Source: Candidatus Dormiibacterota bacterium
Lineage (GTDB): Bacteria; Chloroflexota; Dormibacteria; CF-121
Length of the DNA: 64,000 bases
Direction: 5' to 3'
Assembly (NCBI GenBank): GCA_035544955.1
Contig: DASZZN010000041.1
Location: 1-64,000, forward strand
The position numbers and the translations under genes are program-made. Below the pieces are notes generated by a model, which searched no databases, had not been told where the DNA came from, and was given only the letters and a program-made list of their open reading frames with translations. Position 1 is the stretch's first letter. The number at the start of each line of letters is the position of its first letter. Positions 1 through 64,000 of the stretch are shown here, piece after piece.

Positions 1-340
1 AGGCGCCGACCAGCTGGATTGAGTTCCCCTCCCCCACTTGCGGGGGAGGGCCAGGGTGGGGGTCTGAGCGAAGCGTCCGCACGCCGATCAGGGCGATGGC
101 GACGCCGCCGACGAGGCCAATCCAGCGCCCCTGCCCGAGCAGCACGTTCGTGATCGCGGCAACGCCGAAGGCCGCCAGCCCGGCATAGATGGCGTCGCCG
201 GTGGCGACCCCGAGTCCGCAGACGAGGCCGCTACGCCAGCCGCGCGAGAGGGTGCGGCGCAGGACCAGAAAGAAGATCGGGCCTGGCGACGCGGCGATGG
301 GGAACCCGATAAGGAATCCGAGGGCCAGCGCCCTGGCCAT
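1..340 (-). CDS. LysE/RhtB-family exporter, partial (C-terminus outside window)
   Basis: Reading the minus strand from the ATG at 340 gives an open frame to the window edge (113 codons). The N-terminus has the family hallmark of a hydrophobic helix followed by ASPGPIFFLVLRRTLSRG, then GLGVATGDAIYAGLAAFG and a third helix ending in GVRTLRS. These are the first three membrane segments of LysE/RhtB amino-acid (or similar metabolite) exporters of the inner membrane. Straight after helix 3 the frame runs through a palindromic repeat (26-64), giving a Gly/Pro-rich stretch (DPHPGPPPQVGEGN) in the cytoplasmic loop where family members have an ordinary short linker, and then stays open (SIQLVGA). Substrate cannot be told. 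The rest of the gene lies to the left. Confidence 0.8.
   Translation of the reverse strand, partial: MARALALGFLIGFPIAASPGPIFFLVLRRTLSRGWRSGLVCGLGVATGDAIYAGLAAFGVAAITNVLLGQGRWIGLVGGVAIALIGVRTLRSDPHPGPPPQVGEGNSIQLVGA
26..64 (+). repeat. GC-rich palindromic repeat, copy 1 (inside LysE-family gene)
   Basis: Arms CCCTCCCCC and GGGGGAGGG around a short loop, followed by CCAGGGTGGGGG. The same arrangement recurs at 5779, 7602, 25054, 37229 and (inverted) 59474. This copy lies inside the coding frame of the LysE-family gene, read antisense to the repeat, without breaking the frame. Confidence 0.8.
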
Positions 341-420
341 CTGCGCTCACGCGACCAATCCTAGGGCAAAGGGCACACAGGTCTGCCAAGCTCGGGAAGG
401 CAAAGCCGGCAGAACCTGTA

Positions 421-607
421 GAAAATTGAAGCGACCCATCGTTACGGTTGATAACCCGCCGGTGTGACCCAACGAGCCCTTACCGCCGCCCAGTCCACCC
501 GTTTCCGAGAGGACCTTCGCTCCGTACTGATCGGGTCCTTGCGGGCCCGGGGTTCGGGAGCCGACCGATGTCGTTTCCTTCATCGGCTGGCTTTCTGACA
601 GGTCGCG
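421..607 (-). ncRNA. Structured RNA, copy A (unrecognised class)
   Basis: About 185 nt in the 335-bp gap between the LysE-family gene and the esterase; homologous to copy B at 7646-7907. Read on the minus strand the ends pair (599-606 with 431-438, GCGACCU with GGGUCGC, one U.G). Inside are: a stem 564-570/581-587 whose loop holds GGAAAC; a GCAA-capped hairpin 533-548; a GAAA-capped hairpin 498-509 inside an outer stem 492-496/511-515; and a hairpin 455-462/469-476. An AU-rich tract follows the closing stem (415-430). Minus strand is preferred because all loops are then GNRA and wobble pairs are G.U; one pair in hairpin 533-548 argues the other way. On this strand the RNA lies about 80-100 nt upstream of the LysE-family start, so a leader role is possible, but copy B has no such gene. 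The rest of the gap (341-420, 608-675) shows no gene. Confidence 0.6.
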
Positions 608-675
608 GGCGTAGCGTAGAGTGCGAAGTTATCCGCCGCAACTCCGAACTGCGGTTCGCAAACGGATGATCGTTG

Positions 676-2148
676 TCACCCTCGGGTCGGGTTCGGCGGC
701 GCTGGCATCGCTGCGAGCTGCGGCTCGATGACCTTGAGGCCGAAAAGCAGCCCGTCCCAGAAGAGACGACCACCATGTCCTCCCCCTGGAATGAGCTCGA
801 AATCGGTAGAGACTCCTAGTCGGCGAACTTGTTGCACGAACCCTTCCGTCGATGCGCGGTACGGATCGGCCGCGCCAACCGTGAGGATGTAGTGGACGGA
901 GCGGGCCGCGGCGCTGCGCTGGACGATGATGGTCGGGCTGTTGCTGTCGGCATAGGCGCGATCGACCCCGAAGACCGGGCCGCGGGCGACGTAATAACCG
1001 GAGAACCCCATCGCCACACCGAAAACGTCGGGATGGCGCGCCGCGATGTTGACCGCGCCGTAAGCGCCGGACGAGAGCCCGCCGATGATTCGGTACTGCC
1101 GATACGCGGCCGTCCGATACTGCCGATCGACGTACGCAACCAACTCGAGCGTCGCATCCTCGATCCGGTCACGACCATCCCGGCGGTTGGCCCATTGGGT
1201 TGCCACCGTCACGTGACCGTTGCCATCGGGCATCACCAGGATGGCCTCGGACAGGTCGCCGTGGGCGAAGCCGGCATCGAACACCGCCGGCGTGCCATAA
1301 CGAAGCCATTCACCGGAATTCGACGGATCACCGTGCAGCAGGTAGATCGTCGGATAGTGCCGGTGGGCCGCCGAGCGCAAGCCGTAGCTCGGCGGCAGAT
1401 AGATGTAGAAGTGACGAGACTCCCGCATGGCCGCGCTGTAATAGGTCCCCTGCCGAACCTCGCCCGCGCTCGGGACGGGCTCCGCCGGGGCCGGTTGTCC
1501 CGAGGCGCTGACCGGCCGCGCGGCGACCGGTGCGGGAGAATACACACCGGCGTCGGGACCCACCCGCAGCAGCGGATCGACGCCGCCGGCCAGCAGGATC
1601 GTGAGGATCAGCGCGCCGCCCAGGACACCGGAGCGAACGGCGCGGGTGCGCGACTGCCGGTCCCGAAGGTGACGCCGCACCTCTCGACCAAGTAAGTCGG
1701 CGACGGCGGCGGCGACCACGGCCGCGAGAAACGCCACGGCGAGGGCGACCACCTGGTTGTGCTGGATCGCGCCGGCAGAGACACGCTCGCGCATCCCGAA
1801 GAGCGTCGGTGTCTGTTCGACAAGCCTCGCCCCTAACGGCAGGATGTAGGTCAGGCCGACGAAACCGACGGCGAAGACGCTGGATAACCAGGGGCGGCCG
1901 GTGATGAGGGCCCCGCCAAACGCGAAGAGCGCACCGGCAAGCCATGCCTCGATCAGTTGCGCGCGCTCAGGATCGAAATCGAGCGAACGCAACCCACCGT
2001 CGAGATTGCCCCAGGTGGCGCTGCCCTCGAACAAGGCCACGGCAACCGCCAGGAGCAAGAGGGCGCCAAGCGGCCACAACCTCGCGATGGATCGCGGCCG
2101 TATGCGGGTCGCGTGTGCCCGGAGGCTGGTCAGGCGGCGCGCAACCAT
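676..2148 (-). CDS. Membrane-anchored esterase, alpha/beta hydrolase (esterase D / PF00756 type)
   Basis: 490 aa from the ATG at 2148, which overlaps the end of the upstream lipid-transferase gene by 19 nt; a longer frame to 2274 has no homologous look and is rejected. The N-terminal half has about four hydrophobic membrane segments; after a Pro/Ala-rich linker (around residues 230-260) comes a soluble domain with FYIYLPPSYG, YPTIYLLHGDP (oxyanion region), the nucleophile elbow GGLSSGAYGA and a late GGGHGG histidine, i.e. a Ser-Asp-His hydrolase of the antigen-85/esterase-D type, presumably facing outside. Its pairing with an MprF-type aminoacyl-lipid synthase suggests it may hydrolyse aminoacylated lipids, as reported for esterases next to such synthases in some Gram-positives; that is inference. 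Confidence 0.75.
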   Translation of the reverse strand: MVARRLTSLRAHATRIRPRSIARLWPLGALLLLAVAVALFEGSATWGNLDGGLRSLDFDPERAQLIEAWLAGALFAFGGALITGRPWLSSVFAVGFVGLTYILPLGARLVEQTPTLFGMRERVSAGAIQHNQVVALAVAFLAAVVAAAVADLLGREVRRHLRDRQSRTRAVRSGVLGGALILTILLAGGVDPLLRVGPDAGVYSPAPVAARPVSASGQPAPAEPVPSAGEVRQGTYYSAAMRESRHFYIYLPPSYGLRSAAHRHYPTIYLLHGDPSNSGEWLRYGTPAVFDAGFAHGDLSEAILVMPDGNGHVTVATQWANRRDGRDRIEDATLELVAYVDRQYRTAAYRQYRIIGGLSSGAYGAVNIAARHPDVFGVAMGFSGYYVARGPVFGVDRAYADSNSPTIIVQRSAAARSVHYILTVGAADPYRASTEGFVQQVRRLGVSTDFELIPGGGHGGRLFWDGLLFGLKVIEPQLAAMPAPPNPTRG

Positions 2149-3638
2149 TTGACCGGCGCAATCACGCGCCCGGTGACATGCTGGGCCAGCCGTGGGTAAT
2201 GCAGGAGCAGCGTCGCCGCGGCGACCACCGGCCAATCGATCAATCGTTCTGCCACCATGTAGCGCGGCTCCCACGTGGGCCGGAATTTCGTCTTGAACGC
2301 AGAGAGGCCGCAGGCCGACGGGCCGCCCGCTGGTGCCAGCCCAAGGCTCGCCCAGGTGGCCGTGCCCTTGAAGTGCGTCAGGCCGGTGTAGAGCAGGAGG
2401 TCCATCGTGCCGCCCGGCGCATTGGCGCGACGCCGCATGGCATCGAGCGATACACCGCGAGCGGCCGGCAGCGAGAGCCAGGTGACATAGGCGACCAGCT
2501 CGCCGGCGGCGTCGTGCGCGAGGCCGACCGTCGTGGGGACGGCCGGGACGTCATCGCTGCGGCCGACGGAGAATCCCATCTCGCCAAAATGCCGGTTCTG
2601 GATCCGCATTTCGGTGAGACCGCGCATGGCCCGTCGGGTCTGCGGCGGTATCGCGGCGTCGGGAACGATCGTGACCGTCACGCCGTTACGCTGCGCCCGG
2701 CTGATCTCGTGGCGGAGCTTCGCCATGATGGGGCCTTCCAGGGTGAGGCCATCGAGCTCCACGATCGCCTCGGACCCGATGCGGTAGCCATGGCCCCAAC
2801 CGAACTCGTCGGCCATCGCCTCGGGGACCTGGTAGAAGCCGACGCGCCATCCGCGGCGGTGACTCTCCGCCCGGAATTCGGCGTACAGCGAGGGAAGTGC
2901 CGCCGCCGGCCCGACCCCAGGACCGAGGACCACCGCGGCGCCCGACCTGGCCGCATAGGCCAGGTACGCCGTGCCCTCGCGGTTCCAGAAATAGCGCTTG
3001 TCGTGCATCAGCGTGAACGGGCTGATCCCGGCCCGCGCGTACTCCTGGTAGACGGTGGCCAGCGGTCCGATGCTGCTCGGCAGTGGAGCGTTGCGGACCA
3101 GGAGCAGCAGGCCCCAGAGCCCCGCCCCGAGGGCGATCAGGAAGATGAGCGTAAAGAGCGCGATCAGGGTACCCTTCGGCCGCTCGAGCAGGAACAGGGC
3201 CACGACGAGCCCGGTAGCCGCGAGCAGAACGAACCGGCCGAGGCGACTGGCACGAGTGTCACTCAGCTCCCACCAGAGGGGACGGGCAATCACGACGAGC
3301 GCGAATCCGATTGCCCCCGCGAGTGCCAGGACCGGCCGGCCGGTCACCACTCCCAGAAAGACATTGGCTACGGCAATGACCAACAGCGCCTCTTGCACCG
3401 TCCGCTTGGGCCGCATCGCAACCAGGACGCCGGCCACGACGAGCACCAGCACCAGGACGATGGCGGCCTTGGTCAGCGCCGTCGCCGCCACAAATCCCGC
3501 CGTGCGCCAGACGTGCCGGTTTGACAGCCAGGCCTGAAGCGAAAGCGCGGCCGCGCCCAGCACCATCACGGTCAGTCCCATGCGCAGCGGTTCGCGAAAA
3601 GCTCTCACCGAGGAGCTCACGTCTCTCTTACCGATCAT
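2130..3638 (-). CDS. DUF2156 phosphatidylglycerol lysyltransferase-like membrane protein (MprF/LysX type)
   Basis: 502 aa. About six hydrophobic segments in the first 200 residues are followed by the cytoplasmic DUF2156 (LPG synthase C-terminal) GNAT-like domain: HDKRYFWNREGTAYLAYA, then VVLGPGVGP, GFYQVPE, the stretch LRHEISRAQRNG, and near the end APGGTMDLLLYTGLTHFKGTAT and FKTKFRPTWEPRYMV, which are characteristic of the family. Such enzymes transfer an amino acid from aminoacyl-tRNA to phosphatidylglycerol or another lipid and lower membrane negative charge. Lysine versus alanine specificity cannot be read from the sequence. No lysyl-tRNA synthetase domain is fused. First gene of a two-gene operon with the esterase. 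Confidence 0.8.
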   Translation of the reverse strand: MIGKRDVSSSVRAFREPLRMGLTVMVLGAAALSLQAWLSNRHVWRTAGFVAATALTKAAIVLVLVLVVAGVLVAMRPKRTVQEALLVIAVANVFLGVVTGRPVLALAGAIGFALVVIARPLWWELSDTRASRLGRFVLLAATGLVVALFLLERPKGTLIALFTLIFLIALGAGLWGLLLLVRNAPLPSSIGPLATVYQEYARAGISPFTLMHDKRYFWNREGTAYLAYAARSGAAVVLGPGVGPAAALPSLYAEFRAESHRRGWRVGFYQVPEAMADEFGWGHGYRIGSEAIVELDGLTLEGPIMAKLRHEISRAQRNGVTVTIVPDAAIPPQTRRAMRGLTEMRIQNRHFGEMGFSVGRSDDVPAVPTTVGLAHDAAGELVAYVTWLSLPAARGVSLDAMRRRANAPGGTMDLLLYTGLTHFKGTATWASLGLAPAGGPSACGLSAFKTKFRPTWEPRYMVAERLIDWPVVAAATLLLHYPRLAQHVTGRVIAPVKWLRAA

Positions 3639-3857
3639 TTAATTTGGATAGTACCTCCGGTAGGCTGCGAAAACCATCACCCATCAGACGCGCGAAAGCC
3701 CGGCAACGTCGCAGCCGAGGGCAAAGATCTCCAACTTCCCACTTCGCCTAACGTCGGGCGCCAGCAAAAAGGAACGTTCCAGCTGTTGCACGGCACGATC
3801 CGAGTCTGGGGGGCGCAGTTAAATAGCCGCTAACGCCCTTGTTAAGGTTTCGTTCCC
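3639..3857. other. Intergenic region with a long-range stem
   Basis: No gene in these 219 bases between the decayed methyltransferase and the start of the lipid-transferase gene. An 8-bp perfect inverted repeat (GGCTGCGA at 3663-3670 and TCGCAGCC at 3709-3716) encloses 38 nt that contain a GCGAAAGC mini-hairpin. It could be a leader element of the lipid-transferase operon (minus strand) or chance; I can name no RNA family for it. Confidence 0.3.
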
Positions 3858-4415
3858 CTAGCCGGCTTTACGTGCAGTGACGAAATTCGACACCATTTGC
3901 GTCCGAACCTGCCCCTCGGCGTGCAGCGGGCTCAGCCGCCGTTCTGCGGCGCTCCAGAGCCGGGCACGCGTATCAGGGTCGAGTTCCGCAATCGTGGTAG
4001 CGATTGGCGAGGCGGCCAGTGCCGAGAGGGCCTGCGCGATGCCACCTTCGAACGTGATCGGGTGGCGGACCTCGACGACCGACACACTGGTGAACCGCTC
4101 GTTACGGAAGGTGGACTCCAGCTCGGCCGCCCTCGGCCAGCGGAACGGCATACCGTACGGGTCCGCCTGGTCAGTGGGCACGCACTCGCGCAGCGCGGCA
4201 TCCATGGCGGCAAAGTACGGCTGGAGGTCGATCGCGCGCCAGACCGCGGCGGCGACGCGGCCGCCCGGCTTGAGCGCGCGATGCATCTCGCGGATGGCCG
4301 CCGGGCGATCCGGAAAAAAACTGCAGTCCCTGCTGGCAGGTGACGACGTTGAAGCCGCCGTCTTCGACAGGGAGCGGTGCGGCAGGCGAGACCAGATACC
4401 CGAGCCCCGGCTCGA
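3858..4415 (-). pseudogene. Class I SAM-dependent methyltransferase remnant (5' truncated and frameshifted)
   Basis: Two overlapping frames carry the C-terminal two thirds of a methyltransferase. The upstream frame reads LPVEDGGFNVVTCQQGLQ (motif around the end of the SAM domain); the downstream frame continues FFPDRPAAIREMHRALKPGGRVAAAVW to the end at 3858. The junction is a run of seven A on the plus strand (4314-4320); removing one base restores the family sequence CQQGLQFFPDR. The N-terminal SAM-binding motif I is absent because the preceding zinc-ribbon gene ends exactly where it should lie. A sequencing error could explain the frameshift but not the missing N-terminus. Likely a decayed gene fused to the end of the paa operon. 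Confidence 0.7.
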
Positions 4416-4553
4416 TCAGTACTTGCTGGCTTCGAAATAGCTACCGCAGGCGCGGCATTTGCACTGCATCGTCATCACCTGGCTGCCAAAGAGCGAGATG
4501 ACCTCGGTATCGGCTGACGTGCAGAACGGGCAACGCGGCGGGGGCTTATCCAC
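4416..4553 (-). CDS. Zinc-ribbon protein of phenylacetyl-CoA epoxidase (PaaD/PaaJ C-terminal domain as a separate gene)
   Basis: 45 aa. It starts at a GTG (4553) that overlaps the stop codon of paaC by 8 nt. It contains CPFC at residues 8-11 and CKCRAC at residues 31-36, two CxxC knuckles, with TEVISLFGS between them. In enteric PaaD this Cys-rich zinc finger is the C-terminal half of one protein with the MIP18/DUF59 domain; here the two halves are different genes separated by paaB and paaC. PaaD is an accessory factor for assembly or maturation of the epoxidase. Translational coupling to paaC places it firmly in the operon. Confidence 0.8.
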   Translation of the reverse strand: MDKPPPRCPFCTSADTEVISLFGSQVMTMQCKCRACGSYFEASKY

Positions 4554-5247
4554 TGGCCGGCATGTAGCGCTTTTCCGCAAGCCCCTGCAACAGGTCGAGC
4601 GTCGCCTGATCGATGCCGCCAGCCTGGGTTCGCCGGCGGATCGGTTCCCAACTGCCCCACTCGATGGCGGGCTGCGGTGCGCTGGCGTCGAGCCGTTCTT
4701 CCAGCAGCCGTCGCAGGTCGCGCACGCCGTAGGCCAGCTGGCCGCTGCGATGCAGCTCATCGACGTCCCCGTTTTCGGGTCCGATCCATTCCAGCGATTC
4801 CCGCCACGCACGGTCGATGGCCGCGCCAGCCTCCACCTCGTGCATCCAGCTTCGGCCATGGAGCGTGTGATAGCGCTCTTCCTGGAGCATCTTCTTGAGC
4901 CGGCTTCGCAAAATCTCCACGTTGCCGTTGGCCAGCGCCTCGATCATCAGGGTGAAGGCATTGTCGAGGACGGCGTTGGCGGCGACGAACTCAGCCCATT
5001 CCGTCCAGGGTCGGTCCAGGTAGGGCACGTTGGCGTAGCTGGCGGCATCCTCGACCGCACCGTCCGGGGTTCCGAGCTCACGCAATGACCCATAAAGGAC
5101 GCGGCTATGGCCGATGTCGTCGAGACCCATGGCGGCTGCCGCGATATCGGCTTCGAGTGTGGGCGCCGCGATGCACCACTCCGCGTAGCGCATCCCAAGC
5201 AATTGTTTGTTATCCGCCAGGCTCTTGACGAGCGAGTAGAGACTCAG
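4546..5247 (-). CDS. paaC: Phenylacetyl-CoA epoxidase structural subunit PaaC
   Basis: Ferritin-like subunit that pairs with PaaA in the 1,2-phenylacetyl-CoA epoxidase. Recognisable stretches are YAEWCIAAPTLEADIAAAAMGLDDIGHSR, LDRPWTEWAEFVAANAVLDN and LQEERYHTLHGRSW. Homology with other PaaC proteins (an N-terminal helix ending in the LGxRxxEWC region) requires residues LSLYSLVKSLADNKQLLG upstream of the first TTG (5202) and ATG (5193). The only start-like codon there is a CTG at 5247 that overlaps the paaB stop in a CTGA, so I take 233 aa from this CTG. If CTG is not used the protein would be about 218 aa and lack helix 1. Operon order is paaA-paaD-paaB-paaC-zinc ribbon. Confidence 0.85.
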   Translation of the reverse strand: MSLYSLVKSLADNKQLLGMRYAEWCIAAPTLEADIAAAAMGLDDIGHSRVLYGSLRELGTPDGAVEDAASYANVPYLDRPWTEWAEFVAANAVLDNAFTLMIEALANGNVEILRSRLKKMLQEERYHTLHGRSWMHEVEAGAAIDRAWRESLEWIGPENGDVDELHRSGQLAYGVRDLRRLLEERLDASAPQPAIEWGSWEPIRRRTQAGGIDQATLDLLQGLAEKRYMPASG

Positions 5248-5465
5248 CTGTCCCCGCCCGGCGCCCAGAGCGGGATGATGGCGGCTTTGGGCACGATCAT
5301 CATCTCCACCCAGCGCTCTTCGTCGTAGGTCGCGCGGGCATACGCCATGGCGAGGTCGTCGTCAGGTGCGACCACCGAGCCGACCTGGTGCAGTGGCTCG
5401 ACCCTGGTCTTGCGGGCAAAGACATCGTACTCGTGCACGTCGGGGTGAACGCGCGTGTAGCGCAT
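5244..5465 (-). CDS. paaB: Phenylacetyl-CoA epoxidase subunit PaaB
   Basis: 73 aa, shorter than the about 95 aa of E. coli PaaB but with the family core: YDVFARKTRVEPLHQVGSVV, then AYARATYDEERWVEMMIVPK. PaaB bridges two PaaAC heterodimers in the epoxidase. The ATG at 5465 overlaps the paaD stop by one base (TGATG), and its stop overlaps the CTG taken as the start of paaC. Cytoplasmic. Confidence 0.88.
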   Translation of the reverse strand: MRYTRVHPDVHEYDVFARKTRVEPLHQVGSVVAPDDDLAMAYARATYDEERWVEMMIVPKAAIIPLWAPGGDS

Positions 5466-5818
5466 CAGACGGAAAGCCCCCAGGCCCGCAGCGCCTCGCG
5501 GCCGTCGGCGGTCAACCGGGCCGACGTCCACGGTGGGTCCCAAACGATGTCCAGGCGCACCTCCTCGATGCCCGGCTCCGCAAGCAGTCGCTCGCGGATG
5601 TCGGCCATGATCATGTCGCTGGCCGGGCAGCCCATGGCCGTAAAGGTCAGCCGCACAGCGACGGAACCGCGGTCCACGCTGACGCCATAAATCAGGCCAA
5701 GGTCCACCAAATTGACCGGCATCTCCGGATCGTTGATCTCCGCCAACGCCGACCAGATGCGCTCTTGCGGCGATGTTTCCCTCCCCCGCTCGCGGGGGAG
5801 GGCAGGGTGGGGGCTCAC
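5465..5818 (-). CDS. paaD: PaaD-type MIP18/DUF59 protein with repeat-derived N-terminus
   Basis: 117 aa from a GTG at 5818 that overlaps the paaA stop as GTGA. Residues about 16-117 are a DUF59/MIP18 domain: IWSALAEINDPEMPVNLVDLGLIY, TFTAMGCPASDMIMADIRERL and VRLDIVWDPPW, with the conserved Cys of the TAMGCP motif. It lacks the Cys-rich tail of enteric PaaD, which is encoded separately at 4416-4553. The first about 14 residues (SPHPALPRERGRE) are the translation of a palindromic repeat (5779-5815), so either the repeat has become part of the protein or the true start is internal; there is no ATG/GTG/TTG between the repeat and the IWSAL core. Confidence 0.85.
   Translation of the reverse strand: MSPHPALPRERGRETSPQERIWSALAEINDPEMPVNLVDLGLIYGVSVDRGSVAVRLTFTAMGCPASDMIMADIRERLLAEPGIEEVRLDIVWDPPWTSARLTADGREALRAWGLSV
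5779..5813 (+). repeat. GC-rich palindromic repeat, copy 2 (5' end of paaD)
   Basis: CCCTCCCCCGC and GCGGGGGAGGG arms around a tiny loop, followed by CAGGGTGGGGG. It lies between the paaA stop and the DUF59 core of paaD, antisense to the operon, and is translated as SPHPALPRERGRE in the paaD frame. Confidence 0.85.
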
Positions 5819-6741
5819 GCGCGCACCTGGAACTTCGAGAAGCTCTCCTGGAAGAGCGCGACCATCTCCGCATTGCGCGGTCCGCGCGCGCGCCAGCGCT
5901 TGAGGACCGCGTCCCAGCTGCACGGGTCCTTGAAATGCCAGCGCTTCTCGTCGGCGTCGAAGGTACAGGGGAACGGATAGTCGAGCACGTAGCCCTCCCC
6001 TTCCTTGTGCGCCGGCACCTGGATCCCGATCGATTCCATAAACGGAACGACCGTAGAGAGCCATTGCTGCCGCAGCTGGTCGTTGGTCAGGCCTTTCAGT
6101 CGATAGTCCAGCTGCGCCGAGTGCTGCTTGAGGTCGTCGGGCAAGCCAAACCATTCGACGGTCAGGGGAAACATCCAATCGACGGCCCGCTGCAACTCTT
6201 CCCTGGCTTCGCCGCCCGCGAGACTGATGCGTTTTGACCAGTTGCGGCCATTACGCAGGTGAAAGTTCTCCTCCGCCATCACTTTCACGAGGCCGCGCTT
6301 CCATGGACCATAGGACCCGTGCTCGTGGATGTCGCCCAGCAGGCAGAAGCCCGCCTGGTCGTACATCGCGTTCGCGACCACCAGCTCGGTCCAGCTCTCC
6401 AACGGCACGTCAAACGCGTACGGATAGCGAAAGGCCTTGGGATCCCGCTTGAAAATCAGCGCCTCCTGGCTCTCGCCCAGCTCTTCGAGGATGTGATACG
6501 CGATGTGCGCGTGCGCCAGCTCGTCCTGGATGATGGCGATCCCCGTCATGAAGGCGTTGACGCTGGGCGCCTTCCGGGCCGCGAGATAGTAGGCCGGCGC
6601 CGAGATCAGTTCCGTGTCGCCGGAGACCAGCAGCGTGTGCTTCAGCTCGCGCAGATAGCCGGGCGTCATTTCCGACGTCGATTCGACCAGTTCGCCCCGC
6701 TTGAGCAGCGCCTCCAGCGCCCCCGAATTCGCCGGCTCCAT
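5815..6741 (-). CDS. paaA: Phenylacetyl-CoA epoxidase catalytic subunit PaaA
   Basis: 308 aa, close to the usual size. Di-iron ferritin-fold catalytic subunit that epoxidises the ring of phenylacetyl-CoA. Visible iron-ligand regions are IIQDELAHAHIAYH and MAEENFHLRNGRNW (ExxH types), with TELVVANAMYDQAG between them and the C-terminal FPCTFDADEKRWHFKDPCSWDAVLKRWRARGP. First gene of the operon. Its start at 6741 faces the alpha/beta hydrolase across fewer than 30 bp, so the two genes must share or overlap promoter sequences. No PaaE reductase, PaaG/Z/K or regulator gene is in the window, so electrons must come from elsewhere. Confidence 0.92.
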   Translation of the reverse strand: MEPANSGALEALLKRGELVESTSEMTPGYLRELKHTLLVSGDTELISAPAYYLAARKAPSVNAFMTGIAIIQDELAHAHIAYHILEELGESQEALIFKRDPKAFRYPYAFDVPLESWTELVVANAMYDQAGFCLLGDIHEHGSYGPWKRGLVKVMAEENFHLRNGRNWSKRISLAGGEAREELQRAVDWMFPLTVEWFGLPDDLKQHSAQLDYRLKGLTNDQLRQQWLSTVVPFMESIGIQVPAHKEGEGYVLDYPFPCTFDADEKRWHFKDPCSWDAVLKRWRARGPRNAEMVALFQESFSKFQVRA

Positions 6742-6767
6742 CCGGGTTGATTCTAAGATGGTGCCGG

Positions 6768-7589
6768 TTGACCGAGTTGATCGAAGCCAACGGACTGCAG
6801 TTCTACGTCCGCGATCAGGGTTCCGGAACGCCGGTCATCCTGCTGCACGGCTTTCCCGACACCGGCGATCTGTGGCGCAACCAGGTGCCGGCCCTCGTGA
6901 AAAGCGGCTTCCGCACCATCGTGCCCGACATGCGGGGGCGCGGGCGCAGTAGCAAGCCCGACGCCGTTGCCGACTATCGATTGTCATCGATCGTCCGGGA
7001 CGTCACCGCCATTCTGGATGCACTCGGCATCCAGCGCGCGCACGTCGTCGGGCATGACTGGAGCGCCGCGGTGGCGTGGCTCCTGGCGGCCTTAGCGCCC
7101 GATCGCGTCGATCGCCTGGTTGCCATCTCGGTCGGCGCTCCCGGAGCCGCGGCGAAGCCGACGCTCGAGGAACTCCAGAAGGGCTGGTACCGCCTGCTGT
7201 TCTTGTTCGAAGGCGTCGCCGAGGAGTTGCTGCAACGGGACGACTGGTCCCTGTTCCGCCTCTTCCTCGGCGGCGCGAAAGACACGGATGCTTACGTCCG
7301 GACGTTGTCCGAGCCCGGCGCGCTGACGCCGGCGCTCAACTGGTATCGTGCGAACCTTCCGGTGCAAGCGCTCCTCGGCCGGTCCGGCGGGCCGCAGCTC
7401 CCGTTGATCAAGGCGGATACGCTCGGGATCTGGAGCACCGGCGATCTCTATCTGACTGAAGACGCCATGACGCGCTCCGAGCAGCGCGTGCAGGGGACCT
7501 GGCGCTACGAGCGTTTCGAGGGCTCGCACTGGGTGCCGGTCGACCAGCCGGACCGCCTGAACCGGCTCCTGGTCGACTTCCTCTCCTGA
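6768..7589 (+). CDS. Alpha/beta hydrolase, epoxide hydrolase-like
   Basis: About 273 aa. It has VILLHGFPDTGDLWRNQVP (HGFP oxyanion motif), IVPDMRGRGRSSKP, and the nucleophile elbow VVGHDWSAAVAW with Asp in place of Ser, the mark of epoxide hydrolases and haloalkane dehalogenases; the histidine is in FEGSHWVPVDQP near the end. Start: TTG at 6768 gives the family N-terminus (LTELIEANGLQFYVRDQG); a TTG at 6747 is also open but lies 6 bp from paaA. Divergence from the phenylacetyl-CoA epoxidase operon makes a role in aromatic or epoxide metabolism attractive, but this is inference. A palindromic repeat follows the stop. Confidence 0.8.
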   Translation: MTELIEANGLQFYVRDQGSGTPVILLHGFPDTGDLWRNQVPALVKSGFRTIVPDMRGRGRSSKPDAVADYRLSSIVRDVTAILDALGIQRAHVVGHDWSAAVAWLLAALAPDRVDRLVAISVGAPGAAAKPTLEELQKGWYRLLFLFEGVAEELLQRDDWSLFRLFLGGAKDTDAYVRTLSEPGALTPALNWYRANLPVQALLGRSGGPQLPLIKADTLGIWSTGDLYLTEDAMTRSEQRVQGTWRYERFEGSHWVPVDQPDRLNRLLVDFLS

Positions 7590-7601
7590 CCTGACCGGTT
7601 T

Positions 7602-7636
7602 CCCTCCTCCCTTCCGGCGGAGGGCCAGGTGGGGGT
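7602..7636 (+). repeat. GC-rich palindromic repeat, copy 3
   Basis: CCCTCCTCCC and a GGCGGAGGG arm, then CCAGGTGGGGG; slightly degenerate copy 12 nt after the stop of the alpha/beta hydrolase and 10 nt before the end of structured RNA B. Confidence 0.7.
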
Positions 7637-7645
7637 ACCGTCGGC

Positions 7646-7907
7646 AGAAAATAGAAATGCGACCTGACGTTACGGTTTACAACTCGCCGGTGTTATCCAG
7701 CGAGCCTTCATCCCGCCGCCCAGTCCAAGCCCTTGCGGGCCGGACCTTCGTCGCCGGCAGAACCGGTCGTCTTGCGACAACCGACTCCCCAGCCCTTGCG
7801 GGCCAGGCCCTCGGGCCTCACGGCTCGAGAGTGAGAACCTTGCGGTCCCCTCGCCAGCAACCGATCAGAGTCGTTTCCTTCTCTGACTGGCTTTCTGACA
7901 GGTCGCA
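7646..7907 (-). ncRNA. Structured RNA, copy B (unrecognised class)
   Basis: About 250 nt, longer relative of copy A. On the minus strand the 5' end (7899-7907) pairs perfectly over 9 bp with the 3' end (7658-7666), followed by a U-rich tract (7646-7657) that may end the transcript. Hairpins, in plus coordinates: 7864-7870/7881-7887 with a GGAAAC loop; 7833-7850, 7791-7804, 7764-7783 and 7722-7746, all capped by GCAA; and 7683-7690/7697-7704. The 7864 stem and its copy-A partner differ at most paired positions yet both pair fully, while their loops (AAGGAAACGA) and the flanking CUGUCAGAAAGCCAG are identical. Both flanking protein genes are on the plus strand, so on this strand it is a free-standing RNA. 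I cannot place it in a known family. Confidence 0.65.
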
Positions 7908-8124
7908 GGTGGAACTCTACGCACCCACCTGATAAGCCGCAATACGGAACGTTTGTTTACGAACAGCCGCTCGTTTTTCTTCATGCCGCCGAGACAGCCG
8001 GGGTATCAAGTCGTAACGGGACTTGTAAGAAGCCGTGATCGAGTTTGACCCTCAGGAACCTTACCGTTTGCGTTATCTGCAGTAGGGAGTAGGCCTCTCG
8101 GCGACTGACCCCAAGGAAGAACGG
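7908..8124 (+). other. Leader region upstream of the TadE-like operon
   Basis: 217 bp without a gene. It contains the start side of RNA B (including a hairpin AGGTGG at 7907-7912 with CCACCT at 7925-7930) and, on the plus strand, a 6-bp hairpin CAAGTC/GACTTG with loop GTAACGG at about 8007-8025. A Shine-Dalgarno-like AAGGAAG lies just before the ATG at 8125. The promoter of the TadE-like operon should be here but no convincing -35/-10 pair stands out. Confidence 0.3.
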
Positions 8125-8715
8125 ATGACACCCACCGTGTTAAATCAACGCGCCCCGGCCGGGGCCCAGCAACTGGGTCGCCGGCGAGCCAGGCCTGGTC
8201 AGGGGACTGCCGAATTCGCCCTCTGCGCGCCCATCGCGCTGATCCTGCTACTCGGCATCGTCGAGGCCGGCTTCTTGATGTTCGGCGTAGGCACTTCTGC
8301 CTATGCCACCGGAGAAGCCGCGCGTGTCGGCGCCGAAGCCGGCAACGCGGCGAACGCCGACATGCAGGTGATCGGCACCATCGATGGCACGGGGCTTGGA
8401 CAGAACGGTATCGTCCAGGTGACCGAGATCGACATCTATCGGCTGATCGAGGACCCCAATACCGGGGCCCTGACGGTCGATACCAACGGCTGTGGGGGCG
8501 GCGGCTGCGTCAACAAGTACGACCTCTTCGGTACCCCCCTGGTCACGCCTGAGCCATGGTCGGCCAGCCTGCGCGACGTGTCCAATGGATCGAGCGACTT
8601 CATGGGCGTCACCATCAAGTACCAGTACGCGTGGAAATCGGGGGCGCTGATCGCCAGCGGTCCGCTCGTCCTCTCGGCGAAGTACTACGTGCGGTTGGAG
8701 CCGCAGACCTACTGA
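8125..8715 (+). CDS. TadE-like pseudopilin-family protein
   Basis: 196 aa. N-terminal RPGQGTAEFALCAPIALILLLGIVEAGFLMFGVG is the TadE signature: a charged head, GxxxxE and one long hydrophobic segment, followed by a Gly/Ala-rich helix (YATGEAARVGAEAGNAANAD). The rest is an extracytoplasmic domain with a CGGGGC pair. TadE proteins are processed by prepilin peptidase and assemble with Flp pili. No tadA, tadZ, rcpA, flp or peptidase gene is in the window, so the secretion machinery must be elsewhere. First of three genes nearly end to end (8125-11121). Confidence 0.8.
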   Translation: MTPTVLNQRAPAGAQQLGRRRARPGQGTAEFALCAPIALILLLGIVEAGFLMFGVGTSAYATGEAARVGAEAGNAANADMQVIGTIDGTGLGQNGIVQVTEIDIYRLIEDPNTGALTVDTNGCGGGGCVNKYDLFGTPLVTPEPWSASLRDVSNGSSDFMGVTIKYQYAWKSGALIASGPLVLSAKYYVRLEPQTY

Positions 8716-8716
8716 G

Positions 8717-9274
8717 ATGCAACGCACATCTGTCACCACGCCGGCAATGGCCCCGCGCCGGAAGCGGGCCCAGTCTCTGGTGGAGCTCGCCGTCACGATC
8801 CCGGTCATGGCTGTCCTCCTGCTAGGCGGGTTCGACTGCACGATGCTGGTCTGGGACAAGCTGGTCGCCAGCTACGCCACGCGCCAGGGAGTGCGACTCG
8901 CCTCCGAACTCGGGGGGCGGCAAACGAACCCGACCGCGACTCAGGCCGCGATCGATAAGAAAATCGTCCGCAACGTGCTGGCGGTGACCAAGACCTGGGG
9001 CTACGGCACCCTGCTGGAACTCGACATCTACGGGGCGACCCGCGCCGACGGCGCCATGCAGGCGAGCGACTACCAGGATCAATTCGACGGCAGCGGCAAC
9101 CCGCTGGGCGGCGGTCAACAGACGTTAACGCTGGAGCGCCGCTATCAGACGCCACCGGACGAGACAGCCATCGGGGTCCGCCTTGTCTGGACATTCACGG
9201 TGCCGGCCGGGACGTTCGGCAACATGACGTTCACCGAGTACTCCGTCATGAAGGTAGCGCCGGTGCTGAACTGA
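8717..9274 (+). CDS. TadE-like pseudopilin-family protein (second)
   Basis: 185 aa, one base after the preceding stop. KRAQSLVELAVTIPVMAVLLLGGFDCTMLVWDKLV is again the TadE head with E and a single membrane segment, followed by ATRQGVRLASELGG. The C-terminal domain ends in a strand-rich region (VRLVWTFTVPAGTFGN). Its stop overlaps the next start (TGATG), indicating translational coupling in a tad-like operon. Confidence 0.75.
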   Translation: MQRTSVTTPAMAPRRKRAQSLVELAVTIPVMAVLLLGGFDCTMLVWDKLVASYATRQGVRLASELGGRQTNPTATQAAIDKKIVRNVLAVTKTWGYGTLLELDIYGATRADGAMQASDYQDQFDGSGNPLGGGQQTLTLERRYQTPPDETAIGVRLVWTFTVPAGTFGNMTFTEYSVMKVAPVLN

Positions 9275-11121
9275 TGGGCATCCTGATCCGTCGGCCAAAA
9301 GCAAAGCGCGGCCAGGCCATCGTGCTGATGGCCCTGATGCTCATGTTTGTGCTCGCCGGCGGTGTCGGGCTGGGCGTCGATGCCCTGATCGGCTACGTTC
9401 AGAGCCTGGCGGCTGAGCGCGCCGCTGCCGCGGCCGCGCTGGCGGGCGTCGTGTACATGCCCAACCAGTTCACGTCCCCGCCCGTGAACAACGCCACCGA
9501 AAAGGCGCTCGCCATCGCCAAGCAAAACGGCTTCGACACCGCCGATGTCGCCAATGCGATCGGCGTCGATCCGGAACGGGTCCTGATCCCCGGCAGCAAT
9601 CCGCCTGCCTATTACGCAAACAAGTTCCAGGTGACGGTCACCAAGCGCGTCCAGGTTTATTTCATGCAGCTGCTCGGCTTCAACACCTACATGGTCTCGC
9701 GGACGGCGATCGCCACCTACCTGCCGCCGATCACGCTGGGCCAGCCAGGCGGGCAGATCGGCGCGACGACCTCGCAGCTCGGAACTGCCAACAACTACTA
9801 CTTCATGCGCACCGAGGGATGGGGCGTCGATCGCCAGCAGGGCGACGCCTTCACGCCGAACCCGGCTTACGAGTTCAACGCCCCCCTTAACCCGCCATCG
9901 ACCGACGTCCACCAGATCAGCGCCGCGCAGGGCAGCGAGCCGGCGGACGGCTCGCTACCGGCCCGCGGCGGCTACAACTACCTGATCACGATCCCCTCGG
10001 GCGGTGGCTACATCCAGATCTACAACGCGGCCTTTGCCCCCGACGGGGGTCCAAACGGCTCGTCCGGGCCGCACAACAACTGCGACAACGTCAAGCCGAT
10101 GGTGTGCTCCAGCGGTGGCAGCTATTACCTGCACGAGGAGGACAGCATTACGGACTTCACCAACACGCAGCTCTTCTCGGCGAATCGCTACACGCTCTTC
10201 TCGATCACCAACCAGTTCATCCGGTCGACTGACGTGAAGCTCACCCAGACGACGGTTTATCCAATCGACGCAACGAACTGGAATGCGAACCCGCCGCGGT
10301 ACAAGAACGTGAACAGTGGCGCGATCATCACCCAGACGTACGACGCGCAAGGCAACCCGACGAACATGTCGATCTACCACAACTGGATCGACGTGCCGAC
10401 CTACAGCGGCACCAACGACAGCGGCCTGGTCAGCCTCAACCAGTACGGCAACCCCGGCTCCTACCTGACCGGCGGGATGCTGGTCGCCGGTACCTACCGG
10501 CTCCGGGTCGACAACCTCGAGCACGACGGCGACATGCCCGGTAATCAGCCGAATGCCTCGCATAAGGCCTATGCGGTTCGCGTGCTGGACTCCAACCGCA
10601 ACCTGTGCACGACCAGCTGCTCGCTCGGGGCCTGGAACGACATGTCCTGGTACACGCCGATTGCGACCCAGACCTTCAAGTTGCCGCTCTTCCAGCTCCC
10701 GCCCTACTACGCCGGCAAGACCGTGACCGTCGACATCTGGGACCCGGGCGATATCTCGGGCGCGGGCAACGTCTACATCGACATCATCGACCCGGTCACG
10801 AACGCGATCGCGACCTCGGCGACCGGGGTCAAGATCTACGACCTGGGCGTCCAGCGTAGCAATGCCGGCACGCTGATCAGCGCACCCGGCAATACTCAGG
10901 CAACCGTCCTGGCGACTAGCAACAACACGGTCTACTACAACGGGCATTGGCTTCATTTCGAGATCCCGGTCGCCTCGACCTGGAACCCCGGCAACAACCC
11001 GGCGAACTGGTGGTGGTCGCTCCAATATCGGACCAACCTGGCCAATGGCTCGGTGGCGATCGACACGGTCACCGTCGCGGTCGGCATGAAGGGTAACCCG
11101 GCGCACTTGCTCCAGGGCTAA
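9274..11121 (+). CDS. TadG-like surface protein with large extracellular domain
   Basis: 615 aa. KRGQAIVLMALMLMFVLAGGVGLGVDALIGYVQSLAAERAAAAAALAGV resembles the N-terminus of TadG/Flp-pilus assembly proteins: one membrane segment then an Ala-rich helix. The remaining 500 residues are Asn/Thr/Gly/Tyr-rich, beta-looking and low in charge, with a CDNVKPMVCSSGG Cys pair, consistent with an exposed beta-sandwich domain; I recognise no enzyme motif. Third gene of the TadE-like operon. It ends head to head with mntP (11122), leaving no room for an intergenic terminator. Confidence 0.6.
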   Translation: MGILIRRPKAKRGQAIVLMALMLMFVLAGGVGLGVDALIGYVQSLAAERAAAAAALAGVVYMPNQFTSPPVNNATEKALAIAKQNGFDTADVANAIGVDPERVLIPGSNPPAYYANKFQVTVTKRVQVYFMQLLGFNTYMVSRTAIATYLPPITLGQPGGQIGATTSQLGTANNYYFMRTEGWGVDRQQGDAFTPNPAYEFNAPLNPPSTDVHQISAAQGSEPADGSLPARGGYNYLITIPSGGGYIQIYNAAFAPDGGPNGSSGPHNNCDNVKPMVCSSGGSYYLHEEDSITDFTNTQLFSANRYTLFSITNQFIRSTDVKLTQTTVYPIDATNWNANPPRYKNVNSGAIITQTYDAQGNPTNMSIYHNWIDVPTYSGTNDSGLVSLNQYGNPGSYLTGGMLVAGTYRLRVDNLEHDGDMPGNQPNASHKAYAVRVLDSNRNLCTTSCSLGAWNDMSWYTPIATQTFKLPLFQLPPYYAGKTVTVDIWDPGDISGAGNVYIDIIDPVTNAIATSATGVKIYDLGVQRSNAGTLISAPGNTQATVLATSNNTVYYNGHWLHFEIPVASTWNPGNNPANWWWSLQYRTNLANGSVAIDTVTVAVGMKGNPAHLLQG

Positions 11122-11688
11122 TTAATGCCCGGCGAGCAAACGCTGTCCTAAGAGGACGACGCCCAAGGCGGCCAGCACGACGCCCGCCAGCTGCTCGGCC
11201 CGCTCGCGGACGACTTCGCCAATCTGCGTTCCCAGCCGAAGCCCAGCCTGCGTCACGATCAGCGTCTGGATGCCGATCAGCGCGATCACCAGCACAACCG
11301 GGAAACGCAGCAATCCCAGGGTGAACCCGATCGCCAGTTCGTCGAGGCTGATGCTGATGCCCAGCCCGATCGCCGCCAGCCCACGGGTCCGAGCCAGCAA
11401 TCCAACGCGCTCGGATTCGTCACGTTCATCATGTCGCGGCCAGAGCATGAAGACGCCAAGCCCAATCAGGATGGCGATCGCGACGTAGTCGGCAGCCTTT
11501 CCCACGACGTTGCCGGCGACGGCCCCCAGCACGATGCCGACCACCGGCATGCCCATCTCGAACGCCGTAAAGAGGACCGTGACCCGGATCCGGTCCTGGC
11601 GCGTGAGTCCGGTCATGCCAAGCGCGGCCGCGATGGCAAACGTATCGAGCCCCAGCGGGACCACCAGGCCGACGAGCGTGGGCCACAT
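11122..11688 (-). CDS. MntP-like (DUF204) manganese efflux pump family protein
   Basis: 188 aa, the usual family length, six hydrophobic segments in two related halves. Each half carries the acidic membrane motif of MntP: VPLGLDTFAIAAALG near the start and ISISLDELAIGFTLG after the middle. MntP proteins export Mn2+ from the cytoplasm. The upstream yybP-ykoY type leader that often controls such genes is not visible: the start is only 25 bp from the divergent nucleoside phosphorylase gene. Confidence 0.8.
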   Translation of the reverse strand: MWPTLVGLVVPLGLDTFAIAAALGMTGLTRQDRIRVTVLFTAFEMGMPVVGIVLGAVAGNVVGKAADYVAIAILIGLGVFMLWPRHDERDESERVGLLARTRGLAAIGLGISISLDELAIGFTLGLLRFPVVLVIALIGIQTLIVTQAGLRLGTQIGEVVRERAEQLAGVVLAALGVVLLGQRLLAGH

Positions 11689-11712
11689 CGCGCATCATTA
11701 AACGCCAGAGCC

Positions 11713-13023
11713 GTGACCGCGATCGATGTCATCCGAGACAAGCGCGATGGCCGGGTCCTTAGCGACGACGCCATTGAGTTCATCGTGCGCGGCGCCACCG
11801 ACGGATCGATCCCGGACTACCAGCTGGCCGCCTGGCTGATGGCGGTGCGCCTCAACGGCATGACGGACGCCGAGACCAAGACGCTGACGCTGGCCATGGC
11901 GGCCAGTGGGCGCCAGCTCGATCTCGCATCGATCCCCGGCCGCAAAGTCGACAAGCACTCCACAGGCGGCGTCGGCGACAAGGCCACGTTGGTGGTCGCA
12001 CCGCTGGTCGCCGCCGCCGGCATCCCGGTGGCGAAACTCTCGGGACGCGCCCTGGGCCACAGCGGAGGCACGCTCGACAAGCTCGAGTCCATCCCCGGCT
12101 TCAACGTGGATCTTTCTATCGACGACTTCATCGACCAGGTCCGGCGCATCGGCATCGCGATCGCCGGGCAGACCGCCGATATGGTCCCCGCGGACAAAGT
12201 CTTCTATGCCTTGCGCGACGCCACGGCCACGGTGGACTCCGTGCCGTTGATCGCGAGCAGCGTCATGAGCAAGAAGCTGGCCGCGGGCGCCGATGCCATC
12301 GTGCTCGATGTCAAGTGCGGCCGCGGTGCCTTTGTCGCGACGCTCGAGGCGGCCGAGGCACTGGCTCGGGCGCTGGTGGCGATCGGCGCCAACGCCGGAC
12401 GCGAGACCGTCGCCTACGTCACCGACATGGAGCAGCCCCTTGGGCGCGCGGTGGGCAACGCGCTCGAAGTCCGCGAGGCGATCGAGACGCTGTCGGCACG
12501 TGGCCCCTCGGACCTGGAAGCCCTCAGTCTTCGGCTGGGAAACGAGATGCTCCGCATGGCCGGCGCAGAAACGACCGATCTCAAGCGCCTGATCTCCGAC
12601 GGAGCCGCGTTACGCAAGTTCGCGCAACTCGTCGAAGCGCAGTCGGGCGATCCACGGGTCGTCGACGACCTGGCGCGCCTGCCAACCGCCCCGGTCCAGC
12701 GGCCAGTTGCTGCGAGCCAATCGGGCCAGGTGGCCGCGATCGATGCGCTGGAGATCGCGCTCGCGGCCAAATCCCTCGGGGCGGGCCGCGACCGGAAAGA
12801 TGCGGCGATCGACCTCGCGGTGGGCATCGTGCTGCAAAAGAAAGTTGGCGATGCCGTCCAGCGCGGCGAGCCAGTGGCGACCGTCCACGCCCGCACCGAG
12901 GAGGCGGCGCAACAGGTTGCGACCCGCGTTGCGGGGGCCTTCCGCGTAACGGCATCGGCGCGGCCTCGACCGTTGCTGTTGCGACGGATCAGCGCGTCCG
13001 GTACCGAGCGGCTCGACACGTAA
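11713..13023 (+). CDS. pdp: Pyrimidine-nucleoside / thymidine phosphorylase
   Basis: 436 aa from the GTG at 11713 (a much longer upstream frame has no homologous look). It catalyses phosphorolysis of thymidine/uridine to base plus (deoxy)ribose-1-phosphate. Domains: glycosyltransferase family-3 N-terminal helical domain (VIRDKRDGRVLSDDAIEFIVRG, LMAVRLNGMTDAET), the phosphate-binding KHSTGGVGDK at residues 81-90, GRALGHSGGTLDKLESIPG, and VLDVKCGRGAF; a C-terminal PYNP-type domain ends the protein (GIVLQKKVGDAVQRGEPVATVHA). Starts the nucleoside salvage run that continues with udp and upp. Confidence 0.92.
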   Translation: MTAIDVIRDKRDGRVLSDDAIEFIVRGATDGSIPDYQLAAWLMAVRLNGMTDAETKTLTLAMAASGRQLDLASIPGRKVDKHSTGGVGDKATLVVAPLVAAAGIPVAKLSGRALGHSGGTLDKLESIPGFNVDLSIDDFIDQVRRIGIAIAGQTADMVPADKVFYALRDATATVDSVPLIASSVMSKKLAAGADAIVLDVKCGRGAFVATLEAAEALARALVAIGANAGRETVAYVTDMEQPLGRAVGNALEVREAIETLSARGPSDLEALSLRLGNEMLRMAGAETTDLKRLISDGAALRKFAQLVEAQSGDPRVVDDLARLPTAPVQRPVAASQSGQVAAIDALEIALAAKSLGAGRDRKDAAIDLAVGIVLQKKVGDAVQRGEPVATVHARTEEAAQQVATRVAGAFRVTASARPRPLLLRRISASGTERLDT

Positions 13024-13029
13024 CGCCGG

Positions 13030-13512
13030 ATGCAACGCGCTGGGCCGATGCTGAGCCACGTGGGCAAGCAGTCGGGTCAGTCCATGATCGCGATCTTCCT
13101 CGGTCTGTCCGTCCTGTTCGGGGCCGGCGTTGCCACGCTCCAACTCGCCGGTCTGGGCCTTCGCTCGTGGCAGCTCCAAGAGGCCGCCACGGCCGGTGCC
13201 ACGACGCTGGCCCACGGCCTGCGCGTCGGCGATCCGAACAGCGAACCCTGCTGGCAGGCCGCGGACGGTCTGCTGCGGCCCGCGGCCTACTCGGAGGCGG
13301 AGACCTGCCGGGCCATCGTGGCACACCTCAGCAACCTCGATCCAGGACTCGCGACGGTCCGCGTCAAGCAAGCGCTTCCCAACGCGGAGGGCCGGCCCTC
13401 CCGGTTCACCGTTGCCATCACGTACAAAGATCCCGTGACCTCTCCCCTGCTGCGGCTGCTGCTCGGTCCGACCTTCACGAGCACCAGCGAAGCCACGGTC
13501 GCCGGCCAGTAA
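13030..13512 (+). CDS. TadE/TadG-like small membrane-anchored protein
   Basis: 160 aa. KQSGQSMIAIFLGLSVLFGAGVATLQLAGLGLRSWQLQEAATAGATTLAHGL has the same layout as the TadE-type genes at 8.1-9.3 kb: GQ head, one membrane segment, then an Ala/Gly helix. A short extracytoplasmic domain with two Cys follows. It lies between two nucleoside phosphorylase genes, 6 bp after the first, so it is co-transcribed with them although its role seems unrelated. Function unknown. Confidence 0.6.
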   Translation: MQRAGPMLSHVGKQSGQSMIAIFLGLSVLFGAGVATLQLAGLGLRSWQLQEAATAGATTLAHGLRVGDPNSEPCWQAADGLLRPAAYSEAETCRAIVAHLSNLDPGLATVRVKQALPNAEGRPSRFTVAITYKDPVTSPLLRLLLGPTFTSTSEATVAGQ

Positions 13513-13534
13513 ACCGCGTAAACTCACGTCGGCA

Positions 13535-14290
13535 ATGGGGGATTTGCAGTACCACATCCGCTGCAAACCTGGCGATGTCGGCGCGGTCGTCCTTCTCCCC
13601 GGCGATCCCGGTCGGGTGGAGCCGATCGCCCGGCTGCTCGACAGTCCCCGGCTGATCGCGCGGAACCGCGAGTACACGACCTACACCGGGACGCTCGACG
13701 GCCGCGCGGTCTCGGTCTGCTCGACCGGCATCGGCTCACCGTCGACGGCGATCGCCGTCGAGGAGCTCGCCGCGATCGGAGCGACGACGTTCATCCGCGT
13801 AGGCACCACTGGGTCGATTCAGAAGGACGTGCATTTCTCCGACCTGGTGATCGCCACGGCCGCGGTGCGCGATGAAGGGACGACCCCCAGCTACGTGCCG
13901 ATGAGCTATCCGGCGGTGGCCGACTTCGAGCTGCTATCCGCGCTGGTCGCCGCCGCGCGCGACGCGAACCAGCGGGCCCACGCCGGGATTGTCCGGAGTC
14001 ACGACGCGCTCTATACCGACCTGCACGCGGCTCGGATGCCCCGCCGTGAGGAATTGGAAGGCGCTCTCAAGGTCTGGCATCGGGCGCGGGTGCTCTGCAA
14101 CGACATGGAGTCGTCGACGATCTTCGTCATCTGCGCCCTGCTCAATCTCCGTGGCGGCTCGGTCCTGACCGTTGTCAACGAGCCCGGCGAAGAAGCGATC
14201 GATCCGACACGGGTCGCGGCGCTCGACCTGACGCCGATGTTCAAAGTGGCGCTGGGCGCCGCACGCCAGCTGGCGCCGCTGAAGGCCTGA
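13535..14290 (+). CDS. udp: Uridine phosphorylase
   Basis: 251 aa, typical family length. NP-I fold enzyme converting uridine and phosphate to uracil and ribose-1-phosphate. Motifs: VVLLPGDPGRVEPIARLL (phosphate loop), VSVCSTGIGSPSTAIAVEEL, FIRVGTTGSIQ (signature of the PNP/UDP family), HDALYTDL, and VLCNDMESSTIFVICAL where the Met-Glu pair contacts ribose. Its product uracil would feed upp two genes downstream. Confidence 0.9.
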   Translation: MGDLQYHIRCKPGDVGAVVLLPGDPGRVEPIARLLDSPRLIARNREYTTYTGTLDGRAVSVCSTGIGSPSTAIAVEELAAIGATTFIRVGTTGSIQKDVHFSDLVIATAAVRDEGTTPSYVPMSYPAVADFELLSALVAAARDANQRAHAGIVRSHDALYTDLHAARMPRREELEGALKVWHRARVLCNDMESSTIFVICALLNLRGGSVLTVVNEPGEEAIDPTRVAALDLTPMFKVALGAARQLAPLKA

Positions 14291-14650
14291 ATGGATGTTG
14301 GTAAAACGCTGAAGGTGCGTAATAGTCTCGAGTGGCGTCGCTGGCTGGCGAAGCACCACGCCGACACGAAAGAAATCTGGCTCGTCTATTACAAGAAGGC
14401 GTCAGGCAAGTCCGGCATCACCTACGAAGAGTCGGTCCTGGAAGGGGTCGCCTACGGCTGGATCGAGGGGCAGAACAAATCGATCGACGAGGACACCTAC
14501 GCGGCCAGGTTCACGCCCCGCCGGCCTAAGAGCAACTGGTCGGCCTCGAACATCGCCCGCGCCAGGAAGCTCCTCGCCGAGGGCCGCATGGCTGAGCCGG
14601 GTCTTGCCACGTTGCCGCCAGAAATCGAAGTCCGGGTGGGGGCCAAATGA
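14291..14650 (+). CDS. YdeI/OmpD-associated family protein
   Basis: 119 aa, beginning directly at the udp stop (TGAATG) and overlapping upp by 4 nt (ATGA). It carries the family features LEWRRWLAKHHADTKEIWLVYYKK, ITYEESVLEGVAYGWIEGQNKSID and FTPRRPKSNWSASN. The family is widespread and of uncertain biochemical role. Its position between udp and upp ties its translation to nucleoside salvage but gives no direct function. Confidence 0.8.
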   Translation: MDVGKTLKVRNSLEWRRWLAKHHADTKEIWLVYYKKASGKSGITYEESVLEGVAYGWIEGQNKSIDEDTYAARFTPRRPKSNWSASNIARARKLLAEGRMAEPGLATLPPEIEVRVGAK

Positions 14651-15267
14651 CCCTGCACGTCGTCGAGCATCCGCTGGTCGCGCATTACCTGACGCGCCTG
14701 CGCGACCGGGACACGACGCCCGATGAGTTTCGCGAGGCGTCCGACAAGATCATCACGTTGCTGCTGTATGAGGCGACACGCGATCTTCGAACCCGCGATT
14801 TCTCCATCGAGACGCCACTCGAAAAGACGCAGGGGCATGCGATCGGCGATCGGGTCGTCGCCGTGCCAATTCTTCGGGCCGGCTTGGGCCTGGTGGGCCC
14901 AGTGCTCGAGCTGCTGCCCCAAGTGACGGTCGGCTACATCGGCTTGGAGCGCGACGAGCGGACCGCCGTCGCCTCCCGCTACTACGTCAAGCTGCCGCCC
15001 GATATCGCCGGCAAGTCCGTCATGATCCTCGACCCGATGCTGGCCACCGGTGGAACGGCGACCAAGGCCGTCGAGATCATGAAGGAATACCACCCCGCAA
15101 GCGTTCGCCTAGTGTGCGTCGTGGCCGCTCCCGAGGGGATCCAGGCGCTGCAGGCAGCGCACCCGGACGTCCAGATCTTCACGGCGGCGCGGGACCGCGA
15201 GCTGAACGCCCAGAAGTACATCCTGCCCGGCCTGGGCGACTACGGCGATCGCCTCTTCGGTACCTGA
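14647..15267 (+). CDS. upp: Uracil phosphoribosyltransferase
   Basis: 206 aa, normal length. It converts uracil and PRPP to UMP in the cytoplasm. VVAVPILRAGLGLVGPVLELLP, YIGLERDE, YYVKLPPDIAGKSVMILDPMLATGGTATKAVE (PRPP loop at residues 129-138) and the C-terminal KYILPGLGDYGDRLFGT are diagnostic. Its TGA overlaps a CTG that is the only sensible start for the binding-protein gene that follows. Confidence 0.95.
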   Translation: MTLHVVEHPLVAHYLTRLRDRDTTPDEFREASDKIITLLLYEATRDLRTRDFSIETPLEKTQGHAIGDRVVAVPILRAGLGLVGPVLELLPQVTVGYIGLERDERTAVASRYYVKLPPDIAGKSVMILDPMLATGGTATKAVEIMKEYHPASVRLVCVVAAPEGIQALQAAHPDVQIFTAARDRELNAQKYILPGLGDYGDRLFGT

Positions 15268-16277
15268 CTGCCAGCATCTTGCTGCTCGTCGTCTCGATGC
15301 TGCTGCTCGTGCAGGCGGGTGCCAGCGGGACCCGTCAGACGCTGGTCCCCTCCCCCAGCGGGACGCCAGGCTGCGCCCCGATGTTTCGCGTTGCCTTCGT
15401 GGCGGACGTCGCCGGGCTTCGGTCTTCTGTCGATGCCGCCGGTTGGCGGGGCGTCAACCAGGCCCTTCGCCAGATCGCGTGCGGCCGCGCCGAGCTGGCC
15501 TTACCGGGGCGTCCGTCCGAGTACCGGCGCATGTTGCAGGCGTATCCCGGATATGACCTGGTGATCGCGGGCAGCTTCTTGCTCACCGACCCGGTCGTCG
15601 ACGTGGCCCGGGCCAATCCAACCCGGCACTTCTTGCTGGTCGATCCGATCGTGATGCCACCGGATGTGCCGAACCTGGCGGTTCTGACGTTTCGATCGGA
15701 CCAGGCGGCGTTCCTCGCCGGCGCCCTGGCGGGCATGATGACCCAGACCGGCGTCGTCGCCGGTGTCTACGGTCCGCAGGGCACCATGGATGTCACCAAC
15801 CGAGCGGGCTTCGAGCATGGCGCCCGCTATGCCAGGCCAGGCGTTCGGGTGCTCGGTGCCTACCAGCCGGCCGGCGGCGCGCCCTATGAAGATCCTGCCT
15901 GGGGTGCCGACCAGGCGCGGGCCTTCAGCCAGCAGCACGCCGACATCATCTTTGGCGCCGGTGGCACGACCGGCCAGGGGGCGTTGCTCGGCGCCACGCA
16001 ATCGGGCGCCGCCTGCATCGACGCCGACATCGTCGCGTCCAGCGACCCGGGTTGCTTGCTGGCCAGCAGCACGAAATTCATCGATCGCGGCGTGCAGATG
16101 ACACTGGAAGATGCGATCGCCGGGCCGTGGCGCAGCGGCCTGCGCTCCGTGGGCCTCGCGCAGGGCGCGGTCGGCGTGAGCCTGCGCGCCAGTCCGCGCC
16201 TGACGCCCGAGATTCAGGGGCGCGTGCAAACGATTGCGGACCTGCTGGCTTCCGGGCCGCTGTCAACCGATAGCTAA
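15264..16277 (+). CDS. BMP-family (PnrA-like) nucleoside-binding protein 1
   Basis: 337 aa if started at the CTG (15264) overlapping the upp stop; this gives a plain signal sequence LTASILLLVVSMLLLVQAGA. The first canonical codon is a TTG at 15279. No lipobox Cys follows, unlike the other two binding proteins here, so it would be released or anchored by its signal. Body: MFRVAFVADVAG, AAGWRGVNQALRQI, YDLVIAGSFLLTDPVVDVA, FRSDQAAFLAGALAGMM, VAGVYGP, and FGAGGTTGQGALLG, the last being typical of BMP/PnrA purine-nucleoside receptors. It has no transporter genes of its own on this strand except those from 18584 on, beyond the divergent gene at 16274. Confidence 0.8.
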   Translation: MTASILLLVVSMLLLVQAGASGTRQTLVPSPSGTPGCAPMFRVAFVADVAGLRSSVDAAGWRGVNQALRQIACGRAELALPGRPSEYRRMLQAYPGYDLVIAGSFLLTDPVVDVARANPTRHFLLVDPIVMPPDVPNLAVLTFRSDQAAFLAGALAGMMTQTGVVAGVYGPQGTMDVTNRAGFEHGARYARPGVRVLGAYQPAGGAPYEDPAWGADQARAFSQQHADIIFGAGGTTGQGALLGATQSGAACIDADIVASSDPGCLLASSTKFIDRGVQMTLEDAIAGPWRSGLRSVGLAQGAVGVSLRASPRLTPEIQGRVQTIADLLASGPLSTDS

Positions 16278-17419
16278 CGATAGAGCTGCAGAAACGCCTC
16301 GGCCACCGCGGCGTTGATCGACGAGGGGACCGGTACCACGACGTCGTCGGGGCTGGTGCGCCCACGCGCGACGGCTTCCAGGCACCGCGCCTGGAGCGCA
16401 AATCCGAGGTCCATCGATTCAATCGAATTCCCGAGCGGCCTAGGCCCGCCCAGGTTCACCATGTGCCCTCCGGCCAGCAGATGAATCGCTCGCCCATCCG
16501 TGAGCACCAACGTCGTTACGCCATCCGGCCCGTCCTGGCGCTTCGCGACCCGCGGATCGGCCGCGATCCGTTCGACAGCGATCTCTGCGGGGAAATGCCC
16601 GGCGTTGATCAGGACGACCCGATCACGAAGAACATCGAGGTCCGCCTCGGTCACGACCCCCTCCGCGCCGGTGGCCGTGATGACGATCTCGGCCGTCCTG
16701 AGCCCCGCGTCGCGCTCCGGCACCCGGAACCCGTCGAAGCTGGCCTCCAGCCGCAAGACCGGATCCCGCTCGATTACGGACACCGTGGCGTATGCATTAC
16801 GAAAGCTCGCGGCGATGCCCTTTCCGACGGACCCGTAGCCAAACACCAGGACGTTGCGCCCGTTCGGGGCCCGATTGGTAATTCTCAAGAACGACTCCAG
16901 GACGCTCTGGCCGACCGCATGCCGGTTTTCCGCGAACTGCTTGATCGGGCTGTCGTTGATCACGAGGATCGGACGCTTGAGTTGCGAGCGCAGCCCGGCG
17001 AGGCGCATGCGGCCGGAGGTCGTCTCCTCGGTGCCGCCCAGCAGCCGCTCATACGGGTTCCCCAGATAACGGACAAACAGGTCGCCGCCGTTGTCCAAAA
17101 TCAAGTTCGGCTGGGCCCTCAGGACCTCGCCTAAACAGCGATCATGCTCGCGCTCATCGGTGGTCCGATCGCCGATCACCTGGACGCCGTTGGCCCTCAG
17201 ATATTCGACGGCCTCGGGCTGTGTGCTATTGAGATTCCCGGTCGAAACGACCCCAGCGCCACCGGCTTTCAGTGTCAGCAGCAGCGCCACGGTCTTGGGC
17301 TCGAGGTGAATACCCGTGCCGATCGTCAGGTCTGAAAACGGCTGCGTTTTGGCGAAGTCCTCGGCGATCGCCCGGAGCAGCCGGCAGTTGCTTCGGACCC
17401 AGTCAATCCGTGATGTCAT
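16274..17419 (-). CDS. Adenosylhomocysteinase-like NAD-dependent hydrolase
   Basis: 381 aa, shorter than canonical SAHH (about 430-470) and closer to the archaeal/short bacterial type. Family motifs: GTGIHLEPKTVALLLTLKAGGA, NLNSTQPE, LILDNGGDL, GTEETTSGRMRL, VFGYGSVGKGIA (NAD fold), VVTEADLDVLRDRVVLINAGHF, LLAGGHMVNLGG. The catalytic stretch reads INDSPIKQFAENRHAVGQS where usual enzymes have NDxxTKxxFDNxYG, so Lys is kept but the usual Asp is Glu. It lies antisense inside the nucleoside island, ending over the stop of binding protein 1. SAH or inosylhomocysteine hydrolysis is plausible; another nucleoside thioether is possible. Confidence 0.75.
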   Translation of the reverse strand: MTSRIDWVRSNCRLLRAIAEDFAKTQPFSDLTIGTGIHLEPKTVALLLTLKAGGAGVVSTGNLNSTQPEAVEYLRANGVQVIGDRTTDEREHDRCLGEVLRAQPNLILDNGGDLFVRYLGNPYERLLGGTEETTSGRMRLAGLRSQLKRPILVINDSPIKQFAENRHAVGQSVLESFLRITNRAPNGRNVLVFGYGSVGKGIAASFRNAYATVSVIERDPVLRLEASFDGFRVPERDAGLRTAEIVITATGAEGVVTEADLDVLRDRVVLINAGHFPAEIAVERIAADPRVAKRQDGPDGVTTLVLTDGRAIHLLAGGHMVNLGGPRPLGNSIESMDLGFALQARCLEAVARGRTSPDDVVVPVPSSINAAVAEAFLQLYR

Positions 17420-17537
17420 GGGCAGACATTAGCGATTCTTAGGCTGCTGGCAAACCGGCCGTGATCGTGAAAGAATATCCGTCGGTAAAACTCCACGGGC
17501 CCTGTCCGGCATTGGAGACAAAAAGGAGGGGAAGCGC

Positions 17538-18587
17538 GTGCGGAAGATTCTTATCCCGCTGGCAGTGGTTGGCGCCCTGGTCCTCGCGAGCTGCGGAAGC
17601 AGCGCACCGGCGGCGTCAAGCTGTTCGAAGACATTCAAGGTCGGGTTCGTCACCGACATCGGGAAGCTCGGCGACAAGGGCTTCAACGACGCGGGCTGGA
17701 AGGGGGTTCAGGACGCGACGGCCGACTCGAGCCTGTGTGTGCAGAGCAAGTTCCTGGAGTCCAAGCAACCCACCGACTACACGCCGAATATTCAGCAGTT
17801 CGTCGACCAGAAATACGACATGGTGGTCGCGGCCGGGTTCTTGCTCGGCGATGACACGCTGAAGGCCGCCAAGGCCAATCCGAACGTGAAGTTCTCGATC
17901 GTTGACTCGGCGGACTTCGCCGATCCAGTCGCACCGACGAACTTCACCGGGCTTCTCTTCAAGCAGGATCAGGGCGCATTCCTGGTTGGAGCCCTCGCGG
18001 CCCTGCTGTCGAAGACCAACCACATCGGCGGCGTCTACGGCCTCGACGTCCCGGCGGTCGTCCAATTCCGCAAGGGATACGAGAACGGCGCGAAGTACAT
18101 CAACCCCACCATCAAGGTTGACGGTGTCTTCCACCCGGCGGCCGCTAACGCATTCGCCGACCCGGACTGGGGCAAGGCGCGCGCCCAGGACGAGTTGAGT
18201 GGCGGCGCCGACGTGATTTTCGCCGCCGGTGGCGCGACCGGCAACGGGGCGCTGCTCGCCGCCAAAGAGGCTAACAAGCCATGCATCGGGGTTGACGTTG
18301 ACCAGTACTTCACCTACCCGGATGTCGATCCGTGCCTGGTCACCAGCGCCTTGAAGCAGATCTCGGTCGCCGTCAAGTCGATCATCACGAGCGCGGTGAA
18401 AAATCAGTGGCCAACCGGTGGCATCCAGAACTTCGACATCAAGAACGGTGGCGTCGGGCTGGCTCCCTACCATCAGTGGGACTCGAAAGTCACGGCCGAT
18501 ATCAAGACCAAGCTTCAGGACATCATGGCCAAACTCAAGGACGGCAGCCTGAGCACAGGAGCGGAGGGGCTCACCAAATACTCGTAA
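17538..18587 (+). CDS. BMP-family nucleoside-binding lipoprotein 2
   Basis: 349 aa. Start GTG at 17538 with AAGGAGG about 8 nt upstream. Signal peptide with lipobox LASCGS, then the BMP fold: VGFVTDIGKLGDKGFNDAGWKGVQDA, YDMVVAAGFLLGDDTLKAAK, FKQDQGAFLVGALAALLSK, GGVYGLDVPAVVQFRKGYENGAKY, VIFAAGGATGNGALLAAKE and GVDVDQYFTYPD. Receptor of the nucleoside ABC transporter encoded immediately downstream. Its TAA overlaps the inferred GTA start of the ATPase gene. The 118-bp gap to the divergent SAHH-like gene must hold both promoters. Confidence 0.9.
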   Translation: MRKILIPLAVVGALVLASCGSSAPAASSCSKTFKVGFVTDIGKLGDKGFNDAGWKGVQDATADSSLCVQSKFLESKQPTDYTPNIQQFVDQKYDMVVAAGFLLGDDTLKAAKANPNVKFSIVDSADFADPVAPTNFTGLLFKQDQGAFLVGALAALLSKTNHIGGVYGLDVPAVVQFRKGYENGAKYINPTIKVDGVFHPAAANAFADPDWGKARAQDELSGGADVIFAAGGATGNGALLAAKEANKPCIGVDVDQYFTYPDVDPCLVTSALKQISVAVKSIITSAVKNQWPTGGIQNFDIKNGGVGLAPYHQWDSKVTADIKTKLQDIMAKLKDGSLSTGAEGLTKYS

Positions 18588-20113
18588 GCGCGTCACCGGC
18601 GCTGGAGCTTCGAGGGATCGTCAAGACGTTCCCGGGGCTCCGGGCGAATGACAACGTGGACCTGGTCATCGAGTGGGGCCAGGTCCACGCGCTTCTGGGC
18701 GAGAACGGCGCCGGCAAGACGACTCTCATGAATGTCGTCTACGGGCTGGTTCGCGCCGACAGCGGCGAGATCGTCTTTGATGGCCGCCCCGCCATCATCC
18801 ATGGTCCGACGGACGCCATCGGGCTCGGCATCGGCATGGTGCACCAGCACTTCATGCTCATCCCACCGTTGACCGTTGCCGAGAACATCATCCTTGGGCA
18901 TGAGACCGTTGGCCCCGCGGGCACGGTCGATCTCCAGGAGGCGCGGCAGAAGGTTACCGAGCTGGCCACCCGCTACGGTCTCGAGGTCGATCCGATGGCT
19001 CGGGTTTCGGACCTGTCAGTAGGCCTGCAGCAGCGGGTCGAGATCCTCAAGACGCTGTACCGCGGCGCACGGCTGCTGATCATGGATGAGCCCACGGCTG
19101 TTCTCACGCCGCAGGAGGCGCAGGGTCTCTTCGAGATCCTGCGCAGCCTGGCCAAAGAAGGCAAGGCGATCATTTTTATTACTCATAAACTCGGTGAAGT
19201 CATCGACATTGCCGATCAGATCACCGTCATGCGCCACGGGAAGGTCGTCGCCACCACGACGCCCGGCGAGTCGAGTCCCGCGGACCTGGCTCGGCTGATG
19301 GTCGGCCGGCCGGTCATGCTGCAGGTCGACAAGAGCCCGGCCCGTCCGGGAAAGCCGGTCATGCAGCTGCAGCAGCTAGTCATCGACGACGATCGTCACC
19401 ATGTCGCCGTCGAAGGGGTCGACCTCGAGATCCGTTCCGGCGAGATCGTTGGTGTTGCCGGCGTCGAAGGGAACGGTCAGACAGAGCTGGTCGAGGCCCT
19501 GGTCGGACTACGCCAACCACGGTCGGGCAGGATCCTGCTCAACGGCCGCGATGTGACTCGGACCGGCGCACGGATGTTTATTGGCCTTGGCGTGGGCCAC
19601 ATTCCGGCCGATCGGCACCGCATGGGCATCGTGCTGGAACATTCGATTGCCGACAACCTGGTGCTCTCCACCTACGATCGGCCGCCCTTCGCCTCCGGGA
19701 TCGTCCGCCAGCTGACTGCCGTGCTGAATTACGCGCGCAAACTGATCAAGTCATTCGACATTCGCGCCGGGTCGCCGGCGCAACCGGTCGGATCGTTGAG
19801 TGGCGGCAATCAACAGAAAGTCGTCGCCGCCCGCGAGCTTGGGCGCAATCCGAAGATCCTGGTTGCCAGTCAGCCGACGCGGGGCCTCGACGTCGGCTCG
19901 ATCGAATTTATTCACAAGCAGATCGTTACGCAGCGCGATGCCGGGCTGGGCGTGCTGCTCGTCTCGTCGGAGCTGGACGAGGTCCTGTCACTGTCCGACC
20001 GAGTGGCCGTGATGTATCGCGGCCAAATCGTCGGCGTGCTCGAAGGCCAAGCCGCCGAGCGCGAAAAGATCGGCTTGATGATGGCGGGAGCCGCTGAGGC
20101 CGCGCGTCCATGA
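18584..20113 (+). CDS. Nucleoside ABC transporter ATP-binding protein (duplicated, RbsA/NupO-like)
   Basis: About 509 aa. Two ABC domains: the first has GENGAGKT (Walker A), LSVGLQQRVEIL and LLIMDEPTAVLTPQE; the second, as usual in this family, has a degenerate P-loop (GVEGNGQTE) with LSGGNQQKVV and ASQPTRGLD. The sequence VSASPALELRGIVKTFPG is needed for the first beta strand, but its first codon is GTA at 18584, overlapping the stop of the binding-protein gene as GTAA. The only other in-frame candidates are a CTG at 18602 and a GTG near 18653 that would delete strand 1. A far upstream in-frame start (18332) would overlap the previous gene by 250 bp and encode unrelated sequence. Confidence 0.9.
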   Translation, partial: VSASPALELRGIVKTFPGLRANDNVDLVIEWGQVHALLGENGAGKTTLMNVVYGLVRADSGEIVFDGRPAIIHGPTDAIGLGIGMVHQHFMLIPPLTVAENIILGHETVGPAGTVDLQEARQKVTELATRYGLEVDPMARVSDLSVGLQQRVEILKTLYRGARLLIMDEPTAVLTPQEAQGLFEILRSLAKEGKAIIFITHKLGEVIDIADQITVMRHGKVVATTTPGESSPADLARLMVGRPVMLQVDKSPARPGKPVMQLQQLVIDDDRHHVAVEGVDLEIRSGEIVGVAGVEGNGQTELVEALVGLRQPRSGRILLNGRDVTRTGARMFIGLGVGHIPADRHRMGIVLEHSIADNLVLSTYDRPPFASGIVRQLTAVLNYARKLIKSFDIRAGSPAQPVGSLSGGNQQKVVAARELGRNPKILVASQPTRGLDVGSIEFIHKQIVTQRDAGLGVLLVSSELDEVLSLSDRVAVMYRGQIVGVLEGQAAEREKIGLMMAGAAEAARP

Positions 20114-21195
20114 ATCAGCGTTCTCGCCGGATCGCCTCAGCCGTCCTGCTTCCGGTGATCTCGGTCGTGGCCGGGTTCGTCGTGGCCGGCCTGGCCGTTG
20201 CGCTCAGCGGCGCCGATCCATGGCAATCGTTCTATGCCCTGTTCCAGGGCGCGTTTATCAATCCGCACGCGTTTCCCGACACCCTGGTCGCCACGACGCC
20301 TTATATTTTCCTGGGGCTGGGCGTTGCCCTTGGGTTTCGCGCCGGCCTCTTCAACATCGGCGCCGAAGGCCAGTTCTACATTGGCGCACTGTTCGGCGTC
20401 TTCATCGGGTATAGCCTGCATGGGCTGCCCGCGGTTGTGCATATTCTGCTGGCGCTGCTGGCGGGAATTCTTGGCGGCTTTCTCTGGGCGGCCGTCCCGG
20501 GCATCCTCAAGGCACGCTTCGGTGCCCATGAAGTGATCACCACGATCATGCTGAACTACGTCGCGTTTGCGCTGGTGAACTTCCTGATCAACAACGGCCC
20601 CATGGTCGACAAGACGTCGTCAGCGCCGCGGACGCCCTACATCGATCCCGCGGCGCAACTGCCGATTCTCGTGTCGGGCACGCGGCTGCACGCCGGGCTC
20701 TTACTCGCCCTACTGTCCATCCCCGTGGTCTGGTTCTTGCTGGATCGGACGACGATCGGCTTCAGGATACGAACCGTGGGGTTCAGCGCGACGGCGGCCC
20801 GTGCCGCCGGGATCTCGGTGGCATGGACCATCCTTGCCACGATGGGCATTTCGGGTGGCCTCGCCGGCCTCGCCGGCGCCGACGAAGTCCTCGGCGTCGC
20901 GCACTACATGCCGCCCAGTTTTTCGACCGGCTACGGCTTCGACGCCATCGCCGTGGCGCTGCTCGCCCGGAGTAACCCCTGGGCGATGCTTCCCGCAGCG
21001 TTTCTCTTTGGCGCCCTGAGCAGCGGGTCCAGATTTATGCAATTCCAGACACAGGTCAGTGCCGATGTCATTTCGGTCGTTGAAGCGACCGTCATCATGT
21101 TCATCGCCGCCCCGGTGCTCTTCCAATGGATCTTCCGGCTGCGTCGGACGCCCGCGCCGCCCGTCAAGCTCGCCAGTGAAGAGGGCGTGCTATAG
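20110..21195 (+). CDS. Nucleoside ABC transporter permease 1 (NupP/YufP-like)
   Basis: 361 aa, ATG overlapping the ATPase stop (ATGA). About ten membrane segments with the BPD_transp_2 pattern: YIFLGLGVALGFRAGLFNIGAEGQFYIGALFGV, LKARFGAHEVITTIMLNYVAFAL (cytoplasmic coupling loop), GFRIRTVGFSATAARAAGISV and GFDAIAVALLARSNPWAMLPAAFLFGAL. Forms the membrane channel with the next gene. Confidence 0.9.
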   Translation: MNQRSRRIASAVLLPVISVVAGFVVAGLAVALSGADPWQSFYALFQGAFINPHAFPDTLVATTPYIFLGLGVALGFRAGLFNIGAEGQFYIGALFGVFIGYSLHGLPAVVHILLALLAGILGGFLWAAVPGILKARFGAHEVITTIMLNYVAFALVNFLINNGPMVDKTSSAPRTPYIDPAAQLPILVSGTRLHAGLLLALLSIPVVWFLLDRTTIGFRIRTVGFSATAARAAGISVAWTILATMGISGGLAGLAGADEVLGVAHYMPPSFSTGYGFDAIAVALLARSNPWAMLPAAFLFGALSSGSRFMQFQTQVSADVISVVEATVIMFIAAPVLFQWIFRLRRTPAPPVKLASEEGVL

Positions 21196-22127
21196 ACGTC
21201 ATCGTCGGGCTCCTGGCCGCAACCTTGAACGAGGCGACGCCACTGACGCTGGCGGCGCTAGGCGGCGTCATCAGCGAACGCTCGGGCGTCGTGAATATCG
21301 CGCTCGAGGGGATGATGCTGATGAGCGCCTTTACCGGCTACGTGGCGGCGTTCCAGACCCACAATCTCTGGTTGGGGGTGCTCGCCGGGGTATTGACCGG
21401 CGTCGTGATCTCAGCCCTTCATGCCGCGCTCTCGATCAGCCTGATGGTCGATCAGATCGTCAGTGGCTTCGTGATCAATATTCTCGCGCTGGGCATCACG
21501 GGAGTATTTTTTAAAGGCTTTCTGCAAGAGGCGTCCGTTGCGGGACCTGGTGTTCTGCCAACCTGGCACATTCCGTTGCTCTCCAGCATCCCGGTGATTG
21601 GCCCTATCTTGTTCGTGCACCAACCAATTACCTACGCGATGCTGATCGCGATCGTGCTGGTGCAATTCTTGCTCTTCCGGACCGTGTGGGGCCTTCGAAC
21701 GCGGGCCGTCGGGGAGCATCCGTTGGCCGCCGACACGGTCGGCATCAATGTCTATCGTGTACGTTATCTCGCTGTCATCCTGAGCGGCGGCCTGGCCGGG
21801 CTGGGCGGGACGTATTTTTCTTTACAACAGATTGGGCAATTTCTACCCAACATGACCGGCGGCCGGGGGTTCATCGCACTGGCAGCGATGATCTTTGGCA
21901 AGTGGAAGCCGCTGGGCGCCTTCTACGCCTGCCTACTCTTTGCGGGCGCCGAGGCATTCGCCGGCCAGATCCAGATCTGGGGATGGCATATCCCGGTTGT
22001 GGGATGGCCGATACCGTTTCAGTTCCTGGGCATGCTGCCGTATTTGCTGACCATCATCGTGGTGGCGGGAGCCATGGGGCGCGCCGTGGCCCCGGCGGCG
22101 GATGGCAAGCCCTACCGGAAGGCATAG
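21192..22127 (+). CDS. Nucleoside ABC transporter permease 2 (NupQ/YufQ-like)
   Basis: About 311 aa if started at the ATA (21192) that overlaps the TAG of permease 1. The family N-terminus (a hydrophobic helix before ATPLTLAALGGVISERSGVVNIALEGMMLMSAF) requires DVIVGLLAATLNE to be translated, upstream of the first TTG at 21225; no ATG/GTG/TTG is available. Later hallmarks are SLMVDQIVSGFVINILALGITGVFFKG, LRTRAVGEHPLAADTVGINVYRVRY, LAGLGGTYFSL and MTGGRGFIALAAMIFGKWKPLGAFYACLLFAGAEA. Confidence 0.88.
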   Translation: MDVIVGLLAATLNEATPLTLAALGGVISERSGVVNIALEGMMLMSAFTGYVAAFQTHNLWLGVLAGVLTGVVISALHAALSISLMVDQIVSGFVINILALGITGVFFKGFLQEASVAGPGVLPTWHIPLLSSIPVIGPILFVHQPITYAMLIAIVLVQFLLFRTVWGLRTRAVGEHPLAADTVGINVYRVRYLAVILSGGLAGLGGTYFSLQQIGQFLPNMTGGRGFIALAAMIFGKWKPLGAFYACLLFAGAEAFAGQIQIWGWHIPVVGWPIPFQFLGMLPYLLTIIVVAGAMGRAVAPAADGKPYRKA

Positions 22128-22157
22128 GCCTCGGTCGCGTCCTGGCGGGCTTGATTG

Positions 22158-23078
22158 ATGGCCAGAATTGTCGTCCTGGGCAGCCTCAACGTGGACCTGG
22201 TTGTGACCGTCCGGCGTTTGCCACAGCCCGGCGAGACGGTTCTGGGCGACCGGCTTGGCAGCCATCCGGGTGGCAAGGGCGCGAACCAGGCCGTCGCCGC
22301 AGCTCGCCTCGGCGGCCAGGTGGCGATGATCGGTCGCGTGGGCAACGATAGCTTCGGCGCGGAACTGATCGAGAATCTAAAGTCAAATCGCGTGGACTCG
22401 TCGGGTGTCGAGCGTGATCCGGCGGCGCCGACCGGTGCCGCCTTGATCTACGTCGAGGCCGGCGGTCAAAACATGATCGCGGTCGCCCCGGGCGCCAACG
22501 GCGCCCTCGGCCCGATGGACGCTCAACGCGCCGTCTCGAGGCTCGTGGCGGGCGACGTCCTTGTCTTGCAGCTCGAGGTCCCCATCAGCGTCATCGAACA
22601 CGCGGCCACCGTCGCCCGCCGGGCCGGGGCTTTTGTCTTGCTCAATGCCGCGCCCGCCCAGCGGCTCGAGCCGGGGCTCTTGAGTCAGCTGGACGCGCTC
22701 GTCGTCAACGAACGCGAGGCCAGCGCGTTCGTCGATCGTGACGACCCGTCAACCATGGCGGCAGCATTACGGACCCTAGGCCCGAAGCTCGTGATCGTGA
22801 CGCTCGGGCCATCCGGCAGCGTCTTCTGCGACGAGACCGGCGTGCATCGCGTCGAGCCTTTTGACGTCGAGTCGATCGACAGTACCGGGGCCGGTGACGC
22901 CTTCATGGGCGCGCTTGCGGTCGGAATCGCCCGTAGGCTCCCCACAGCCGCCGCGGTTCGCTTCGCGAACGCTGCCGGTGCGGCGGCCACCAGCTCGGTC
23001 GGGGCCCAGGCGGCGCTGCCCCGGCTGGATGACCTGAGGCGGCGTTTTGGTCTCGACCTGTCATCCTCTGAGCAGTAA
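22158..23078 (+). CDS. rbsK: Ribokinase (PfkB family)
   Basis: 306 aa from the ATG at 22158 (a TTG lies just before). It phosphorylates ribose to ribose-5-phosphate. IVVLGSLNVDLVVTVRRLPQPGETVLG, the sugar-binding HPGGKGANQAVAAARLGG, MIGRVGNDSFG and the catalytic PfkB signature DSTGAGDAFMGALAVGIA are all present. With the nucleoside hydrolase that follows, it returns the ribose of imported nucleosides to central metabolism. Confidence 0.92.
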   Translation: MARIVVLGSLNVDLVVTVRRLPQPGETVLGDRLGSHPGGKGANQAVAAARLGGQVAMIGRVGNDSFGAELIENLKSNRVDSSGVERDPAAPTGAALIYVEAGGQNMIAVAPGANGALGPMDAQRAVSRLVAGDVLVLQLEVPISVIEHAATVARRAGAFVLLNAAPAQRLEPGLLSQLDALVVNEREASAFVDRDDPSTMAAALRTLGPKLVIVTLGPSGSVFCDETGVHRVEPFDVESIDSTGAGDAFMGALAVGIARRLPTAAAVRFANAAGAAATSSVGAQAALPRLDDLRRRFGLDLSSSEQ

Positions 23079-23080
23079 CA

Positions 23081-24028
23081 ATGCCTAGAAAGGTAATCCT
23101 GGATTGCGACCCAGGCCACGATGACGCCATGGCGATCTTGCTCGCGCACGGCAATCCGGAGATCGAGCTGCTGGCCATCACCACGGTCGCTGGTAATCAG
23201 ACCGTTGACAAGACGAGCCTCAATGCGCGCCGGGTCTGTTCCGTCGCTGGCATTCACGTGCCGATTGCCGCCGGCTGCGACCGGCCTCTTACTCGCGTAC
23301 TGAAAACGGCGGCTTATATTCATGGCGAATCCGGGCTCGACGGGCCGGCGTTTGGCGAACCGACGGTGCCGCTCGACGGGCGGCACGCCGTGGACTTATT
23401 GATCGAATTATTGATGTCCTCGAGTGGCGACATCACGCTGGTGCCGACCGCGCCGCTGACGAACATCGCCGTGGCCGTCCGCAAAGAGCCACGCATCGTC
23501 AAGAAAGTCAAAGAGATCGTCCTCATGGGTGGTGCCTACACAAGGGGCAATACGACACCAGCCGCTGAATTTAATATCGCCGTGGATCCCGAGGCGGCCG
23601 CGATTGTTTTCACGGCCGGCTGGCCATTGACGATGGTCGGCCTGGACTTGACGCACCAGGCGCTGGCCACCCCAGCCGTCCTGCAACGGATCGCCGCCCT
23701 CGGCACGCCAATATCAAAAATCGCTGTCCAGCTCATGGAGTTCTTTCGCGAGACGTACCGGCGCAATGCCGGCTTCGATTCACCGCCGGTGCACGATCCG
23801 TGCGCCGTTGCCCGGGTCATCGATCCAAACGTCATGACCTGCGTCGACGCCTTCGTCGCGATCGAGACCCGCGGTGAATTCACGTCCGGCATGACGGTGA
23901 CGGACTTCTCTGGGCGTTTGGGCCAGCCGAACGCGAAAGTCCCGACGCAGCTCGACGTGGCCAAGTTCTGGAATCTTATGGTCGACGCGATCGAGCGAAT
24001 CGGCGCGTCCGACGTCCAGGCGTCCTGA
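23081..24028 (+). CDS. Inosine/uridine-preferring nucleoside hydrolase
   Basis: 315 aa. It hydrolyses nucleosides to free base and ribose. KVILDCDPGHDDAMAILLAHGN carries the Ca2+-binding DxDPxxDD cluster; GESGLDGPAFGEP, LVPTAPLTNIAVAV, VLMGGAYTRGNTTPAAEFNIAVDPEAAAIVF (ribose-binding) and the HDPCAVARVIDP histidine complete the active site. It lies 2 bp after rbsK, so the two are coupled. A signal peptide is lacking, so hydrolysis is cytoplasmic after import. Confidence 0.92.
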   Translation: MPRKVILDCDPGHDDAMAILLAHGNPEIELLAITTVAGNQTVDKTSLNARRVCSVAGIHVPIAAGCDRPLTRVLKTAAYIHGESGLDGPAFGEPTVPLDGRHAVDLLIELLMSSSGDITLVPTAPLTNIAVAVRKEPRIVKKVKEIVLMGGAYTRGNTTPAAEFNIAVDPEAAAIVFTAGWPLTMVGLDLTHQALATPAVLQRIAALGTPISKIAVQLMEFFRETYRRNAGFDSPPVHDPCAVARVIDPNVMTCVDAFVAIETRGEFTSGMTVTDFSGRLGQPNAKVPTQLDVAKFWNLMVDAIERIGASDVQAS

Positions 24029-24031
24029 CCC

Positions 24032-25039
24032 GTGTCCCGTCGCGCGGCCGTGCTGATGATTTCTCTCATGCTCGCGGCCTGCGGCGGGCCAAATGCAGCC
24101 CCCGACACGGCTCGAACGCACGTCTGCATCGCGACCAACTCCGACGGGCCTGCGCCGCATACGTTCAACCAGCTGGCGATCGACGGCGCCCGCGGCACCG
24201 GCGCAGCCGTCCAGGTGATCACCTCGAAGACAACGACGGAGTATTTATCTGCGCTACAACGCTGTGTTGCCGCCAAGCCGGAATTGATTATTGCCGTGTC
24301 GATCGACATGGCGAGCGCCGTCTGGCACGCGGCGCAGGTGAATACGAAGCAAAAGTTTGCGCTGGTCGACGCGATGCCCGTCGACGACAACAGCCAGGAG
24401 GTCACCCTGAGCAACGTTAACGGGCTGCTCTTCAATGAACAGGAGCCGGCCTACCTGGTCGGCGCCATGGCGGGCTTGATGGAAAAAGAGAAAATCGGCA
24501 ATGCCAGCCACAACGTCCTGGGGGTACTCGGCTCGAACCACGGGCCCGGTGTCGATCCCTATATCGCCGGCTTCGTCACAGGTGCCCGCGACGCCGATCC
24601 GAGCGTGGTCTTCAAAATTGCGTACTCCGACTCGCAGGACACGGCATTCTGCAAGCAGCTGGGGATCACCCAGATCTCGGCGGGAGCCGATCTTCTCTTT
24701 GAAGTCACAGGCCGCTGCGCCTCCGGCTACATCGATGCCGCCTACGACGCCTCGGGCTATGCGATCGGCTCGAACAACGACCAGGCGTTCGTCAGCCCCG
24801 CGGTTATCACCAGCGCGTTGAAGCGCGTCGATCGGGCCGTTGCGCTGACGATCCAGCGGCTGCAAAACGGACAGTTTAGACCTGGCAAGCAGGTGTTCTC
24901 CCTGCAGGAAGATGCCACCGGCTTCAGCACGCCCAGCAGCGTCGTCCCCCAGGACATCGTCAACCAGGTCCTCGATCTGCGCACGAAGATCCGCAACGGC
25001 AGCATCACGCCACCGGACGTCGTCCCGCCGGGTGTCTAA
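24032..25039 (+). CDS. BMP-family nucleoside-binding lipoprotein 3
   Basis: 335 aa from a GTG three bases after the nucleoside hydrolase stop. Short signal with lipobox LAACGG. The BMP fold is more diverged than in binding protein 2: HVCIATNSDGPAPHTFNQLAIDGARG, PELIIAVSIDMASAVWHAA, FNEQEPAYLVGAMAGLM, and DLLFEVTGRCASGYIDAAY replacing the usual AGGTGNG region; GSNNDQAFVSPAVITSALKRVDRAV follows. Probably a third receptor for the same permease with a different ligand preference. A palindromic repeat follows the stop. Confidence 0.8.
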   Translation: MSRRAAVLMISLMLAACGGPNAAPDTARTHVCIATNSDGPAPHTFNQLAIDGARGTGAAVQVITSKTTTEYLSALQRCVAAKPELIIAVSIDMASAVWHAAQVNTKQKFALVDAMPVDDNSQEVTLSNVNGLLFNEQEPAYLVGAMAGLMEKEKIGNASHNVLGVLGSNHGPGVDPYIAGFVTGARDADPSVVFKIAYSDSQDTAFCKQLGITQISAGADLLFEVTGRCASGYIDAAYDASGYAIGSNNDQAFVSPAVITSALKRVDRAVALTIQRLQNGQFRPGKQVFSLQEDATGFSTPSSVVPQDIVNQVLDLRTKIRNGSITPPDVVPPGV

Positions 25040-25053
25040 TTGGCCGGAGGAAC

Positions 25054-25088
25054 TCCTTCCCCCCTCGGGGGGAGGGTCGGGTGGGGGT
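25054..25088 (+). repeat. GC-rich palindromic repeat, copy 4
   Basis: TTCCCCCCTC and GGGGGGAGGG arms, then TCGGGTGGGGG. It fills the gap between two convergent genes (binding protein 3 and adenosine deaminase), where it could act as a bidirectional transcription or mRNA-end element. Confidence 0.75.
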
Positions 25089-25090
25089 TT

Positions 25091-26137
25091 CTAGCCCGAC
25101 GTCGGCGTCGCTGGACGTAGTTTCGCCATCGCGTCGACGAACTCGCGGCGAAGCGGGGCACGGGTGACTTCGTCGCCGAAGCCGCCATCGAGCGCCTGCA
25201 GGTTCATCGCGGATATCTCCTCGGGTGAGCAGCCCAACGCATGAGAGACTGTCTGATATTCCTGCGTCAACGTCACGTTAGATACGGTCCGCGAGTCCGT
25301 GCTGATCGTGACTTTGATGCCCTGCTCGTAAAAGCGCCTCAACGGATGATCCTCGAGTCGCTGCACAGCTTTCGTCTGCGCGTTGCTCGTTGGCGCCATG
25401 TCGAGTTGCACACCGTTTTCTTTGATCATGGCGATGACTTCCGCGTCTTCCTGGGCTCGCACGCCGTGCCCGAGGCGCACGGCTCCCATCGAGATCGCCT
25501 GACGGACGCTTTCGGGCCCGGCGGCTTCCCCGGCATGAATCGTGATGTTCAAGCCCAGTGATCGGGCGACGCGGAACGCGTCTTCGTGCAGGATCGGTGG
25601 ATGGCCCGCCTCGTCGCCGGCCAGGTCGAATCCGACGACCCCCTCGCCCACGTATCGACCAGCGATCTGCGCGAGCGACACGTTCTGGGCCGGCGGCATG
25701 TCCCGCAGCGCCGTTACGATCACGCCACCCTCGAGCCCGAACGCTTTCTTACCGGCGGTCCAGCCGCTCAGCACCGCCCGAATCACGTCCGTGAGCGACA
25801 GACCCTGCTGGACGTGCAGCCACGGCCCGTATCGGATCTCGGCATATCGCACGTTATCGTTCTTCAGATCTTCGCAGAGCTCGTACGTGGCCCGCTCGAG
25901 CGCCGGCACCGTCTGTAGGACCGCGATCGGCAACTCGAAGTAGGCGATGTACTCAACGAGGGACGCCGTACGGTCGGTGGCCTCGAGAAAGTCCCTGAGC
26001 TTTCCGACATCCTGTGTCGGCAGAAGAACGCCACCTTGCTTAGCCAGCTCCAGGACAGTCTGGGGACGCACAGAACCGTCGAGGTGGAGATGCAGCTCGG
26101 CCTTAGGAATCGCCTGAAAGTAGGAGGCATCGTCCAT
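25091..26137 (-). CDS. add: Adenosine deaminase
   Basis: 348 aa. Zinc-dependent deamination of adenosine to inosine. Metal motif HLHLDGS (His16, His18), ELCEDLKNDNVRYAEIRYGPWLH, VVGFDLAGDEAGHPP, the catalytic NITIHAGEAAGPESVRQAI (His-Ala-Gly-Glu), RLGHGVRAQED, LDMAPTSNAQT and ISTDSRTVSNVTLTQEY; the last replaces the STDDP of most ADAs, keeping the metal-binding Asp. It converges on the nucleoside operon from its own promoter and would feed inosine to the nucleoside hydrolase. Confidence 0.88.
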   Translation of the reverse strand: MDDASYFQAIPKAELHLHLDGSVRPQTVLELAKQGGVLLPTQDVGKLRDFLEATDRTASLVEYIAYFELPIAVLQTVPALERATYELCEDLKNDNVRYAEIRYGPWLHVQQGLSLTDVIRAVLSGWTAGKKAFGLEGGVIVTALRDMPPAQNVSLAQIAGRYVGEGVVGFDLAGDEAGHPPILHEDAFRVARSLGLNITIHAGEAAGPESVRQAISMGAVRLGHGVRAQEDAEVIAMIKENGVQLDMAPTSNAQTKAVQRLEDHPLRRFYEQGIKVTISTDSRTVSNVTLTQEYQTVSHALGCSPEEISAMNLQALDGGFGDEVTRAPLRREFVDAMAKLRPATPTSG

Positions 26138-26203
26138 CGAAGATTCCGCCGTATGCTACCAGCCGCCTCTGGCCCGCGCCTGACGATCGCTCTCGCTCGC
26201 GAT

Positions 26204-27427
26204 TCAGGCTGATCGCGCGCTGGGTATCACCGGCCGCGGCGGTGGGATCGCGGAGAATTGAGCGTCCTTGTGGCGGACCAGCCGCCAGCCCTCTTCATGG
26301 ACCCCGCGGTGGTGCGGCCGGCATAAGAGGGCCAGGTTGGGCAGCGCCGTCGCGCCGCCCCGCGTCCACCACACCAGGTGATGCCCATCACACCAGATCG
26401 GCGGCCGCGTACAGCCGGGAAAGACACAGTGCCGGTCGCGCGCTTCGAGCGCGCGCCGGGTCGACGCCGGGACCGTTCGGCTGGCGTGGTTGAGCTCCTG
26501 GTCCAGCTCGCCCTGGCCGGTGATCCGGATGATCGCACTGTCGCAGGCGTAGCGCTGAACGGTCTCCGCCGGCACGGTGCCGCCGCCATCCAGCTCACCC
26601 GCCGGCGCGCCCGGCGTCCCCGCCAGCGTGTCGAGGCTGGCGCGAATGATCAATTGCGGCCGCGGGCCGGCGCCAGTGCGCTTGCCGCCCGACCCACCCT
26701 GGCGGCCGAGTTCCACGAGCGCGTCGGCGCTACGCTGCCCATAGCTGCGCGCGTCATCCTTGACCGGCGTCATGAATTTCTGCAGGGCGCCGCGGAGCGT
26801 CGCGCCGCCCTCGGCATCGAGCACGCCATCGAGCCGCACCATGCCGTCCTGCGGCTCGCTGATGTGGAAGTACCGCCGCTGGTACGCGTGGTTCGCTTCG
26901 GCGAGGGCCCCCGCCGCGTCGACTCGGTGCTCGAAATTCTTCGCCACGCCGACGAACTGGCCCGGGTCCATGCTGCGGGCGGCATCGAGTAGGCTGGCCT
27001 CTTCTCTGCGCACCGCGGCGGCGCCGACGTGCTCCGCGGCGCGGGCCATGACGACCGCATGCTGGTAACCGAGGTCGCCGTTTGCGAAGGCCGCCTCCGT
27101 CTTGGGGAGCTGCTCCAGCTGGCGGGCGATCTCGACCCGCTCCAGCGCCGCGCCGCCGGAGAGCTTGCACTTCCAGCGCAGCCACGCCGTCAGCGAGAGG
27201 GCGCCATCGGCCTTGTACTCGCCCGACTTGTCGAAGCGGCGCACGCCATCGGCGAAGACCGACTCAGACCGGTCGATGACGCCGCGGATTTCAATCAGCG
27301 GCTCGCCGAGCGAGGCGTCGTCCTGGGCGCTCAGCCAGCCCAGCAGATCGTCCAGGGCGGCCTTGATCCGTGCGAGCGGAGTCCCCGATCGATCGCCTGC
27401 CGCGCCCATGCTTCCATCGTGCAGCAC
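26204..27427 (-). CDS. DUF222 / 13E12-repeat protein with HNH nuclease domain
   Basis: 407 aa. The N-terminal DUF222 region (about 30-250: LSLTAWLRWKCKLSGGAALERVEIARQLEQLPKTEAAFANGDLGYQHAVVMAR) is that of the mycobacterial 13E12 repeat family. The C-terminal HNH motif is RHCVFPGCTRPPIWCDGHHLVWW, then ALPNLALLCRPHHRGVHEEGW, with both zinc-knuckle-like Cys and the catalytic His-His/His residues. Such genes are multicopy and considered mobile-element-associated or nuclease paralogues. No flanking repeats or partner genes are visible here, so whether it is mobile cannot be judged. Confidence 0.85.
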   Translation of the reverse strand: MLHDGSMGAAGDRSGTPLARIKAALDDLLGWLSAQDDASLGEPLIEIRGVIDRSESVFADGVRRFDKSGEYKADGALSLTAWLRWKCKLSGGAALERVEIARQLEQLPKTEAAFANGDLGYQHAVVMARAAEHVGAAAVRREEASLLDAARSMDPGQFVGVAKNFEHRVDAAGALAEANHAYQRRYFHISEPQDGMVRLDGVLDAEGGATLRGALQKFMTPVKDDARSYGQRSADALVELGRQGGSGGKRTGAGPRPQLIIRASLDTLAGTPGAPAGELDGGGTVPAETVQRYACDSAIIRITGQGELDQELNHASRTVPASTRRALEARDRHCVFPGCTRPPIWCDGHHLVWWTRGGATALPNLALLCRPHHRGVHEEGWRLVRHKDAQFSAIPPPRPVIPSARSA

Positions 27428-27488
27428 AGGTGCGACAGCTGTCTGTCAATCACCCAGAGACCACAATACTTACCGCACCGAGCAGTCG

Positions 27489-28202
27489 CTACGCGGCGCG
27501 CTTGTGGCCGTTGCCAGTCAGCACCAGGCCCAGCATCTCGGACGGCCGCGTCGCCCACAGTCGGTGCCGGCGGAACGCCGCCCGAAGCTCCGGCGTCAGT
27601 CCCCAGGCGGCGAGCACGGTGCGCACCCGGGCAGCCCTGCCGGTCATAAGGTCCACCATACTGTCGCCGACGTACACCGCGTTCGAGCGCGACAATCCCA
27701 GGTGGCCAATGGCCGCCAGCAATGGGTCCGGCGCCGGCTTGGGCGGCGTCACATCCTCGAAGCCGATCACGACGCCGAAGAATCCCCGCAGGCCGCACGC
27801 CTCGAGCTCCGCCTCGATCAGCGCCCGCCGCTTACAGGAGACGACGCCCAGCGGCGAACCGGCTTGATGAAGCTTCCGGACGAGGGTCGGGATGCCGCGG
27901 AACACGCGCGCATGGCCGAGCCTCGAATCCACCGAGCGATACGTCGCAACCAGCTCCTCCCACATGTGTGGCGCGACGATCTTCATCTGCTCCGGCAGGG
28001 GCAGGCCTCGGTTCTGCCGGAAGAGCTGGCGCGCGCCCTCGTCCAGGCGATGCGTCCGCATCACGTGCGCGAACGCCTCCTCGATCAGTGGATAGCTGTC
28101 AACCAGCGTGCCGTCGAAGTCGAAGATCAGGCCCCGCGCACGGCCATTGTGGCCGGCGGAGGGCGTAAGGGGTCGAAGAAGAGACTCTGGTTCGGTTGCC
28201 AC
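27489..28202 (-). CDS. HAD-superfamily hydrolase (phosphoglycolate phosphatase-like)
   Basis: 237 aa. GLIFDFDGTLVDSYPLIEEAFAHVM (motif I, two Asp), PLGVVSCKRRALIEAELEACGL (motif II Ser), KPAPDPLLAAIGHLG (motif III Lys) and VYVGDSMVDLMTGRAA (motif IV Asp). The helical cap after motif I is of the C1 type found in Gph/PpaX/beta-phosphoglucomutase. The substrate could be phosphoglycolate, pyrophosphate or a sugar phosphate; nearness to a sugar-uptake cluster hints at the last. Confidence 0.82.
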   Translation of the reverse strand: MATEPESLLRPLTPSAGHNGRARGLIFDFDGTLVDSYPLIEEAFAHVMRTHRLDEGARQLFRQNRGLPLPEQMKIVAPHMWEELVATYRSVDSRLGHARVFRGIPTLVRKLHQAGSPLGVVSCKRRALIEAELEACGLRGFFGVVIGFEDVTPPKPAPDPLLAAIGHLGLSRSNAVYVGDSMVDLMTGRAARVRTVLAAWGLTPELRAAFRRHRLWATRPSEMLGLVLTGNGHKRAA

Positions 28203-28354
28203 GTGTCATCAACATCCCTCGGGTAGGCTGGGCGCGCTCCCCCGGGTGCTGCGCTGTCGACGAATCGACCCTTCCCAACAAAATTATGCCAGTCGTATAA
28301 CGTCGCCGTCCACCATTCCTCTCGGAAACCGGGACTGGCCAAACGCCCGTTCGC

Positions 28355-30217
28355 TCAGGTCTCAGGAACCAGCTGGATAAGGGACGCACCCGGCATTGGC
28401 AGCGGAAACTCCAGGACGGCGTTCCCGCGCTCCGCGGCCACCATCCCAGGCGGCACGAGGGCGTCCAACCGGTCCGCCTGCCGAAGCCTCGCCCAGCTTT
28501 GCGCGTCCGGCCAGTCGGGCGAGCCGGCCGCCGGCCAATGGCGTGCGATATTGGAATGTTCCCGATCGAGCCGCCAGTGCTCCCTGCGGTAACGGGCCGC
28601 GCCGAGACCAGAGAACCGCAGCCTCACATTTCGATCCAGCAGCGCGGCGCCGTCCTGCTTGCTCTGGTCCAGGGTGCCGTTCCAGACGACTGCGTGAATG
28701 GCACCGTCCGGACTCGACGTGGCGATGGCCTGGACCAGTGATTCCGCTCCGTCGCCGTTGACGTCGACGACCAGCCGATCACGACCCAGCATCTCGAGCA
28801 TTCGCAGCGCCCAGTAGCGTGGCTTGCGCAGGTTGCCGACCGCCAGCAGGCCGAACCCCCCGTGTAGCAACCGCGGCGGCCGGCCGAGTTCCTCGAAGTG
28901 ATCCGAGATGACCCAATACGCCAGATGCTCGGCGCGATCCATGGCCGAAAACATGCCGTGCAGGACAAACGGCCCACCCAGCACAGAATCGTTGATCGGC
29001 GCGAAGTGCCGAGGACTAACCCCCCATTCTGTCCACCACACCGGCCGGGGTCCGAGCCCGACGTCCATGGCCGTTGCCGCCACATCGAGCGGGAGATTCC
29101 CGTACGTATGGGTCGCGAGGAAATCGACGGCGGCGCCCGACTCGATCACGTGGGCGGCGAAATCGGCGATCCAGCCGGCGGCCGCGGTTGCCGGTCCCCC
29201 CACCTTGAGGCGCGCATCGACGGCCTTGATGGCGGCGGCCGCCTCGTCATAGAGTCGGAAATACTCCTGCCGGCTGCTGCTCCAGAAGACCTCGAGGTTG
29301 GGTTCATTCCAGACCTCGAACCCCCAGTCGGCGACCTCGGCGATGCCGTAGCGATCTACCAGATGTTGCGCGAGCGCGCCCACCAGGCCGCGCCACCGAC
29401 CCCAGTCCTTCGGCGGCGAGATGATGGCACGGTAGTCAAAGACCGTCGCGCGCGGATCCCGAGCCAGCGCCCTCGGCATGAAGGAGAGTTCGACGACCGG
29501 GCGGAGTCCAAGAGCGAGAAGCCGATCGTAGACGCGGTCGACGCCAGCGAAGTCATAAGCGGGCCTGCCATCGGGTTCTGAATACACGCCAAGATCATCC
29601 ATCAGGATGCCGTGCGCCCGAACGCGATTGACGCCGAGCTCCTCATGGGCTATGCGAAACGCCTGCGCGAACTCCTCGCCGACATCGAAGCCATCATCAT
29701 TGCGACCGTAGAAGAGCTGCGTCAGATGTTCCGAGCCGACCATGTGCCAGGGCCGGACCAGCGGACGCAGCACCGCACCCGCATGAACAGTGACCTCAAC
29801 CGCGCCGGGCCTGGTCGTCGCTTTGGCCCGCACCCCCGGCGACAACGGTCCGTGCGTGCCGTCCGCCGAGGTCAGCGACGCCACGGCGTACCAGGCGTCG
29901 ACACCCGGACGTCCCGTGGTGTCGGCATAACATGGTCCCGGCACGGCGAGCACGTCTCCCCCACCGTGATCGATCGTCGTAAAGGGGCCATCCGGACGTT
30001 CCGACCGCTGCACCACATAGCCGGCGGCGCCCTTCACCAGCGACCAGCGCAGGGTTACCTGTCCCCCACCGGCCTCGGCGCGAACATCGTCAGGTGCCAG
30101 CAGCTCCTCGGCAATCGCTGCCGCGACCGAATCGCGGCGATGCCCGACCCGCCGTTCCCAATCGAGGCGGGCGGCCGCCTCCCGTTGCTTGGGAGGCGGC
30201 TGGCCCGAAGTCGACAT
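28355..30217 (-). CDS. GH39-type glycoside hydrolase with fibronectin type III domain
   Basis: 620 aa, ATG at 30217 overlapping the stop of the upstream gene (TGATG). Residues about 41-133 look like an FnIII domain (VTLRWSLVKGAAGYVVQRS). The rest is a clan-A barrel resembling GH39 beta-xylosidases/alpha-iduronidases: acid/base Glu305 in GFEVWNEPN, nucleophile Glu397 in VWWTEWGVS, THTYG between them, and FSAMDRAEHLAYWVISDHFEELG. No signal peptide, so it would act in the cytoplasm on oligosaccharides brought in by the nearby ABC importer. Substrate not determinable. Confidence 0.78.
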   Translation of the reverse strand: MSTSGQPPPKQREAAARLDWERRVGHRRDSVAAAIAEELLAPDDVRAEAGGGQVTLRWSLVKGAAGYVVQRSERPDGPFTTIDHGGGDVLAVPGPCYADTTGRPGVDAWYAVASLTSADGTHGPLSPGVRAKATTRPGAVEVTVHAGAVLRPLVRPWHMVGSEHLTQLFYGRNDDGFDVGEEFAQAFRIAHEELGVNRVRAHGILMDDLGVYSEPDGRPAYDFAGVDRVYDRLLALGLRPVVELSFMPRALARDPRATVFDYRAIISPPKDWGRWRGLVGALAQHLVDRYGIAEVADWGFEVWNEPNLEVFWSSSRQEYFRLYDEAAAAIKAVDARLKVGGPATAAAGWIADFAAHVIESGAAVDFLATHTYGNLPLDVAATAMDVGLGPRPVWWTEWGVSPRHFAPINDSVLGGPFVLHGMFSAMDRAEHLAYWVISDHFEELGRPPRLLHGGFGLLAVGNLRKPRYWALRMLEMLGRDRLVVDVNGDGAESLVQAIATSSPDGAIHAVVWNGTLDQSKQDGAALLDRNVRLRFSGLGAARYRREHWRLDREHSNIARHWPAAGSPDWPDAQSWARLRQADRLDALVPPGMVAAERGNAVLEFPLPMPGASLIQLVPET

Positions 30218-31890
30218 CAGTCGTTGTTGCGCGATGCGATGGAGAATGTCTCCATCGAAAGGTACATACGCGCCGCCCACGCGACCGGGTCGTGAGCGAA
30301 GTGTTGCTGCATCTCACGGTTCTGTAGTGCATTGTCCAGTGCGGCCATGATCATCGAGTGGTCGAGCACCAGGATCCGATGGCCGACCGAGCCGGTCACG
30401 GGGTTGACGGCATCGAAGAAACCGTTGGCCCCGTACACCCCGGGATAGCGCTGACGCAGGGCCTTAATGTTGCCGTAGGCCTGCTGGGCCGCGACATCCA
30501 GGGCAAGAAATGACGCGTGCGGCGTAACCACGTCCTCGGTTGCGCAGCCGTGGCACTGGGACAACCCGCTGCTCGGGTGGCTGGCGTTGGCCCCGAACCC
30601 GTAGTAGGGGAAAGTCAGGCCCTCGACCCCGAAGCCGCCATAGCCGCCACTGTCGTCTGCGGTGCTGGACGGCGACATGCCCCAGACCGGGTAGTGGAGC
30701 TGCTGGGTTGCGTACCTGATGGCTACCTGTGGAGTCCGCACGTCCGCAAGACCGAAGCTGTTTGGCCCCCAGGTGGTCTCCGGGACGACCTCATTTGCCA
30801 TCAGGCCCTCGAACATCCCGCCGGCAAACGTGGGGATGAAGGTAAGATTCGCGCCCGGATAGGTGTAGTGGCCTTCCCAGACGTCGAATTTCTTGCCCGA
30901 CTGGGGATCGCGGTAGACCGTCCAGTAGCCGCCGTGCGGCCACTGCCCTTGCCATGAGAAGTCGGGGTCAGTCGCCTGGCATTCGGGATGCGGAGCCTTC
31001 GGCGGTAGCACCCGCCAGCTGCGCCACCAAACGTCGCCGGGCATCTGGTGCAGTCCCATCCCAATGTACGCCGAGATTCGCGGATCACTGTAGAAGGCGC
31101 CGTTATGGTAGTAGTGCGGGCCGTTGCTGCCCACGTCCGGTGGAAGCCCGACATAATAGCCACCGTACATCTGGCCGGTGGGTTGATTGCCAACGGCGGG
31201 GTTGACGTTGCATCTCGTCTGTGGACGACCGTCATAGAAGAGCCCGAAGTCCATCGGCGCGATCAGCTGGTCGACCTGGCGCCGCAGGCTCGGTAGCGCA
31301 CTGCGGGCGATGATCAGACCGGATGCGTACCAGCCATTGTCGACGTTGGAAATGAAGTAGCAGTTATCGAATACCGGGTTGGGCTCGGCCGAGCAATCCG
31401 ATTGACCCGGGTTCAGGATCACGTTCCCGGTCGTGGTGTCGTACCACTGGTAAAGAAATCCGTGATCGCGTTTTAGCGTGGCGACTTCGGTCAGGGTGGC
31501 CGAGATCTCCTTCGTCGCCTCACGCTTGCTGATCAGTCCGAGGTCATGGGCCGCCACGACCGCCCACAGGTACACTCCGATGTTGGCCGCCGAGGTGTAC
31601 CGGCCATAACTGGTTGGTGTAGGCGAACCCCCCGCGTAAGTGAGGTTGTCCATCGGCAGATGGGTCTGGGGGTCGACGTCCTTGGCGTAGAACTTCCAGG
31701 TATCGCGCGCGATCGCCATCAGCGTCTTGCGCTGCTGCTCGCTCAACCCATTACAGTCTTGCCCCTGGTGGTCGCCCTGGCAATTGGACTGTCCCTGGTC
31801 ACCCGGACCGGCTGCCGCCGCGGGCGACGCGAAGGCGGCGGCCAGCAGGACAATCGAGAAAAGCACACCGAAGACGCGCGTACGAACCAT
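30217..31890 (-). CDS. Secreted glucoamylase-like / GH144-type protein (Glycoamylase domain)
   Basis: 557 aa with a clear signal peptide (VFGVLFSIVLLAAAFASPAAAA). Stretches such as ISATLTEVATLKRDHGFLYQWYDTTTG, FISNVDNGWYASGLIIAR, FEGLMANEVVPETTWGPNSFG, YPVWGMSPSSTADDSGGYGGFG, VVTPHASFLALDVAAQ and DHSMIMAALDNAL follow the pattern of the Glycoamylase (PF10091) / GH144 endo-beta-1,2-glucanase fold, an (alpha/alpha)6 barrel. Likely a secreted glycanase that supplies the ABC importer. First glycosidase of the cluster, its stop overlapping the GH39 start. Confidence 0.65.
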   Translation of the reverse strand: MVRTRVFGVLFSIVLLAAAFASPAAAAGPGDQGQSNCQGDHQGQDCNGLSEQQRKTLMAIARDTWKFYAKDVDPQTHLPMDNLTYAGGSPTPTSYGRYTSAANIGVYLWAVVAAHDLGLISKREATKEISATLTEVATLKRDHGFLYQWYDTTTGNVILNPGQSDCSAEPNPVFDNCYFISNVDNGWYASGLIIARSALPSLRRQVDQLIAPMDFGLFYDGRPQTRCNVNPAVGNQPTGQMYGGYYVGLPPDVGSNGPHYYHNGAFYSDPRISAYIGMGLHQMPGDVWWRSWRVLPPKAPHPECQATDPDFSWQGQWPHGGYWTVYRDPQSGKKFDVWEGHYTYPGANLTFIPTFAGGMFEGLMANEVVPETTWGPNSFGLADVRTPQVAIRYATQQLHYPVWGMSPSSTADDSGGYGGFGVEGLTFPYYGFGANASHPSSGLSQCHGCATEDVVTPHASFLALDVAAQQAYGNIKALRQRYPGVYGANGFFDAVNPVTGSVGHRILVLDHSMIMAALDNALQNREMQQHFAHDPVAWAARMYLSMETFSIASRNND

Positions 31891-31903
31891 GCTTGATTCC
31901 TCC

Positions 31904-32806
31904 TTAACCCTTGAGGCCGGTTGTCGCGATGCCCTGCTGCACGAACCGCTGCAGCAGCAAGAAAACCAAAAGCACGGGAGCGATCAGTACGACCGAGCCT
32001 GCCATCAGCATGCCGTAGTCGATCGCGTTCTGCCCGATCGAGAAGGTCGCAACCGCGACCGGCAGCGTGTACATCGAGTCGCTTGTCGCGATGATCAGCG
32101 GCCACAGGAAGTTGTTCCAGCTGCCGAGGAATGTCAGGATGCCCAGCGTCGCCAGCGGCGCGCCTAGGAGCGGGAGCACGACCCGCCGGAAGACCGTGAA
32201 CTCACCGGCGCCGTCCATGCGCGCCGCCTCCAGGAGCTCGTCGGGGATGCCCTGGATGAACTGGCGCATCAGGAAGACGCCGAACGCCTGGGCGGCGAAC
32301 GGCAGGATCAGCCCGGCGTAGCTGTTGACGAAACCCAGGTTGCTCATCAGCACAAAGAGTGGAACCAGGTAGACCGTCTGCGGCACCATGATGGTCGCCA
32401 GCACGATCAGGAAGACCGCGCTCTTCCCACGAAAGCGCAGTTTGGCCAGCGCGTAGCCGATCATCGAGCAGAACAGCAGGTTCGACGCGACCACGATGGT
32501 GGCCACGATCACCGAGTTGACGAAGTACTGTGGGAAGTTCAGCTTGGTGAAGATCGTCGTGTAGTTGTCGAGGGTAAACGTCTGCGGGATCCAGGTCGGT
32601 GGCACGTGATGGAGCTCAGCGGACGTCTTGACCGAGCTGGCGACCATCCAGAGGAAGGGACCGACCAGCAAGACCAGGCCGATCAGTAACACGGCATACA
32701 CCCACAAGGAATTACCCTCGCGACGGCCACCACGTGACGGACGCTGCTCGGGTCTGGCCTGGGTGACTACAGGAATGGCTGAGCGGACGGGGGCTGCCAC
32801 ACTCAT
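31904..32806 (-). CDS. Sugar ABC transporter permease, MalG type
   Basis: 300 aa, six membrane segments. The cytoplasmic EAA loop is IPDELLEAARMDGAGEFTVFRRVVLPLL. WTP-like N-terminal region (WMVASSVKTSAELHHVPPTWIPQTFTLDNYTTIF) is typical of MalG/UgpE partners. Its start overlaps the stop of the MalF-type gene by 4 nt. It forms a CUT1 importer with the next two genes. Confidence 0.9.
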   Translation of the reverse strand: MSVAAPVRSAIPVVTQARPEQRPSRGGRREGNSLWVYAVLLIGLVLLVGPFLWMVASSVKTSAELHHVPPTWIPQTFTLDNYTTIFTKLNFPQYFVNSVIVATIVVASNLLFCSMIGYALAKLRFRGKSAVFLIVLATIMVPQTVYLVPLFVLMSNLGFVNSYAGLILPFAAQAFGVFLMRQFIQGIPDELLEAARMDGAGEFTVFRRVVLPLLGAPLATLGILTFLGSWNNFLWPLIIATSDSMYTLPVAVATFSIGQNAIDYGMLMAGSVVLIAPVLLVFLLLQRFVQQGIATTGLKG

Positions 32807-33741
32807 GTGTCGCTCCTCAACAGCCGGAACTGGATGAGGGTGACCGCCGCGATGACGACGAACAGCGTGTAGGCCATGGCGCTCGCGTAGCCCTGGTGGA
32901 AGAAGTTGAAGCCCTGCTGGTAGACGTACATCGAAATCGGCCGCGTCTTGTTCAGCGGGCCGCCTTGCGTCATGACGAAGGGCTCCTCGAAGACCTGCAG
33001 GAACCCGATGGTGGTGACCACGGTAAGAAGCAGCGTCGTCGGCTTCAGCATCGGCAGCGTGATGCTGCGGAATTCCTGCCAGCGGTTGGCGCCATCGATG
33101 CGGGCCGCCTCGTAGAGGTCGTTCGGGATGCCCTGGAGGCCCGCCAGGAAGATGATCATCGCATTGCCGAAGTTGCGCCAGACCATCAGGGCGACGATGA
33201 TCCCCACGGCGAGGGTGGGATTGCCTAGCCAGTCGGGTCCTGCGATGCCGAAGGTATGCAAGAGGCCGTTCACGAGGCCGAAGTCGGTATTGAACAGGAA
33301 GCGCCAGATGACCGCGATCGCCACGATGCTCGACACAACCGGCAGGTAATAGCCAACCCGGAAGACCGCCCGGAAGCGGCTGATCCCGCGATTGAGCGCG
33401 ACCGCAGCCGCCAGCCCAACTGCCAGGTTCAAGACGGTGCCGAACACGACGAAGATGGTGGTAGTCAAAGCCGCCTGCAGGAAGTTCGGGTCATGCAGGA
33501 GCCTGGCGTAGTTGCCCAACCCGATGAAGTGCGCGGAGAACGGGTCGACGAGGTTGCCGAGGCTGAAGTCCGTGAAGCTCAGGATGGCCGAGGCAAGAAT
33601 GGGCAGCGCCAGGAACGCGAGAAAGATCAGCAGGAACGGCGCCGAGAAGGCCCACCCGGTGAGGGCCTCCTTGAGCCACCCGCGCCTGGCGGCTGGCCGC
33701 GCCCGCGGAACGGACGCGACCAGCGCTTGTTGGGCGCTCAT
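32803..33741 (-). CDS. Sugar ABC transporter permease, MalF type
   Basis: 312 aa, six membrane segments. EAA motif IPNDLYEAARIDGANRWQEFRSITLPML, preceded by MVWRNFGNAMIIFLAGLQG and followed by VFEEPFVMTQGGPLNKT, the standard MalF/UgpA pattern. It begins 3 bp after the binding-protein gene. Works with the MalG-type subunit; the ATPase is probably the MsmX-type gene at 35269. Confidence 0.9.
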   Translation of the reverse strand: MSAQQALVASVPRARPAARRGWLKEALTGWAFSAPFLLIFLAFLALPILASAILSFTDFSLGNLVDPFSAHFIGLGNYARLLHDPNFLQAALTTTIFVVFGTVLNLAVGLAAAVALNRGISRFRAVFRVGYYLPVVSSIVAIAVIWRFLFNTDFGLVNGLLHTFGIAGPDWLGNPTLAVGIIVALMVWRNFGNAMIIFLAGLQGIPNDLYEAARIDGANRWQEFRSITLPMLKPTTLLLTVVTTIGFLQVFEEPFVMTQGGPLNKTRPISMYVYQQGFNFFHQGYASAMAYTLFVVIAAVTLIQFRLLRSDT

Positions 33742-33744
33742 CGG

Positions 33745-34980
33745 CTAGCCCCCGATGATCTGGGTTGCCTGCTGCTGCATGCCTTTCGCGGCATCCGCCG
33801 GGGTCGCCTTGTTCAGTGAGGCCTTCTCTTGCCAGTCGTCGATCGCCTTCGCTACCTCTTCCCACTGCGGGATGTTCGGCGGTGAATGCGCGTCCTTCAA
33901 CTGGGCGCCGAAGACCTTCAGGTTGGGATCGGCCGTGAGCGCTGGGTCGCCCCAGGCATCCTGGCGCGATGGCAGATCTTTCAGTTCCTTGTACCAGCTG
34001 ATCTGGGTGTCTTTTGACGTCATGAACTGGACAAACTTCCAGGCGGCGTCCTGGTTCTTGCTGTTCTTGAAGACGACCCAGTCGCTGCCGCCGACGAACG
34101 AGGTCGCCGACTTATCACCCTTGGGCATGGGCGCCACGGCCCACTTCGACTGGTCGAGGCCGGCCTTCGAGATCAGACCTGCCATCCAGGGCCCAGAAAT
34201 GAACATCGGGTCGTCGCCCGCGACGAACGCCTGGATCAGATCGAACCCCTGCGGCTGCGAGCTCCGGGTGAGGCCCTTCTTGAAGAAGTCGCTGTAGAAG
34301 GTCAGGGCCTTGACCGCCTCAGGGCTGTCGAGGGTGAATTTGCCGTTCTTCATGATGTCGCCACCGGCCGACCAGATCAGCGGGATGAATTCCTGCCAGT
34401 CGTTGGTCTGCAGGTTGATGCCGTACTTGCTGCCGCCGGCCTTCAGCTTCTGCGCCATCGTCATCAGGTCGTCCCAGGTGGCGGGCGACGAGCTGACGCC
34501 GGCTTTATCGGCCAGGTCCTTGCGGTAGTAGATAACCCGGGTCTCGACGTACCAGGGCAGGCCATAGGCGGTCCCGTTCGCCGAGGCGGTGTCCATCCCT
34601 CCGGCAAAGAAATCACTCTTGTTGACGGACGACGGCAGAGTCGTGACCGCGTTGAGCTTGGTCAGCTCACCCATCCAGGTGGTCCCGATCATCGCGACGT
34701 CCGGAGTGGCGCGCCCGGCGATCGACGTGATCAGCTTGTCGTGGGCGGTGGTCCATGGCAGCGGCGTGATCTGGACCGTGAAATTCGGATTTTGGCTCTT
34801 GAAGGAGGCCATCGCCTGGCTGGCCGCCAGCTTGTCCCCTTCATCACCGTTGGCCCACACCTGCAGCGTCACCGGGCCGTTGACACTGGCACCGGTAGTG
34901 GGATTGTTGCCGCATGCGGCGGAGACCAATGCGAGCGCCAGGAGCGGGACGACACGGAACGCATGACCGAACGGTTTCAT
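33745..34980 (-). CDS. Extracellular sugar-binding lipoprotein (SBP family 1)
   Basis: 411 aa from the ATG at 34980, which has AAGGAGG 12 nt upstream; the longer frame to 35100 adds non-signal sequence. Signal with lipobox LVSAACG, then VTLQVWANGDEGDKLAASQAMASFKSQNPNFTVQI, DVAMIGTTWMGELTK, YGLPWYVETRVIYYRKDLADKAG, FVAGDDPMFISGPWMAGLI and FVGGSDWVVFKNSKNQDAAWKFVQFMTS, typical of CUT1 solute receptors. First gene of the sugar-uptake operon running down to the GH39 gene. Confidence 0.92.
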   Translation of the reverse strand: MKPFGHAFRVVPLLALALVSAACGNNPTTGASVNGPVTLQVWANGDEGDKLAASQAMASFKSQNPNFTVQITPLPWTTAHDKLITSIAGRATPDVAMIGTTWMGELTKLNAVTTLPSSVNKSDFFAGGMDTASANGTAYGLPWYVETRVIYYRKDLADKAGVSSSPATWDDLMTMAQKLKAGGSKYGINLQTNDWQEFIPLIWSAGGDIMKNGKFTLDSPEAVKALTFYSDFFKKGLTRSSQPQGFDLIQAFVAGDDPMFISGPWMAGLISKAGLDQSKWAVAPMPKGDKSATSFVGGSDWVVFKNSKNQDAAWKFVQFMTSKDTQISWYKELKDLPSRQDAWGDPALTADPNLKVFGAQLKDAHSPPNIPQWEEVAKAIDDWQEKASLNKATPADAAKGMQQQATQIIGG

Positions 34981-35001
34981 CTTTGCCAGGTACCTCCTTG
35001 T

Positions 35002-35055
35002 GGTTGGCAACCGCAACTCGAACGGACCAGGATCTCGGTCGGAAGCCCGTTCGAG
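35002..35055 (-). promoter_or_regulatory. Leader inverted repeats of the sugar-uptake operon
   Basis: Upstream of the sugar-binding lipoprotein start lie a perfect 9-bp inverted repeat (CTCGAACGG at 35017-35025, CCGTTCGAG at 35047-35055) and a short palindrome GGTTGGCAACC at 35002-35012. Either could be an operator for a LacI- or GntR-type sugar regulator or a hairpin in the mRNA leader. No regulator gene is adjacent. Confidence 0.35.
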
Positions 35056-35139
35056 CCTGGTTTCGTAGGCGTAGTCGGCGACGCTGTAGATCGTTGGCAC
35101 TTCCCCAGAGTCTCCCCTGACCTGGTCGATGTCAGATCT

Positions 35140-35167
35140 ATTATTGAAGCTAGCACAGCCATAGCAA
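35140..35167 (-). promoter_or_regulatory. Candidate promoter of the sugar-uptake operon
   Basis: On the minus strand TTGCTA (35162-35167) and AATAAT (35140-35145) are separated by 16 bp, a fair match to a housekeeping promoter, in the AT-richest part of a 288-bp divergent gap. The rest of the gap (to 35268) holds the upstream region of the ATPase gene with no clear promoter visible. Confidence 0.35.
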
Positions 35168-35268
35168 TACAGGGAAGCTCATATATCAAATGAAGAGATA
35201 GCTGAATCCTTACTTCTCGAACTTCGCTCTTGCGTATTTGGTGGGATCGTGGATAGACTGAGATCGCA

Positions 35269-36423
<1,155 letters not shown>

Positions 36424-36426
36424 GCG

Positions 36427-37185
36427 TTGAATCTCGGTCTCGAGGGCCGGGTTGCTGCGGTCACCGGGGGCAGCCATGGGCTTGGCTACGCGATTGCCGC
36501 GAACCTGCTCGAAGAAGGCTGCCGGGTCGCGATTTGCGCCCGAGACGCAAGACGGCTGAATGACGCCGCCGTCGCCCTCGACGCCGGAGTCTTTGCGCAA
36601 GCCGCCGATGTCGCGAAACCAGGCCAGGCGGAAGACTTCATCGAGGCGGCCGCCAACCACTTCGGCAGCCTCGACATCCTGGTCCATAACGCCGGCGGCG
36701 GTGGCGGTGCCGGGCTCGAGGCCCCGGACGCCGAGTACTCGCTGAGTCTGGAGGTCAATGTCCTTGCCGGTCTGCGCGTGGCGCGGGCGGCGGTCCCCTT
36801 CATGCGGCGCCAGCGACGGGGCCGGATCATTTTCATCGCCTCCGTGTACGGCCGCGAGAGCGGCGGCCGGGCCGGCTACAACATGGCCAAGGCCGCCGAG
36901 ATCAGCCTGGCGAAGGGACTATCCCGGGAGCTGGCGCAAGACAACATCCTGGTCAACAGCGTCGCGCCCGGCTCACTGATGTTCCCCGGTAGCACCTGGG
37001 AACGCCGCCAGCAAGCCGACCCCGAGGGGATCGCCGCCTTCACCAGGTCCGATCTGCCACTCGGCCGCTTCGGAAAGCCTGGAGAAGTCGCCGCCGCGGT
37101 GGCGTTCCTCGCCTCCGACCGGGCGAGCCTGGTCACGGGCGCCTGCTGGACGGTCGATGGCGGCCAGTCGCGCAGCAACATATAA
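36427..37185 (+). CDS. Short-chain dehydrogenase/reductase
   Basis: 252 aa, TTG start 3 bp after the ATPase stop. Classical SDR: VTGGSHGLGYAIAANLLEEG (cofactor-binding TGxxxGxG), VHNAGGGGG (NNAG position), IIFIASVYG (Ser) and YNMAKAAE (YxxxK), VAPGSL, and the C-terminal FLASDRASLVTGACWTVDGGQ. A 3-oxoacyl-ACP reductase-like or sugar/alcohol dehydrogenase; co-transcription with a sugar ATPase favours sugar metabolism but does not prove it. Confidence 0.85.
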   Translation: MNLGLEGRVAAVTGGSHGLGYAIAANLLEEGCRVAICARDARRLNDAAVALDAGVFAQAADVAKPGQAEDFIEAAANHFGSLDILVHNAGGGGGAGLEAPDAEYSLSLEVNVLAGLRVARAAVPFMRRQRRGRIIFIASVYGRESGGRAGYNMAKAAEISLAKGLSRELAQDNILVNSVAPGSLMFPGSTWERRQQADPEGIAAFTRSDLPLGRFGKPGEVAAAVAFLASDRASLVTGACWTVDGGQSRSNI

Positions 37186-37215
37186 AAGAGGCCGGCGGAG
37201 GGGAACCCGCCGGCC
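37181..37215 (-). terminator. Hairpin terminator for the DUF2330 gene
   Basis: Nine-bp perfect stem GGCCGGCGG (37190-37198) / CCGCCGGCC (37207-37215). Read on the minus strand it is followed by CTCTTTTATAT, a U-rich tail, so it ends transcripts of the DUF2330 gene. The tail overlaps the SDR stop codon; on the plus strand no U-run follows. Confidence 0.6.
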
Positions 37216-37228
37216 CGGCTTGCCCCCC

Positions 37229-37265
37229 GCCCCCCTCCCCGCATGCGGGGGAGGGCCAGGGTTGG
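37229..37265 (+). repeat. GC-rich palindromic repeat, copy 5
   Basis: CCCCCTCCCCGC and GCGGGGGAGGG arms, then CCAGGGTTGG, between the convergent SDR and DUF2330 genes, next to a separate terminator hairpin. Confidence 0.8.
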
Positions 37266-37277
37266 AACTGGTTCGTT

Positions 37278-38360
37278 CTATGCCTTACGCGGCTTGAGGA
37301 TCCAGAGCGCCGCGCCGATCACGATCGCGAGGATCATCAACGTCATCGCGGTGCCCATCGGAGCGGTCGGCGCGTCGAGCGCCCGGTCCGCGATCGCATT
37401 CCCATCGACGATCGCCATCGGCTTGGTGCCAAACGGCGCGACCTTCACGATGCCCATCGGCGTCACGCTCATGTCGTAGGTCACCTTGCTGTCGGGTGCA
37501 TTCAGCGTCAGGTAGGTCAGCCAGCTGTCGCGGCGCACCCAGCCCATGTTCTTGTCGGTCGACAGATCCTGGTAAAGGCTGTCGGTCATCTTTTCCTGGA
37601 ACTCGAGGCTGAAGCCCTCGGCGCCCTGCACCGTGGTGCCGACGCCGGAGGCGCCGATCAGTGCGCGCCACTCGCTGGTGTTGACCGGCTTGTCTGACAG
37701 GAGGTAGAGATCCGCCTGTACCTGTTGCCCGGCCGCCAGCACTTCAAACGGAATCCAGGGATGTGGGATCTTCATCGTGATCAGCACCGGTGCGCCGTCG
37801 CCGGAGATCAGGCGCTGCAACTTCGCGCGAGCGGCGTTGTACCTGGCTGCCATGAACACCGGGCTGCCCTTCGCGTACTGAATGACGTGGGCGCGGGTTT
37901 CTGCGTCGATGGCGAAGCCGTTCTGAGCCGCCCAGTCGAGCACAGCCTGACCGCTGCCGCGCAGCACGGTGATATCGAGCGCGCGGACCTTAACCTGTTG
38001 CAGTACCTCCGCAGAAGTAGTCGCCGACTGGGGCGCTGCCCCAAATCGCAAGTCCAGGCTGAACGGCTCGGGATGCGTCTCACGGAAGAGCCGCTGGAGC
38101 GTCCAGCCTCCACCCTCTTCGACTTTGTCGGGAACGGCCGGCAGCGGCACGATCCAGCCGAAGCTGTCCGCCTCGCCGGTGTAGCTGAAGCTGGTCATGT
38201 AGCGCTCGACGCCGTCATGCCATGCGACGAGCGTCGTCGCCCGTTCGAGCCGGATCGCGCCGTTCGGGGCGATCAGCCCACCGCAGGCGGCCGCCGGGAG
38301 CGCCTGCGTGAGAAAGACCGCCAGGGTCGCCGCCGCCGCGGGAACGAGCTTGTTTACCAT
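37278..38360 (-). CDS. DUF2330 domain protein, secreted and membrane-tethered
   Basis: 360 aa. N-terminal signal ending in LPAAACGG, the Cys-Gly-Gly that is typical of DUF2330 after signal cleavage, then ERATTLVAWHDGVERYMTSFSYTGEADSFGWIVPLPAVPDKVEEGGGWTL, the core of the family. A C-terminal membrane helix (AMTLMILAIVIGAALWIL) and KPRKA tail anchor it. AGGAGGAAA precedes the ATG. Family function unknown. Confidence 0.82.
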   Translation of the reverse strand: MVNKLVPAAAATLAVFLTQALPAAACGGLIAPNGAIRLERATTLVAWHDGVERYMTSFSYTGEADSFGWIVPLPAVPDKVEEGGGWTLQRLFRETHPEPFSLDLRFGAAPQSATTSAEVLQQVKVRALDITVLRGSGQAVLDWAAQNGFAIDAETRAHVIQYAKGSPVFMAARYNAARAKLQRLISGDGAPVLITMKIPHPWIPFEVLAAGQQVQADLYLLSDKPVNTSEWRALIGASGVGTTVQGAEGFSLEFQEKMTDSLYQDLSTDKNMGWVRRDSWLTYLTLNAPDSKVTYDMSVTPMGIVKVAPFGTKPMAIVDGNAIADRALDAPTAPMGTAMTLMILAIVIGAALWILKPRKA

Positions 38361-38487
38361 CGGGTTTCCTCCTATTCCGTCCGCGGACGTTCACCATCCA
38401 GACGGGGACGCCAGGAGAAAGTTCCCGAAGCCTCAGGCCGACCCAGAGTTAGCGTTGTCTGTCGAAACGAATAATCAAGTTTGGTAG

Positions 38488-38515
38488 GTCGGCTGGATAC
38501 CGGCCCTTAGCCGAC
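38488..38515. other. Hairpin in the gap before the histidine kinase gene
   Basis: Seven-bp perfect stem GTCGGCT (38488-38494) / AGCCGAC (38509-38515) with a 14-nt loop, in the 215-bp gap between divergent genes. No T-run follows, so not an obvious terminator; a leader hairpin or operator are both possible. Confidence 0.25.
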
Positions 38516-38575
38516 GGGAACTAAAGCCAGCACCACCCGAGGACTGGCCAAAACACCCTTTTTCGCGGGCGAGCG

Positions 38576-40690
38576 ATGCGGCAAAGTAAGGGTGTGGGCC
38601 TTGAGAAGGCATCCATCCCGATCGCTGCGTTCTCCTGGCTACTCTCCGCCACCCTCGCCATCACCGCAATAGCGTTCAGCCTCTCGACGCGAGCGACGTC
38701 TGTCAACGGCCTTTCCGTCCCTTCGCCGGCGCAAGCGATCATTATCTCGGCGGGAGCGCTCTCGTTTGCGACCGTCGGCGGCCTGATCCTTATCCTCCGC
38801 CCGAACCGGATCGGTTGGTTCATGGCGGTGGCCGGCGTGACCTTCCTGGTGGCCGACGACTGGGCGGTGCAGTATCTGGGGTACTCGGTCGCCAACCACC
38901 GAGGCTTGCCAGCGCTGGAGTGGGCCGGCTGGCTGAACGCGTGGGTGTGGATCCCGAATTTCAGCATCCTCCTCATCGCCCTCCCGCTCCTCTTCCCCAA
39001 CGGTCGGCTGCCGTCCCATCGCTGGCGTCCGATCGCCGCCGCCTCCATCGGGTTGGTCATCGTGATGTCCGCCTTCGCCGCGCTGAGTCCCGACTTCGTC
39101 CACTACGACCGAATCGGGTTACACAATCCGCTCGCTGGCGGGATCTCAGCCCTATCGATGACGCGCGTCGGTTGGTTGATTCTCGGTTACCCACTGCTCG
39201 TGGCCTGCGCCGTCGCCGCCGCCGTCTCGCTCGTGATCCGCTACCGCGATGCCGATGCGGTCGTAAAGCAGCAGCTCAAGTGGGTGACCCTGTCAGTCGT
39301 TCTGATCGCGATTGCGATTCCGATCAGCGCCTTCAAAGAACCGTTCGTCCTCGCCTACGCGCCACAGATTGCGTTACTAACCTTGCCGCCCGCGATCGGC
39401 ATCGCGGTCTTCCGCTACCGCCTCTACGACGTCGACCTCGTGGTCAGCCGGACACTCGTCTACGGCGCCGTCGCCGCCCTATTGACAGCCATCTACCTGC
39501 TGATCGTCGTCGGCATCGGCGCTCTAGTCGGTGGGACGGCGCAGCACAACCTGCTCCTCAGCGTCGTCGCGACGGCGCTCGTCGCGCTCGTGTTCCAACC
39601 AGTGCGCGAGCGGACACAGCGTCTCGCGAACCGCCTGGTGTACGGGCGGAGGTCGTCCCCCTACGAAGTCCTCGCCCAACTCAGCGATGAAGTCGGGCGG
39701 AGCGTAGCGACAGATCTACTCCTCGTCGGTATCGCCAGGGCCTGCATCGAGGGAACCGGCGCCGCAAGCGCTGAGGTGTGGCTTCGCCAGGGTCCGTCCA
39801 TGACGATGGCAGCGGCGTGGCCCTCGGCGACCACAGGCCCGACTTCAGTCCCCGTCGCGGTCGACGCCGGCGACTTGTCGGCGCTCGGCGCCGATCGCGT
39901 CTTGCCAGTTCGGCAGGGATCGAACCTGGCGGGCGCTTTGGCCATTCACCTCCGACCGGGCCACGGGCTACGACCGCTCGAGGAAAAGGTTCTCGGTGAT
40001 GTCGCGCAACAGGCGGCGCTGGTCTTCTCGAATCTCGACCTCAGCACGGAGCTGAGGCGTCGGCTGGAGGAGTTGCAGAGCAGCCGCCAGCGGCTCGTGC
40101 AGGCTCAGGACCAGGAACGCCGCCGACTCGAGCGCAATTTGCACGACGGCGCACAGCAGCACCTCGTGGCCCTCAAGGTCCAGGCTCGCTTGCTCAAAGC
40201 CACGATCGATCGCGATCCGGCTCGCGCGAAATCACTGGCCGACGAGCTGGCCGCTACGGCCGGGGACGCGTTGGACGAATTACGCGACCTCGCTCGAGGA
40301 ATCTATCCACCGCTGCTGGCCGAGAGCGGGCTCGCCAGGGCACTGGAAGCGCAAAGCGCCAGGGCGACCGTGCCAGTCACGATCGATGCCGACGGCGTTG
40401 GGCGCCACCAACCCGAGATCGAGGCAGCGGTTTATTTCTCCTGCCTCGAAGCGCTCCAGAACGTACAGAAATACGCTGAGGCCCGGGCGGTTTCCGTCTT
40501 GCTGCGGATGAGCGGCGGGCGGCTGATGTTCCAGGTTCGCGACAACGGCAAAGGCTTCGACCCCGCCACGACCAAGCGCGGGGCCGGCCTGCAGAACATT
40601 CAGGACCGCCTCGATGCGCTCGGCGGCGGCATCGAGATCCGCTCGAGCCCCGGTGAGGGCACCCTGGTGAGCGGCTGGCTGCCGGTCTAG
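38576..40690 (+). CDS. Membrane sensor histidine kinase, NarL/DesK type (HisKA_3)
   Basis: 704 aa. Roughly the first 330 residues contain eight or more hydrophobic segments, followed by a GAF-like region (about 360-480: YEVLAQLSDEVGRSVATDLLL, VPVAVDAGDLSALGADRVLPV). The HisKA_3 dimer domain is QERRRLERNLHDGAQQHLVAL with the phospho-acceptor His523; the ATPase domain has ALQNVQKYAEA (N box), RDNGKGFDP (G1) and GAGLQNIQDRLDALGG (G2). No response regulator is adjacent, so its partner is elsewhere. It converges with the MBL gene, overlapping by 4 bp. Confidence 0.88.
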   Translation: MRQSKGVGLEKASIPIAAFSWLLSATLAITAIAFSLSTRATSVNGLSVPSPAQAIIISAGALSFATVGGLILILRPNRIGWFMAVAGVTFLVADDWAVQYLGYSVANHRGLPALEWAGWLNAWVWIPNFSILLIALPLLFPNGRLPSHRWRPIAAASIGLVIVMSAFAALSPDFVHYDRIGLHNPLAGGISALSMTRVGWLILGYPLLVACAVAAAVSLVIRYRDADAVVKQQLKWVTLSVVLIAIAIPISAFKEPFVLAYAPQIALLTLPPAIGIAVFRYRLYDVDLVVSRTLVYGAVAALLTAIYLLIVVGIGALVGGTAQHNLLLSVVATALVALVFQPVRERTQRLANRLVYGRRSSPYEVLAQLSDEVGRSVATDLLLVGIARACIEGTGAASAEVWLRQGPSMTMAAAWPSATTGPTSVPVAVDAGDLSALGADRVLPVRQGSNLAGALAIHLRPGHGLRPLEEKVLGDVAQQAALVFSNLDLSTELRRRLEELQSSRQRLVQAQDQERRRLERNLHDGAQQHLVALKVQARLLKATIDRDPARAKSLADELAATAGDALDELRDLARGIYPPLLAESGLARALEAQSARATVPVTIDADGVGRHQPEIEAAVYFSCLEALQNVQKYAEARAVSVLLRMSGGRLMFQVRDNGKGFDPATTKRGAGLQNIQDRLDALGGGIEIRSSPGEGTLVSGWLPV

Positions 40691-41349
40691 TGCGCCGCAG
40701 CCTCCGTTCGCTCGAAGGCGTTGACCGGCTTCATGATCTGGACCTTTACCGGCGCGGCTTCCTTCGCGAACTTCTCTCCGTCCGACGCCACCCCCACCAC
40801 GAATCCATAGTGGTTGGGTACCGCCAGCTGGGGCCGGATCTTCTTTACCACCCCGGCAGCCTCTGAGGCGTTCATGACGTACGGGTCGCCACCGATGCAA
40901 ATCAGGGCGACATCGGTCTTGATCTGCTCGATGTCAGGATTCGGATCACCATCACCCGAGAACCAGTAGCGGTGCCCGTCGAGGCTGAGAATGTACCCCA
41001 CCCAGTTGTTGCTCTTCGGATGGGTCTGCAGCCGATGCTCGACGGTGCTGTACGCGGGCACGGTCTGGAACTTGATGCCGGCGACGTCCAACGACTCGCC
41101 CGGCTTGATCGCCTTGACGTTGCCACTCAGTTTGTCCGCGACGTCCGCAGGTGCGACGAACTGGGTCGTCTTCTTGCGAATCTTCTCGATGTCCTCCGGC
41201 TCGAAGTGATCCGCGTGTGCATGCGTGATGAAAATCACGTCCGCAGGCTCCTCCTGAGTCCTCAGCCCCCAGGGATCGATGTAGACCGTGATCCCCTCGC
41301 CCTTCCACTTGTAGGCGGATTGCTTGTACCAGGTGAACTTTTCGAGCAT
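40687..41349 (-). CDS. MBL-fold metallo-hydrolase, UlaG-like
   Basis: 220 aa. The metal motif THAHADHFEPEDIEKI (HxHxDH at residues 43-48) and later DPYVMNASEAAGVV and VPNHYGFVVG are those of the UlaG/RomA branch of metallo-beta-lactamase-fold enzymes. YWFSGDGDPNPD holds the bridging Asp. Cytoplasmic. Substrate unknown; relatives act on phosphodiester or lactone bonds. Confidence 0.82.
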   Translation of the reverse strand: MLEKFTWYKQSAYKWKGEGITVYIDPWGLRTQEEPADVIFITHAHADHFEPEDIEKIRKKTTQFVAPADVADKLSGNVKAIKPGESLDVAGIKFQTVPAYSTVEHRLQTHPKSNNWVGYILSLDGHRYWFSGDGDPNPDIEQIKTDVALICIGGDPYVMNASEAAGVVKKIRPQLAVPNHYGFVVGVASDGEKFAKEAAPVKVQIMKPVNAFERTEAAAH

Positions 41350-41400
41350 TCCGAACCTCCTTCTGCGGCGCGAAGCCCCCAGGAGTTCTAGGTTACCCGG

Positions 41401-41928
41401 TCAGGCGCCGAAGACCTGGATAACGAGTTGGCGGTCGCGCGGCCGGTCGAGCTCGAGCAGGAAGATGCGCTGCCAGCGACCCAGGTCGAGGTGTCCGTCG
41501 GCGACCGGAATGTTCTCGCTGGCACCGATCAGCAGGTGCTGGCAGTGTGAGTGGCCGTTGGCGCATTCCTCGGGGTCCATCTCCCCGGTGCGCCGGCCCA
41601 GGTCGTTGTGCTCGTAGGTGCCGGCCGTCGCCGAAAGCCGCTCCAGCAGCGCCCCCATGTCCTTCAGCAGCAGCGGCTCGTTTTCGTTGAGGACAACAGC
41701 GGCCGTCGTGTGCTTGGAGAACACCGAGACCCATCCTTGCGAGACGTTGGATCGGCGCACGACAGCAGCGACCTGTTCGGTCACGTCGACGAATTCACGA
41801 GCTGCGGTGGTGCGAAAGGCGAGCGTCTCCGCCCAGAGCGTCAGACCGCCGATCCGGCGGACTCGCGCGCCAGCGTGGTCGTCGGGATCGTCGAGCAAGC
41901 GAAACGCAGGGTTGGTGGCATTACCCAC
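41401..41928 (-). CDS. YjbQ family protein (UPF0047, secondary thiamine-phosphate synthase)
   Basis: 175 aa. SKHTTAAVVLNENEP, YEHNDLGRRTGEMDPEECANGHSHCQHLLIGASENIPV and LGRWQRIFLLELDRPRDRQLVIQVFG are the three conserved blocks of UPF0047/YjbQ; the clustered His residues form the metal/active site. N-terminal about 30 residues are not conserved, so the start may be somewhat later. Members show weak thiamine-phosphate synthase activity; true role uncertain. Confidence 0.88.
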   Translation of the reverse strand: MGNATNPAFRLLDDPDDHAGARVRRIGGLTLWAETLAFRTTAAREFVDVTEQVAAVVRRSNVSQGWVSVFSKHTTAAVVLNENEPLLLKDMGALLERLSATAGTYEHNDLGRRTGEMDPEECANGHSHCQHLLIGASENIPVADGHLDLGRWQRIFLLELDRPRDRQLVIQVFGA

Positions 41929-42004
41929 AGATCGATGCTGCGCTTGGAACGTTACGCGTGCCGTTACAAACGGACGGGGCCGTTACAGCGAGACGCCCGG
42001 GGCG

Positions 42005-42295
42005 TTACCGCCTCGTCGCGCGGACCTTGTCGAAGCAGTCGCTGCAGTAGACGGGGCGGCCCATGGTGGGCGTGAAGGGGACCTGGGCGGGCTTGCCGCA
42101 CTCGGCGCAGACGACTTCGTGGAGCTCCTTGGCGCGACCGGTACCCCGAACGTTGCGGTTGATCGACCGGCAATCGGGACAGCGGGACGGCTCGTGCTGG
42201 AATCCCTTCGCGGTGTAGAACTGTTGCTCACCGACGGTGAAGATGAAGTTGAGACCACAGTCACGGCACGTCAAAGTCTTGTCGCTGAAGCTCAC
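42005..42295 (-). CDS. Small zinc-ribbon protein (CxxC-x17-CxxC type)
   Basis: 96 aa with four CxxC knuckles: LTCRDCGLNF, SRCPDCRSIN, VVCAECGKPA and VYCSDCFDKV. The first half (DKTLTCRDCGLNFIFTVGEQQFYTAKGFQHEPSRCPDCR) is the zf_trcl-type zinc ribbon found in many soil bacteria, the second a CxxC-CxxC domain seen in the same proteins. Function unknown; nucleic-acid binding is possible. The 76-bp gap to yjbQ holds repeats of CGTTAC without clear meaning. Confidence 0.8.
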   Translation of the reverse strand: MSFSDKTLTCRDCGLNFIFTVGEQQFYTAKGFQHEPSRCPDCRSINRNVRGTGRAKELHEVVCAECGKPAQVPFTPTMGRPVYCSDCFDKVRATRR

Positions 42296-42454
42296 GGCGA
42301 ATCTCCTTTGTCTTGTCTTTGGATCTCAGAGGTTTCGCCGGAGCGATCCGTAGCCCTCGACCCAACTTTCCCGGGCGCGATTATAGCAAGCGCCAAGACC
42401 TTTTTGGCGATAGCCAAAGGACTGGCCCGCTCGATCAGGCAGTATTCTGCAGCC

Positions 42455-42832
42455 GTGGCCCCGACGCTGTTCCTCGTCGAGGACGAACTCATGTTCGCGC
42501 AGCGCCTCCGAGCGGCTGCCGGGCGGCTCGGAATTCCGCTCCAGGCGGTCAGTCCGTCCGAGGCGCGAACCCGTGCCTGGGACCGTGACCAGGTGGTTGT
42601 CCTGCAGGCCACGCTGAGACCAGAACAGCAGCTCGAGCTGATCGATCATCTAACAGGGCGCGACCCGGCCCCGGTCGTGATCGCGGTCACCGGCCACCTG
42701 GAGACCGAGCTGCGTCAGCGGCTCAAGGCGCGAGGTGTCATCCTGGCTGCCCACTCCGGGATGGATCGCGTGCTGGCCCGCGCACTCGGCGTCAGTGTCC
42801 CGGGTGATGCGGCGCCGCGTCCCCGGACGTGA
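42455..42832 (+). CDS. Pseudo-receiver (response-regulator fold without phospho-acceptor)
   Basis: 125 aa from a GTG at 42455. TLFLVEDELMFAQRLRAAAGRLGIPLQAVSP resembles the first strand (with the ED pair) and helix of a receiver domain, and VVIAVTGHLETELRQRLKARGVI the later strands. The strand that should end in the phosphorylated Asp reads VVVLQATLRPEQ, so this Asp is missing. No output domain. Overlaps the 3' end of the convergent permease gene by 41 bp. Confidence 0.5.
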   Translation: MAPTLFLVEDELMFAQRLRAAAGRLGIPLQAVSPSEARTRAWDRDQVVVLQATLRPEQQLELIDHLTGRDPAPVVIAVTGHLETELRQRLKARGVILAAHSGMDRVLARALGVSVPGDAAPRPRT

Positions 42833-44006
42833 GCTCGCCGCCCTCATGCCCGGAATGATCGTGATGGGCGTGCGCCTCCGCCGGCATCTCCATCATCCGT
42901 AACATCTCGAGCCCGCCGGTTCGGAGAAACCGCCAGCCAAGCACAGCCATCACGACCAGAAAAATCACGTTCAATACCGTGGTGTAGTTCAGCGTCGGAC
43001 CGCTCTGTAGCGCGATCACCGCATGGTGCGCCGGAACAATACCCAGCATCTTGAACAGCAGGCCAATCAGCAGTCCACCAAGCGCCATCGCCGCGTAAGA
43101 GACACCGAGCAGATAGAGCGCCATGCGACGGCCGTAGTACTTCCGGTAGATGTTGAGGATGGGGATGATGATCAGGTCGGCGAAGATGAAGGCGATCACG
43201 CCGCCGAAACTGATGCCGCCGTTCCATAAGACCGCGGCCAGGGGCACGTTGCCGACCGAGCAGACAAAGCTCAGCAACGAGATCACCGGACCGATGAGCG
43301 GACCCCAGATCTCGGAGAGGACCGGATGGCCGGTCAGGAAGAATCCCTGCCAGAAGCTGTTCGGCACCCAGACGGCCAGCGCCCCGGCGATCAACAGGCC
43401 GAGTCCAATGTCGGTCCAGACCGAGGTCACGTCCATCCAGAAGTTGTGGCTGATCGCGGTGAATGCCCGACCACTTACGAGGCGGCGGAGGAAGGGTCCC
43501 TCGGTGATCGCCATGTCCATCGCGGCGTGGCCTTCCATGCGGCCACGCAAGCCACGCTCGGCATGCCGCCGCGCCTCCTCGACCATAGGGTGGCGCAGGG
43601 TCCAGCGAAAGAGCAGCGCTAGGATCACGATCATCAGGATGCCGCCCGCGAATTCGGCACCGAGGAAGGGCCAGCCCAGGAGGATCAGCAGAATCAGGCC
43701 GAGTTCAAAAACCAGGTTGGTCGAGGCGAACTCGAACACGATGGCCGCGGGGAAACTTGCCCCTTTGAGGAAGAGCGAACGAGCGATCGCCACGGCGGCA
43801 TAGGAACACGACGAGGACGCCGCACCGAACAGGGTGGCGAATCCGAGGCTGCGCGGAGAGTCCGAGCCGAGGGTGCGGGCGACGGCCTTGCGTGAGACCA
43901 GGGTCTGGACGACGGACGACAGGATGAAACCCAGTGCCAGGGGCCATAAGACCTCCCAGAGCATGTCGAAGGCCGAGTTAAGCGCTGACAGGATGGCCTG
44001 CATCAT
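42792..44006 (-). CDS. DUF318/ArsP-type permease with His-rich tail
   Basis: 404 aa, about eight to ten membrane segments. Family motifs: LFGAASSSCSYAAVAIARSLFLKGASFPAAIVFEFASTNLVFELG (Cys in the membrane) and FVCSVGNVPLAAVLWNGGISFGGVIAFIFADLIIIPILNIYRKYYG. The C-terminus HAHHDHSGHEGG...HHPGH is a cytoplasmic or periplasmic metal-binding tail. PF03773 permeases include the organoarsenical exporter ArsP; the His tail and the Ni/Co transporter next door point to metal-linked transport, by inference. Confidence 0.8.
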   Translation of the reverse strand: MMQAILSALNSAFDMLWEVLWPLALGFILSSVVQTLVSRKAVARTLGSDSPRSLGFATLFGAASSSCSYAAVAIARSLFLKGASFPAAIVFEFASTNLVFELGLILLILLGWPFLGAEFAGGILMIVILALLFRWTLRHPMVEEARRHAERGLRGRMEGHAAMDMAITEGPFLRRLVSGRAFTAISHNFWMDVTSVWTDIGLGLLIAGALAVWVPNSFWQGFFLTGHPVLSEIWGPLIGPVISLLSFVCSVGNVPLAAVLWNGGISFGGVIAFIFADLIIIPILNIYRKYYGRRMALYLLGVSYAAMALGGLLIGLLFKMLGIVPAHHAVIALQSGPTLNYTTVLNVIFLVVMAVLGWRFLRTGGLEMLRMMEMPAEAHAHHDHSGHEGGELTSGDAAPHHPGH

Positions 44007-44033
44007 GATCGCAGCGTAATGGCTGGACCTAGG

Positions 44034-45113
44034 CTAGTGGCGGAGTCCCGCCGACCATCGTTCCTCGACGTGTAGGCCGCGGTAGATCAACAGGGCGGCG
44101 GCCCAGGTGACGATGAAGGCACCGACGATGACGAAGCCCATGACACCGAGGTCCATCCCGCGGATCGCATCCCAGGCTCCACCGCGCAGGTTGAGTTGCT
44201 GCACGAGCACCTGGCTCAGCTCGAAGAGACCAACGAAGAGCGCGACAAAAACCGAGAGCGCCGTGATCGTCAAGTTATAGAAAACCTTGCGCACCGGGTT
44301 CGAAAAGGCCCACCCATATGCCTGGGACATGAAGGCGCCGTCGGCGGTATCCATCAACGACATCCCCGCGGCGAAGATCAGTGGCAGCGAGACCAGGGCG
44401 TAGAGCGGAATGTGCTGAGCCGCGGCGCCGGCCGAAATCGCCAGAAAAGAAATCTCGGAGGCGGTATCGAAGCCCAGCCCGAAGAGGAAACCGACCAGGT
44501 ACATCTGCCAGCTGTGGGTGATCAACTTGAAGAGCCGGCCGAAGAGTCGCGTCAACAGGCCACCGGCGATCAACTGATGCTCGAGGGATTCGCGGTCATA
44601 CGCGCCGGCCCTCATCCGCCGGAACAAGCGAACGATGTCGAGCAGGATGATCAGGTTCAGGATCCCGATCAGCACCAGGAAGATGCCCGACACACTGGTG
44701 CCGATCAGACCACCGACGTTCTTCAGCTGGCCGTTGGCGCTGACGACGTTGGTGACCACGAATTGGGTGGCGAAGCCGAGCGCAAGCGCGATCAAGAACA
44801 CGACCGTCGAGTGACCGAGCGAGAAGAAGAACCCGACGCCGAGCGGCTTCTTTCCTTCCTGGAGGAGCTTGCGCGTCGTGTTGTCGATCGCCGAGATGTG
44901 ATCGGCGTCGAACGCGTGGCGTAGGCCGTACGCGTAGGCCAGGCCCCCCAGGCCGAGCATCACGGGAAAGCGCGGCGCGACCAGGAGCAGCATGATGCCC
45001 CACCCAGCCAGGTGCAGCAGGGCGACGCTGCCGAAGAGGCCGGTCAGTCGCCAGGAGACGGAGGTCATCGAGGTCGTCCGCCAGCTTCGAAAAACCGCGC
45101 GCGCCGTCGCCAT
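44034..45113 (-). CDS. NiCoT-family nickel/cobalt transporter
   Basis: 359 aa, eight membrane segments. The selectivity motif YGLRHAFDADHISAIDNTTR in the second helix defines the NiCoT family; GVGFFFSLGHSTVVFLIAL and GLGFDTASEISFLAISAGAA are the second and third signatures. High-affinity Ni2+ and/or Co2+ uptake in the inner membrane. A perfect 21-bp palindrome lies 20 bp upstream of the start, directly following the DUF4242-like gene. Confidence 0.9.
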   Translation of the reverse strand: MATARAVFRSWRTTSMTSVSWRLTGLFGSVALLHLAGWGIMLLLVAPRFPVMLGLGGLAYAYGLRHAFDADHISAIDNTTRKLLQEGKKPLGVGFFFSLGHSTVVFLIALALGFATQFVVTNVVSANGQLKNVGGLIGTSVSGIFLVLIGILNLIILLDIVRLFRRMRAGAYDRESLEHQLIAGGLLTRLFGRLFKLITHSWQMYLVGFLFGLGFDTASEISFLAISAGAAAQHIPLYALVSLPLIFAAGMSLMDTADGAFMSQAYGWAFSNPVRKVFYNLTITALSVFVALFVGLFELSQVLVQQLNLRGGAWDAIRGMDLGVMGFVIVGAFIVTWAAALLIYRGLHVEERWSAGLRH

Positions 45114-45132
45114 CCGAGCACCAACTATATCT

Positions 45133-45153
45133 TATTGCGAATCGTTCGCAATA
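45133..45153 (-). promoter_or_regulatory. 21-bp perfect palindrome, likely metalloregulator operator
   Basis: TATTGCGAA-TCG-TTCGCAATA: 9-bp perfect arms with a 3-nt centre, lying between the DUF4242-like stop (45163) and the NiCoT start (45113). Size and symmetry match operators of the Fur/Nur/Zur family. It lies where a repressor would block transcription entering or starting before the transporter gene. A Fur-family gene is present at 57052, but no link is shown. Confidence 0.65.
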
Positions 45154-45162
45154 GCGAACCCG

Positions 45163-45474
45163 TTACGGTTCCATCACGATCGCAGGGCCCGGATTCTCCA
45201 GATCAGGTCCCATATCGGGCGGTCCCAGGACCGTCGTGATCTCACCGATCCGGCCGGACGGAAGAAGAGCGGTACTCATCAAATAGCGGACCGCGTCAGC
45301 GGTTGGTGCTTCCACCGTGCAGACGAGCCGTCCATCGTCGCGCCCGACCGAGGCGGTCACGACCCGCGCGATGTTGGCGAGGCGGTCGTTCGCCGACTTG
45401 AGCACGCGGGCGACACGGGCGACTTCCGACCGGCCAACGCCCGGGAGCCGGATTTCGACGATGTAATGCGGCAT
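45163..45474 (-). CDS. DUF4242-like small protein (possible nickel-binding, ferredoxin-like fold)
   Basis: 103 aa from the internal ATG at 45474 (a longer frame reaches 45543). MPHYIVEIRLPGVGRSEVARVARVLKSAND and LVCTVEAPTADAVRYLMSTALLPSGRIGEITTVLGP follow the strand-helix-strand pattern and wording of DUF4242 proteins such as the nickel-binding SCO4226 of Streptomyces. The relation is by eye and modest. Position next to the NiCoT transporter and its operator supports a nickel/cobalt link. Confidence 0.5.
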   Translation of the reverse strand: MPHYIVEIRLPGVGRSEVARVARVLKSANDRLANIARVVTASVGRDDGRLVCTVEAPTADAVRYLMSTALLPSGRIGEITTVLGPPDMGPDLENPGPAIVMEP

Positions 45475-45539
45475 GTCCCGATCATTGCTCACCGACGACT
45501 GAGGAACATCGGCGAAAGCACGCACTGGGTACGTAGTGG

Positions 45540-47849
45540 TCACGCGTCATGGAGTACCCAATTCGCGATCTGAACCCGGGAATTGATGCCGAGCTTGTTG
45601 AGGATGTTGGAGATGTGTGTTTCGACGGTGCGTTCCGATAGAAAGAGCCGAGACGCGATCGCTTTGTTGCTAAGACCCTCAGCGACCATTTGAGCGACCT
45701 GTTGCTCGCGCCTGGCCAGGGGACTGGCGGCTACTTCGGCGCTGGCACGGTCCTCCCCGGCGCGCTCTTTCTTCTCGCCCAGGGCGTAAGCGATGGCGGC
45801 CGTCCGGCTCATTCGTTGACCGGCCTCCACCTCCGCTGCGAACGCCGGCCCACCGAGGACCGCGATCGCCGACTCGCGCGCCTGCGCGAGGAGTGGCACC
45901 AGCAAGCCGCTGAGTTGAACGCCACTCTCTGTACGCACGGTCTCGGCGGCCCCGATCAGCCGCGCCGCGCGTTGCGCGTCTCGCGTCGCCGCCGCCTGGC
46001 AGCCGAGGCCAAGGAGGAGCGAGAACATGGCTACGCGGTCGTCGAGATCCCGCGCAATCTTCACGGCCTCCTCGAGAGCTGGCTTGGCGTCGGTGGCGCG
46101 ATCGCCTAAGAGGCTGGTGAAACCGACATTCATCAGGTTGAAATCCAACATGTAGAGATCGCCACGCTCGCGGCAGGATCGCGCCGCGTCGAGGAAGACC
46201 GCGTGCGCCCGCTCCATCTCACCTGATGCAAGCGCGTTGAACCCTTCGGCGAAGGTGGCGGCGGCGGTGGCGTCAGGATCACCCAACGCGCCGGCCATGC
46301 GGAGGGCCTCCCCGAGTATCGACGTGGCCGCCGGGACATCGCCCTCCAGATCGCGAACGATGGCCGTCACGGCCAAAACGCGCACCAGCATTGTCGAATT
46401 GCCGGCCTCACGTGCCTTGATTTCGGCATCCGCGAGGATGGGCCGGGCGCTCGCCGGATCCACCTGCAACATCGCCAGGAAGCCACGCGAAAAGAGCGCC
46501 TGGGCGAGCGGCTCTGGGTCACCGGCTCGATGTGCGAGGAATGTATCCAGCCAGTGGACGCCCTCGCTGGCAGCCCGGGTCGACCAGTACCAGCCCAGGG
46601 AGCCGACGATCGAGATGCCAAGCGCGTACTGGCCGGCGCGGAGGCAGTACTGAAGTGCGGCGCGGATGTTGTCAACTTCTTGATCGGCCCACTCGAGCCA
46701 TTCGCGGAGCCTGAGCGACTCGGCCCCAACGCGGGCTCGGCGGCCCATCTCGGCGTAGAAAGCGACAAAGGCGTCCCGTACCTCGTCCTCTGCCCCTCCC
46801 TCCCGAAGCTTGAGCAAGGCGTACTCCCGCATCGTTTCGTGTAGCCGGTATCGAGCCGCCTCACTCGAGCCAGCCCTGGTCACGAACGATTTATCCACGA
46901 GTCCGGCGAGGAGGTCTACGGCGGCATCCCGAACAGCGTCAGTCGCACAGACCGCCTCAACCGCTTCGAGCCCAAAGTCTCCCGCGAACACCGCCAAGCG
47001 CTGAAGCATGCGCCGTTCAGGTTCAGTCAAGAAGTCGTAACTCCAGTCGATCGTCGCCCGCAGCGTTTGCTGGCGAGGACGCGCAGCACGGCTGCCGCCG
47101 GTCAGGAGGGCGAAGCGGTTGGTCAGCCTTGCCAAGAGTTGTTCCACGCCGAGCGTCCTCAGTCGCACGGCGGCCAGTTCGAGGGCCAGCGGCATGCCGT
47201 CGAGATGGCGGCAGATCTCGATGAGGGCCCCTTGATTTTGCTCGGTGATCTGGAGGTCGGCGCCGGCGACGGTCGCTCGTTCGAGCAGGAGGGCGATCGC
47301 TTCCGATTGGGCAAGGCGTTCGCGTGACTTGCCGTCTTCGCTTGTCGGCAGGGCGAGTGGGGGAACGGTGATCACCTGCTCACCCGCGATGCCGAGCGGC
47401 TGCCGGCTCGTCGCCAGAAGGCGAACGCCGGGCGCCTCCTTGAGGATGACGTCGGCGAGAACCGCCACCGGATCGAGCAGGTGCTCACAGTTGTCGAGGA
47501 CGAGCACGGCCTCGCGCGATGAGAGATACGCGATCAGCAACGACGTCGGCCACTGCCCCGATTGGTCAAGGAGACCGAGCGCGGTCATCACCGCTTTGGG
47601 CACGAGCTGCGCGTCCCCAAGACCGGCCAGGTCGATGAAGAAAGCGCCGTCACGGGCCGTTCGCCGCAATTCAGCCGCGGCGCGCAGGCCGAGCCGGGTC
47701 TTGCCCACGCCGCCTGGCCCGACAAGCGTGACCAGCCGAGTCTTCCCGAAGGCGGCCTTGACCTCGGTCAGCAGCCGGCGCCGTCCGATAAAGCTGGTCA
47801 GCTCGACCGGCAGGTTCCCGATCGAGCTGACGCGTTCGGCGATCGCCAT
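45540..47849 (-). CDS. LuxR-family transcriptional regulator with NB-ARC-type ATPase and TPR-like repeats
   Basis: 769 aa from ATG 47849. N-terminal ATPase: [41 protein letters not shown] (Walker A), [14 protein letters not shown] (Walker B), [16 protein letters not shown] (sensor) and [15 protein letters not shown] (GLPLA-like). Residues about 330-690 are Ala-rich helical repeats (TPR-like). The C-terminal LuxR HTH is [45 protein letters not shown]. Signal-transducing ATPase regulators of this build sense small molecules; the target may be the serine hydrolase gene 10 bp upstream. Confidence 0.88.
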
Positions 47850-47859
47850 CGCGTCCAGT

Positions 47860-49371
47860 CTAGGTCGGGCGGCGGATCGCCAACACCAGCCGAACGATGC
47901 CGCTCGCCAAAAGCAGAAGGGCAAAGACGAAGAGCCACTGGCCAATGTCGACGTTGAGCAGGTTGCCGAACCACGGCGCGCCCAAGGCCGCAGGAACGCC
48001 TAGGAGGATGGCGACCGGTACCCAGAACTCGCGCCAGATGGGAACGACCCATTGGAAGAACACAGTCCGGACCCGCGCCAGCCGGCCGGTCCGCACCTTC
48101 CGCCGTCCGCGGACGATGCGCGCGAGGTTGCGAACGGCGAGGGCGATAACTAGCGCAGCGACCGCGTCGAAGACTAGGTACAGTCCAGCCAACGTGCCGG
48201 CGAGGGGCCGGTTAGTCAGCAGGCTGGCGACGTTGTCCGCGATGATGTCGATCCGGGCCAGGGTTTCGTACAGGATGGACTCCACGTTGGTTAGGAGTAT
48301 CACGCCCCAGTTCTCGGCAGGCAGCATGATGACTATCGAGTGCATGCTGGCGGCGCTGCCGTTGTGCCAGATGGTATCGCGTAGATTGCTGCGTGGCCCG
48401 TTAAACCAGCCCATCGCATAGGACCCACCCTGGGCGCTTAAGCCAGCCGCAGCGGCGGGCCGATGCAACTCCGCGACCCCGGCGGCAGAGAGGAGGCTCG
48501 CTCCAGTCGACGGGTATTGCCCATTGTTGAGCTGGGCCGCGACAAAGTGGCTCATGTCTTCGGCCGACGACATCAGAAAGCCGGCCGGGACCGTGTCCGA
48601 GCGAAAACCAGCTCCCTGAGCATGGGCCTGCTGCATGCCGAACCATAGGGTCGACGCCGACGCCAGGCCGTCACGCTTTGCGGCGTCGAGGGAGGCGAAG
48701 CTGTGCTCCATGCCCAGCGGGGCGAAGATGTGCTCCTGGACATAGTCGCCGTATCCCTGGCCCGAGACGGTCTCGACCAGCCGGCCGAGCACCTCATAGT
48801 TGGAGTTGGAGTACTCGTACTGCCGACCAGGCTGGGCAGACGGGGTCACTGTCACCAGGGCCCGAACCTGGGCTTCTAACGAGCTGACCGGCTCGCTGAG
48901 GGGCGTGATGCCAGCCGAGGTAGGGATGCCGCTGGTCTGGTTGAGGAGGTGTCGAGTCGTCATCGCAGCCGAGGCATGCGGATCAGCAAGGCGAAATTCG
49001 GGGAGGTACCGCTGGACCGGAGCGTCGAGGTCGACCTTCCCGGCTTCAGCCAGCTGCAGGACCGCCACCGCCGTGAATGACTTGCTGATCGATCCGATGA
49101 TGAATGGCGTCTGCGGCGTAACCGGCCGTCCCCCGGAGTCGGCCCGGCCGAAACCCTGCAGATGGGTCACCTGGGCCCCGTGCACGATGCCGAGAGCGAG
49201 CCCCGGAATGCGCGCCTCGTTGACCTGGTCCTGCACATAACGGTCGACAGCCGCATAGTCCGGGCCCGAGTCGGCGAAGACCGGGGTGGCGGCAGCCGTC
49301 AAGGGGATGAGCGCGCCCAGAGCCGCTAGTCCCGCTGTCCATCGTCGGCGGAGATTTTGAAGGGTGCTCAC
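47860..49371 (-). CDS. Serine hydrolase of the beta-lactamase/PBP4-like family, membrane-bound
   Basis: 503 aa. Signal ([20 protein letters not shown]), then a class-C beta-lactamase-like domain: [17 protein letters not shown] (SxxK, Ser94/Lys97), [16 protein letters not shown] (YxN), and [16 protein letters not shown] near the KTG position (HxG type). The last 130 residues hold about three membrane segments. Likely a peptidase/esterase acting on cell-wall or D-amino compounds outside the membrane. GTG start overlapping the stop of a 64-aa gene (GTGA), so translated together with it. Confidence 0.85.
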
Positions 49372-49562
49372 GCCTGCGGCACCTCCCGCCCCGACCCTCC
49401 TGCGGAAGGTGCGAGGTGGATTCCCAGGCCGTACTTGATCACGGCATCAATGTGGTCGTCGACTCTCCACTGCGCCTCGGATGCCCACACTTGCTCGATC
49501 AGCTCGGCCAACTGCGCGTCTAGATGTCCCGTCGGAGCTTGGGTCGTTTCCTGGCGACGCAT
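49368..49562 (-). CDS. Small protein translationally coupled to the serine hydrolase
   Basis: 64 aa. ATG at 49562 with AGGAGG about 9 nt upstream, the best ribosome site of the area; the longer frame to 49766 lacks one. HLDAQLAELIEQVWASEAQWRVDDHIDAVIKYG looks helical and amphipathic; no domain recognised, no membrane segment. Its start codon lies in an 11-bp inverted repeat. A regulator or partner of the serine hydrolase is possible; function unknown. Confidence 0.55.
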   Translation of the reverse strand: MRRQETTQAPTGHLDAQLAELIEQVWASEAQWRVDDHIDAVIKYGLGIHLAPSAGGSGREVPQA

Positions 49563-49622
49563 TTTTCTCGCCTCCTGTGTCTTGATTGAGGCCAACGTAG
49601 GTCTGTGAGAAGCGAGAAAAAT
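49561..49622 (-). promoter_or_regulatory. Inverted repeat covering the start codon of the 64-aa gene
   Basis: Perfect 11-bp arms ATTTTTCTCGC (49561-49571) and GCGAGAAAAAT (49612-49622). In the minus-strand mRNA the 3' arm GCGAGAAAAAU includes the AU of the AUG start and its spacer, with AGGAGG just before it in the 40-nt loop, so pairing would block initiation. A translation switch (thermosensor-like) or a two-half-site operator would both fit. Confidence 0.5.
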
Positions 49623-49900
49623 CCGGGTCAGTACTGATCTACTACGTAATCCGCGGCCTAACGGGCCGGCCACACAACGTCGCGGCGAAAGAATGGAGGG
49701 CCCCGCAGTCTGCGCCCGTCGCTGGCACTCCCCCTCCCCGACTACGTAGATCGTCCGTGGCTCCACGGATGGCGCCCACCGTTTTCGACCCTAACCTCGA
49801 AACCAACGTGTTCATCGCTCGAAGGGCGTCTGCGCCGCAAGCCCAATTTCGTGCGTCTGATGGGCGGAATTGCCGAATTGATAGCTCGGGAGGTAAACAA
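49563..49900. other. Divergent intergenic region
   Basis: 338 bp between the 64-aa gene and a plus-strand lipoprotein gene. Besides the inverted repeat above it holds two TACGTA-centred sites in opposite orientation (around 49638-49652 and 49741-49756, GATCTAC...TACGTA and TACGTAGATC), possibly operator halves. GGGAGGTAAACAA before 49901 is the ribosome site of the next gene. No convincing gene. Confidence 0.35.
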
Positions 49901-50386
49901 ATGCGCAAGTTGATCATCGTTCTGTTCGCGGGCGTGGCCGCGGTGATGTCAGCGTGTGGGCCATCCCAGTCGACCGCAGGGCCTGCCGCTACACCAAGTC
50001 CATCTGGCTCCGTGACCACGCAGCAAATCGCTGCGCTGGCAGAGCAGGTGTTTCCGAAGCTGGCGCAGGATGGGCGCTACGGGGTCTGCGGTCTCGACGG
50101 GAACGTCAGCGCATGCCCCTACACCGACCGGCTGAAGGCTCGCCTAACTGAGTTGCGCCAAACGCTCGCCCGCGCCCAGAATCCGTCAGACACGCGCGTC
50201 GTTACGGCCGAGATCATGAGCCCGGACGCTGGCATCGCCCACGTCAAGCTGTTCGGCGGTCGTCAAACGGTGGACCTCTGGGTTGTGCAGCGGAATCACG
50301 CGCTCCTCGTCGATGACTCCGTCTGCGCCGGCCGGAAAGAGACGAGCATCTACGCGACGTTCGTCGCTTGCGGTGCGGCCGCCTAG
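49901..50386 (+). CDS. Small lipoprotein of unknown function
   Basis: 161 aa, ATG with GGGAGG upstream. Signal peptide with lipobox VMSACGP, a Ser/Pro/Thr linker (to about residue 38), then a small domain with four Cys (VCGLDGNVSACPY, DDSVCAG, FVACG) likely forming two disulfides. VKLFGGRQTVDLWVVQRNHALLVDDSVC suggests a beta-sheet fold like NTF2/lumazine-type extracytoplasmic domains; no firm family. Confidence 0.65.
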   Translation: MRKLIIVLFAGVAAVMSACGPSQSTAGPAATPSPSGSVTTQQIAALAEQVFPKLAQDGRYGVCGLDGNVSACPYTDRLKARLTELRQTLARAQNPSDTRVVTAEIMSPDAGIAHVKLFGGRQTVDLWVVQRNHALLVDDSVCAGRKETSIYATFVACGAAA

Positions 50387-50410
50387 GCATCGCGCACCTG
50401 AGGAGACAAG

Positions 50411-50644
50411 ATGATGGCCACGACTACGCGGATCCAGGAGCATCCGTTTCAACTCCCGCATCTGCTGGCGATTGTCGTCGTCGCACTTGCTCTCGTACTC
50501 GGCTTCCTGGCCATCGATGCGCTTACGTCGATCGGCTTGGTAACCCGCACCGTAGCGGTGGAAACCGAGACGTTTCATGTCGTGGCCAAATACACACCGC
50601 TGAAGCTTGTCGCACCCTCGCCCAGGGCACACGCCGCGAACTGA
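50411..50644 (+). CDS. Small single-pass membrane protein
   Basis: 77 aa; GAGGAGACAAG precedes ATGATG. One strong membrane helix (HLLAIVVVALALVLGFLAIDAL), short cytoplasmic head, about 40-residue extracytoplasmic tail (VAVETETFHVVAKYTPLKLVAPS). No family recognised. It lies between the lipoprotein and a strong terminator and so ends that transcript. Confidence 0.5.
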   Translation: MMATTTRIQEHPFQLPHLLAIVVVALALVLGFLAIDALTSIGLVTRTVAVETETFHVVAKYTPLKLVAPSPRAHAAN

Positions 50645-50666
50645 TCTAGCCCACTTCCCTTCCCTC

Positions 50667-50701
50667 GAGGCGCCGTTCCCCCCGGCGCCTCTTTCTTTTT
50701 T
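50667..50701 (+). terminator. Rho-independent terminator
   Basis: Perfect 8-bp stem GAGGCGCC/GGCGCCTC (50667-50674, 50684-50691) with a C-rich loop followed by TTTCTTTTTT. Ends the transcript of the lipoprotein and small membrane protein genes. Confidence 0.85.
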
Positions 50702-50792
50702 CGGTATCCGCTGCGTGATTCCTCGGATGTTTGGCCCAGCCCTCCGGCCGGACGATCAAGGTGCGATCAAACCCACTCGGAGGGAAGCAAAA

Positions 50793-51698
50793 ATGAATCC
50801 GCAGAGCTCGACTCGAAAGCGATCGGTGTTTCGTTCGCTGACCTCGACTCGCACGCGACGGCTTGGTGTAGCCGTCCTCCTGGTCGGTGTTGTTATCGGG
50901 GCAACTGGCATCGTCCGCAATAGCCTGTTGTCGTCGCTCGGGAGCCAGACGGCGGTCGCCGACTCGGGTGGTTCAACGCCCGACCGAAGCCCAATCACCA
51001 CCACGCCGAGCGCCACGCCGACGACTGCGCCAACCGATTCGCCGACGGCTGTTCCGACGGTTGCGCCGACGGCCCGGCCAACGGCAACGCCAGCCCCGCC
51101 GCAGTCGGTGTTCACCATCCCGGTTCCGGTGATCCGCCAAACCATGGTGCTCGACTGCGAAACGGCCGCGTTGCAAATGGGGCTGGCGACCTACGGCTAT
51201 TACTACAGTCAGGACGCGCTCTTCGCGCTCGAAAGTCCTGACCTGCGGGCGCCGGTCATGGGACCGAGTCACACCGTCCTTCGTTGGGGTGATCCCTACC
51301 GCCAATTCGTCGGCAACGTCAACGGCAGCGACTGGATCCCAACGGGATACGGCGTGTACTACCCGGTGATCACGGCGATCGCGCAGAGCAAGGGCCTGAC
51401 TAACGCCATCGGTGGTGAGGGGTATGCACCGGACACCGTCTATCAGGCGCTCGCCACCGGCCACGCGGTCCAGGTCTGGATCGAGACCAACTGGATCCGC
51501 ACGTTCGTTGGAACGTGGACCGCCTGGGACGGCCGCGCCGTGAGGTATTCGTATGCCGAGCACTCGGTCGTCTTGAGTGGGGTATCCCCGACTCAGGTCC
51601 GGGTCAACGATCCGCTGCATGGCACCCAGTACTGGGTCAGTAAGGCGCTCTTCGAAACCAACTGGGCCGACTTCAACAACATGGCAGTGATCTTCTGA
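50793..51698 (+). CDS. Secreted C39-like cysteine peptidase (Peptidase_C39_2)
   Basis: 301 aa from the ATG at 50793 (AGGGAAGCAAAA upstream). One N-terminal membrane/signal helix (GVAVLLVGVVIGATGIV), a Pro/Thr linker of TPTTAP-type repeats (about residues 70-105), then the peptidase-like domain: IPVPVIRQTMVLDCETAALQMGLATYG (catalytic Cys), YPVITAIAQSKGLTNAIGGEG, HAVQVWIETNW, YAEHSVVLSGVS (His) and QVRVNDPLHGTQYWVSKALF (Asp). Family PF13529 includes enzymes that cleave double-glycine peptides or of unknown role. No bacteriocin or transporter gene nearby. Confidence 0.82.
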   Translation: MNPQSSTRKRSVFRSLTSTRTRRLGVAVLLVGVVIGATGIVRNSLLSSLGSQTAVADSGGSTPDRSPITTTPSATPTTAPTDSPTAVPTVAPTARPTATPAPPQSVFTIPVPVIRQTMVLDCETAALQMGLATYGYYYSQDALFALESPDLRAPVMGPSHTVLRWGDPYRQFVGNVNGSDWIPTGYGVYYPVITAIAQSKGLTNAIGGEGYAPDTVYQALATGHAVQVWIETNWIRTFVGTWTAWDGRAVRYSYAEHSVVLSGVSPTQVRVNDPLHGTQYWVSKALFETNWADFNNMAVIF

Positions 51699-51752
51699 TG
51701 GCCGTCCTACCCCGCTGGGGCGAGGAGCTGGGCCAACGGCCAGCCCTTCGAA

Positions 51753-52202
51753 TCAAGGCGATGGCGTTGGGGCAGGCTGATATTCGACGATGACTTTGGT
51801 GATCACCCTCGGGTCGAAGGGGATGTGATCGGCGGCCACGAACTCGCCCTGCACCACGTGCGGCCCGGGCGCAAACGGCTGCATGGAGACGTCTTGTGAC
51901 AGTTGATAATTCATCGAGATCAGGCGGCCGTCGATGGAGAGATGGATGTGGCCGGTATCTGGGGTCAGGTTCTTGGTCGTGACGTCGACGATGCGGGCCC
52001 CGGCCAGGTGGAATTCCACGTGAAGCGTGGCGGTCGTCACCACGGTGTTGGCAGACGGCTGCGCGATCGTGAGGGTCGCCGTCGACTTGGGCCGCGCGCT
52101 CGCACTCGGGCTCGGCGTCGGCGTTTGGCCGATCAGCGGCAGACTGCAGGCGGAGAGGGTGACAATCGCGCCGGTGACCGCGGCGAGCAGCCGCTTGTTC
52201 AT
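51753..52202 (-). CDS. Lipoprotein, DUF4399-like
   Basis: 149 aa. Signal with lipobox TLSACSL, Ser/Pro linker, then a beta-sandwich-like domain: TLTIAQPSANTVV, GHIHLSIDGRLIS and PGPHVVQGEFVAADHIPFDPRVITKVIVEY. The GHIHLxxDG and HVVQGEFVAxDHxPF pattern resembles DUF4399/CHRD-like periplasmic domains. Last gene of a four-gene operon, its start overlapping the CopCD stop by 4 nt, so probably part of copper handling outside the membrane. Confidence 0.65.
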   Translation of the reverse strand: MNKRLLAAVTGAIVTLSACSLPLIGQTPTPSPSASARPKSTATLTIAQPSANTVVTTATLHVEFHLAGARIVDVTTKNLTPDTGHIHLSIDGRLISMNYQLSQDVSMQPFAPGPHVVQGEFVAADHIPFDPRVITKVIVEYQPAPTPSP

Positions 52203-54163
52203 TTGATGGTCTCCTCGAAGCTAGCCTGGTAGGTGTCGCCATCCGCCGACGTAGCGGTGATATCGAACCGCCAGCGTCCAGCGCCGAGCGCACCTTGGCC
52301 GATGAAGTGTCCAACCTTATCGAAGCGCGATGCCTGCAGGTCAAGGGTGGGTCCAGTTGCGGGCGTTGCGCTGATGACCGTCCCATCGGTCATTGGGAGC
52401 TCGGCGTTTCCCTGGAAGAACGTGGCGTGCACGGCATTGTTGCCCGCCGTCCCCGGATCGACATAGAGCTGCAGCGACCGACCCTTCGACAGCTCAACGG
52501 TGTAGACCGTCGGCAGGCCGGCGATGACCTGTGCGCTGATGCGCTCCGGTGGAGCCGCCGTCGTAACCATCAGGGGCACCTCGGCCGAATCGAGGCCATG
52601 TTCGACCACCACCGTCACGCTCCATCGACCCGCCAGTGCGACGGTCGGTGCGGTCGCACTGTAGGAGCCATTGCCTTTCGGCTTGAGCTCGAGCGTCGAT
52701 TCTCCAACATTGGGGCGCCCGGGGAACGCGAACCGCAGCGCGACCCTTGTGGCGTCGACCGGCCGGCCGGTGTCGTAATCGCGGATGCTGACGGTGAAAC
52801 GGTTAGAGCCCGGATATCCGGGTATGGCGATCAGTCGCACCCTGACCGTGGTCCCCTGATCGTGGCCATCGACCACGACCTGCTGCGGAGGTAACGCGGC
52901 CGTGGCCGATGTATAGCTCGGCGGCGGCAGGGCGGTAAGCACCGCCGCCACCCCGATGACGACAGCCGCGACGGCGACCTCGAACCGGCCGACCCGGTGC
53001 AGACCGGTCAGGCTCCATTCGGCCCTCGGCACGTTGCGGTAGCGGTTGATCGCCCCCAGCCCCGCGAGGACGACGAAGAGGCCGACCTTGACCAGCACCA
53101 GACCGCCGAACACCGTCGACCAGAGGCGCGATAATGCTCCGACCTCATCGATGGCCCGCAGGGCGCCGGTGACCCCGACCGCGACCAGCGCGAACGCGGC
53201 GACGAAGGAGAATCGTCGGACCGCGCGCGCGGCGAGGTCGCGCGGCAGACCGCGCACACCGATGAGCAACGCGCTCAGTCCGCCGATCCAGACGCAAAAG
53301 GCCGTCAGATGAGCCCATTGAGCCGGGAACATCAGCCAGGCCACATGGCTCGCGCTGGCGTGCGTGGTCAGGACGTGGGTAAAGATGGCGACCAATGCGA
53401 GGGCGCCCGCCGCGCCGAGCACGACGCGATTGTTGGGGGCGCGCCATCGCCAGGCCACGGCCAGGGCGACCCCAGCGAGCGCGATGGGAACGACCTGTTC
53501 GAGCAGGTTTCCGCCGAGCGAGGTGGAGACGAAGTCTCCCAAGGTGACCGACGCCGCCTCCCGTTCCGCCTCGGCGGCGACCGCGAGGCCGATCACTGCC
53601 ACACCGACGCCGGCGCCCGCCATCGTGAGCAGCCGTCGTGACGGAGCCCGGAAGGCGAACAATGAAATCCAGGTCCCACCCAGCAAGACAGCGAGACCCA
53701 CGTAAAAAAGCCAGCGGCCGGCAATGCCGAGTGGCGACGGCGGGGGCGTCGACGGTGCCGCCGCACCGCCAGGCGGGGATGAGCCCGTTGGCGACGCACC
53801 GACCCCGAAGGCAAAGAATCCACCGGCCACGTGACCATCGACGGCCGAGACCGTCGTCCAGGTGACGGTGTAGACGCCATTGGGGAGAGACGGCAACGCG
53901 ACGGTCAGCGTGGAGCGGTCACCCGGCACAGGGCGCACGCCACTGCTTTCCAGCCGCCGGCCACCGACATTGAGGACGTGAATAACCGACAGGCGTGGGT
54001 CCGGCCACTCCGTGAAGGTGATGCTCACCTGCGTGGGGGCACGCTCGAGGTTCGCGCCATCGGCCGGCGTCGACGAGCTCATCAGCGCGTGCGCGTCGGC
54101 GCCCATGCCGGCGCTGAGCACACCGGTCAGCGAGAGCAGGACCGCGGTAACGAATCGGCGCAC
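52199..54163 (-). CDS. CopC-CopD fusion with C-terminal YtkA-like domain
   Basis: 654 aa. After a signal peptide, residues about 25-125 are CopC (AHALMSSSTPADGANLERAPTQVSITFTEWPDPRLSVI, VTWTTVSAVDGHVAGGFFAF; the mature N-terminal His and the DGH His bind Cu(II)). Residues about 150-410 form eight membrane helices of CopD (WLFYVGLAVLLGGTWISLF, HVAWLMFPAQWAHLTAFCVWIGGLSALL, GLVLVKVGLFVVLAGLGAINRYR). The C-terminus (VSIRDYDTGRPVDATRVALRF, GRWSVTVVVEHG) is a YtkA/FixH-like domain. Copper uptake across the membrane. Confidence 0.9.
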   Translation of the reverse strand: MRRFVTAVLLSLTGVLSAGMGADAHALMSSSTPADGANLERAPTQVSITFTEWPDPRLSVIHVLNVGGRRLESSGVRPVPGDRSTLTVALPSLPNGVYTVTWTTVSAVDGHVAGGFFAFGVGASPTGSSPPGGAAAPSTPPPSPLGIAGRWLFYVGLAVLLGGTWISLFAFRAPSRRLLTMAGAGVGVAVIGLAVAAEAEREAASVTLGDFVSTSLGGNLLEQVVPIALAGVALAVAWRWRAPNNRVVLGAAGALALVAIFTHVLTTHASASHVAWLMFPAQWAHLTAFCVWIGGLSALLIGVRGLPRDLAARAVRRFSFVAAFALVAVGVTGALRAIDEVGALSRLWSTVFGGLVLVKVGLFVVLAGLGAINRYRNVPRAEWSLTGLHRVGRFEVAVAAVVIGVAAVLTALPPPSYTSATAALPPQQVVVDGHDQGTTVRVRLIAIPGYPGSNRFTVSIRDYDTGRPVDATRVALRFAFPGRPNVGESTLELKPKGNGSYSATAPTVALAGRWSVTVVVEHGLDSAEVPLMVTTAAPPERISAQVIAGLPTVYTVELSKGRSLQLYVDPGTAGNNAVHATFFQGNAELPMTDGTVISATPATGPTLDLQASRFDKVGHFIGQGALGAGRWRFDITATSADGDTYQASFEETIK

Positions 54164-54164
54164 G

Positions 54165-54830
54165 CTAGCGGGCCGCCGCCCTCCTGCCGCGAGTCAGCGT
54201 GATGATCAGGGCCACGGTCCCCAGCGCACCGAGTACGATGCCGGCGATCGCCAGGTTGCGCGCCAGCTCGGCGTCATTCTTTGCCGTCCCCTGGGCCGCG
54301 GTAATCCTGGGATCGATCCGGTCGAGCTTCTGGGCGATTTGCCCGCGGCTTGGATCCTGTGCGGGAAACTCGACGGCCGTCGGCTCCTTCACCGCATCAA
54401 AGGTGGTGGGGCTGGACGTGAACGATTGGTCGACGGCCTGGCCCTTGACGGTGCCCGTGAAATGGAACGTGTAATTGCCGGCTCGGGTGGGGATCAGGCT
54501 GGCCAGATACTCTCCCTGCATGCCGAGCCCGGTATCCGGATCGTAGGTCGCCGTCAGGCTGAGCGCGGGCATCTTCTGCGCCTGGTAAATCACCTCGACC
54601 TTGAGGGTATCCCCCAGGTCGCTGACCGGGTTGCCCTTCGAGTCTTTGAGCAGGAACTGAATCGCGTTCTGCTCATCGGCATAAGCTGGCTCGTGCAGCC
54701 AGCCAACCGTGAACTGGTAGGCGCCGACGGTGCGCACCTCGTGAGCCGACGCGGGGACGACGGCGGCCAGCGCGACGACGGTCGCGACACCGGCGGCCGA
54801 AAGCAGACGGAACGGAATGAACCTGCGCAT
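54165..54830 (-). CDS. Periplasmic YtkA-like protein with C-terminal membrane anchor
   Basis: 221 aa. Signal ending PASAHEVRTVG, so a mature N-terminal His as in CopC-like copper proteins; YQFTVGWLHEPAYADEQNAIQFLLKDSKGNPVSDLGDTLKVEVIY and TRAGNYTFHFTGTVKGQAV form the beta-sandwich. C-terminal helix AIAGIVLGALGTVALIITLTRGRR. It is one base upstream of the CopCD gene. Probably a copper-binding partner; exact role unknown. Confidence 0.72.
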   Translation of the reverse strand: MRRFIPFRLLSAAGVATVVALAAVVPASAHEVRTVGAYQFTVGWLHEPAYADEQNAIQFLLKDSKGNPVSDLGDTLKVEVIYQAQKMPALSLTATYDPDTGLGMQGEYLASLIPTRAGNYTFHFTGTVKGQAVDQSFTSSPTTFDAVKEPTAVEFPAQDPSRGQIAQKLDRIDPRITAAQGTAKNDAELARNLAIAGIVLGALGTVALIITLTRGRRAAAR

Positions 54831-54887
54831 GATGCTCTCCTTGACGGATGATGTTTCATGCCGCGCCCGAGCGCGGCCGACGTCACG

Positions 54888-55490
54888 TCAGATCGAGCGG
54901 GGCGGACCGCGACGCCGGTACCATCGCTGGTCGCGAAGGTCGACCGGCCATACCGGGGAGGGAAGCGCTCGAATGGCCAGCGGCCTGGCCGGCACGCGTA
55001 CGTGAACGGCGAAGATGACCCGCATCGCCTCTGCGCCCAGGGCGAGGTACGCCCGCAGCCAGGCCACCACCCACGCCGCCAGCGCCGCCAGGGGGAGTTG
55101 GACGCAGATGGCAAGGATGAGCATCGCCGCGACGTCAGGCGTCATCCGGACCGACAGCGCCTCCAGCGTCTCCTTGCTGACAAAGAGCGAACACTGAACC
55201 ATGGCCAGCACCAGAAACGTGCCGCGCAGCCCCGTCGTCGAGACCCGGCGATTGCCAAGGATCAGGCGGATCGACACCACCGCGATCAGGGCAAGGGCGA
55301 GTGCGACCAGCAACGAGAGCGCGCTCAGCGAGAAGATCCTCGGGTAGTACGCGTGACTGCCCTGGGACTGGACTTTCCAGGCCATCGATGGACCGTAGCG
55401 GAGGGCGTAGGCCGCGGCATGACCGACCGGCTCGAGCAGTGCCGCGAGCACGAACGTGGCAAACAGGCGCCCCGTGGGGAATCGCCTCAT
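54888..55490 (-). CDS. Membrane protein of unknown function in the copper operon
   Basis: 200 aa, about four membrane segments (FATFVLAALLEPVGHAAAYALRYG, LSLLVALALALIAVVSIRLIL, FLVLAMVQCSLFVSKETLEALS, MLILAICVQLPLAALAAWVVAWL) with His in the first and Cys in the third, and a basic Arg-rich cytoplasmic tail. First gene of the operon ahead of the YtkA-like and CopCD genes; no family recognised. A 7-bp inverted repeat ACCCGCG/CGCGGGT lies in its upstream gap (about 55505-55550). Confidence 0.65.
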   Translation of the reverse strand: MRRFPTGRLFATFVLAALLEPVGHAAAYALRYGPSMAWKVQSQGSHAYYPRIFSLSALSLLVALALALIAVVSIRLILGNRRVSTTGLRGTFLVLAMVQCSLFVSKETLEALSVRMTPDVAAMLILAICVQLPLAALAAWVVAWLRAYLALGAEAMRVIFAVHVRVPARPLAIRALPSPVWPVDLRDQRWYRRRGPPRSI

Positions 55491-55559
55491 CGCCCGGAGT
55501 ATAACCCGCGTTCCGTAAGAGATTGATCAGAGTTCACCGCGGGTAGCAATACTGATCGC

Positions 55560-56267
55560 GTGAGCAAGAAAGGCAAGCGAAAGAGGGTCGCCAGCGGCTC
55601 TCAGCCCGGGCCAGCACGGGCCGCTCAGGGACGAACGAATTCGGGGCGAGTTGGGACGCCACGCCGACGGACCAAGCCGAATCGCCGCCGGCTGGCCTTC
55701 ATAGCCGGGACGATCGCCGCGCTCCTCATCCTGGCGGCGTTGATCGTCGTTAACCAGCTGCCCAACAACAGCCTTACACTCCTGGCGGGAACGGACGAGC
55801 AGGCGCAGGGGCAGGCCGTCGACGCCATCAGTTGCGACACCTCAGAGCAGGTCGTGTACCACATCCATGCCCATCTGGCGGTGTACACGAATGGCAGGCC
55901 ACGCATCATCCCGCAAGGCATCGGCATCGTTCCGCCAACGCAGACGGTTCAGACCTCGGCGGGCCCCTTCGTGGTCTCGGGCACGTGCTTTTACTGGCTG
56001 CACTCCCACACGGCGGACGGGATCATCCATGTCGAGTCACCAAGCCAGCGGGTTTACACGCTGGGCAACTACTTCGATATCTGGAACCAGCCGTTGAGCG
56101 CGACGCAGGTCGGGCCGGCACACGGGACCGTCACCGCCTACGTCGACGGCCGGCCCTTTAACGGGGATCCACGATCGATCCCCCTCAACGCGCACACGCT
56201 GATTCAGCTCGACGTTGGCGGCACGTCACCCGGTCCGCAGCCCTTCACTTTCCCCGCCGGCTTGTAG
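55560..56267 (+). CDS. Conserved His-rich membrane-anchored protein of unknown function
   Basis: 235 aa from a GTG. Very basic N-terminal 45 residues, one membrane helix (LAFIAGTIAALLILAALIVV), then an outer domain with HIHAHLAVYTNG (His 101, 103, 105), GTCFYWLHSHTADGIIHVES (His 148, 150, 157; Cys) and YFDIWNQPLSATQVGP. Proteins with this HxHxH...HSHTADGIIH pattern occur widely in soil bacteria without assigned function; the His clusters look like a metal site, fitting its place beside copper and iron genes. Confidence 0.7.
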   Translation: MSKKGKRKRVASGSQPGPARAAQGRTNSGRVGTPRRRTKPNRRRLAFIAGTIAALLILAALIVVNQLPNNSLTLLAGTDEQAQGQAVDAISCDTSEQVVYHIHAHLAVYTNGRPRIIPQGIGIVPPTQTVQTSAGPFVVSGTCFYWLHSHTADGIIHVESPSQRVYTLGNYFDIWNQPLSATQVGPAHGTVTAYVDGRPFNGDPRSIPLNAHTLIQLDVGGTSPGPQPFTFPAGL

Positions 56268-56275
56268 CCTGGTCG

Positions 56276-57025
56276 TTAGGCGCCGCTCACATGCAAAAGG
56301 CGTCCGATTCCGTAGCCCGCCGCGGCGGAGACCATGCCGATGATCGTCATCTGAAGACCGCTGATTCGCCAATCGCCAACGAGCGTCAGCGCCTTGTAGG
56401 CGCCGACGGCAAACAGCACCCCGGCACACAGCGGCACCGCCATGATGGTGGCCGCGGTCACGGAGATCCCAAAGAGCGGTACGAACAGAAACGGGATCAG
56501 TGGAATCAGCGAGCCGATCAGGGTCGAGAACCCGGTGACCAGCGCACGGCCAACCGCGTTCGTACCGGCACCGGGCATGAGATGGAGCTCATCGCGCATC
56601 ATCGTTTCCACCCACACCTTCTTGTCGCTGGTGATCTCTTTCACGACGCGCTCCAGCACCTCGCCATGCAGGCCCTTGTCGCGGAAGATCTGGCGCACCT
56701 CCTCCGTCTCGACGTCGGGCAGCTCCTCGACTTCTTGTTGCTCTTTAGCCAGCATCGCCATGTAGTAATCCCGCTCCGCCAGGGTGGCGGTATAGATCAC
56801 GCCGGCCATGGCAATCGACTCCGAGAAGGTGGCGGCTAGCGCCGCCGCCAGGATGATCCGCAGCTGCGCCGTCGCGGCGGCGACGCCGAGCACCAGCCCC
56901 AGGACATTGACCAGGCCGTCCTGGCCGCCGAGGATGATGTCGCGAAGGGACCGGCCAAGCCCGCCTTTGTCGGCATCGGACTCGTGCAGCGGTTGCGTCT
57001 GGCGGACAGGCTCCGGCTCAGCCAT
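56276..57025 (-). CDS. VIT1/CCC1-family Fe/Mn transporter
   Basis: 249 aa, five membrane segments. DIILGGQDGLVNVLGLVLGVAAAT and FSESIAMAGVIYTATLAERDYY are the first two helices of the VIT1/CCC1 family; the acidic cytoplasmic hairpin (EQQEVEELPDVETEEVRQIFRDKGLHGEVLERVVKEITSDKKVWVETMMRDELHL) is the metal-binding domain; GFSTLIGSLIPLIPFLF follows. Exports Fe2+/Mn2+ from the cytoplasm. It starts just after the Fur-type gene in the same direction, so Fur control is likely. Confidence 0.88.
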   Translation of the reverse strand: MAEPEPVRQTQPLHESDADKGGLGRSLRDIILGGQDGLVNVLGLVLGVAAATAQLRIILAAALAATFSESIAMAGVIYTATLAERDYYMAMLAKEQQEVEELPDVETEEVRQIFRDKGLHGEVLERVVKEITSDKKVWVETMMRDELHLMPGAGTNAVGRALVTGFSTLIGSLIPLIPFLFVPLFGISVTAATIMAVPLCAGVLFAVGAYKALTLVGDWRISGLQMTIIGMVSAAAGYGIGRLLHVSGA

Positions 57026-57051
57026 CGGTCCCTATCTTCGCAGTTGGGTGG

Positions 57052-57492
57052 CTAGCGAGTCCGCGACGCTTTGGCCTGGCAGCGCGCGCAGCGGCCGTGC
57101 ACGACGAGATCGGCGTTACTCACCACGAAGTCATGTTCGTCCGTGATGTGGTGGAGCACCGGCACCATGTGGTCGCCCTCGATGTGCAGCGTCGAGCCGC
57201 ACTGGTCGCAGACCAGGTGGTAGTGATCGGTCCCCTCTTCGGCTAGCTCGTAGTAGGCGCGGTCCCGGATCCGGGTCTCTTTGACGAGACCCAGCTCTTC
57301 CAGCACCTCGAGGCAGCGGTAGATCGTCGCCAGGTTGAAGCGGGGATATTGCCGGCGGATCTGGGCCAGGATGTCCTCGGCGCTGAGGTGCTTCTTGCTC
57401 TGCCGCAGCGTGTCCCAGACCAGCTGGCGCTGCATCGTCAGCCGGTATCCCGAGGTATGCAGCGCCTCGGTCGCCGACGGCCGTGCCTTCAT
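57052..57492 (-). CDS. Fur-family metalloregulator
   Basis: 146 aa. Winged helix: YRLTMQRQLVWDTLRQSKKHLSAEDILAQIRRQYPRFNLATIYRCLEVLEELGLV; dimer/metal domain HYHLVCDQCGSTLHIEG (metal ligands and first CxxC) and HGRCARC (second CxxC, structural zinc). Iron, zinc, nickel or peroxide sensing cannot be told apart by sequence. It sits between CtaG (its start overlaps the CtaG stop by 4 nt) and VIT1. Confidence 0.9.
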   Translation of the reverse strand: MKARPSATEALHTSGYRLTMQRQLVWDTLRQSKKHLSAEDILAQIRRQYPRFNLATIYRCLEVLEELGLVKETRIRDRAYYELAEEGTDHYHLVCDQCGSTLHIEGDHMVPVLHHITDEHDFVVSNADLVVHGRCARCQAKASRTR

Positions 57493-58289
57493 CGCCTCAT
57501 TGTGGCAGGGCTCTCGACCTCGACCATCGCTCGATCGCCAGCTGTGGCAGCTTTGTCATCGAGTCGGAAAAAGATCACCCAGATGGCCGCGAAGTAGATC
57601 AGGTTTCCCAGGCCGAACATGACCAGCCCGGCGATCAGCTGGTCGTCAAGCGGCGAGAGTGGCGTCACTCGCGGCGCGGCGGCATAGAAGGGATAGATCA
57701 CGACCGGCGAGAGGATGAACGCGAGGCCCAGGATCGTCGGGGGCACGCCGGCAAAGCCGAGGTACGCGATTTTTCCCATCATGCTCATGGCGTCCCGGCG
57801 GTCCGCCGGTACCAGGAGGGGCCACCAGAAAAGGACCCCCGCCGCGAGGAAGGTCATGTGCTCGAGGACATGCAGCGGTTCATTCCGCAGCGTCGCCTCG
57901 TAGAGGAACGGCAGGTGCCAGGCGGCCAGCACCAGGTTGAAGATCACGTTCGCCGCAAGCGGCGACACCCGGAACCGATTGAAGGCCCGCCATTGCGCAG
58001 GCATGCCGAGCAGCAACAGTGGCGGAACGATCATCGCCAGCAGCAGGTGCTGGAGCATGTGCAGGCTGAAGAGGTAGCGATCGCCACCGGTATCGATCGG
58101 GGAGGCCAGGGCGAGAAAGAGTGTCAGCAACCCGCCCGAGAAATACACCCGCGCGAGCGGCGACCACGATGCCGACGACCCCCTGCGCAACAACCAGATG
58201 TAGGCACCGGCCAGAGCCAGCAACCCGGCGAGTACGGTTGGCTCCCATGTCCAGCTGGTCAAGGTCAGGCTGGCATGAAGTGGATTCAC
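57489..58289 (-). CDS. ctaG: Cytochrome c oxidase assembly protein, caa3-type CtaG
   Basis: 266 aa, seven membrane segments (PF09678). Key stretches: YFSGGLLTLFLALASPIDTGGDRYLFSLHMLQHLLLAMIVPPLLLLGMPAQW with the His-rich helix, AWHLPFLYEATLRNEPLHVLEHMTFLAAGVLFWWPLL and DDQLIAGLVMFGLGNLIYFAAIW. Needed for copper insertion into caa3-type oxidase in Bacillus. Heads the CtaG-Fur-VIT1 run; links the copper cluster to respiration. Confidence 0.88.
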   Translation of the reverse strand: MNPLHASLTLTSWTWEPTVLAGLLALAGAYIWLLRRGSSASWSPLARVYFSGGLLTLFLALASPIDTGGDRYLFSLHMLQHLLLAMIVPPLLLLGMPAQWRAFNRFRVSPLAANVIFNLVLAAWHLPFLYEATLRNEPLHVLEHMTFLAAGVLFWWPLLVPADRRDAMSMMGKIAYLGFAGVPPTILGLAFILSPVVIYPFYAAAPRVTPLSPLDDQLIAGLVMFGLGNLIYFAAIWVIFFRLDDKAATAGDRAMVEVESPATMRR

Positions 58290-58312
58290 AGGATCACGAT
58301 ACCGAATGCGCG

Positions 58313-59074
58313 CTAGCGCTTTTGGCGGGGTTTAGTCATTCGTGGCTTCGCCGATTGTTGGTGCCGTCGGCGGCGGATCTCCTGGAAGATCGCGATCGCC
58401 CCAAAGAGGATCACGAACGCCAGGATGCCGAAGAACTCGAGATAGCGGCCGAGGTCTGAAAAGACGCTCGGGCCCGGCGCGCCTGTCGGCGCGGTCGCCG
58501 CGTACTCGCCGAAGCCGGGCGCGTTGACGCTGGCGTACGGGTCGCCGCCGGGGGCGATCAGGGTCGGCAGCGGGCGCCAGCTACTGCCGTCGTTGTACTC
58601 GATCTCCTTGAAGGCGCCCGGTGGGAACCGCATCGTCAGGTGATAAGCCGAGACGACCGTGACCGGCCCGCCGCCGGGTTCGCCGACACACGTAACCCGG
58701 TAGACATTGCCACGGATCTCGACGCCTGCCGGCGGGGCTGGCGGATTCGGGTCGGGCTCGATCGTGCACTTCACGCTTGTCGCCCCGGCAGGCGCTTTAA
58801 ACGCGCCGGGACCGAAATACATCACGACCTGGTTGTCGCCGGTCTGGACGCCGCCACCGGCGACCTGGCCGTTCTGCACCGGCAGCGTTGTGTCGCCGGG
58901 TAGCGGCGGCTTGTTGCCGGCCGCCAGGTTGGGGGGCGGCGACTCCCACCGATAGGGCTCGGGCGGCACGATGATGCCGTCGTAGATCGGCGGGGCGGCG
59001 ACCCGGCCGTGGAGCAGGGCCGCGGCGATCAGCCCCAAAGTGAGGGCAAGCAACCCGGCGCGCCGCGCGGTCAT
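58313..59074 (-). CDS. Secreted/membrane-anchored protein of unknown function
   Basis: 253 aa from ATG 59074, overlapping the CPBP protease stop (ATGA). Signal/anchor helix at the start (GLLALTLGLIAAALL), then PPIYDGIIVPPEPYRWESPPPNLAAGNKPP, a Pro-rich conserved-looking block, a beta-rich domain with two Cys (VKCTIEPD, VTCVGEPG), and a C-terminal membrane helix YLEFFGILAFVILFGAIAIFQEI with a basic tail. I know no family name. Co-expressed with the protease by translational coupling. Confidence 0.6.
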   Translation of the reverse strand: MTARRAGLLALTLGLIAAALLHGRVAAPPIYDGIIVPPEPYRWESPPPNLAAGNKPPLPGDTTLPVQNGQVAGGGVQTGDNQVVMYFGPGAFKAPAGATSVKCTIEPDPNPPAPPAGVEIRGNVYRVTCVGEPGGGPVTVVSAYHLTMRFPPGAFKEIEYNDGSSWRPLPTLIAPGGDPYASVNAPGFGEYAATAPTGAPGPSVFSDLGRYLEFFGILAFVILFGAIAIFQEIRRRRHQQSAKPRMTKPRQKR

Positions 59075-59673
59075 GCCCAGAACCAGGCACCCCAGTCGGC
59101 CACGGTATGGGCCACGACGCAGGGCCACACGCGCCCGGTCAGCGCCCGAAGGCCACCGAGCGCGAGCCCGACGGCGGCGTCCAGCGGCATGGCCCCAAGT
59201 CCATACCGGGGAAGGTGGATCAGGGCGAAAACGGCGGCACCCACGACGATGGCAGCCACGGTGCCAGCTTCACCCTCCCATCGCCGATAGAGCACGCCGC
59301 GAATCGACGTCTCCTCGAGTGTGGCGACCAGTGTGGCAATCGCAGCCCAGGGTAAGAACGCACCCCACGGTCGCGAGCTGAGCGACCCGGTCGCGACCGG
59401 CGCCAACAGGATCGCCCCGACCATGAGGCCCGCCACCAGCGCTCGCACAGTGCCCATGGCCCCCGCCCTGGCCAGAGCCCCGACCCGACCCTCGCCCGCG
59501 AACGGGGGAGAGAAATTGCCAAACCAGGTGATGGCAAGAAGACAGCCGGCGAAGATGATCGTACTGAACAGGTCCCCAAGCGGAAACAGCAGCGCCCGGA
59601 CGAGCGCGGCACCCAGGATCAAGCCGGTGACCCGCGCGGCCCGCCGCGGCGCGGCGAGTCGGACCTGGATCAC
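59071..59673 (-). CDS. CPBP-family intramembrane metalloprotease with repeat-derived insert
   Basis: 200 aa from a GTG (59673) overlapping the stop of the binding-protein gene (GTGA). CPBP/Abi motifs: LVATLEETSIRGVLYRRWEG (EExxxR), VFALIHLPRYGLGAMPLD (second motif with His) and CVVAHTVADWGAWFW (third motif with His). About residues 53-70 (FSPPFAGEGRVGALARAG) are the translation of a palindromic repeat inserted between two membrane helices. The frame stays open. Role in this family: prenyl-protein-like proteolysis or self-protection; unknown here. Confidence 0.82.
   Translation of the reverse strand: MIQVRLAAPRRAARVTGLILGAALVRALLFPLGDLFSTIIFAGCLLAITWFGNFSPPFAGEGRVGALARAGAMGTVRALVAGLMVGAILLAPVATGSLSSRPWGAFLPWAAIATLVATLEETSIRGVLYRRWEGEAGTVAAIVVGAAVFALIHLPRYGLGAMPLDAAVGLALGGLRALTGRVWPCVVAHTVADWGAWFWA
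59474..59514 (-). repeat. GC-rich palindromic repeat, copy 6 (inside CPBP protease gene)
   Basis: On the minus strand CTCTCCCCCGTTCGCG then GGCGAGGGTCGGGTCGGGG: the same arm-loop-arm-tail arrangement as the other copies, partly degenerate, in sense orientation within the gene and translated as SPPFAGEGRVGALARAG. Confidence 0.7.
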
Positions 59674-60929
59674 CGCGGCAGCGGGATGAAGTCCGGTGAG
59701 CCGGTCGCGAACACCGGCGGGTACACCGTCACACTGTGGCGGACACCCTGCCACTGCCAGATGACGCTCGCGGCCCGCGTGTTTTGCCCCATCGCCTCCG
59801 GGGTGGCCGCAAACTTGACCCCGGCACCGTTCGCCAGCGTCCCGTCGGGCAGGTCGAGACTGCGGGCGGCTGCCGCCATACCGCCGGCACCCAGGTCATG
59901 GGCGCGCGGCATTACGTAGTGGAACAGGGTCCAGGCGGCGCTGAAGCCTGCCAACGATTCCTCGCTGGGGTCACTGCCGAACTCGCGCCGGTAGGCGGCC
60001 GCGAAGCGCGCGTAGATCGCCCGCCCGGTCTCGTTCAGGGCGCTGGGGTTGAAGCCGTGCGGCGGCCGATCCGCGGCGAAGACGCCGATGGCATCGGCGC
60101 CCAGCATCGCGCCGAAGTCCGGAACGCATTGGGCCATCGTCGAGCCGATGAAGGCGTCGACATGAAGGCCATTCTTCAGCATGGCACGCCGAAAGTCGAC
60201 GCCGTCGGCGATGTACGAGGAGAGCACCAGGATGTTGGGCCTCGCAGCCCGAACCTGAGTCAGGACAGAGGCCCAGTCGGGCCCGTGCGCGTCGTAGACA
60301 ACGGTCGCGACGATCTGGATGCCATCGAGCGCAGCCTGTTGGGCGACAGCCGACGCCACCGAGGTCGGGTAGCCATCCTGGTTGTGGACAATCGCCATCC
60401 GAAGGCTCGAGGCCGACATGTTGAGCCGCGGCGCGAGCACGACCGCCGCGAAGTGGCTGGCCATCGTGCCGAGGTTCTGGCCGGTCGCCCCGACGCGGAA
60501 GACGAGTGGATAGCCCCGACCGGTCAGCTGGTCCGCCACGGCGCCAGCTTCCCAGTAGAGGAGCCCGCGCGATTGGGCCTCGACGCTGACAGGGATTGAA
60601 AGGCTGCTCGAGTACGAGCCCAGGATGGCCTGGACGCCCTGAGCCTGCAGCTCCTGCGCGCGGCCGGCCGCATCGGCCTCCGATGTCAGCTCCTTCGTGA
60701 TCAAAGCGATGGGCGCGCCGGCGACCCCGCCGTCGGCGTTGGCGAGATCGCGGGCAATCTGGACGCCGGCGTATTCCTGCTTCGCGAGCGGGGCTTGCGG
60801 CCCGGTCAGAGGGAAGACCGCGCCAACCTTGATACTGGCGGCTCCCCCCGGGGATGGTGCCGTCGCGCAAGCGGCGCAGGCGAGGACCAGCCCCATGGTG
60901 GCGAGCTGCCGAAATCGCACCGAACGCAT
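59670..60929 (-). CDS. Branched-chain amino acid-type ABC substrate-binding lipoprotein
   Basis: 419 aa from ATG 60929. Lipobox LACAACAT. Periplasmic-binding-protein type 6 fold: IKVGAVFPLTGPQAPLAKQEYAGVQIARDLANADGGVAGAPIALI, AILGSYSSSLSIPVSVEAQSRGLLYWEAGAVADQLTGRGYPLVFRVGATGQN, ASVLTQVRAARPNILVLSSYIADGVDFRRAMLKNG. Liv-type permease or ATPase genes do not follow, so it is either an orphan receptor or a sensor. Head of the operon with the CPBP protease gene; divergent from the APC permease. Confidence 0.85.
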   Translation of the reverse strand: MRSVRFRQLATMGLVLACAACATAPSPGGAASIKVGAVFPLTGPQAPLAKQEYAGVQIARDLANADGGVAGAPIALITKELTSEADAAGRAQELQAQGVQAILGSYSSSLSIPVSVEAQSRGLLYWEAGAVADQLTGRGYPLVFRVGATGQNLGTMASHFAAVVLAPRLNMSASSLRMAIVHNQDGYPTSVASAVAQQAALDGIQIVATVVYDAHGPDWASVLTQVRAARPNILVLSSYIADGVDFRRAMLKNGLHVDAFIGSTMAQCVPDFGAMLGADAIGVFAADRPPHGFNPSALNETGRAIYARFAAAYRREFGSDPSEESLAGFSAAWTLFHYVMPRAHDLGAGGMAAAARSLDLPDGTLANGAGVKFAATPEAMGQNTRAASVIWQWQGVRHSVTVYPPVFATGSPDFIPLPR

Positions 60930-61005
60930 TCTAGTGCCCGATCGCCCTACGTTCGGTTTGGCAATTCTGTGGCCCGCGCTAGACAGCCTATTGTTTGACG
61001 AAGCC

Positions 61006-62861
61006 ATGGCCGCTCAGCCGGAAACAGCGCTGAACGTCGCACGGCGGCATCACGGTCGCCCCCTCGGCCCATTGCTCTGCTGGGGCGTGGTCTTTGCCGA
61101 CATCGGCACCTCCGTCTACTACACGCCCGGGATCCTCTTCAACCAGGTCGGCGCGCATGCGGCGCTCTTCGTGTCGATGACGCTGGCCGTCTTCATCCTG
61201 TTGACCGTCAAATACGCGGAGGTTGCGGCCCGCTATCCGGAGGGTGGCGGCGTGGTAACGGTTGCCACCCGCGCCATCCATCCGCTCGCGGGGGCGCTGG
61301 GTGGCCTCTGATACTGGTCGATTACTTTCTGACCGCGGCACTGAGCGCGCTGTCGGGGGTCATCTACCTCAGCATCATCGTCGGACCGCTCAAGTCGGTG
61401 CTGGTCGAGGCGACCGTCGTTTCGCTGGTGCTCCTGGCCATTCTCAACTGGGCCGGCATCAGTGCCAGCGCCAAAACCAGCCTCGTTTTCGCCGTCCTGG
61501 CGGGCGCGGCGCAGCTTGCCACGGTCGTCGCGGTGATCATCCACGTCGGGCCGGCGCATATCGGCGAAACCTTTCCACGCATGTTCTCCGGGCCTCACCT
61601 GACGCCGCTGACCCTATTGACCGGCTATGCCGGCGCGTTTCTGGCATTCTCCGGACTGGAGAGCATCGCGCAGCTCTCGCCGGCGATGGCCGAGCCGCGA
61701 AAGAAGGTGGCACGTCGGGCAATGCTCCTCGTGGTGATCACGATCGGGCTGACGAGCCCGCTCCTGACGCTGTGGTCGACCACGCTACTCTCGAATGCGA
61801 AGAACGCGGACCCCAATCAGTTCGTGTCCTTGCTCGGAGGCTATGCCGCGGGCCAGTGGCTTTCGTGGTCGGTCGCCATCAGTGCCTCGCTCCTTTTGGT
61901 CTTCGCCAGCAACACCGCGCTGATCGGCAGCTACCACGTCTTTCTGGCGCTTTCCAAGATGCGGTTTCTGCCGCGGATCGTCGAGCGGCGCAACCGGCTG
62001 CGGGACACACCGACCGTTGCCATCGGCCTGGCGGTCGGTATTCCGGTCGCGATCGTCATCCTGTCGCGGGCCAACGTCGGGCTTCTCGGCGACCTCTATG
62101 CCTTTGGACTGCTCGGCGCCTTTTCAATGACATGTATTGCGCTTGACATCGTGAGATGGCACGACCACTGGCGAGGGGTGGCATTTTATGTGGGAGTCCT
62201 GACCACCGCATTGGTGACCCTGGCCTGGACGACGAACCTGTTCGCCAAGCCGCTCGCCACCCTGTTTGGCGGCGGGATCACGTTGGTGGGGATGATCATT
62301 GCGGTGACCACGTACTACCTCGAGCAGCACCATGGCCTACCGGCTGTCTTCCCCCATGTCCATCGCGAACAGCATCCGATCGTGATGATCGCGCGGGGCC
62401 GGCGGATGCGCCCCTGCAACGTGCTTGCCATCCTGTCTCACGAGCCGGTGGAGGCGGAGGCGATCGTCGATGCCGCCGCGACCGCTGCCCATGGACAACC
62501 GATCGTCTTCCTTTATGAGGGGGCTCCATCACGTCGCAGCGGCCCGCCGAACCTGATGGAGGTGGTCGACCCGTACCTCAATGACCGCACCGCGCAGGAG
62601 GTGTTCGGCCGAGCCGAGCGCGACGCGCGCGGAAAGGTTCCCGACCGACGCTACGTGTACGTGCCGTGGAACGCCCCGCTCGCTACCGTGCGGCAGATCT
62701 GGGACAACGTCCGCCCGCAACAGACACTAACCATCGGCGAGGACGACGAGATCGGTGGCATCCCCGACCAGCGGGTTGAGCGCCGGCTGGAGGGCTCTGT
62801 ACAGATCCTCCATTATTTTCATGAACGCGCCGCCGGCGGGGGTGTACGACCGACCGCCTGA
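61006..62861 (+). pseudogene. APC-family amino acid permease with 2-nt frameshift
   Basis: ATG 61006 encodes PLGPLLCWGVVFADIGTSVYYTPGILFNQVG and YPEGGGVVTVATRAIHPLAGALGG, then stops at 61309-61311. The protein resumes in another frame as LILVDYFLTAALSALSGVIYLSIIVGPLKSV and runs to 62861 (helices such as LTGYAGAFLAFSGLESIAQLSPAMAEPRKKV, a C-terminal soluble region of about 170 residues). GGC-CT-CTGATA at 61303-61313 needs loss of one CT of CTCT (61306-61309) to read GGLILVDYF, so a dinucleotide duplication. About 617 aa when repaired. Recent mutation or sequencing error; the rest of the frame is intact. Confidence 0.8.
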
Positions 62862-62877
62862 GCAACTGGCCCGACGG

Positions 62878-63429
62878 TCAGTCGGCGGTGATGACTACGA
62901 CGTCCTCAAATGAGGGGCCATCAACCTGGAGAGCGTAGCAACCGATTGTCGCCGGGTAGATGGACAAGGCGTCTTCGGTCCCCAGATCGATCACGCGCTC
63001 ATAGAAGGTGGCGCTCACCCCGCCTCCAGATGACAGCGTGACCCCCGTGTCCGAGTGATCCGCGGGACTCCCGCTGAACTTGAGCGAGCCGCTTCCATCC
63101 ACACGACCGCCGCGAAATAGCACTGGCCCGCGGGCGCCGTCCGCGAGGACCCAGACGGTCTTGTTCCATGGGAAATGGCCATGCGGCATCGGCCCACCCA
63201 GGTAGAAGGGTCCGTGACCGCGCGGATCTCCGATGCCGAGTTTCCGGCTGACGACGGGTGTCACCGGACACGCTGATCCCGACCGCACCGCCGGCAGCTT
63301 CAGCGGTCGCGCCAGCAACGTGGCGGCATTCGCCGTCGCCTGAGGACTCGACGAAGGAAGCAACGCCGAACTCTGCCCGCAGCCAGCGAGCAATGTGGCG
63401 AGCACACACGCGATAACGGCGAGCCTCAT
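62878..63429 (-). CDS. Lipoprotein of unknown function
   Basis: 183 aa from the internal ATG 63429 that gives a clean signal with lipobox LLAGCGQ. Body rich in Gly/Pro/Ser: SACPVTPVVSRKLGIGDPRGHGPFYLGGPMPHGHFPWNKTVWVLADGARGPVLFRGGRVDG, then VIDLGTEDALSIYPATIGCYALQVDGPSFEDVVVITA, a beta-rich domain with two Cys. The GPFYLGG...KTxW pattern looks conserved but I can give no family. Confidence 0.65.
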   Translation of the reverse strand: MRLAVIACVLATLLAGCGQSSALLPSSSPQATANAATLLARPLKLPAVRSGSACPVTPVVSRKLGIGDPRGHGPFYLGGPMPHGHFPWNKTVWVLADGARGPVLFRGGRVDGSGSLKFSGSPADHSDTGVTLSSGGGVSATFYERVIDLGTEDALSIYPATIGCYALQVDGPSFEDVVVITAD

Positions 63430-63481
63430 CGCCTCAAGTACATCGCGAGGCGACATTCAGTTCCCGCGAGGGGCGGCCGCC

Positions 63482-63649
63482 TTACCGCTGGCGCCGGCGC
63501 TTTTGCCATCGCTTGTGGACGTCCATCAGTGTCTCCCCGCGGTGACGGCTGCCCGGACGCGGACGGGTCGGCGGCAAGCGGGTGCCCCACCAGAGCAGTA
63601 GGCCAATACCGAGGCCGATCAGGACGACAGCGACGATGGGTCCAGCCAG
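63482..63649 (-). CDS. Small single-pass membrane protein, CTG start
   Basis: 55 aa. Directly after the TAG of the phosphatidyltransferase, same frame, a CTG (63649) opens LAGPIVAVVLIGLGIGLLLWWGTRLPP, one membrane helix, then a basic tail (RRGETLMDVHKRWQKRRRQR-like, ending at a TAA). No ATG/GTG/TTG precedes the helix. Either a small separate protein starting at CTG or a C-terminal extension reached by reading through the TAG. Confidence 0.4.
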   Translation of the reverse strand: MAGPIVAVVLIGLGIGLLLWWGTRLPPTRPRPGSRHRGETLMDVHKRWQKRRRQR

Positions 63650-64000
63650 CTAAATCTGCTCGATGCCCTTGATCAAGATGGTCACAAACGCACCCAGCGC
63701 CGTGAGCCCGACGGCCAGGTAGAAGAGCGGCGCAATGACGTGGAAGGGCAGCCCGAGCGCGGCGGCCGCCGCCGCCGCAAAGACAGTCAGCGCGATCCCC
63801 GCCGACGAGGCTCGTCCCCAGGGCGTGTGGCGGACCCGAAGCGTGCGGCGGCGGATCAGCAGGAACGTGATGCCGCCCACGATCGGGAAGGCGTAGCGTA
63901 GCGTGACGAGCGCGGCCAGCCACTGCGGCAGGATGCCGATCACGGCCAGCGAGATCGCGGCGACGCTGAAGAAGAGCCCGTCCATGAAGGGGTCGTAGAG
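63650..64000 (-). CDS. CDP-alcohol phosphatidyltransferase, C-terminal part (start outside window)
   Basis: The frame is open to the window edge. LYDPFMDGLFFSVAAISLAVIGILPQWLAALVTLRYAFPIVGGITFLLI fits the end of the CDP-alcohol motif (…Dp.aDGlff… in place of the usual GxxxDxxxD third Asp) and the next helix, followed by GLPFHVIAPLFYLAVGLTALGAFVTILIKGIEQI. Membrane enzyme of phospholipid or isoprenoid headgroup transfer; the catalytic N-terminus lies beyond 64000, so the assignment is partial. Confidence 0.6.
   Translation of the reverse strand, partial: LYDPFMDGLFFSVAAISLAVIGILPQWLAALVTLRYAFPIVGGITFLLIRRRTLRVRHTPWGRASSAGIALTVFAAAAAAALGLPFHVIAPLFYLAVGLTALGAFVTILIKGIEQI

Follow-up and report, generated by a model that had tools for sequence, protein, structure and literature searches.

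A conserved Nur-box-like palindrome as the probable operator of a nickel/cobalt permease operon in a Dormibacteria genome

The palindrome described here lies just upstream of a gene for a nickel/cobalt permease, in the 64,000-nt stretch of DNA that was analysed (hereafter the window). The relevant features of the window, including those of a more distant gene group that encodes a candidate regulator, are as follows.

42792–44006, minus strand: ArsP_1-type permease with a His-rich C-terminal tail (PF03773), 27 bp after NiCoT
44034–45113, minus strand: NiCoT (NicO) nickel/cobalt permease, the presumed regulated gene (PF03824, 318 bits)
45124–45129, minus strand: TATAGT, −10 hexamer of the predicted NiCoT promoter, 10 nt from the ATG (promoter scan)
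45133–45153, no strand assigned: 21-bp palindrome TATTGCGAA-TCG-TTCGCAATA, with two perfect 9-bp arms
45135–45151, within the palindrome: core TTGCGA-N5-TCGCAA, conserved across the class
45146–45151, minus strand: TTGCGA, both arm of the palindrome and −35 hexamer of the predicted NiCoT promoter (promoter scan)
45163–45543, minus strand: SCO4226-like (DUF4242) ORF (PF14026, below cut-off)
56276–57025, minus strand: VIT-family transporter (PF01988), found between Fur and NiCoT in relatives
57052–57492, minus strand: Fur-family regulator, likely a repressor (PF01475, 91.5 bits; tree, alignment and synteny)
57489–58289, minus strand: CtaG-like protein (PF09678), first of the Fur–VIT gene group, overlapping the Fur gene by 4 bp

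Among the NCBIfam models, the NiCoT protein exceeds the cut-off of TIGR00802 (nico subfamily) and scores 436.2 against NicT, for which the cut-off is 450. The ArsP_1-type permease is a conserved partner of NiCoT in the genus, as judged from synteny, and the two genes are probably co-transcribed; possibly, this protein is a co-regulated metal permease. On the other side of the palindrome, the SCO4226-like ORF reaches only 23.9 bits against PF14026 (cut-off 28.5) and has no match in the 27 relative loci searched. A preliminary description of this DNA had taken this DUF4242-like neighbour as tying the site to nickel, a link that these two results do not sustain, and we rejected the ORF as a co-regulated nickel protein. 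It apparently adjoins the palindrome by accident and lies outside the conserved unit: about 11 kb (45163–56275) part the VIT gene (56276) from NiCoT (45113) in the window, which is not so in ten relatives, and this stretch, which includes a LuxR-type regulator, a serine-hydrolase-like ORF and an ORF for a large membrane protein, appears to be a lineage-specific insertion or rearrangement.

The palindrome itself is exactly as first reported, with two perfect 9-bp arms, except that it lies 19 bp, and not 20 bp, from the NiCoT ATG (45113, minus strand); the stop of the SCO4226-like ORF (45163) is 9 bp away. Among the 16 palindromes of the window that have perfect 9-bp arms (spacer 0–10), it alone has AT-rich arms, in a window of 65% GC. 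Its sequence is found nowhere else, either in the window or in the rest of the genome to which the window belongs (3.67 Mb, 52 contigs, 95.4% complete), even with up to three mismatches allowed. By itself, the symmetry is weak evidence: dinucleotide-shuffled windows contain 0.7 perfect 9-3-9 palindromes on average. A second perfect 9-3-9 palindrome, CGATGGAGAATGTCTCCATCG, is found at 30237–30257. The palindrome upstream of NiCoT rises above chance because it is conserved in relatives.

A NiCoT gene is present in 48 of the 61 genomes of the class, and a motif model was run on the upstream regions of all 48 genes. We used this model instead of a simple palindrome score, which misses or misplaces several sites (e.g. 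L014, L018 and L043). It places a core TTGCRA-N5-TYGCAA upstream of NiCoT in 45 of the 48 genomes and finds no clear site in the other three (G020, G023 and G031); the site is therefore not absent from relatives' NiCoT promoters, the outcome that the preliminary description had named as arguing against an operator. The core reads TTGCGA-acgat-TCGCAA in most of the window's genus, TTGCGA-ctnag-TCGCGA in much of family f3 and TTGCCA-ctaag-TGGCAT in family f4, with a mix of forms in family f2; the box of G021 (L046), whose right half is broken or lost, is still counted among the 45. Models trained without the tested family choose the same site in 47 of the 48 promoters, with p≤0.05 in 45 and p≤0.01 in 31, each p value resting on 100 dinucleotide shuffles so that the smallest possible value is 0.0099. 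The two arms also covary at two position pairs: pair 5/13 is complementary in 37 of 45 sites (largest of 1000 reshuffles, 36) and pair 7/11 in 36 (largest, 29), these sites coming from related sequences whose changes are not independent events. The other arm-to-arm pairs in the 45 sites stay within the range of the 1000 reshuffles. Note that the pair counts, like the −10 counts given below, drop the three sequences of 48 without a clear site (L020, L027 and L040) and keep L046. Outside the class, 80 loci minus 10 class members and 3 with a short upstream region left 67, mostly from Actinobacteria and each with at least 1 kb upstream; sites at p≤0.05 precede NiCoT in 42 of them, compared to 2 of 67 control windows taken 620–900 bp upstream of NiCoT. 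The palindrome is thus very probably a conserved operator, as judged from comparative sequence data.

The core is a palindrome of the form known as 6-5-6, with a left arm, in the direction of NiCoT transcription, that doubles as the −35 hexamer of the promoter predicted by the scan. In 44 of the 45 sites, the left arm is followed after 16–18 bp by a TAnnnT motif, for which the chance rate in shuffled sequences is 1.3%. The start codon follows 10 nt past the −10 in most members of the genus and 6–8 nt past it in most f3 genomes, so NiCoT transcripts probably carry little or no leader. The location of the −35 hexamer inside an operator arm implies repression by promoter occlusion. The published Nur-box, tTGCaa-N5-ttGCAA in the excerpted account of PMC3919588, likewise overlaps the promoter of the gene that it regulates, and the window site keeps all of its capital-letter positions and lies over a nickel-gene promoter (TTGCGA-16-TATAGT before NiCoT). 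This published box, also of the 6-5-6 form, is that of Nur of Streptomyces coelicolor and its sodF and nik genes. The match to this consensus and the retention of the box in relatives' NiCoT promoters bear out the earlier proposal of a Fur/Nur-type operator for NiCoT. There are differences from the S. coelicolor system: the arm has G instead of A at position 5, a NiCoT permease takes the place of an ABC transporter or sodF as target, and the exact site occurs once in the window's own genome. The operator of NikR in the Escherichia coli nik operon is also a palindrome through which nickel import is repressed at plentiful nickel; its sequence, given as GTATGA-N16-TCATAC in the excerpt concerned (PMC7055735), differs from 45133–45153 in both letters and spacing.

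The genome encodes only two Fur-family proteins, one in the window at 57052 and one on contig C44. Gene order in relatives and the Zur-like nature of the latter point to the former as the most likely reader of the NiCoT operator, in line with its earlier nomination as a possible binder. (i) In ten relatives (G002–G008, G011, G014 and G017), the gene order is CtaG, Fur, VIT, NiCoT, ArsP_1 permease and a zinc-finger gene, with the box between VIT and NiCoT; in G013, Fur alone, without VIT, lies upstream of NiCoT. (ii) In four f2 genomes (G028, G036, G038 and G048), Fur is divergent from NiCoT and the box lies in between, and in genus g10 of family f3 (G023 and G031), Fur is directly downstream of NiCoT and the box is degenerate. 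Altogether, 18 of the 48 genomes have Fur no more than 3 kb from NiCoT, in three arrangements (upstream, divergent, directly downstream); in the other 30, including the window's own genome, where the distance is 12 kb, it is not that close, contigs breaking there in some. In the tree, the 42 rows that include both the window Fur and S. coelicolor Nur (3EYY) form a group with a support of only 93/87 that depends on the midpoint root, which counts against the assignment; the window Fur stays outside the Zur group (97/94). The recognition-helix region of the window Fur is nearly identical to that of S. coelicolor Nur, NISTVYRTLELLEEL versus NLATIYRCLEVLEEL; the two systems further have in common a Fur-family regulator, a nickel uptake target and a Ni-superoxide dismutase (Ni-SOD) encoded by the genome concerned. 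Self-regulation of Fur finds no support in the window's own genome: the window has no further site, and Fur lies downstream of CtaG, with the 4-bp overlap. In f2, with the box placed between two divergent genes, autoregulation is possible.

From the computed site, conservation, promoter overlap, gene linkage and gene inventory, we infer binding, repression, metal identity and transcription start as follows. At high levels of its metal, most likely Ni2+, the Fur-family protein (57052–57492) would bind, as a dimer, the TTGCGA-N5-TCGCAA core, which spans the −35 and most of the promoter spacer, and the bound dimer would exclude RNA polymerase. When nickel is scarce, the dimer would be released and the NiCoT importer made from a transcript predicted to begin a few bases from the start codon at most, so near that there would be no room for a riboswitch or an attenuator. 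Ni-SOD would be the destination of the imported nickel. Altogether, we consider it likely that the palindrome serves the NiCoT(–ArsP_1 permease) operon as its operator, most likely bound by the 57052 Fur protein, with Ni2+ as the most likely metal.

The metal is the part of this scheme most exposed to an alternative. An et al., in 2009, reportedly located the nickel site of Nur at H70, H72 and H126. At these three positions, the aligned window Fur differs from S. coelicolor Nur in having E72, R74 and D128; its other ligands are those of a general Fur-type site (H35, H90 and H92), together with four structural cysteines (C95, C98, C135 and C138). Since the three histidines are missing, its metal is uncertain and we do not class it as a canonical Nur, although it most likely works like Nur. 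The same operator and regulator might then respond to cobalt, manganese, iron or zinc, a possibility to which family f3 also lends weight: NiCoT is present in 19 of its 21 genomes, with the box in most, and no Ni-SOD, urease or CbiC was detected in the 21, so that a nickel demand is unexplained there (the [NiFe]-hydrogenase large subunit exceeds the cut-off in 3 of 21). Against it stand the assignment of the permease to the NiCoT/NicT family and the gene inventory of family f1, to which the window belongs. Of 18 f1 genomes, 16 have a Ni-SOD and none has a detected urease, CbiC or [NiFe]-hydrogenase large subunit, which points to Ni-SOD as the main known nickel consumer. The lack of CbiC suggests little need for free cobalt and makes cobalt unlikely as the main metal. 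The window's own genome encodes a Ni-SOD that begins HCDLPCGIYDP after a short leader; its gene (contig C14, L264 2318–3126) lies alongside a divergent gene for an S26-type peptidase, the type of enzyme that matures Ni-SOD, and no box match with up to two mismatches was found near it. Target and gene inventory thus favour nickel as our best guess for the metal sensed and imported, and a different metal seems rather unlikely.

The four divergent f2 regulators and one acidimicrobial Fur (L251) also have the box between Fur and NiCoT and group with S. coelicolor Nur (100/97); unlike the window Fur, they retain all three nickel-site histidines. It is conceivable, as a tentative reading, that the f1 circuit is of the Nur type, with operator and DNA-reading helix retained and the nickel pocket replaced, the protein sensing either nickel via other ligands or another metal. 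A conserved His/Asp-rich C-terminal stretch of the f1 protein, LHIEGDHMVPVLHHIT, is a candidate for an alternative set of nickel ligands. If so, one class would hold both a classic sensor (f2, pocket kept, same kind of operator) and a re-tuned one (f1).

That the site serves a dimeric repressor of another family encoded elsewhere, TetR- or MarR-like for instance, is improbable: the form of a palindrome names no family by itself and most f3 and f4 genomes do not have Fur linked to NiCoT, but the three arrangements in which Fur is linked to NiCoT, the match to the Nur-box and the full set of Nur nickel-site histidines in the f2 regulators that diverge from the box all argue for a Fur-family reader. 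Still less probable is control of NiCoT by the second Fur-family protein, encoded on C44 alongside genes for an ABC-transporter ATPase and an ABC-3 permease. This protein, the sole other member of the family in the genome, has M. tuberculosis FurB as its closest PDB match and falls, in the tree, among the Zur proteins (97/94). Zur (S. coelicolor 3MWM, M. tuberculosis 2O03) belongs to the same Fur family as the window protein, and it is the C44 protein that has the Zur grouping and the zinc ABC neighbours, neither of which the window Fur shows. A role of Zur at NiCoT is made unlikely by its location next to an ABC-3 metal transporter, by the lack of perfect palindromes with 6–7-bp arms in the two nearby stretches examined, by the absence of a Zur-like gene near NiCoT among the matches listed and by the Nur-box form of the NiCoT box. 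Finally, a terminator hairpin of the SCO4226-like gene or a chance inverted repeat, as the nearby stop and the shuffling counts given above might suggest, can be set aside as extremely improbable: 44950–45350 contains no intrinsic terminator (GC-rich stem plus T-run), and the site is retained in relatives with different upstream genes and in 45 of 48 NiCoT promoters.

The preliminary description further saw in the palindrome a marker of a metal regulon. The exact core TTGCRA-N5-TYGCAA was sought in the 61 genomes; it occurs only at NiCoT in the window's own genome, where urease, [NiFe]-hydrogenase and CbiC were not detected, and at most twice per genome in same-genus relatives, the two matches away from NiCoT (G010 and G012) being inside an ORF that we take to be symporter-like. 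None of the extra core matches in the 17 stretches of relatives that were read was taken as an operator: in f1, f2 and f3, they overlap ORFs, such as the start of a presumably dapF-like gene or the symporter-like gene. In three f4 genomes (G054, G058 and G030; L168–L172), TTGCGACTTATTCGCAA repeats in near-identical flanks, apparently the end of an element or a repeat and not an operator. With two mismatches allowed, the window's own genome gives 5 forward and 6 reverse matches, versus 9 and 7 for a reversed control pattern, and the two best looser matches (C9 and C36) are inside ORFs. The box therefore looks like a one-operon switch and not a regulon marker, weaker sites being possible.

We found no Nur/NiCoT system and no nickel regulation reported for Dormibacter or Chloroflexi in the titles and abstracts searched. 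For nickel uptake in a soil lineage without cultured members, the locus offers a concrete operator and promoter together with a candidate regulator, and the comparison with other loci suggests that NiCoT genes are under Nur-box control in at least this class and Actinobacteria. The locus also makes the choice of metal by Fur-family proteins testable, as the same kinds of DNA site and target gene are found with and without the known nickel pocket.

Two minor observations concern the box. Among the 19 f3 promoters, the box is broken or lost only in L020, L027 and L046 (G023, G031 and G021), where the right half is TCCTGATA and not TCGCGATA; in all of f3, these three genomes alone encode a [NiFe]-hydrogenase large subunit that exceeds the cut-off, a coincidence that covers two genera only and may reflect shared ancestry. 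In the window, a second palindrome, GTTCGC-AATA-GCGAAC (45144–45159), overlaps the main one and has one arm in common with it; its outer hexamer is partly kept in the genus and is a possible third half-site.
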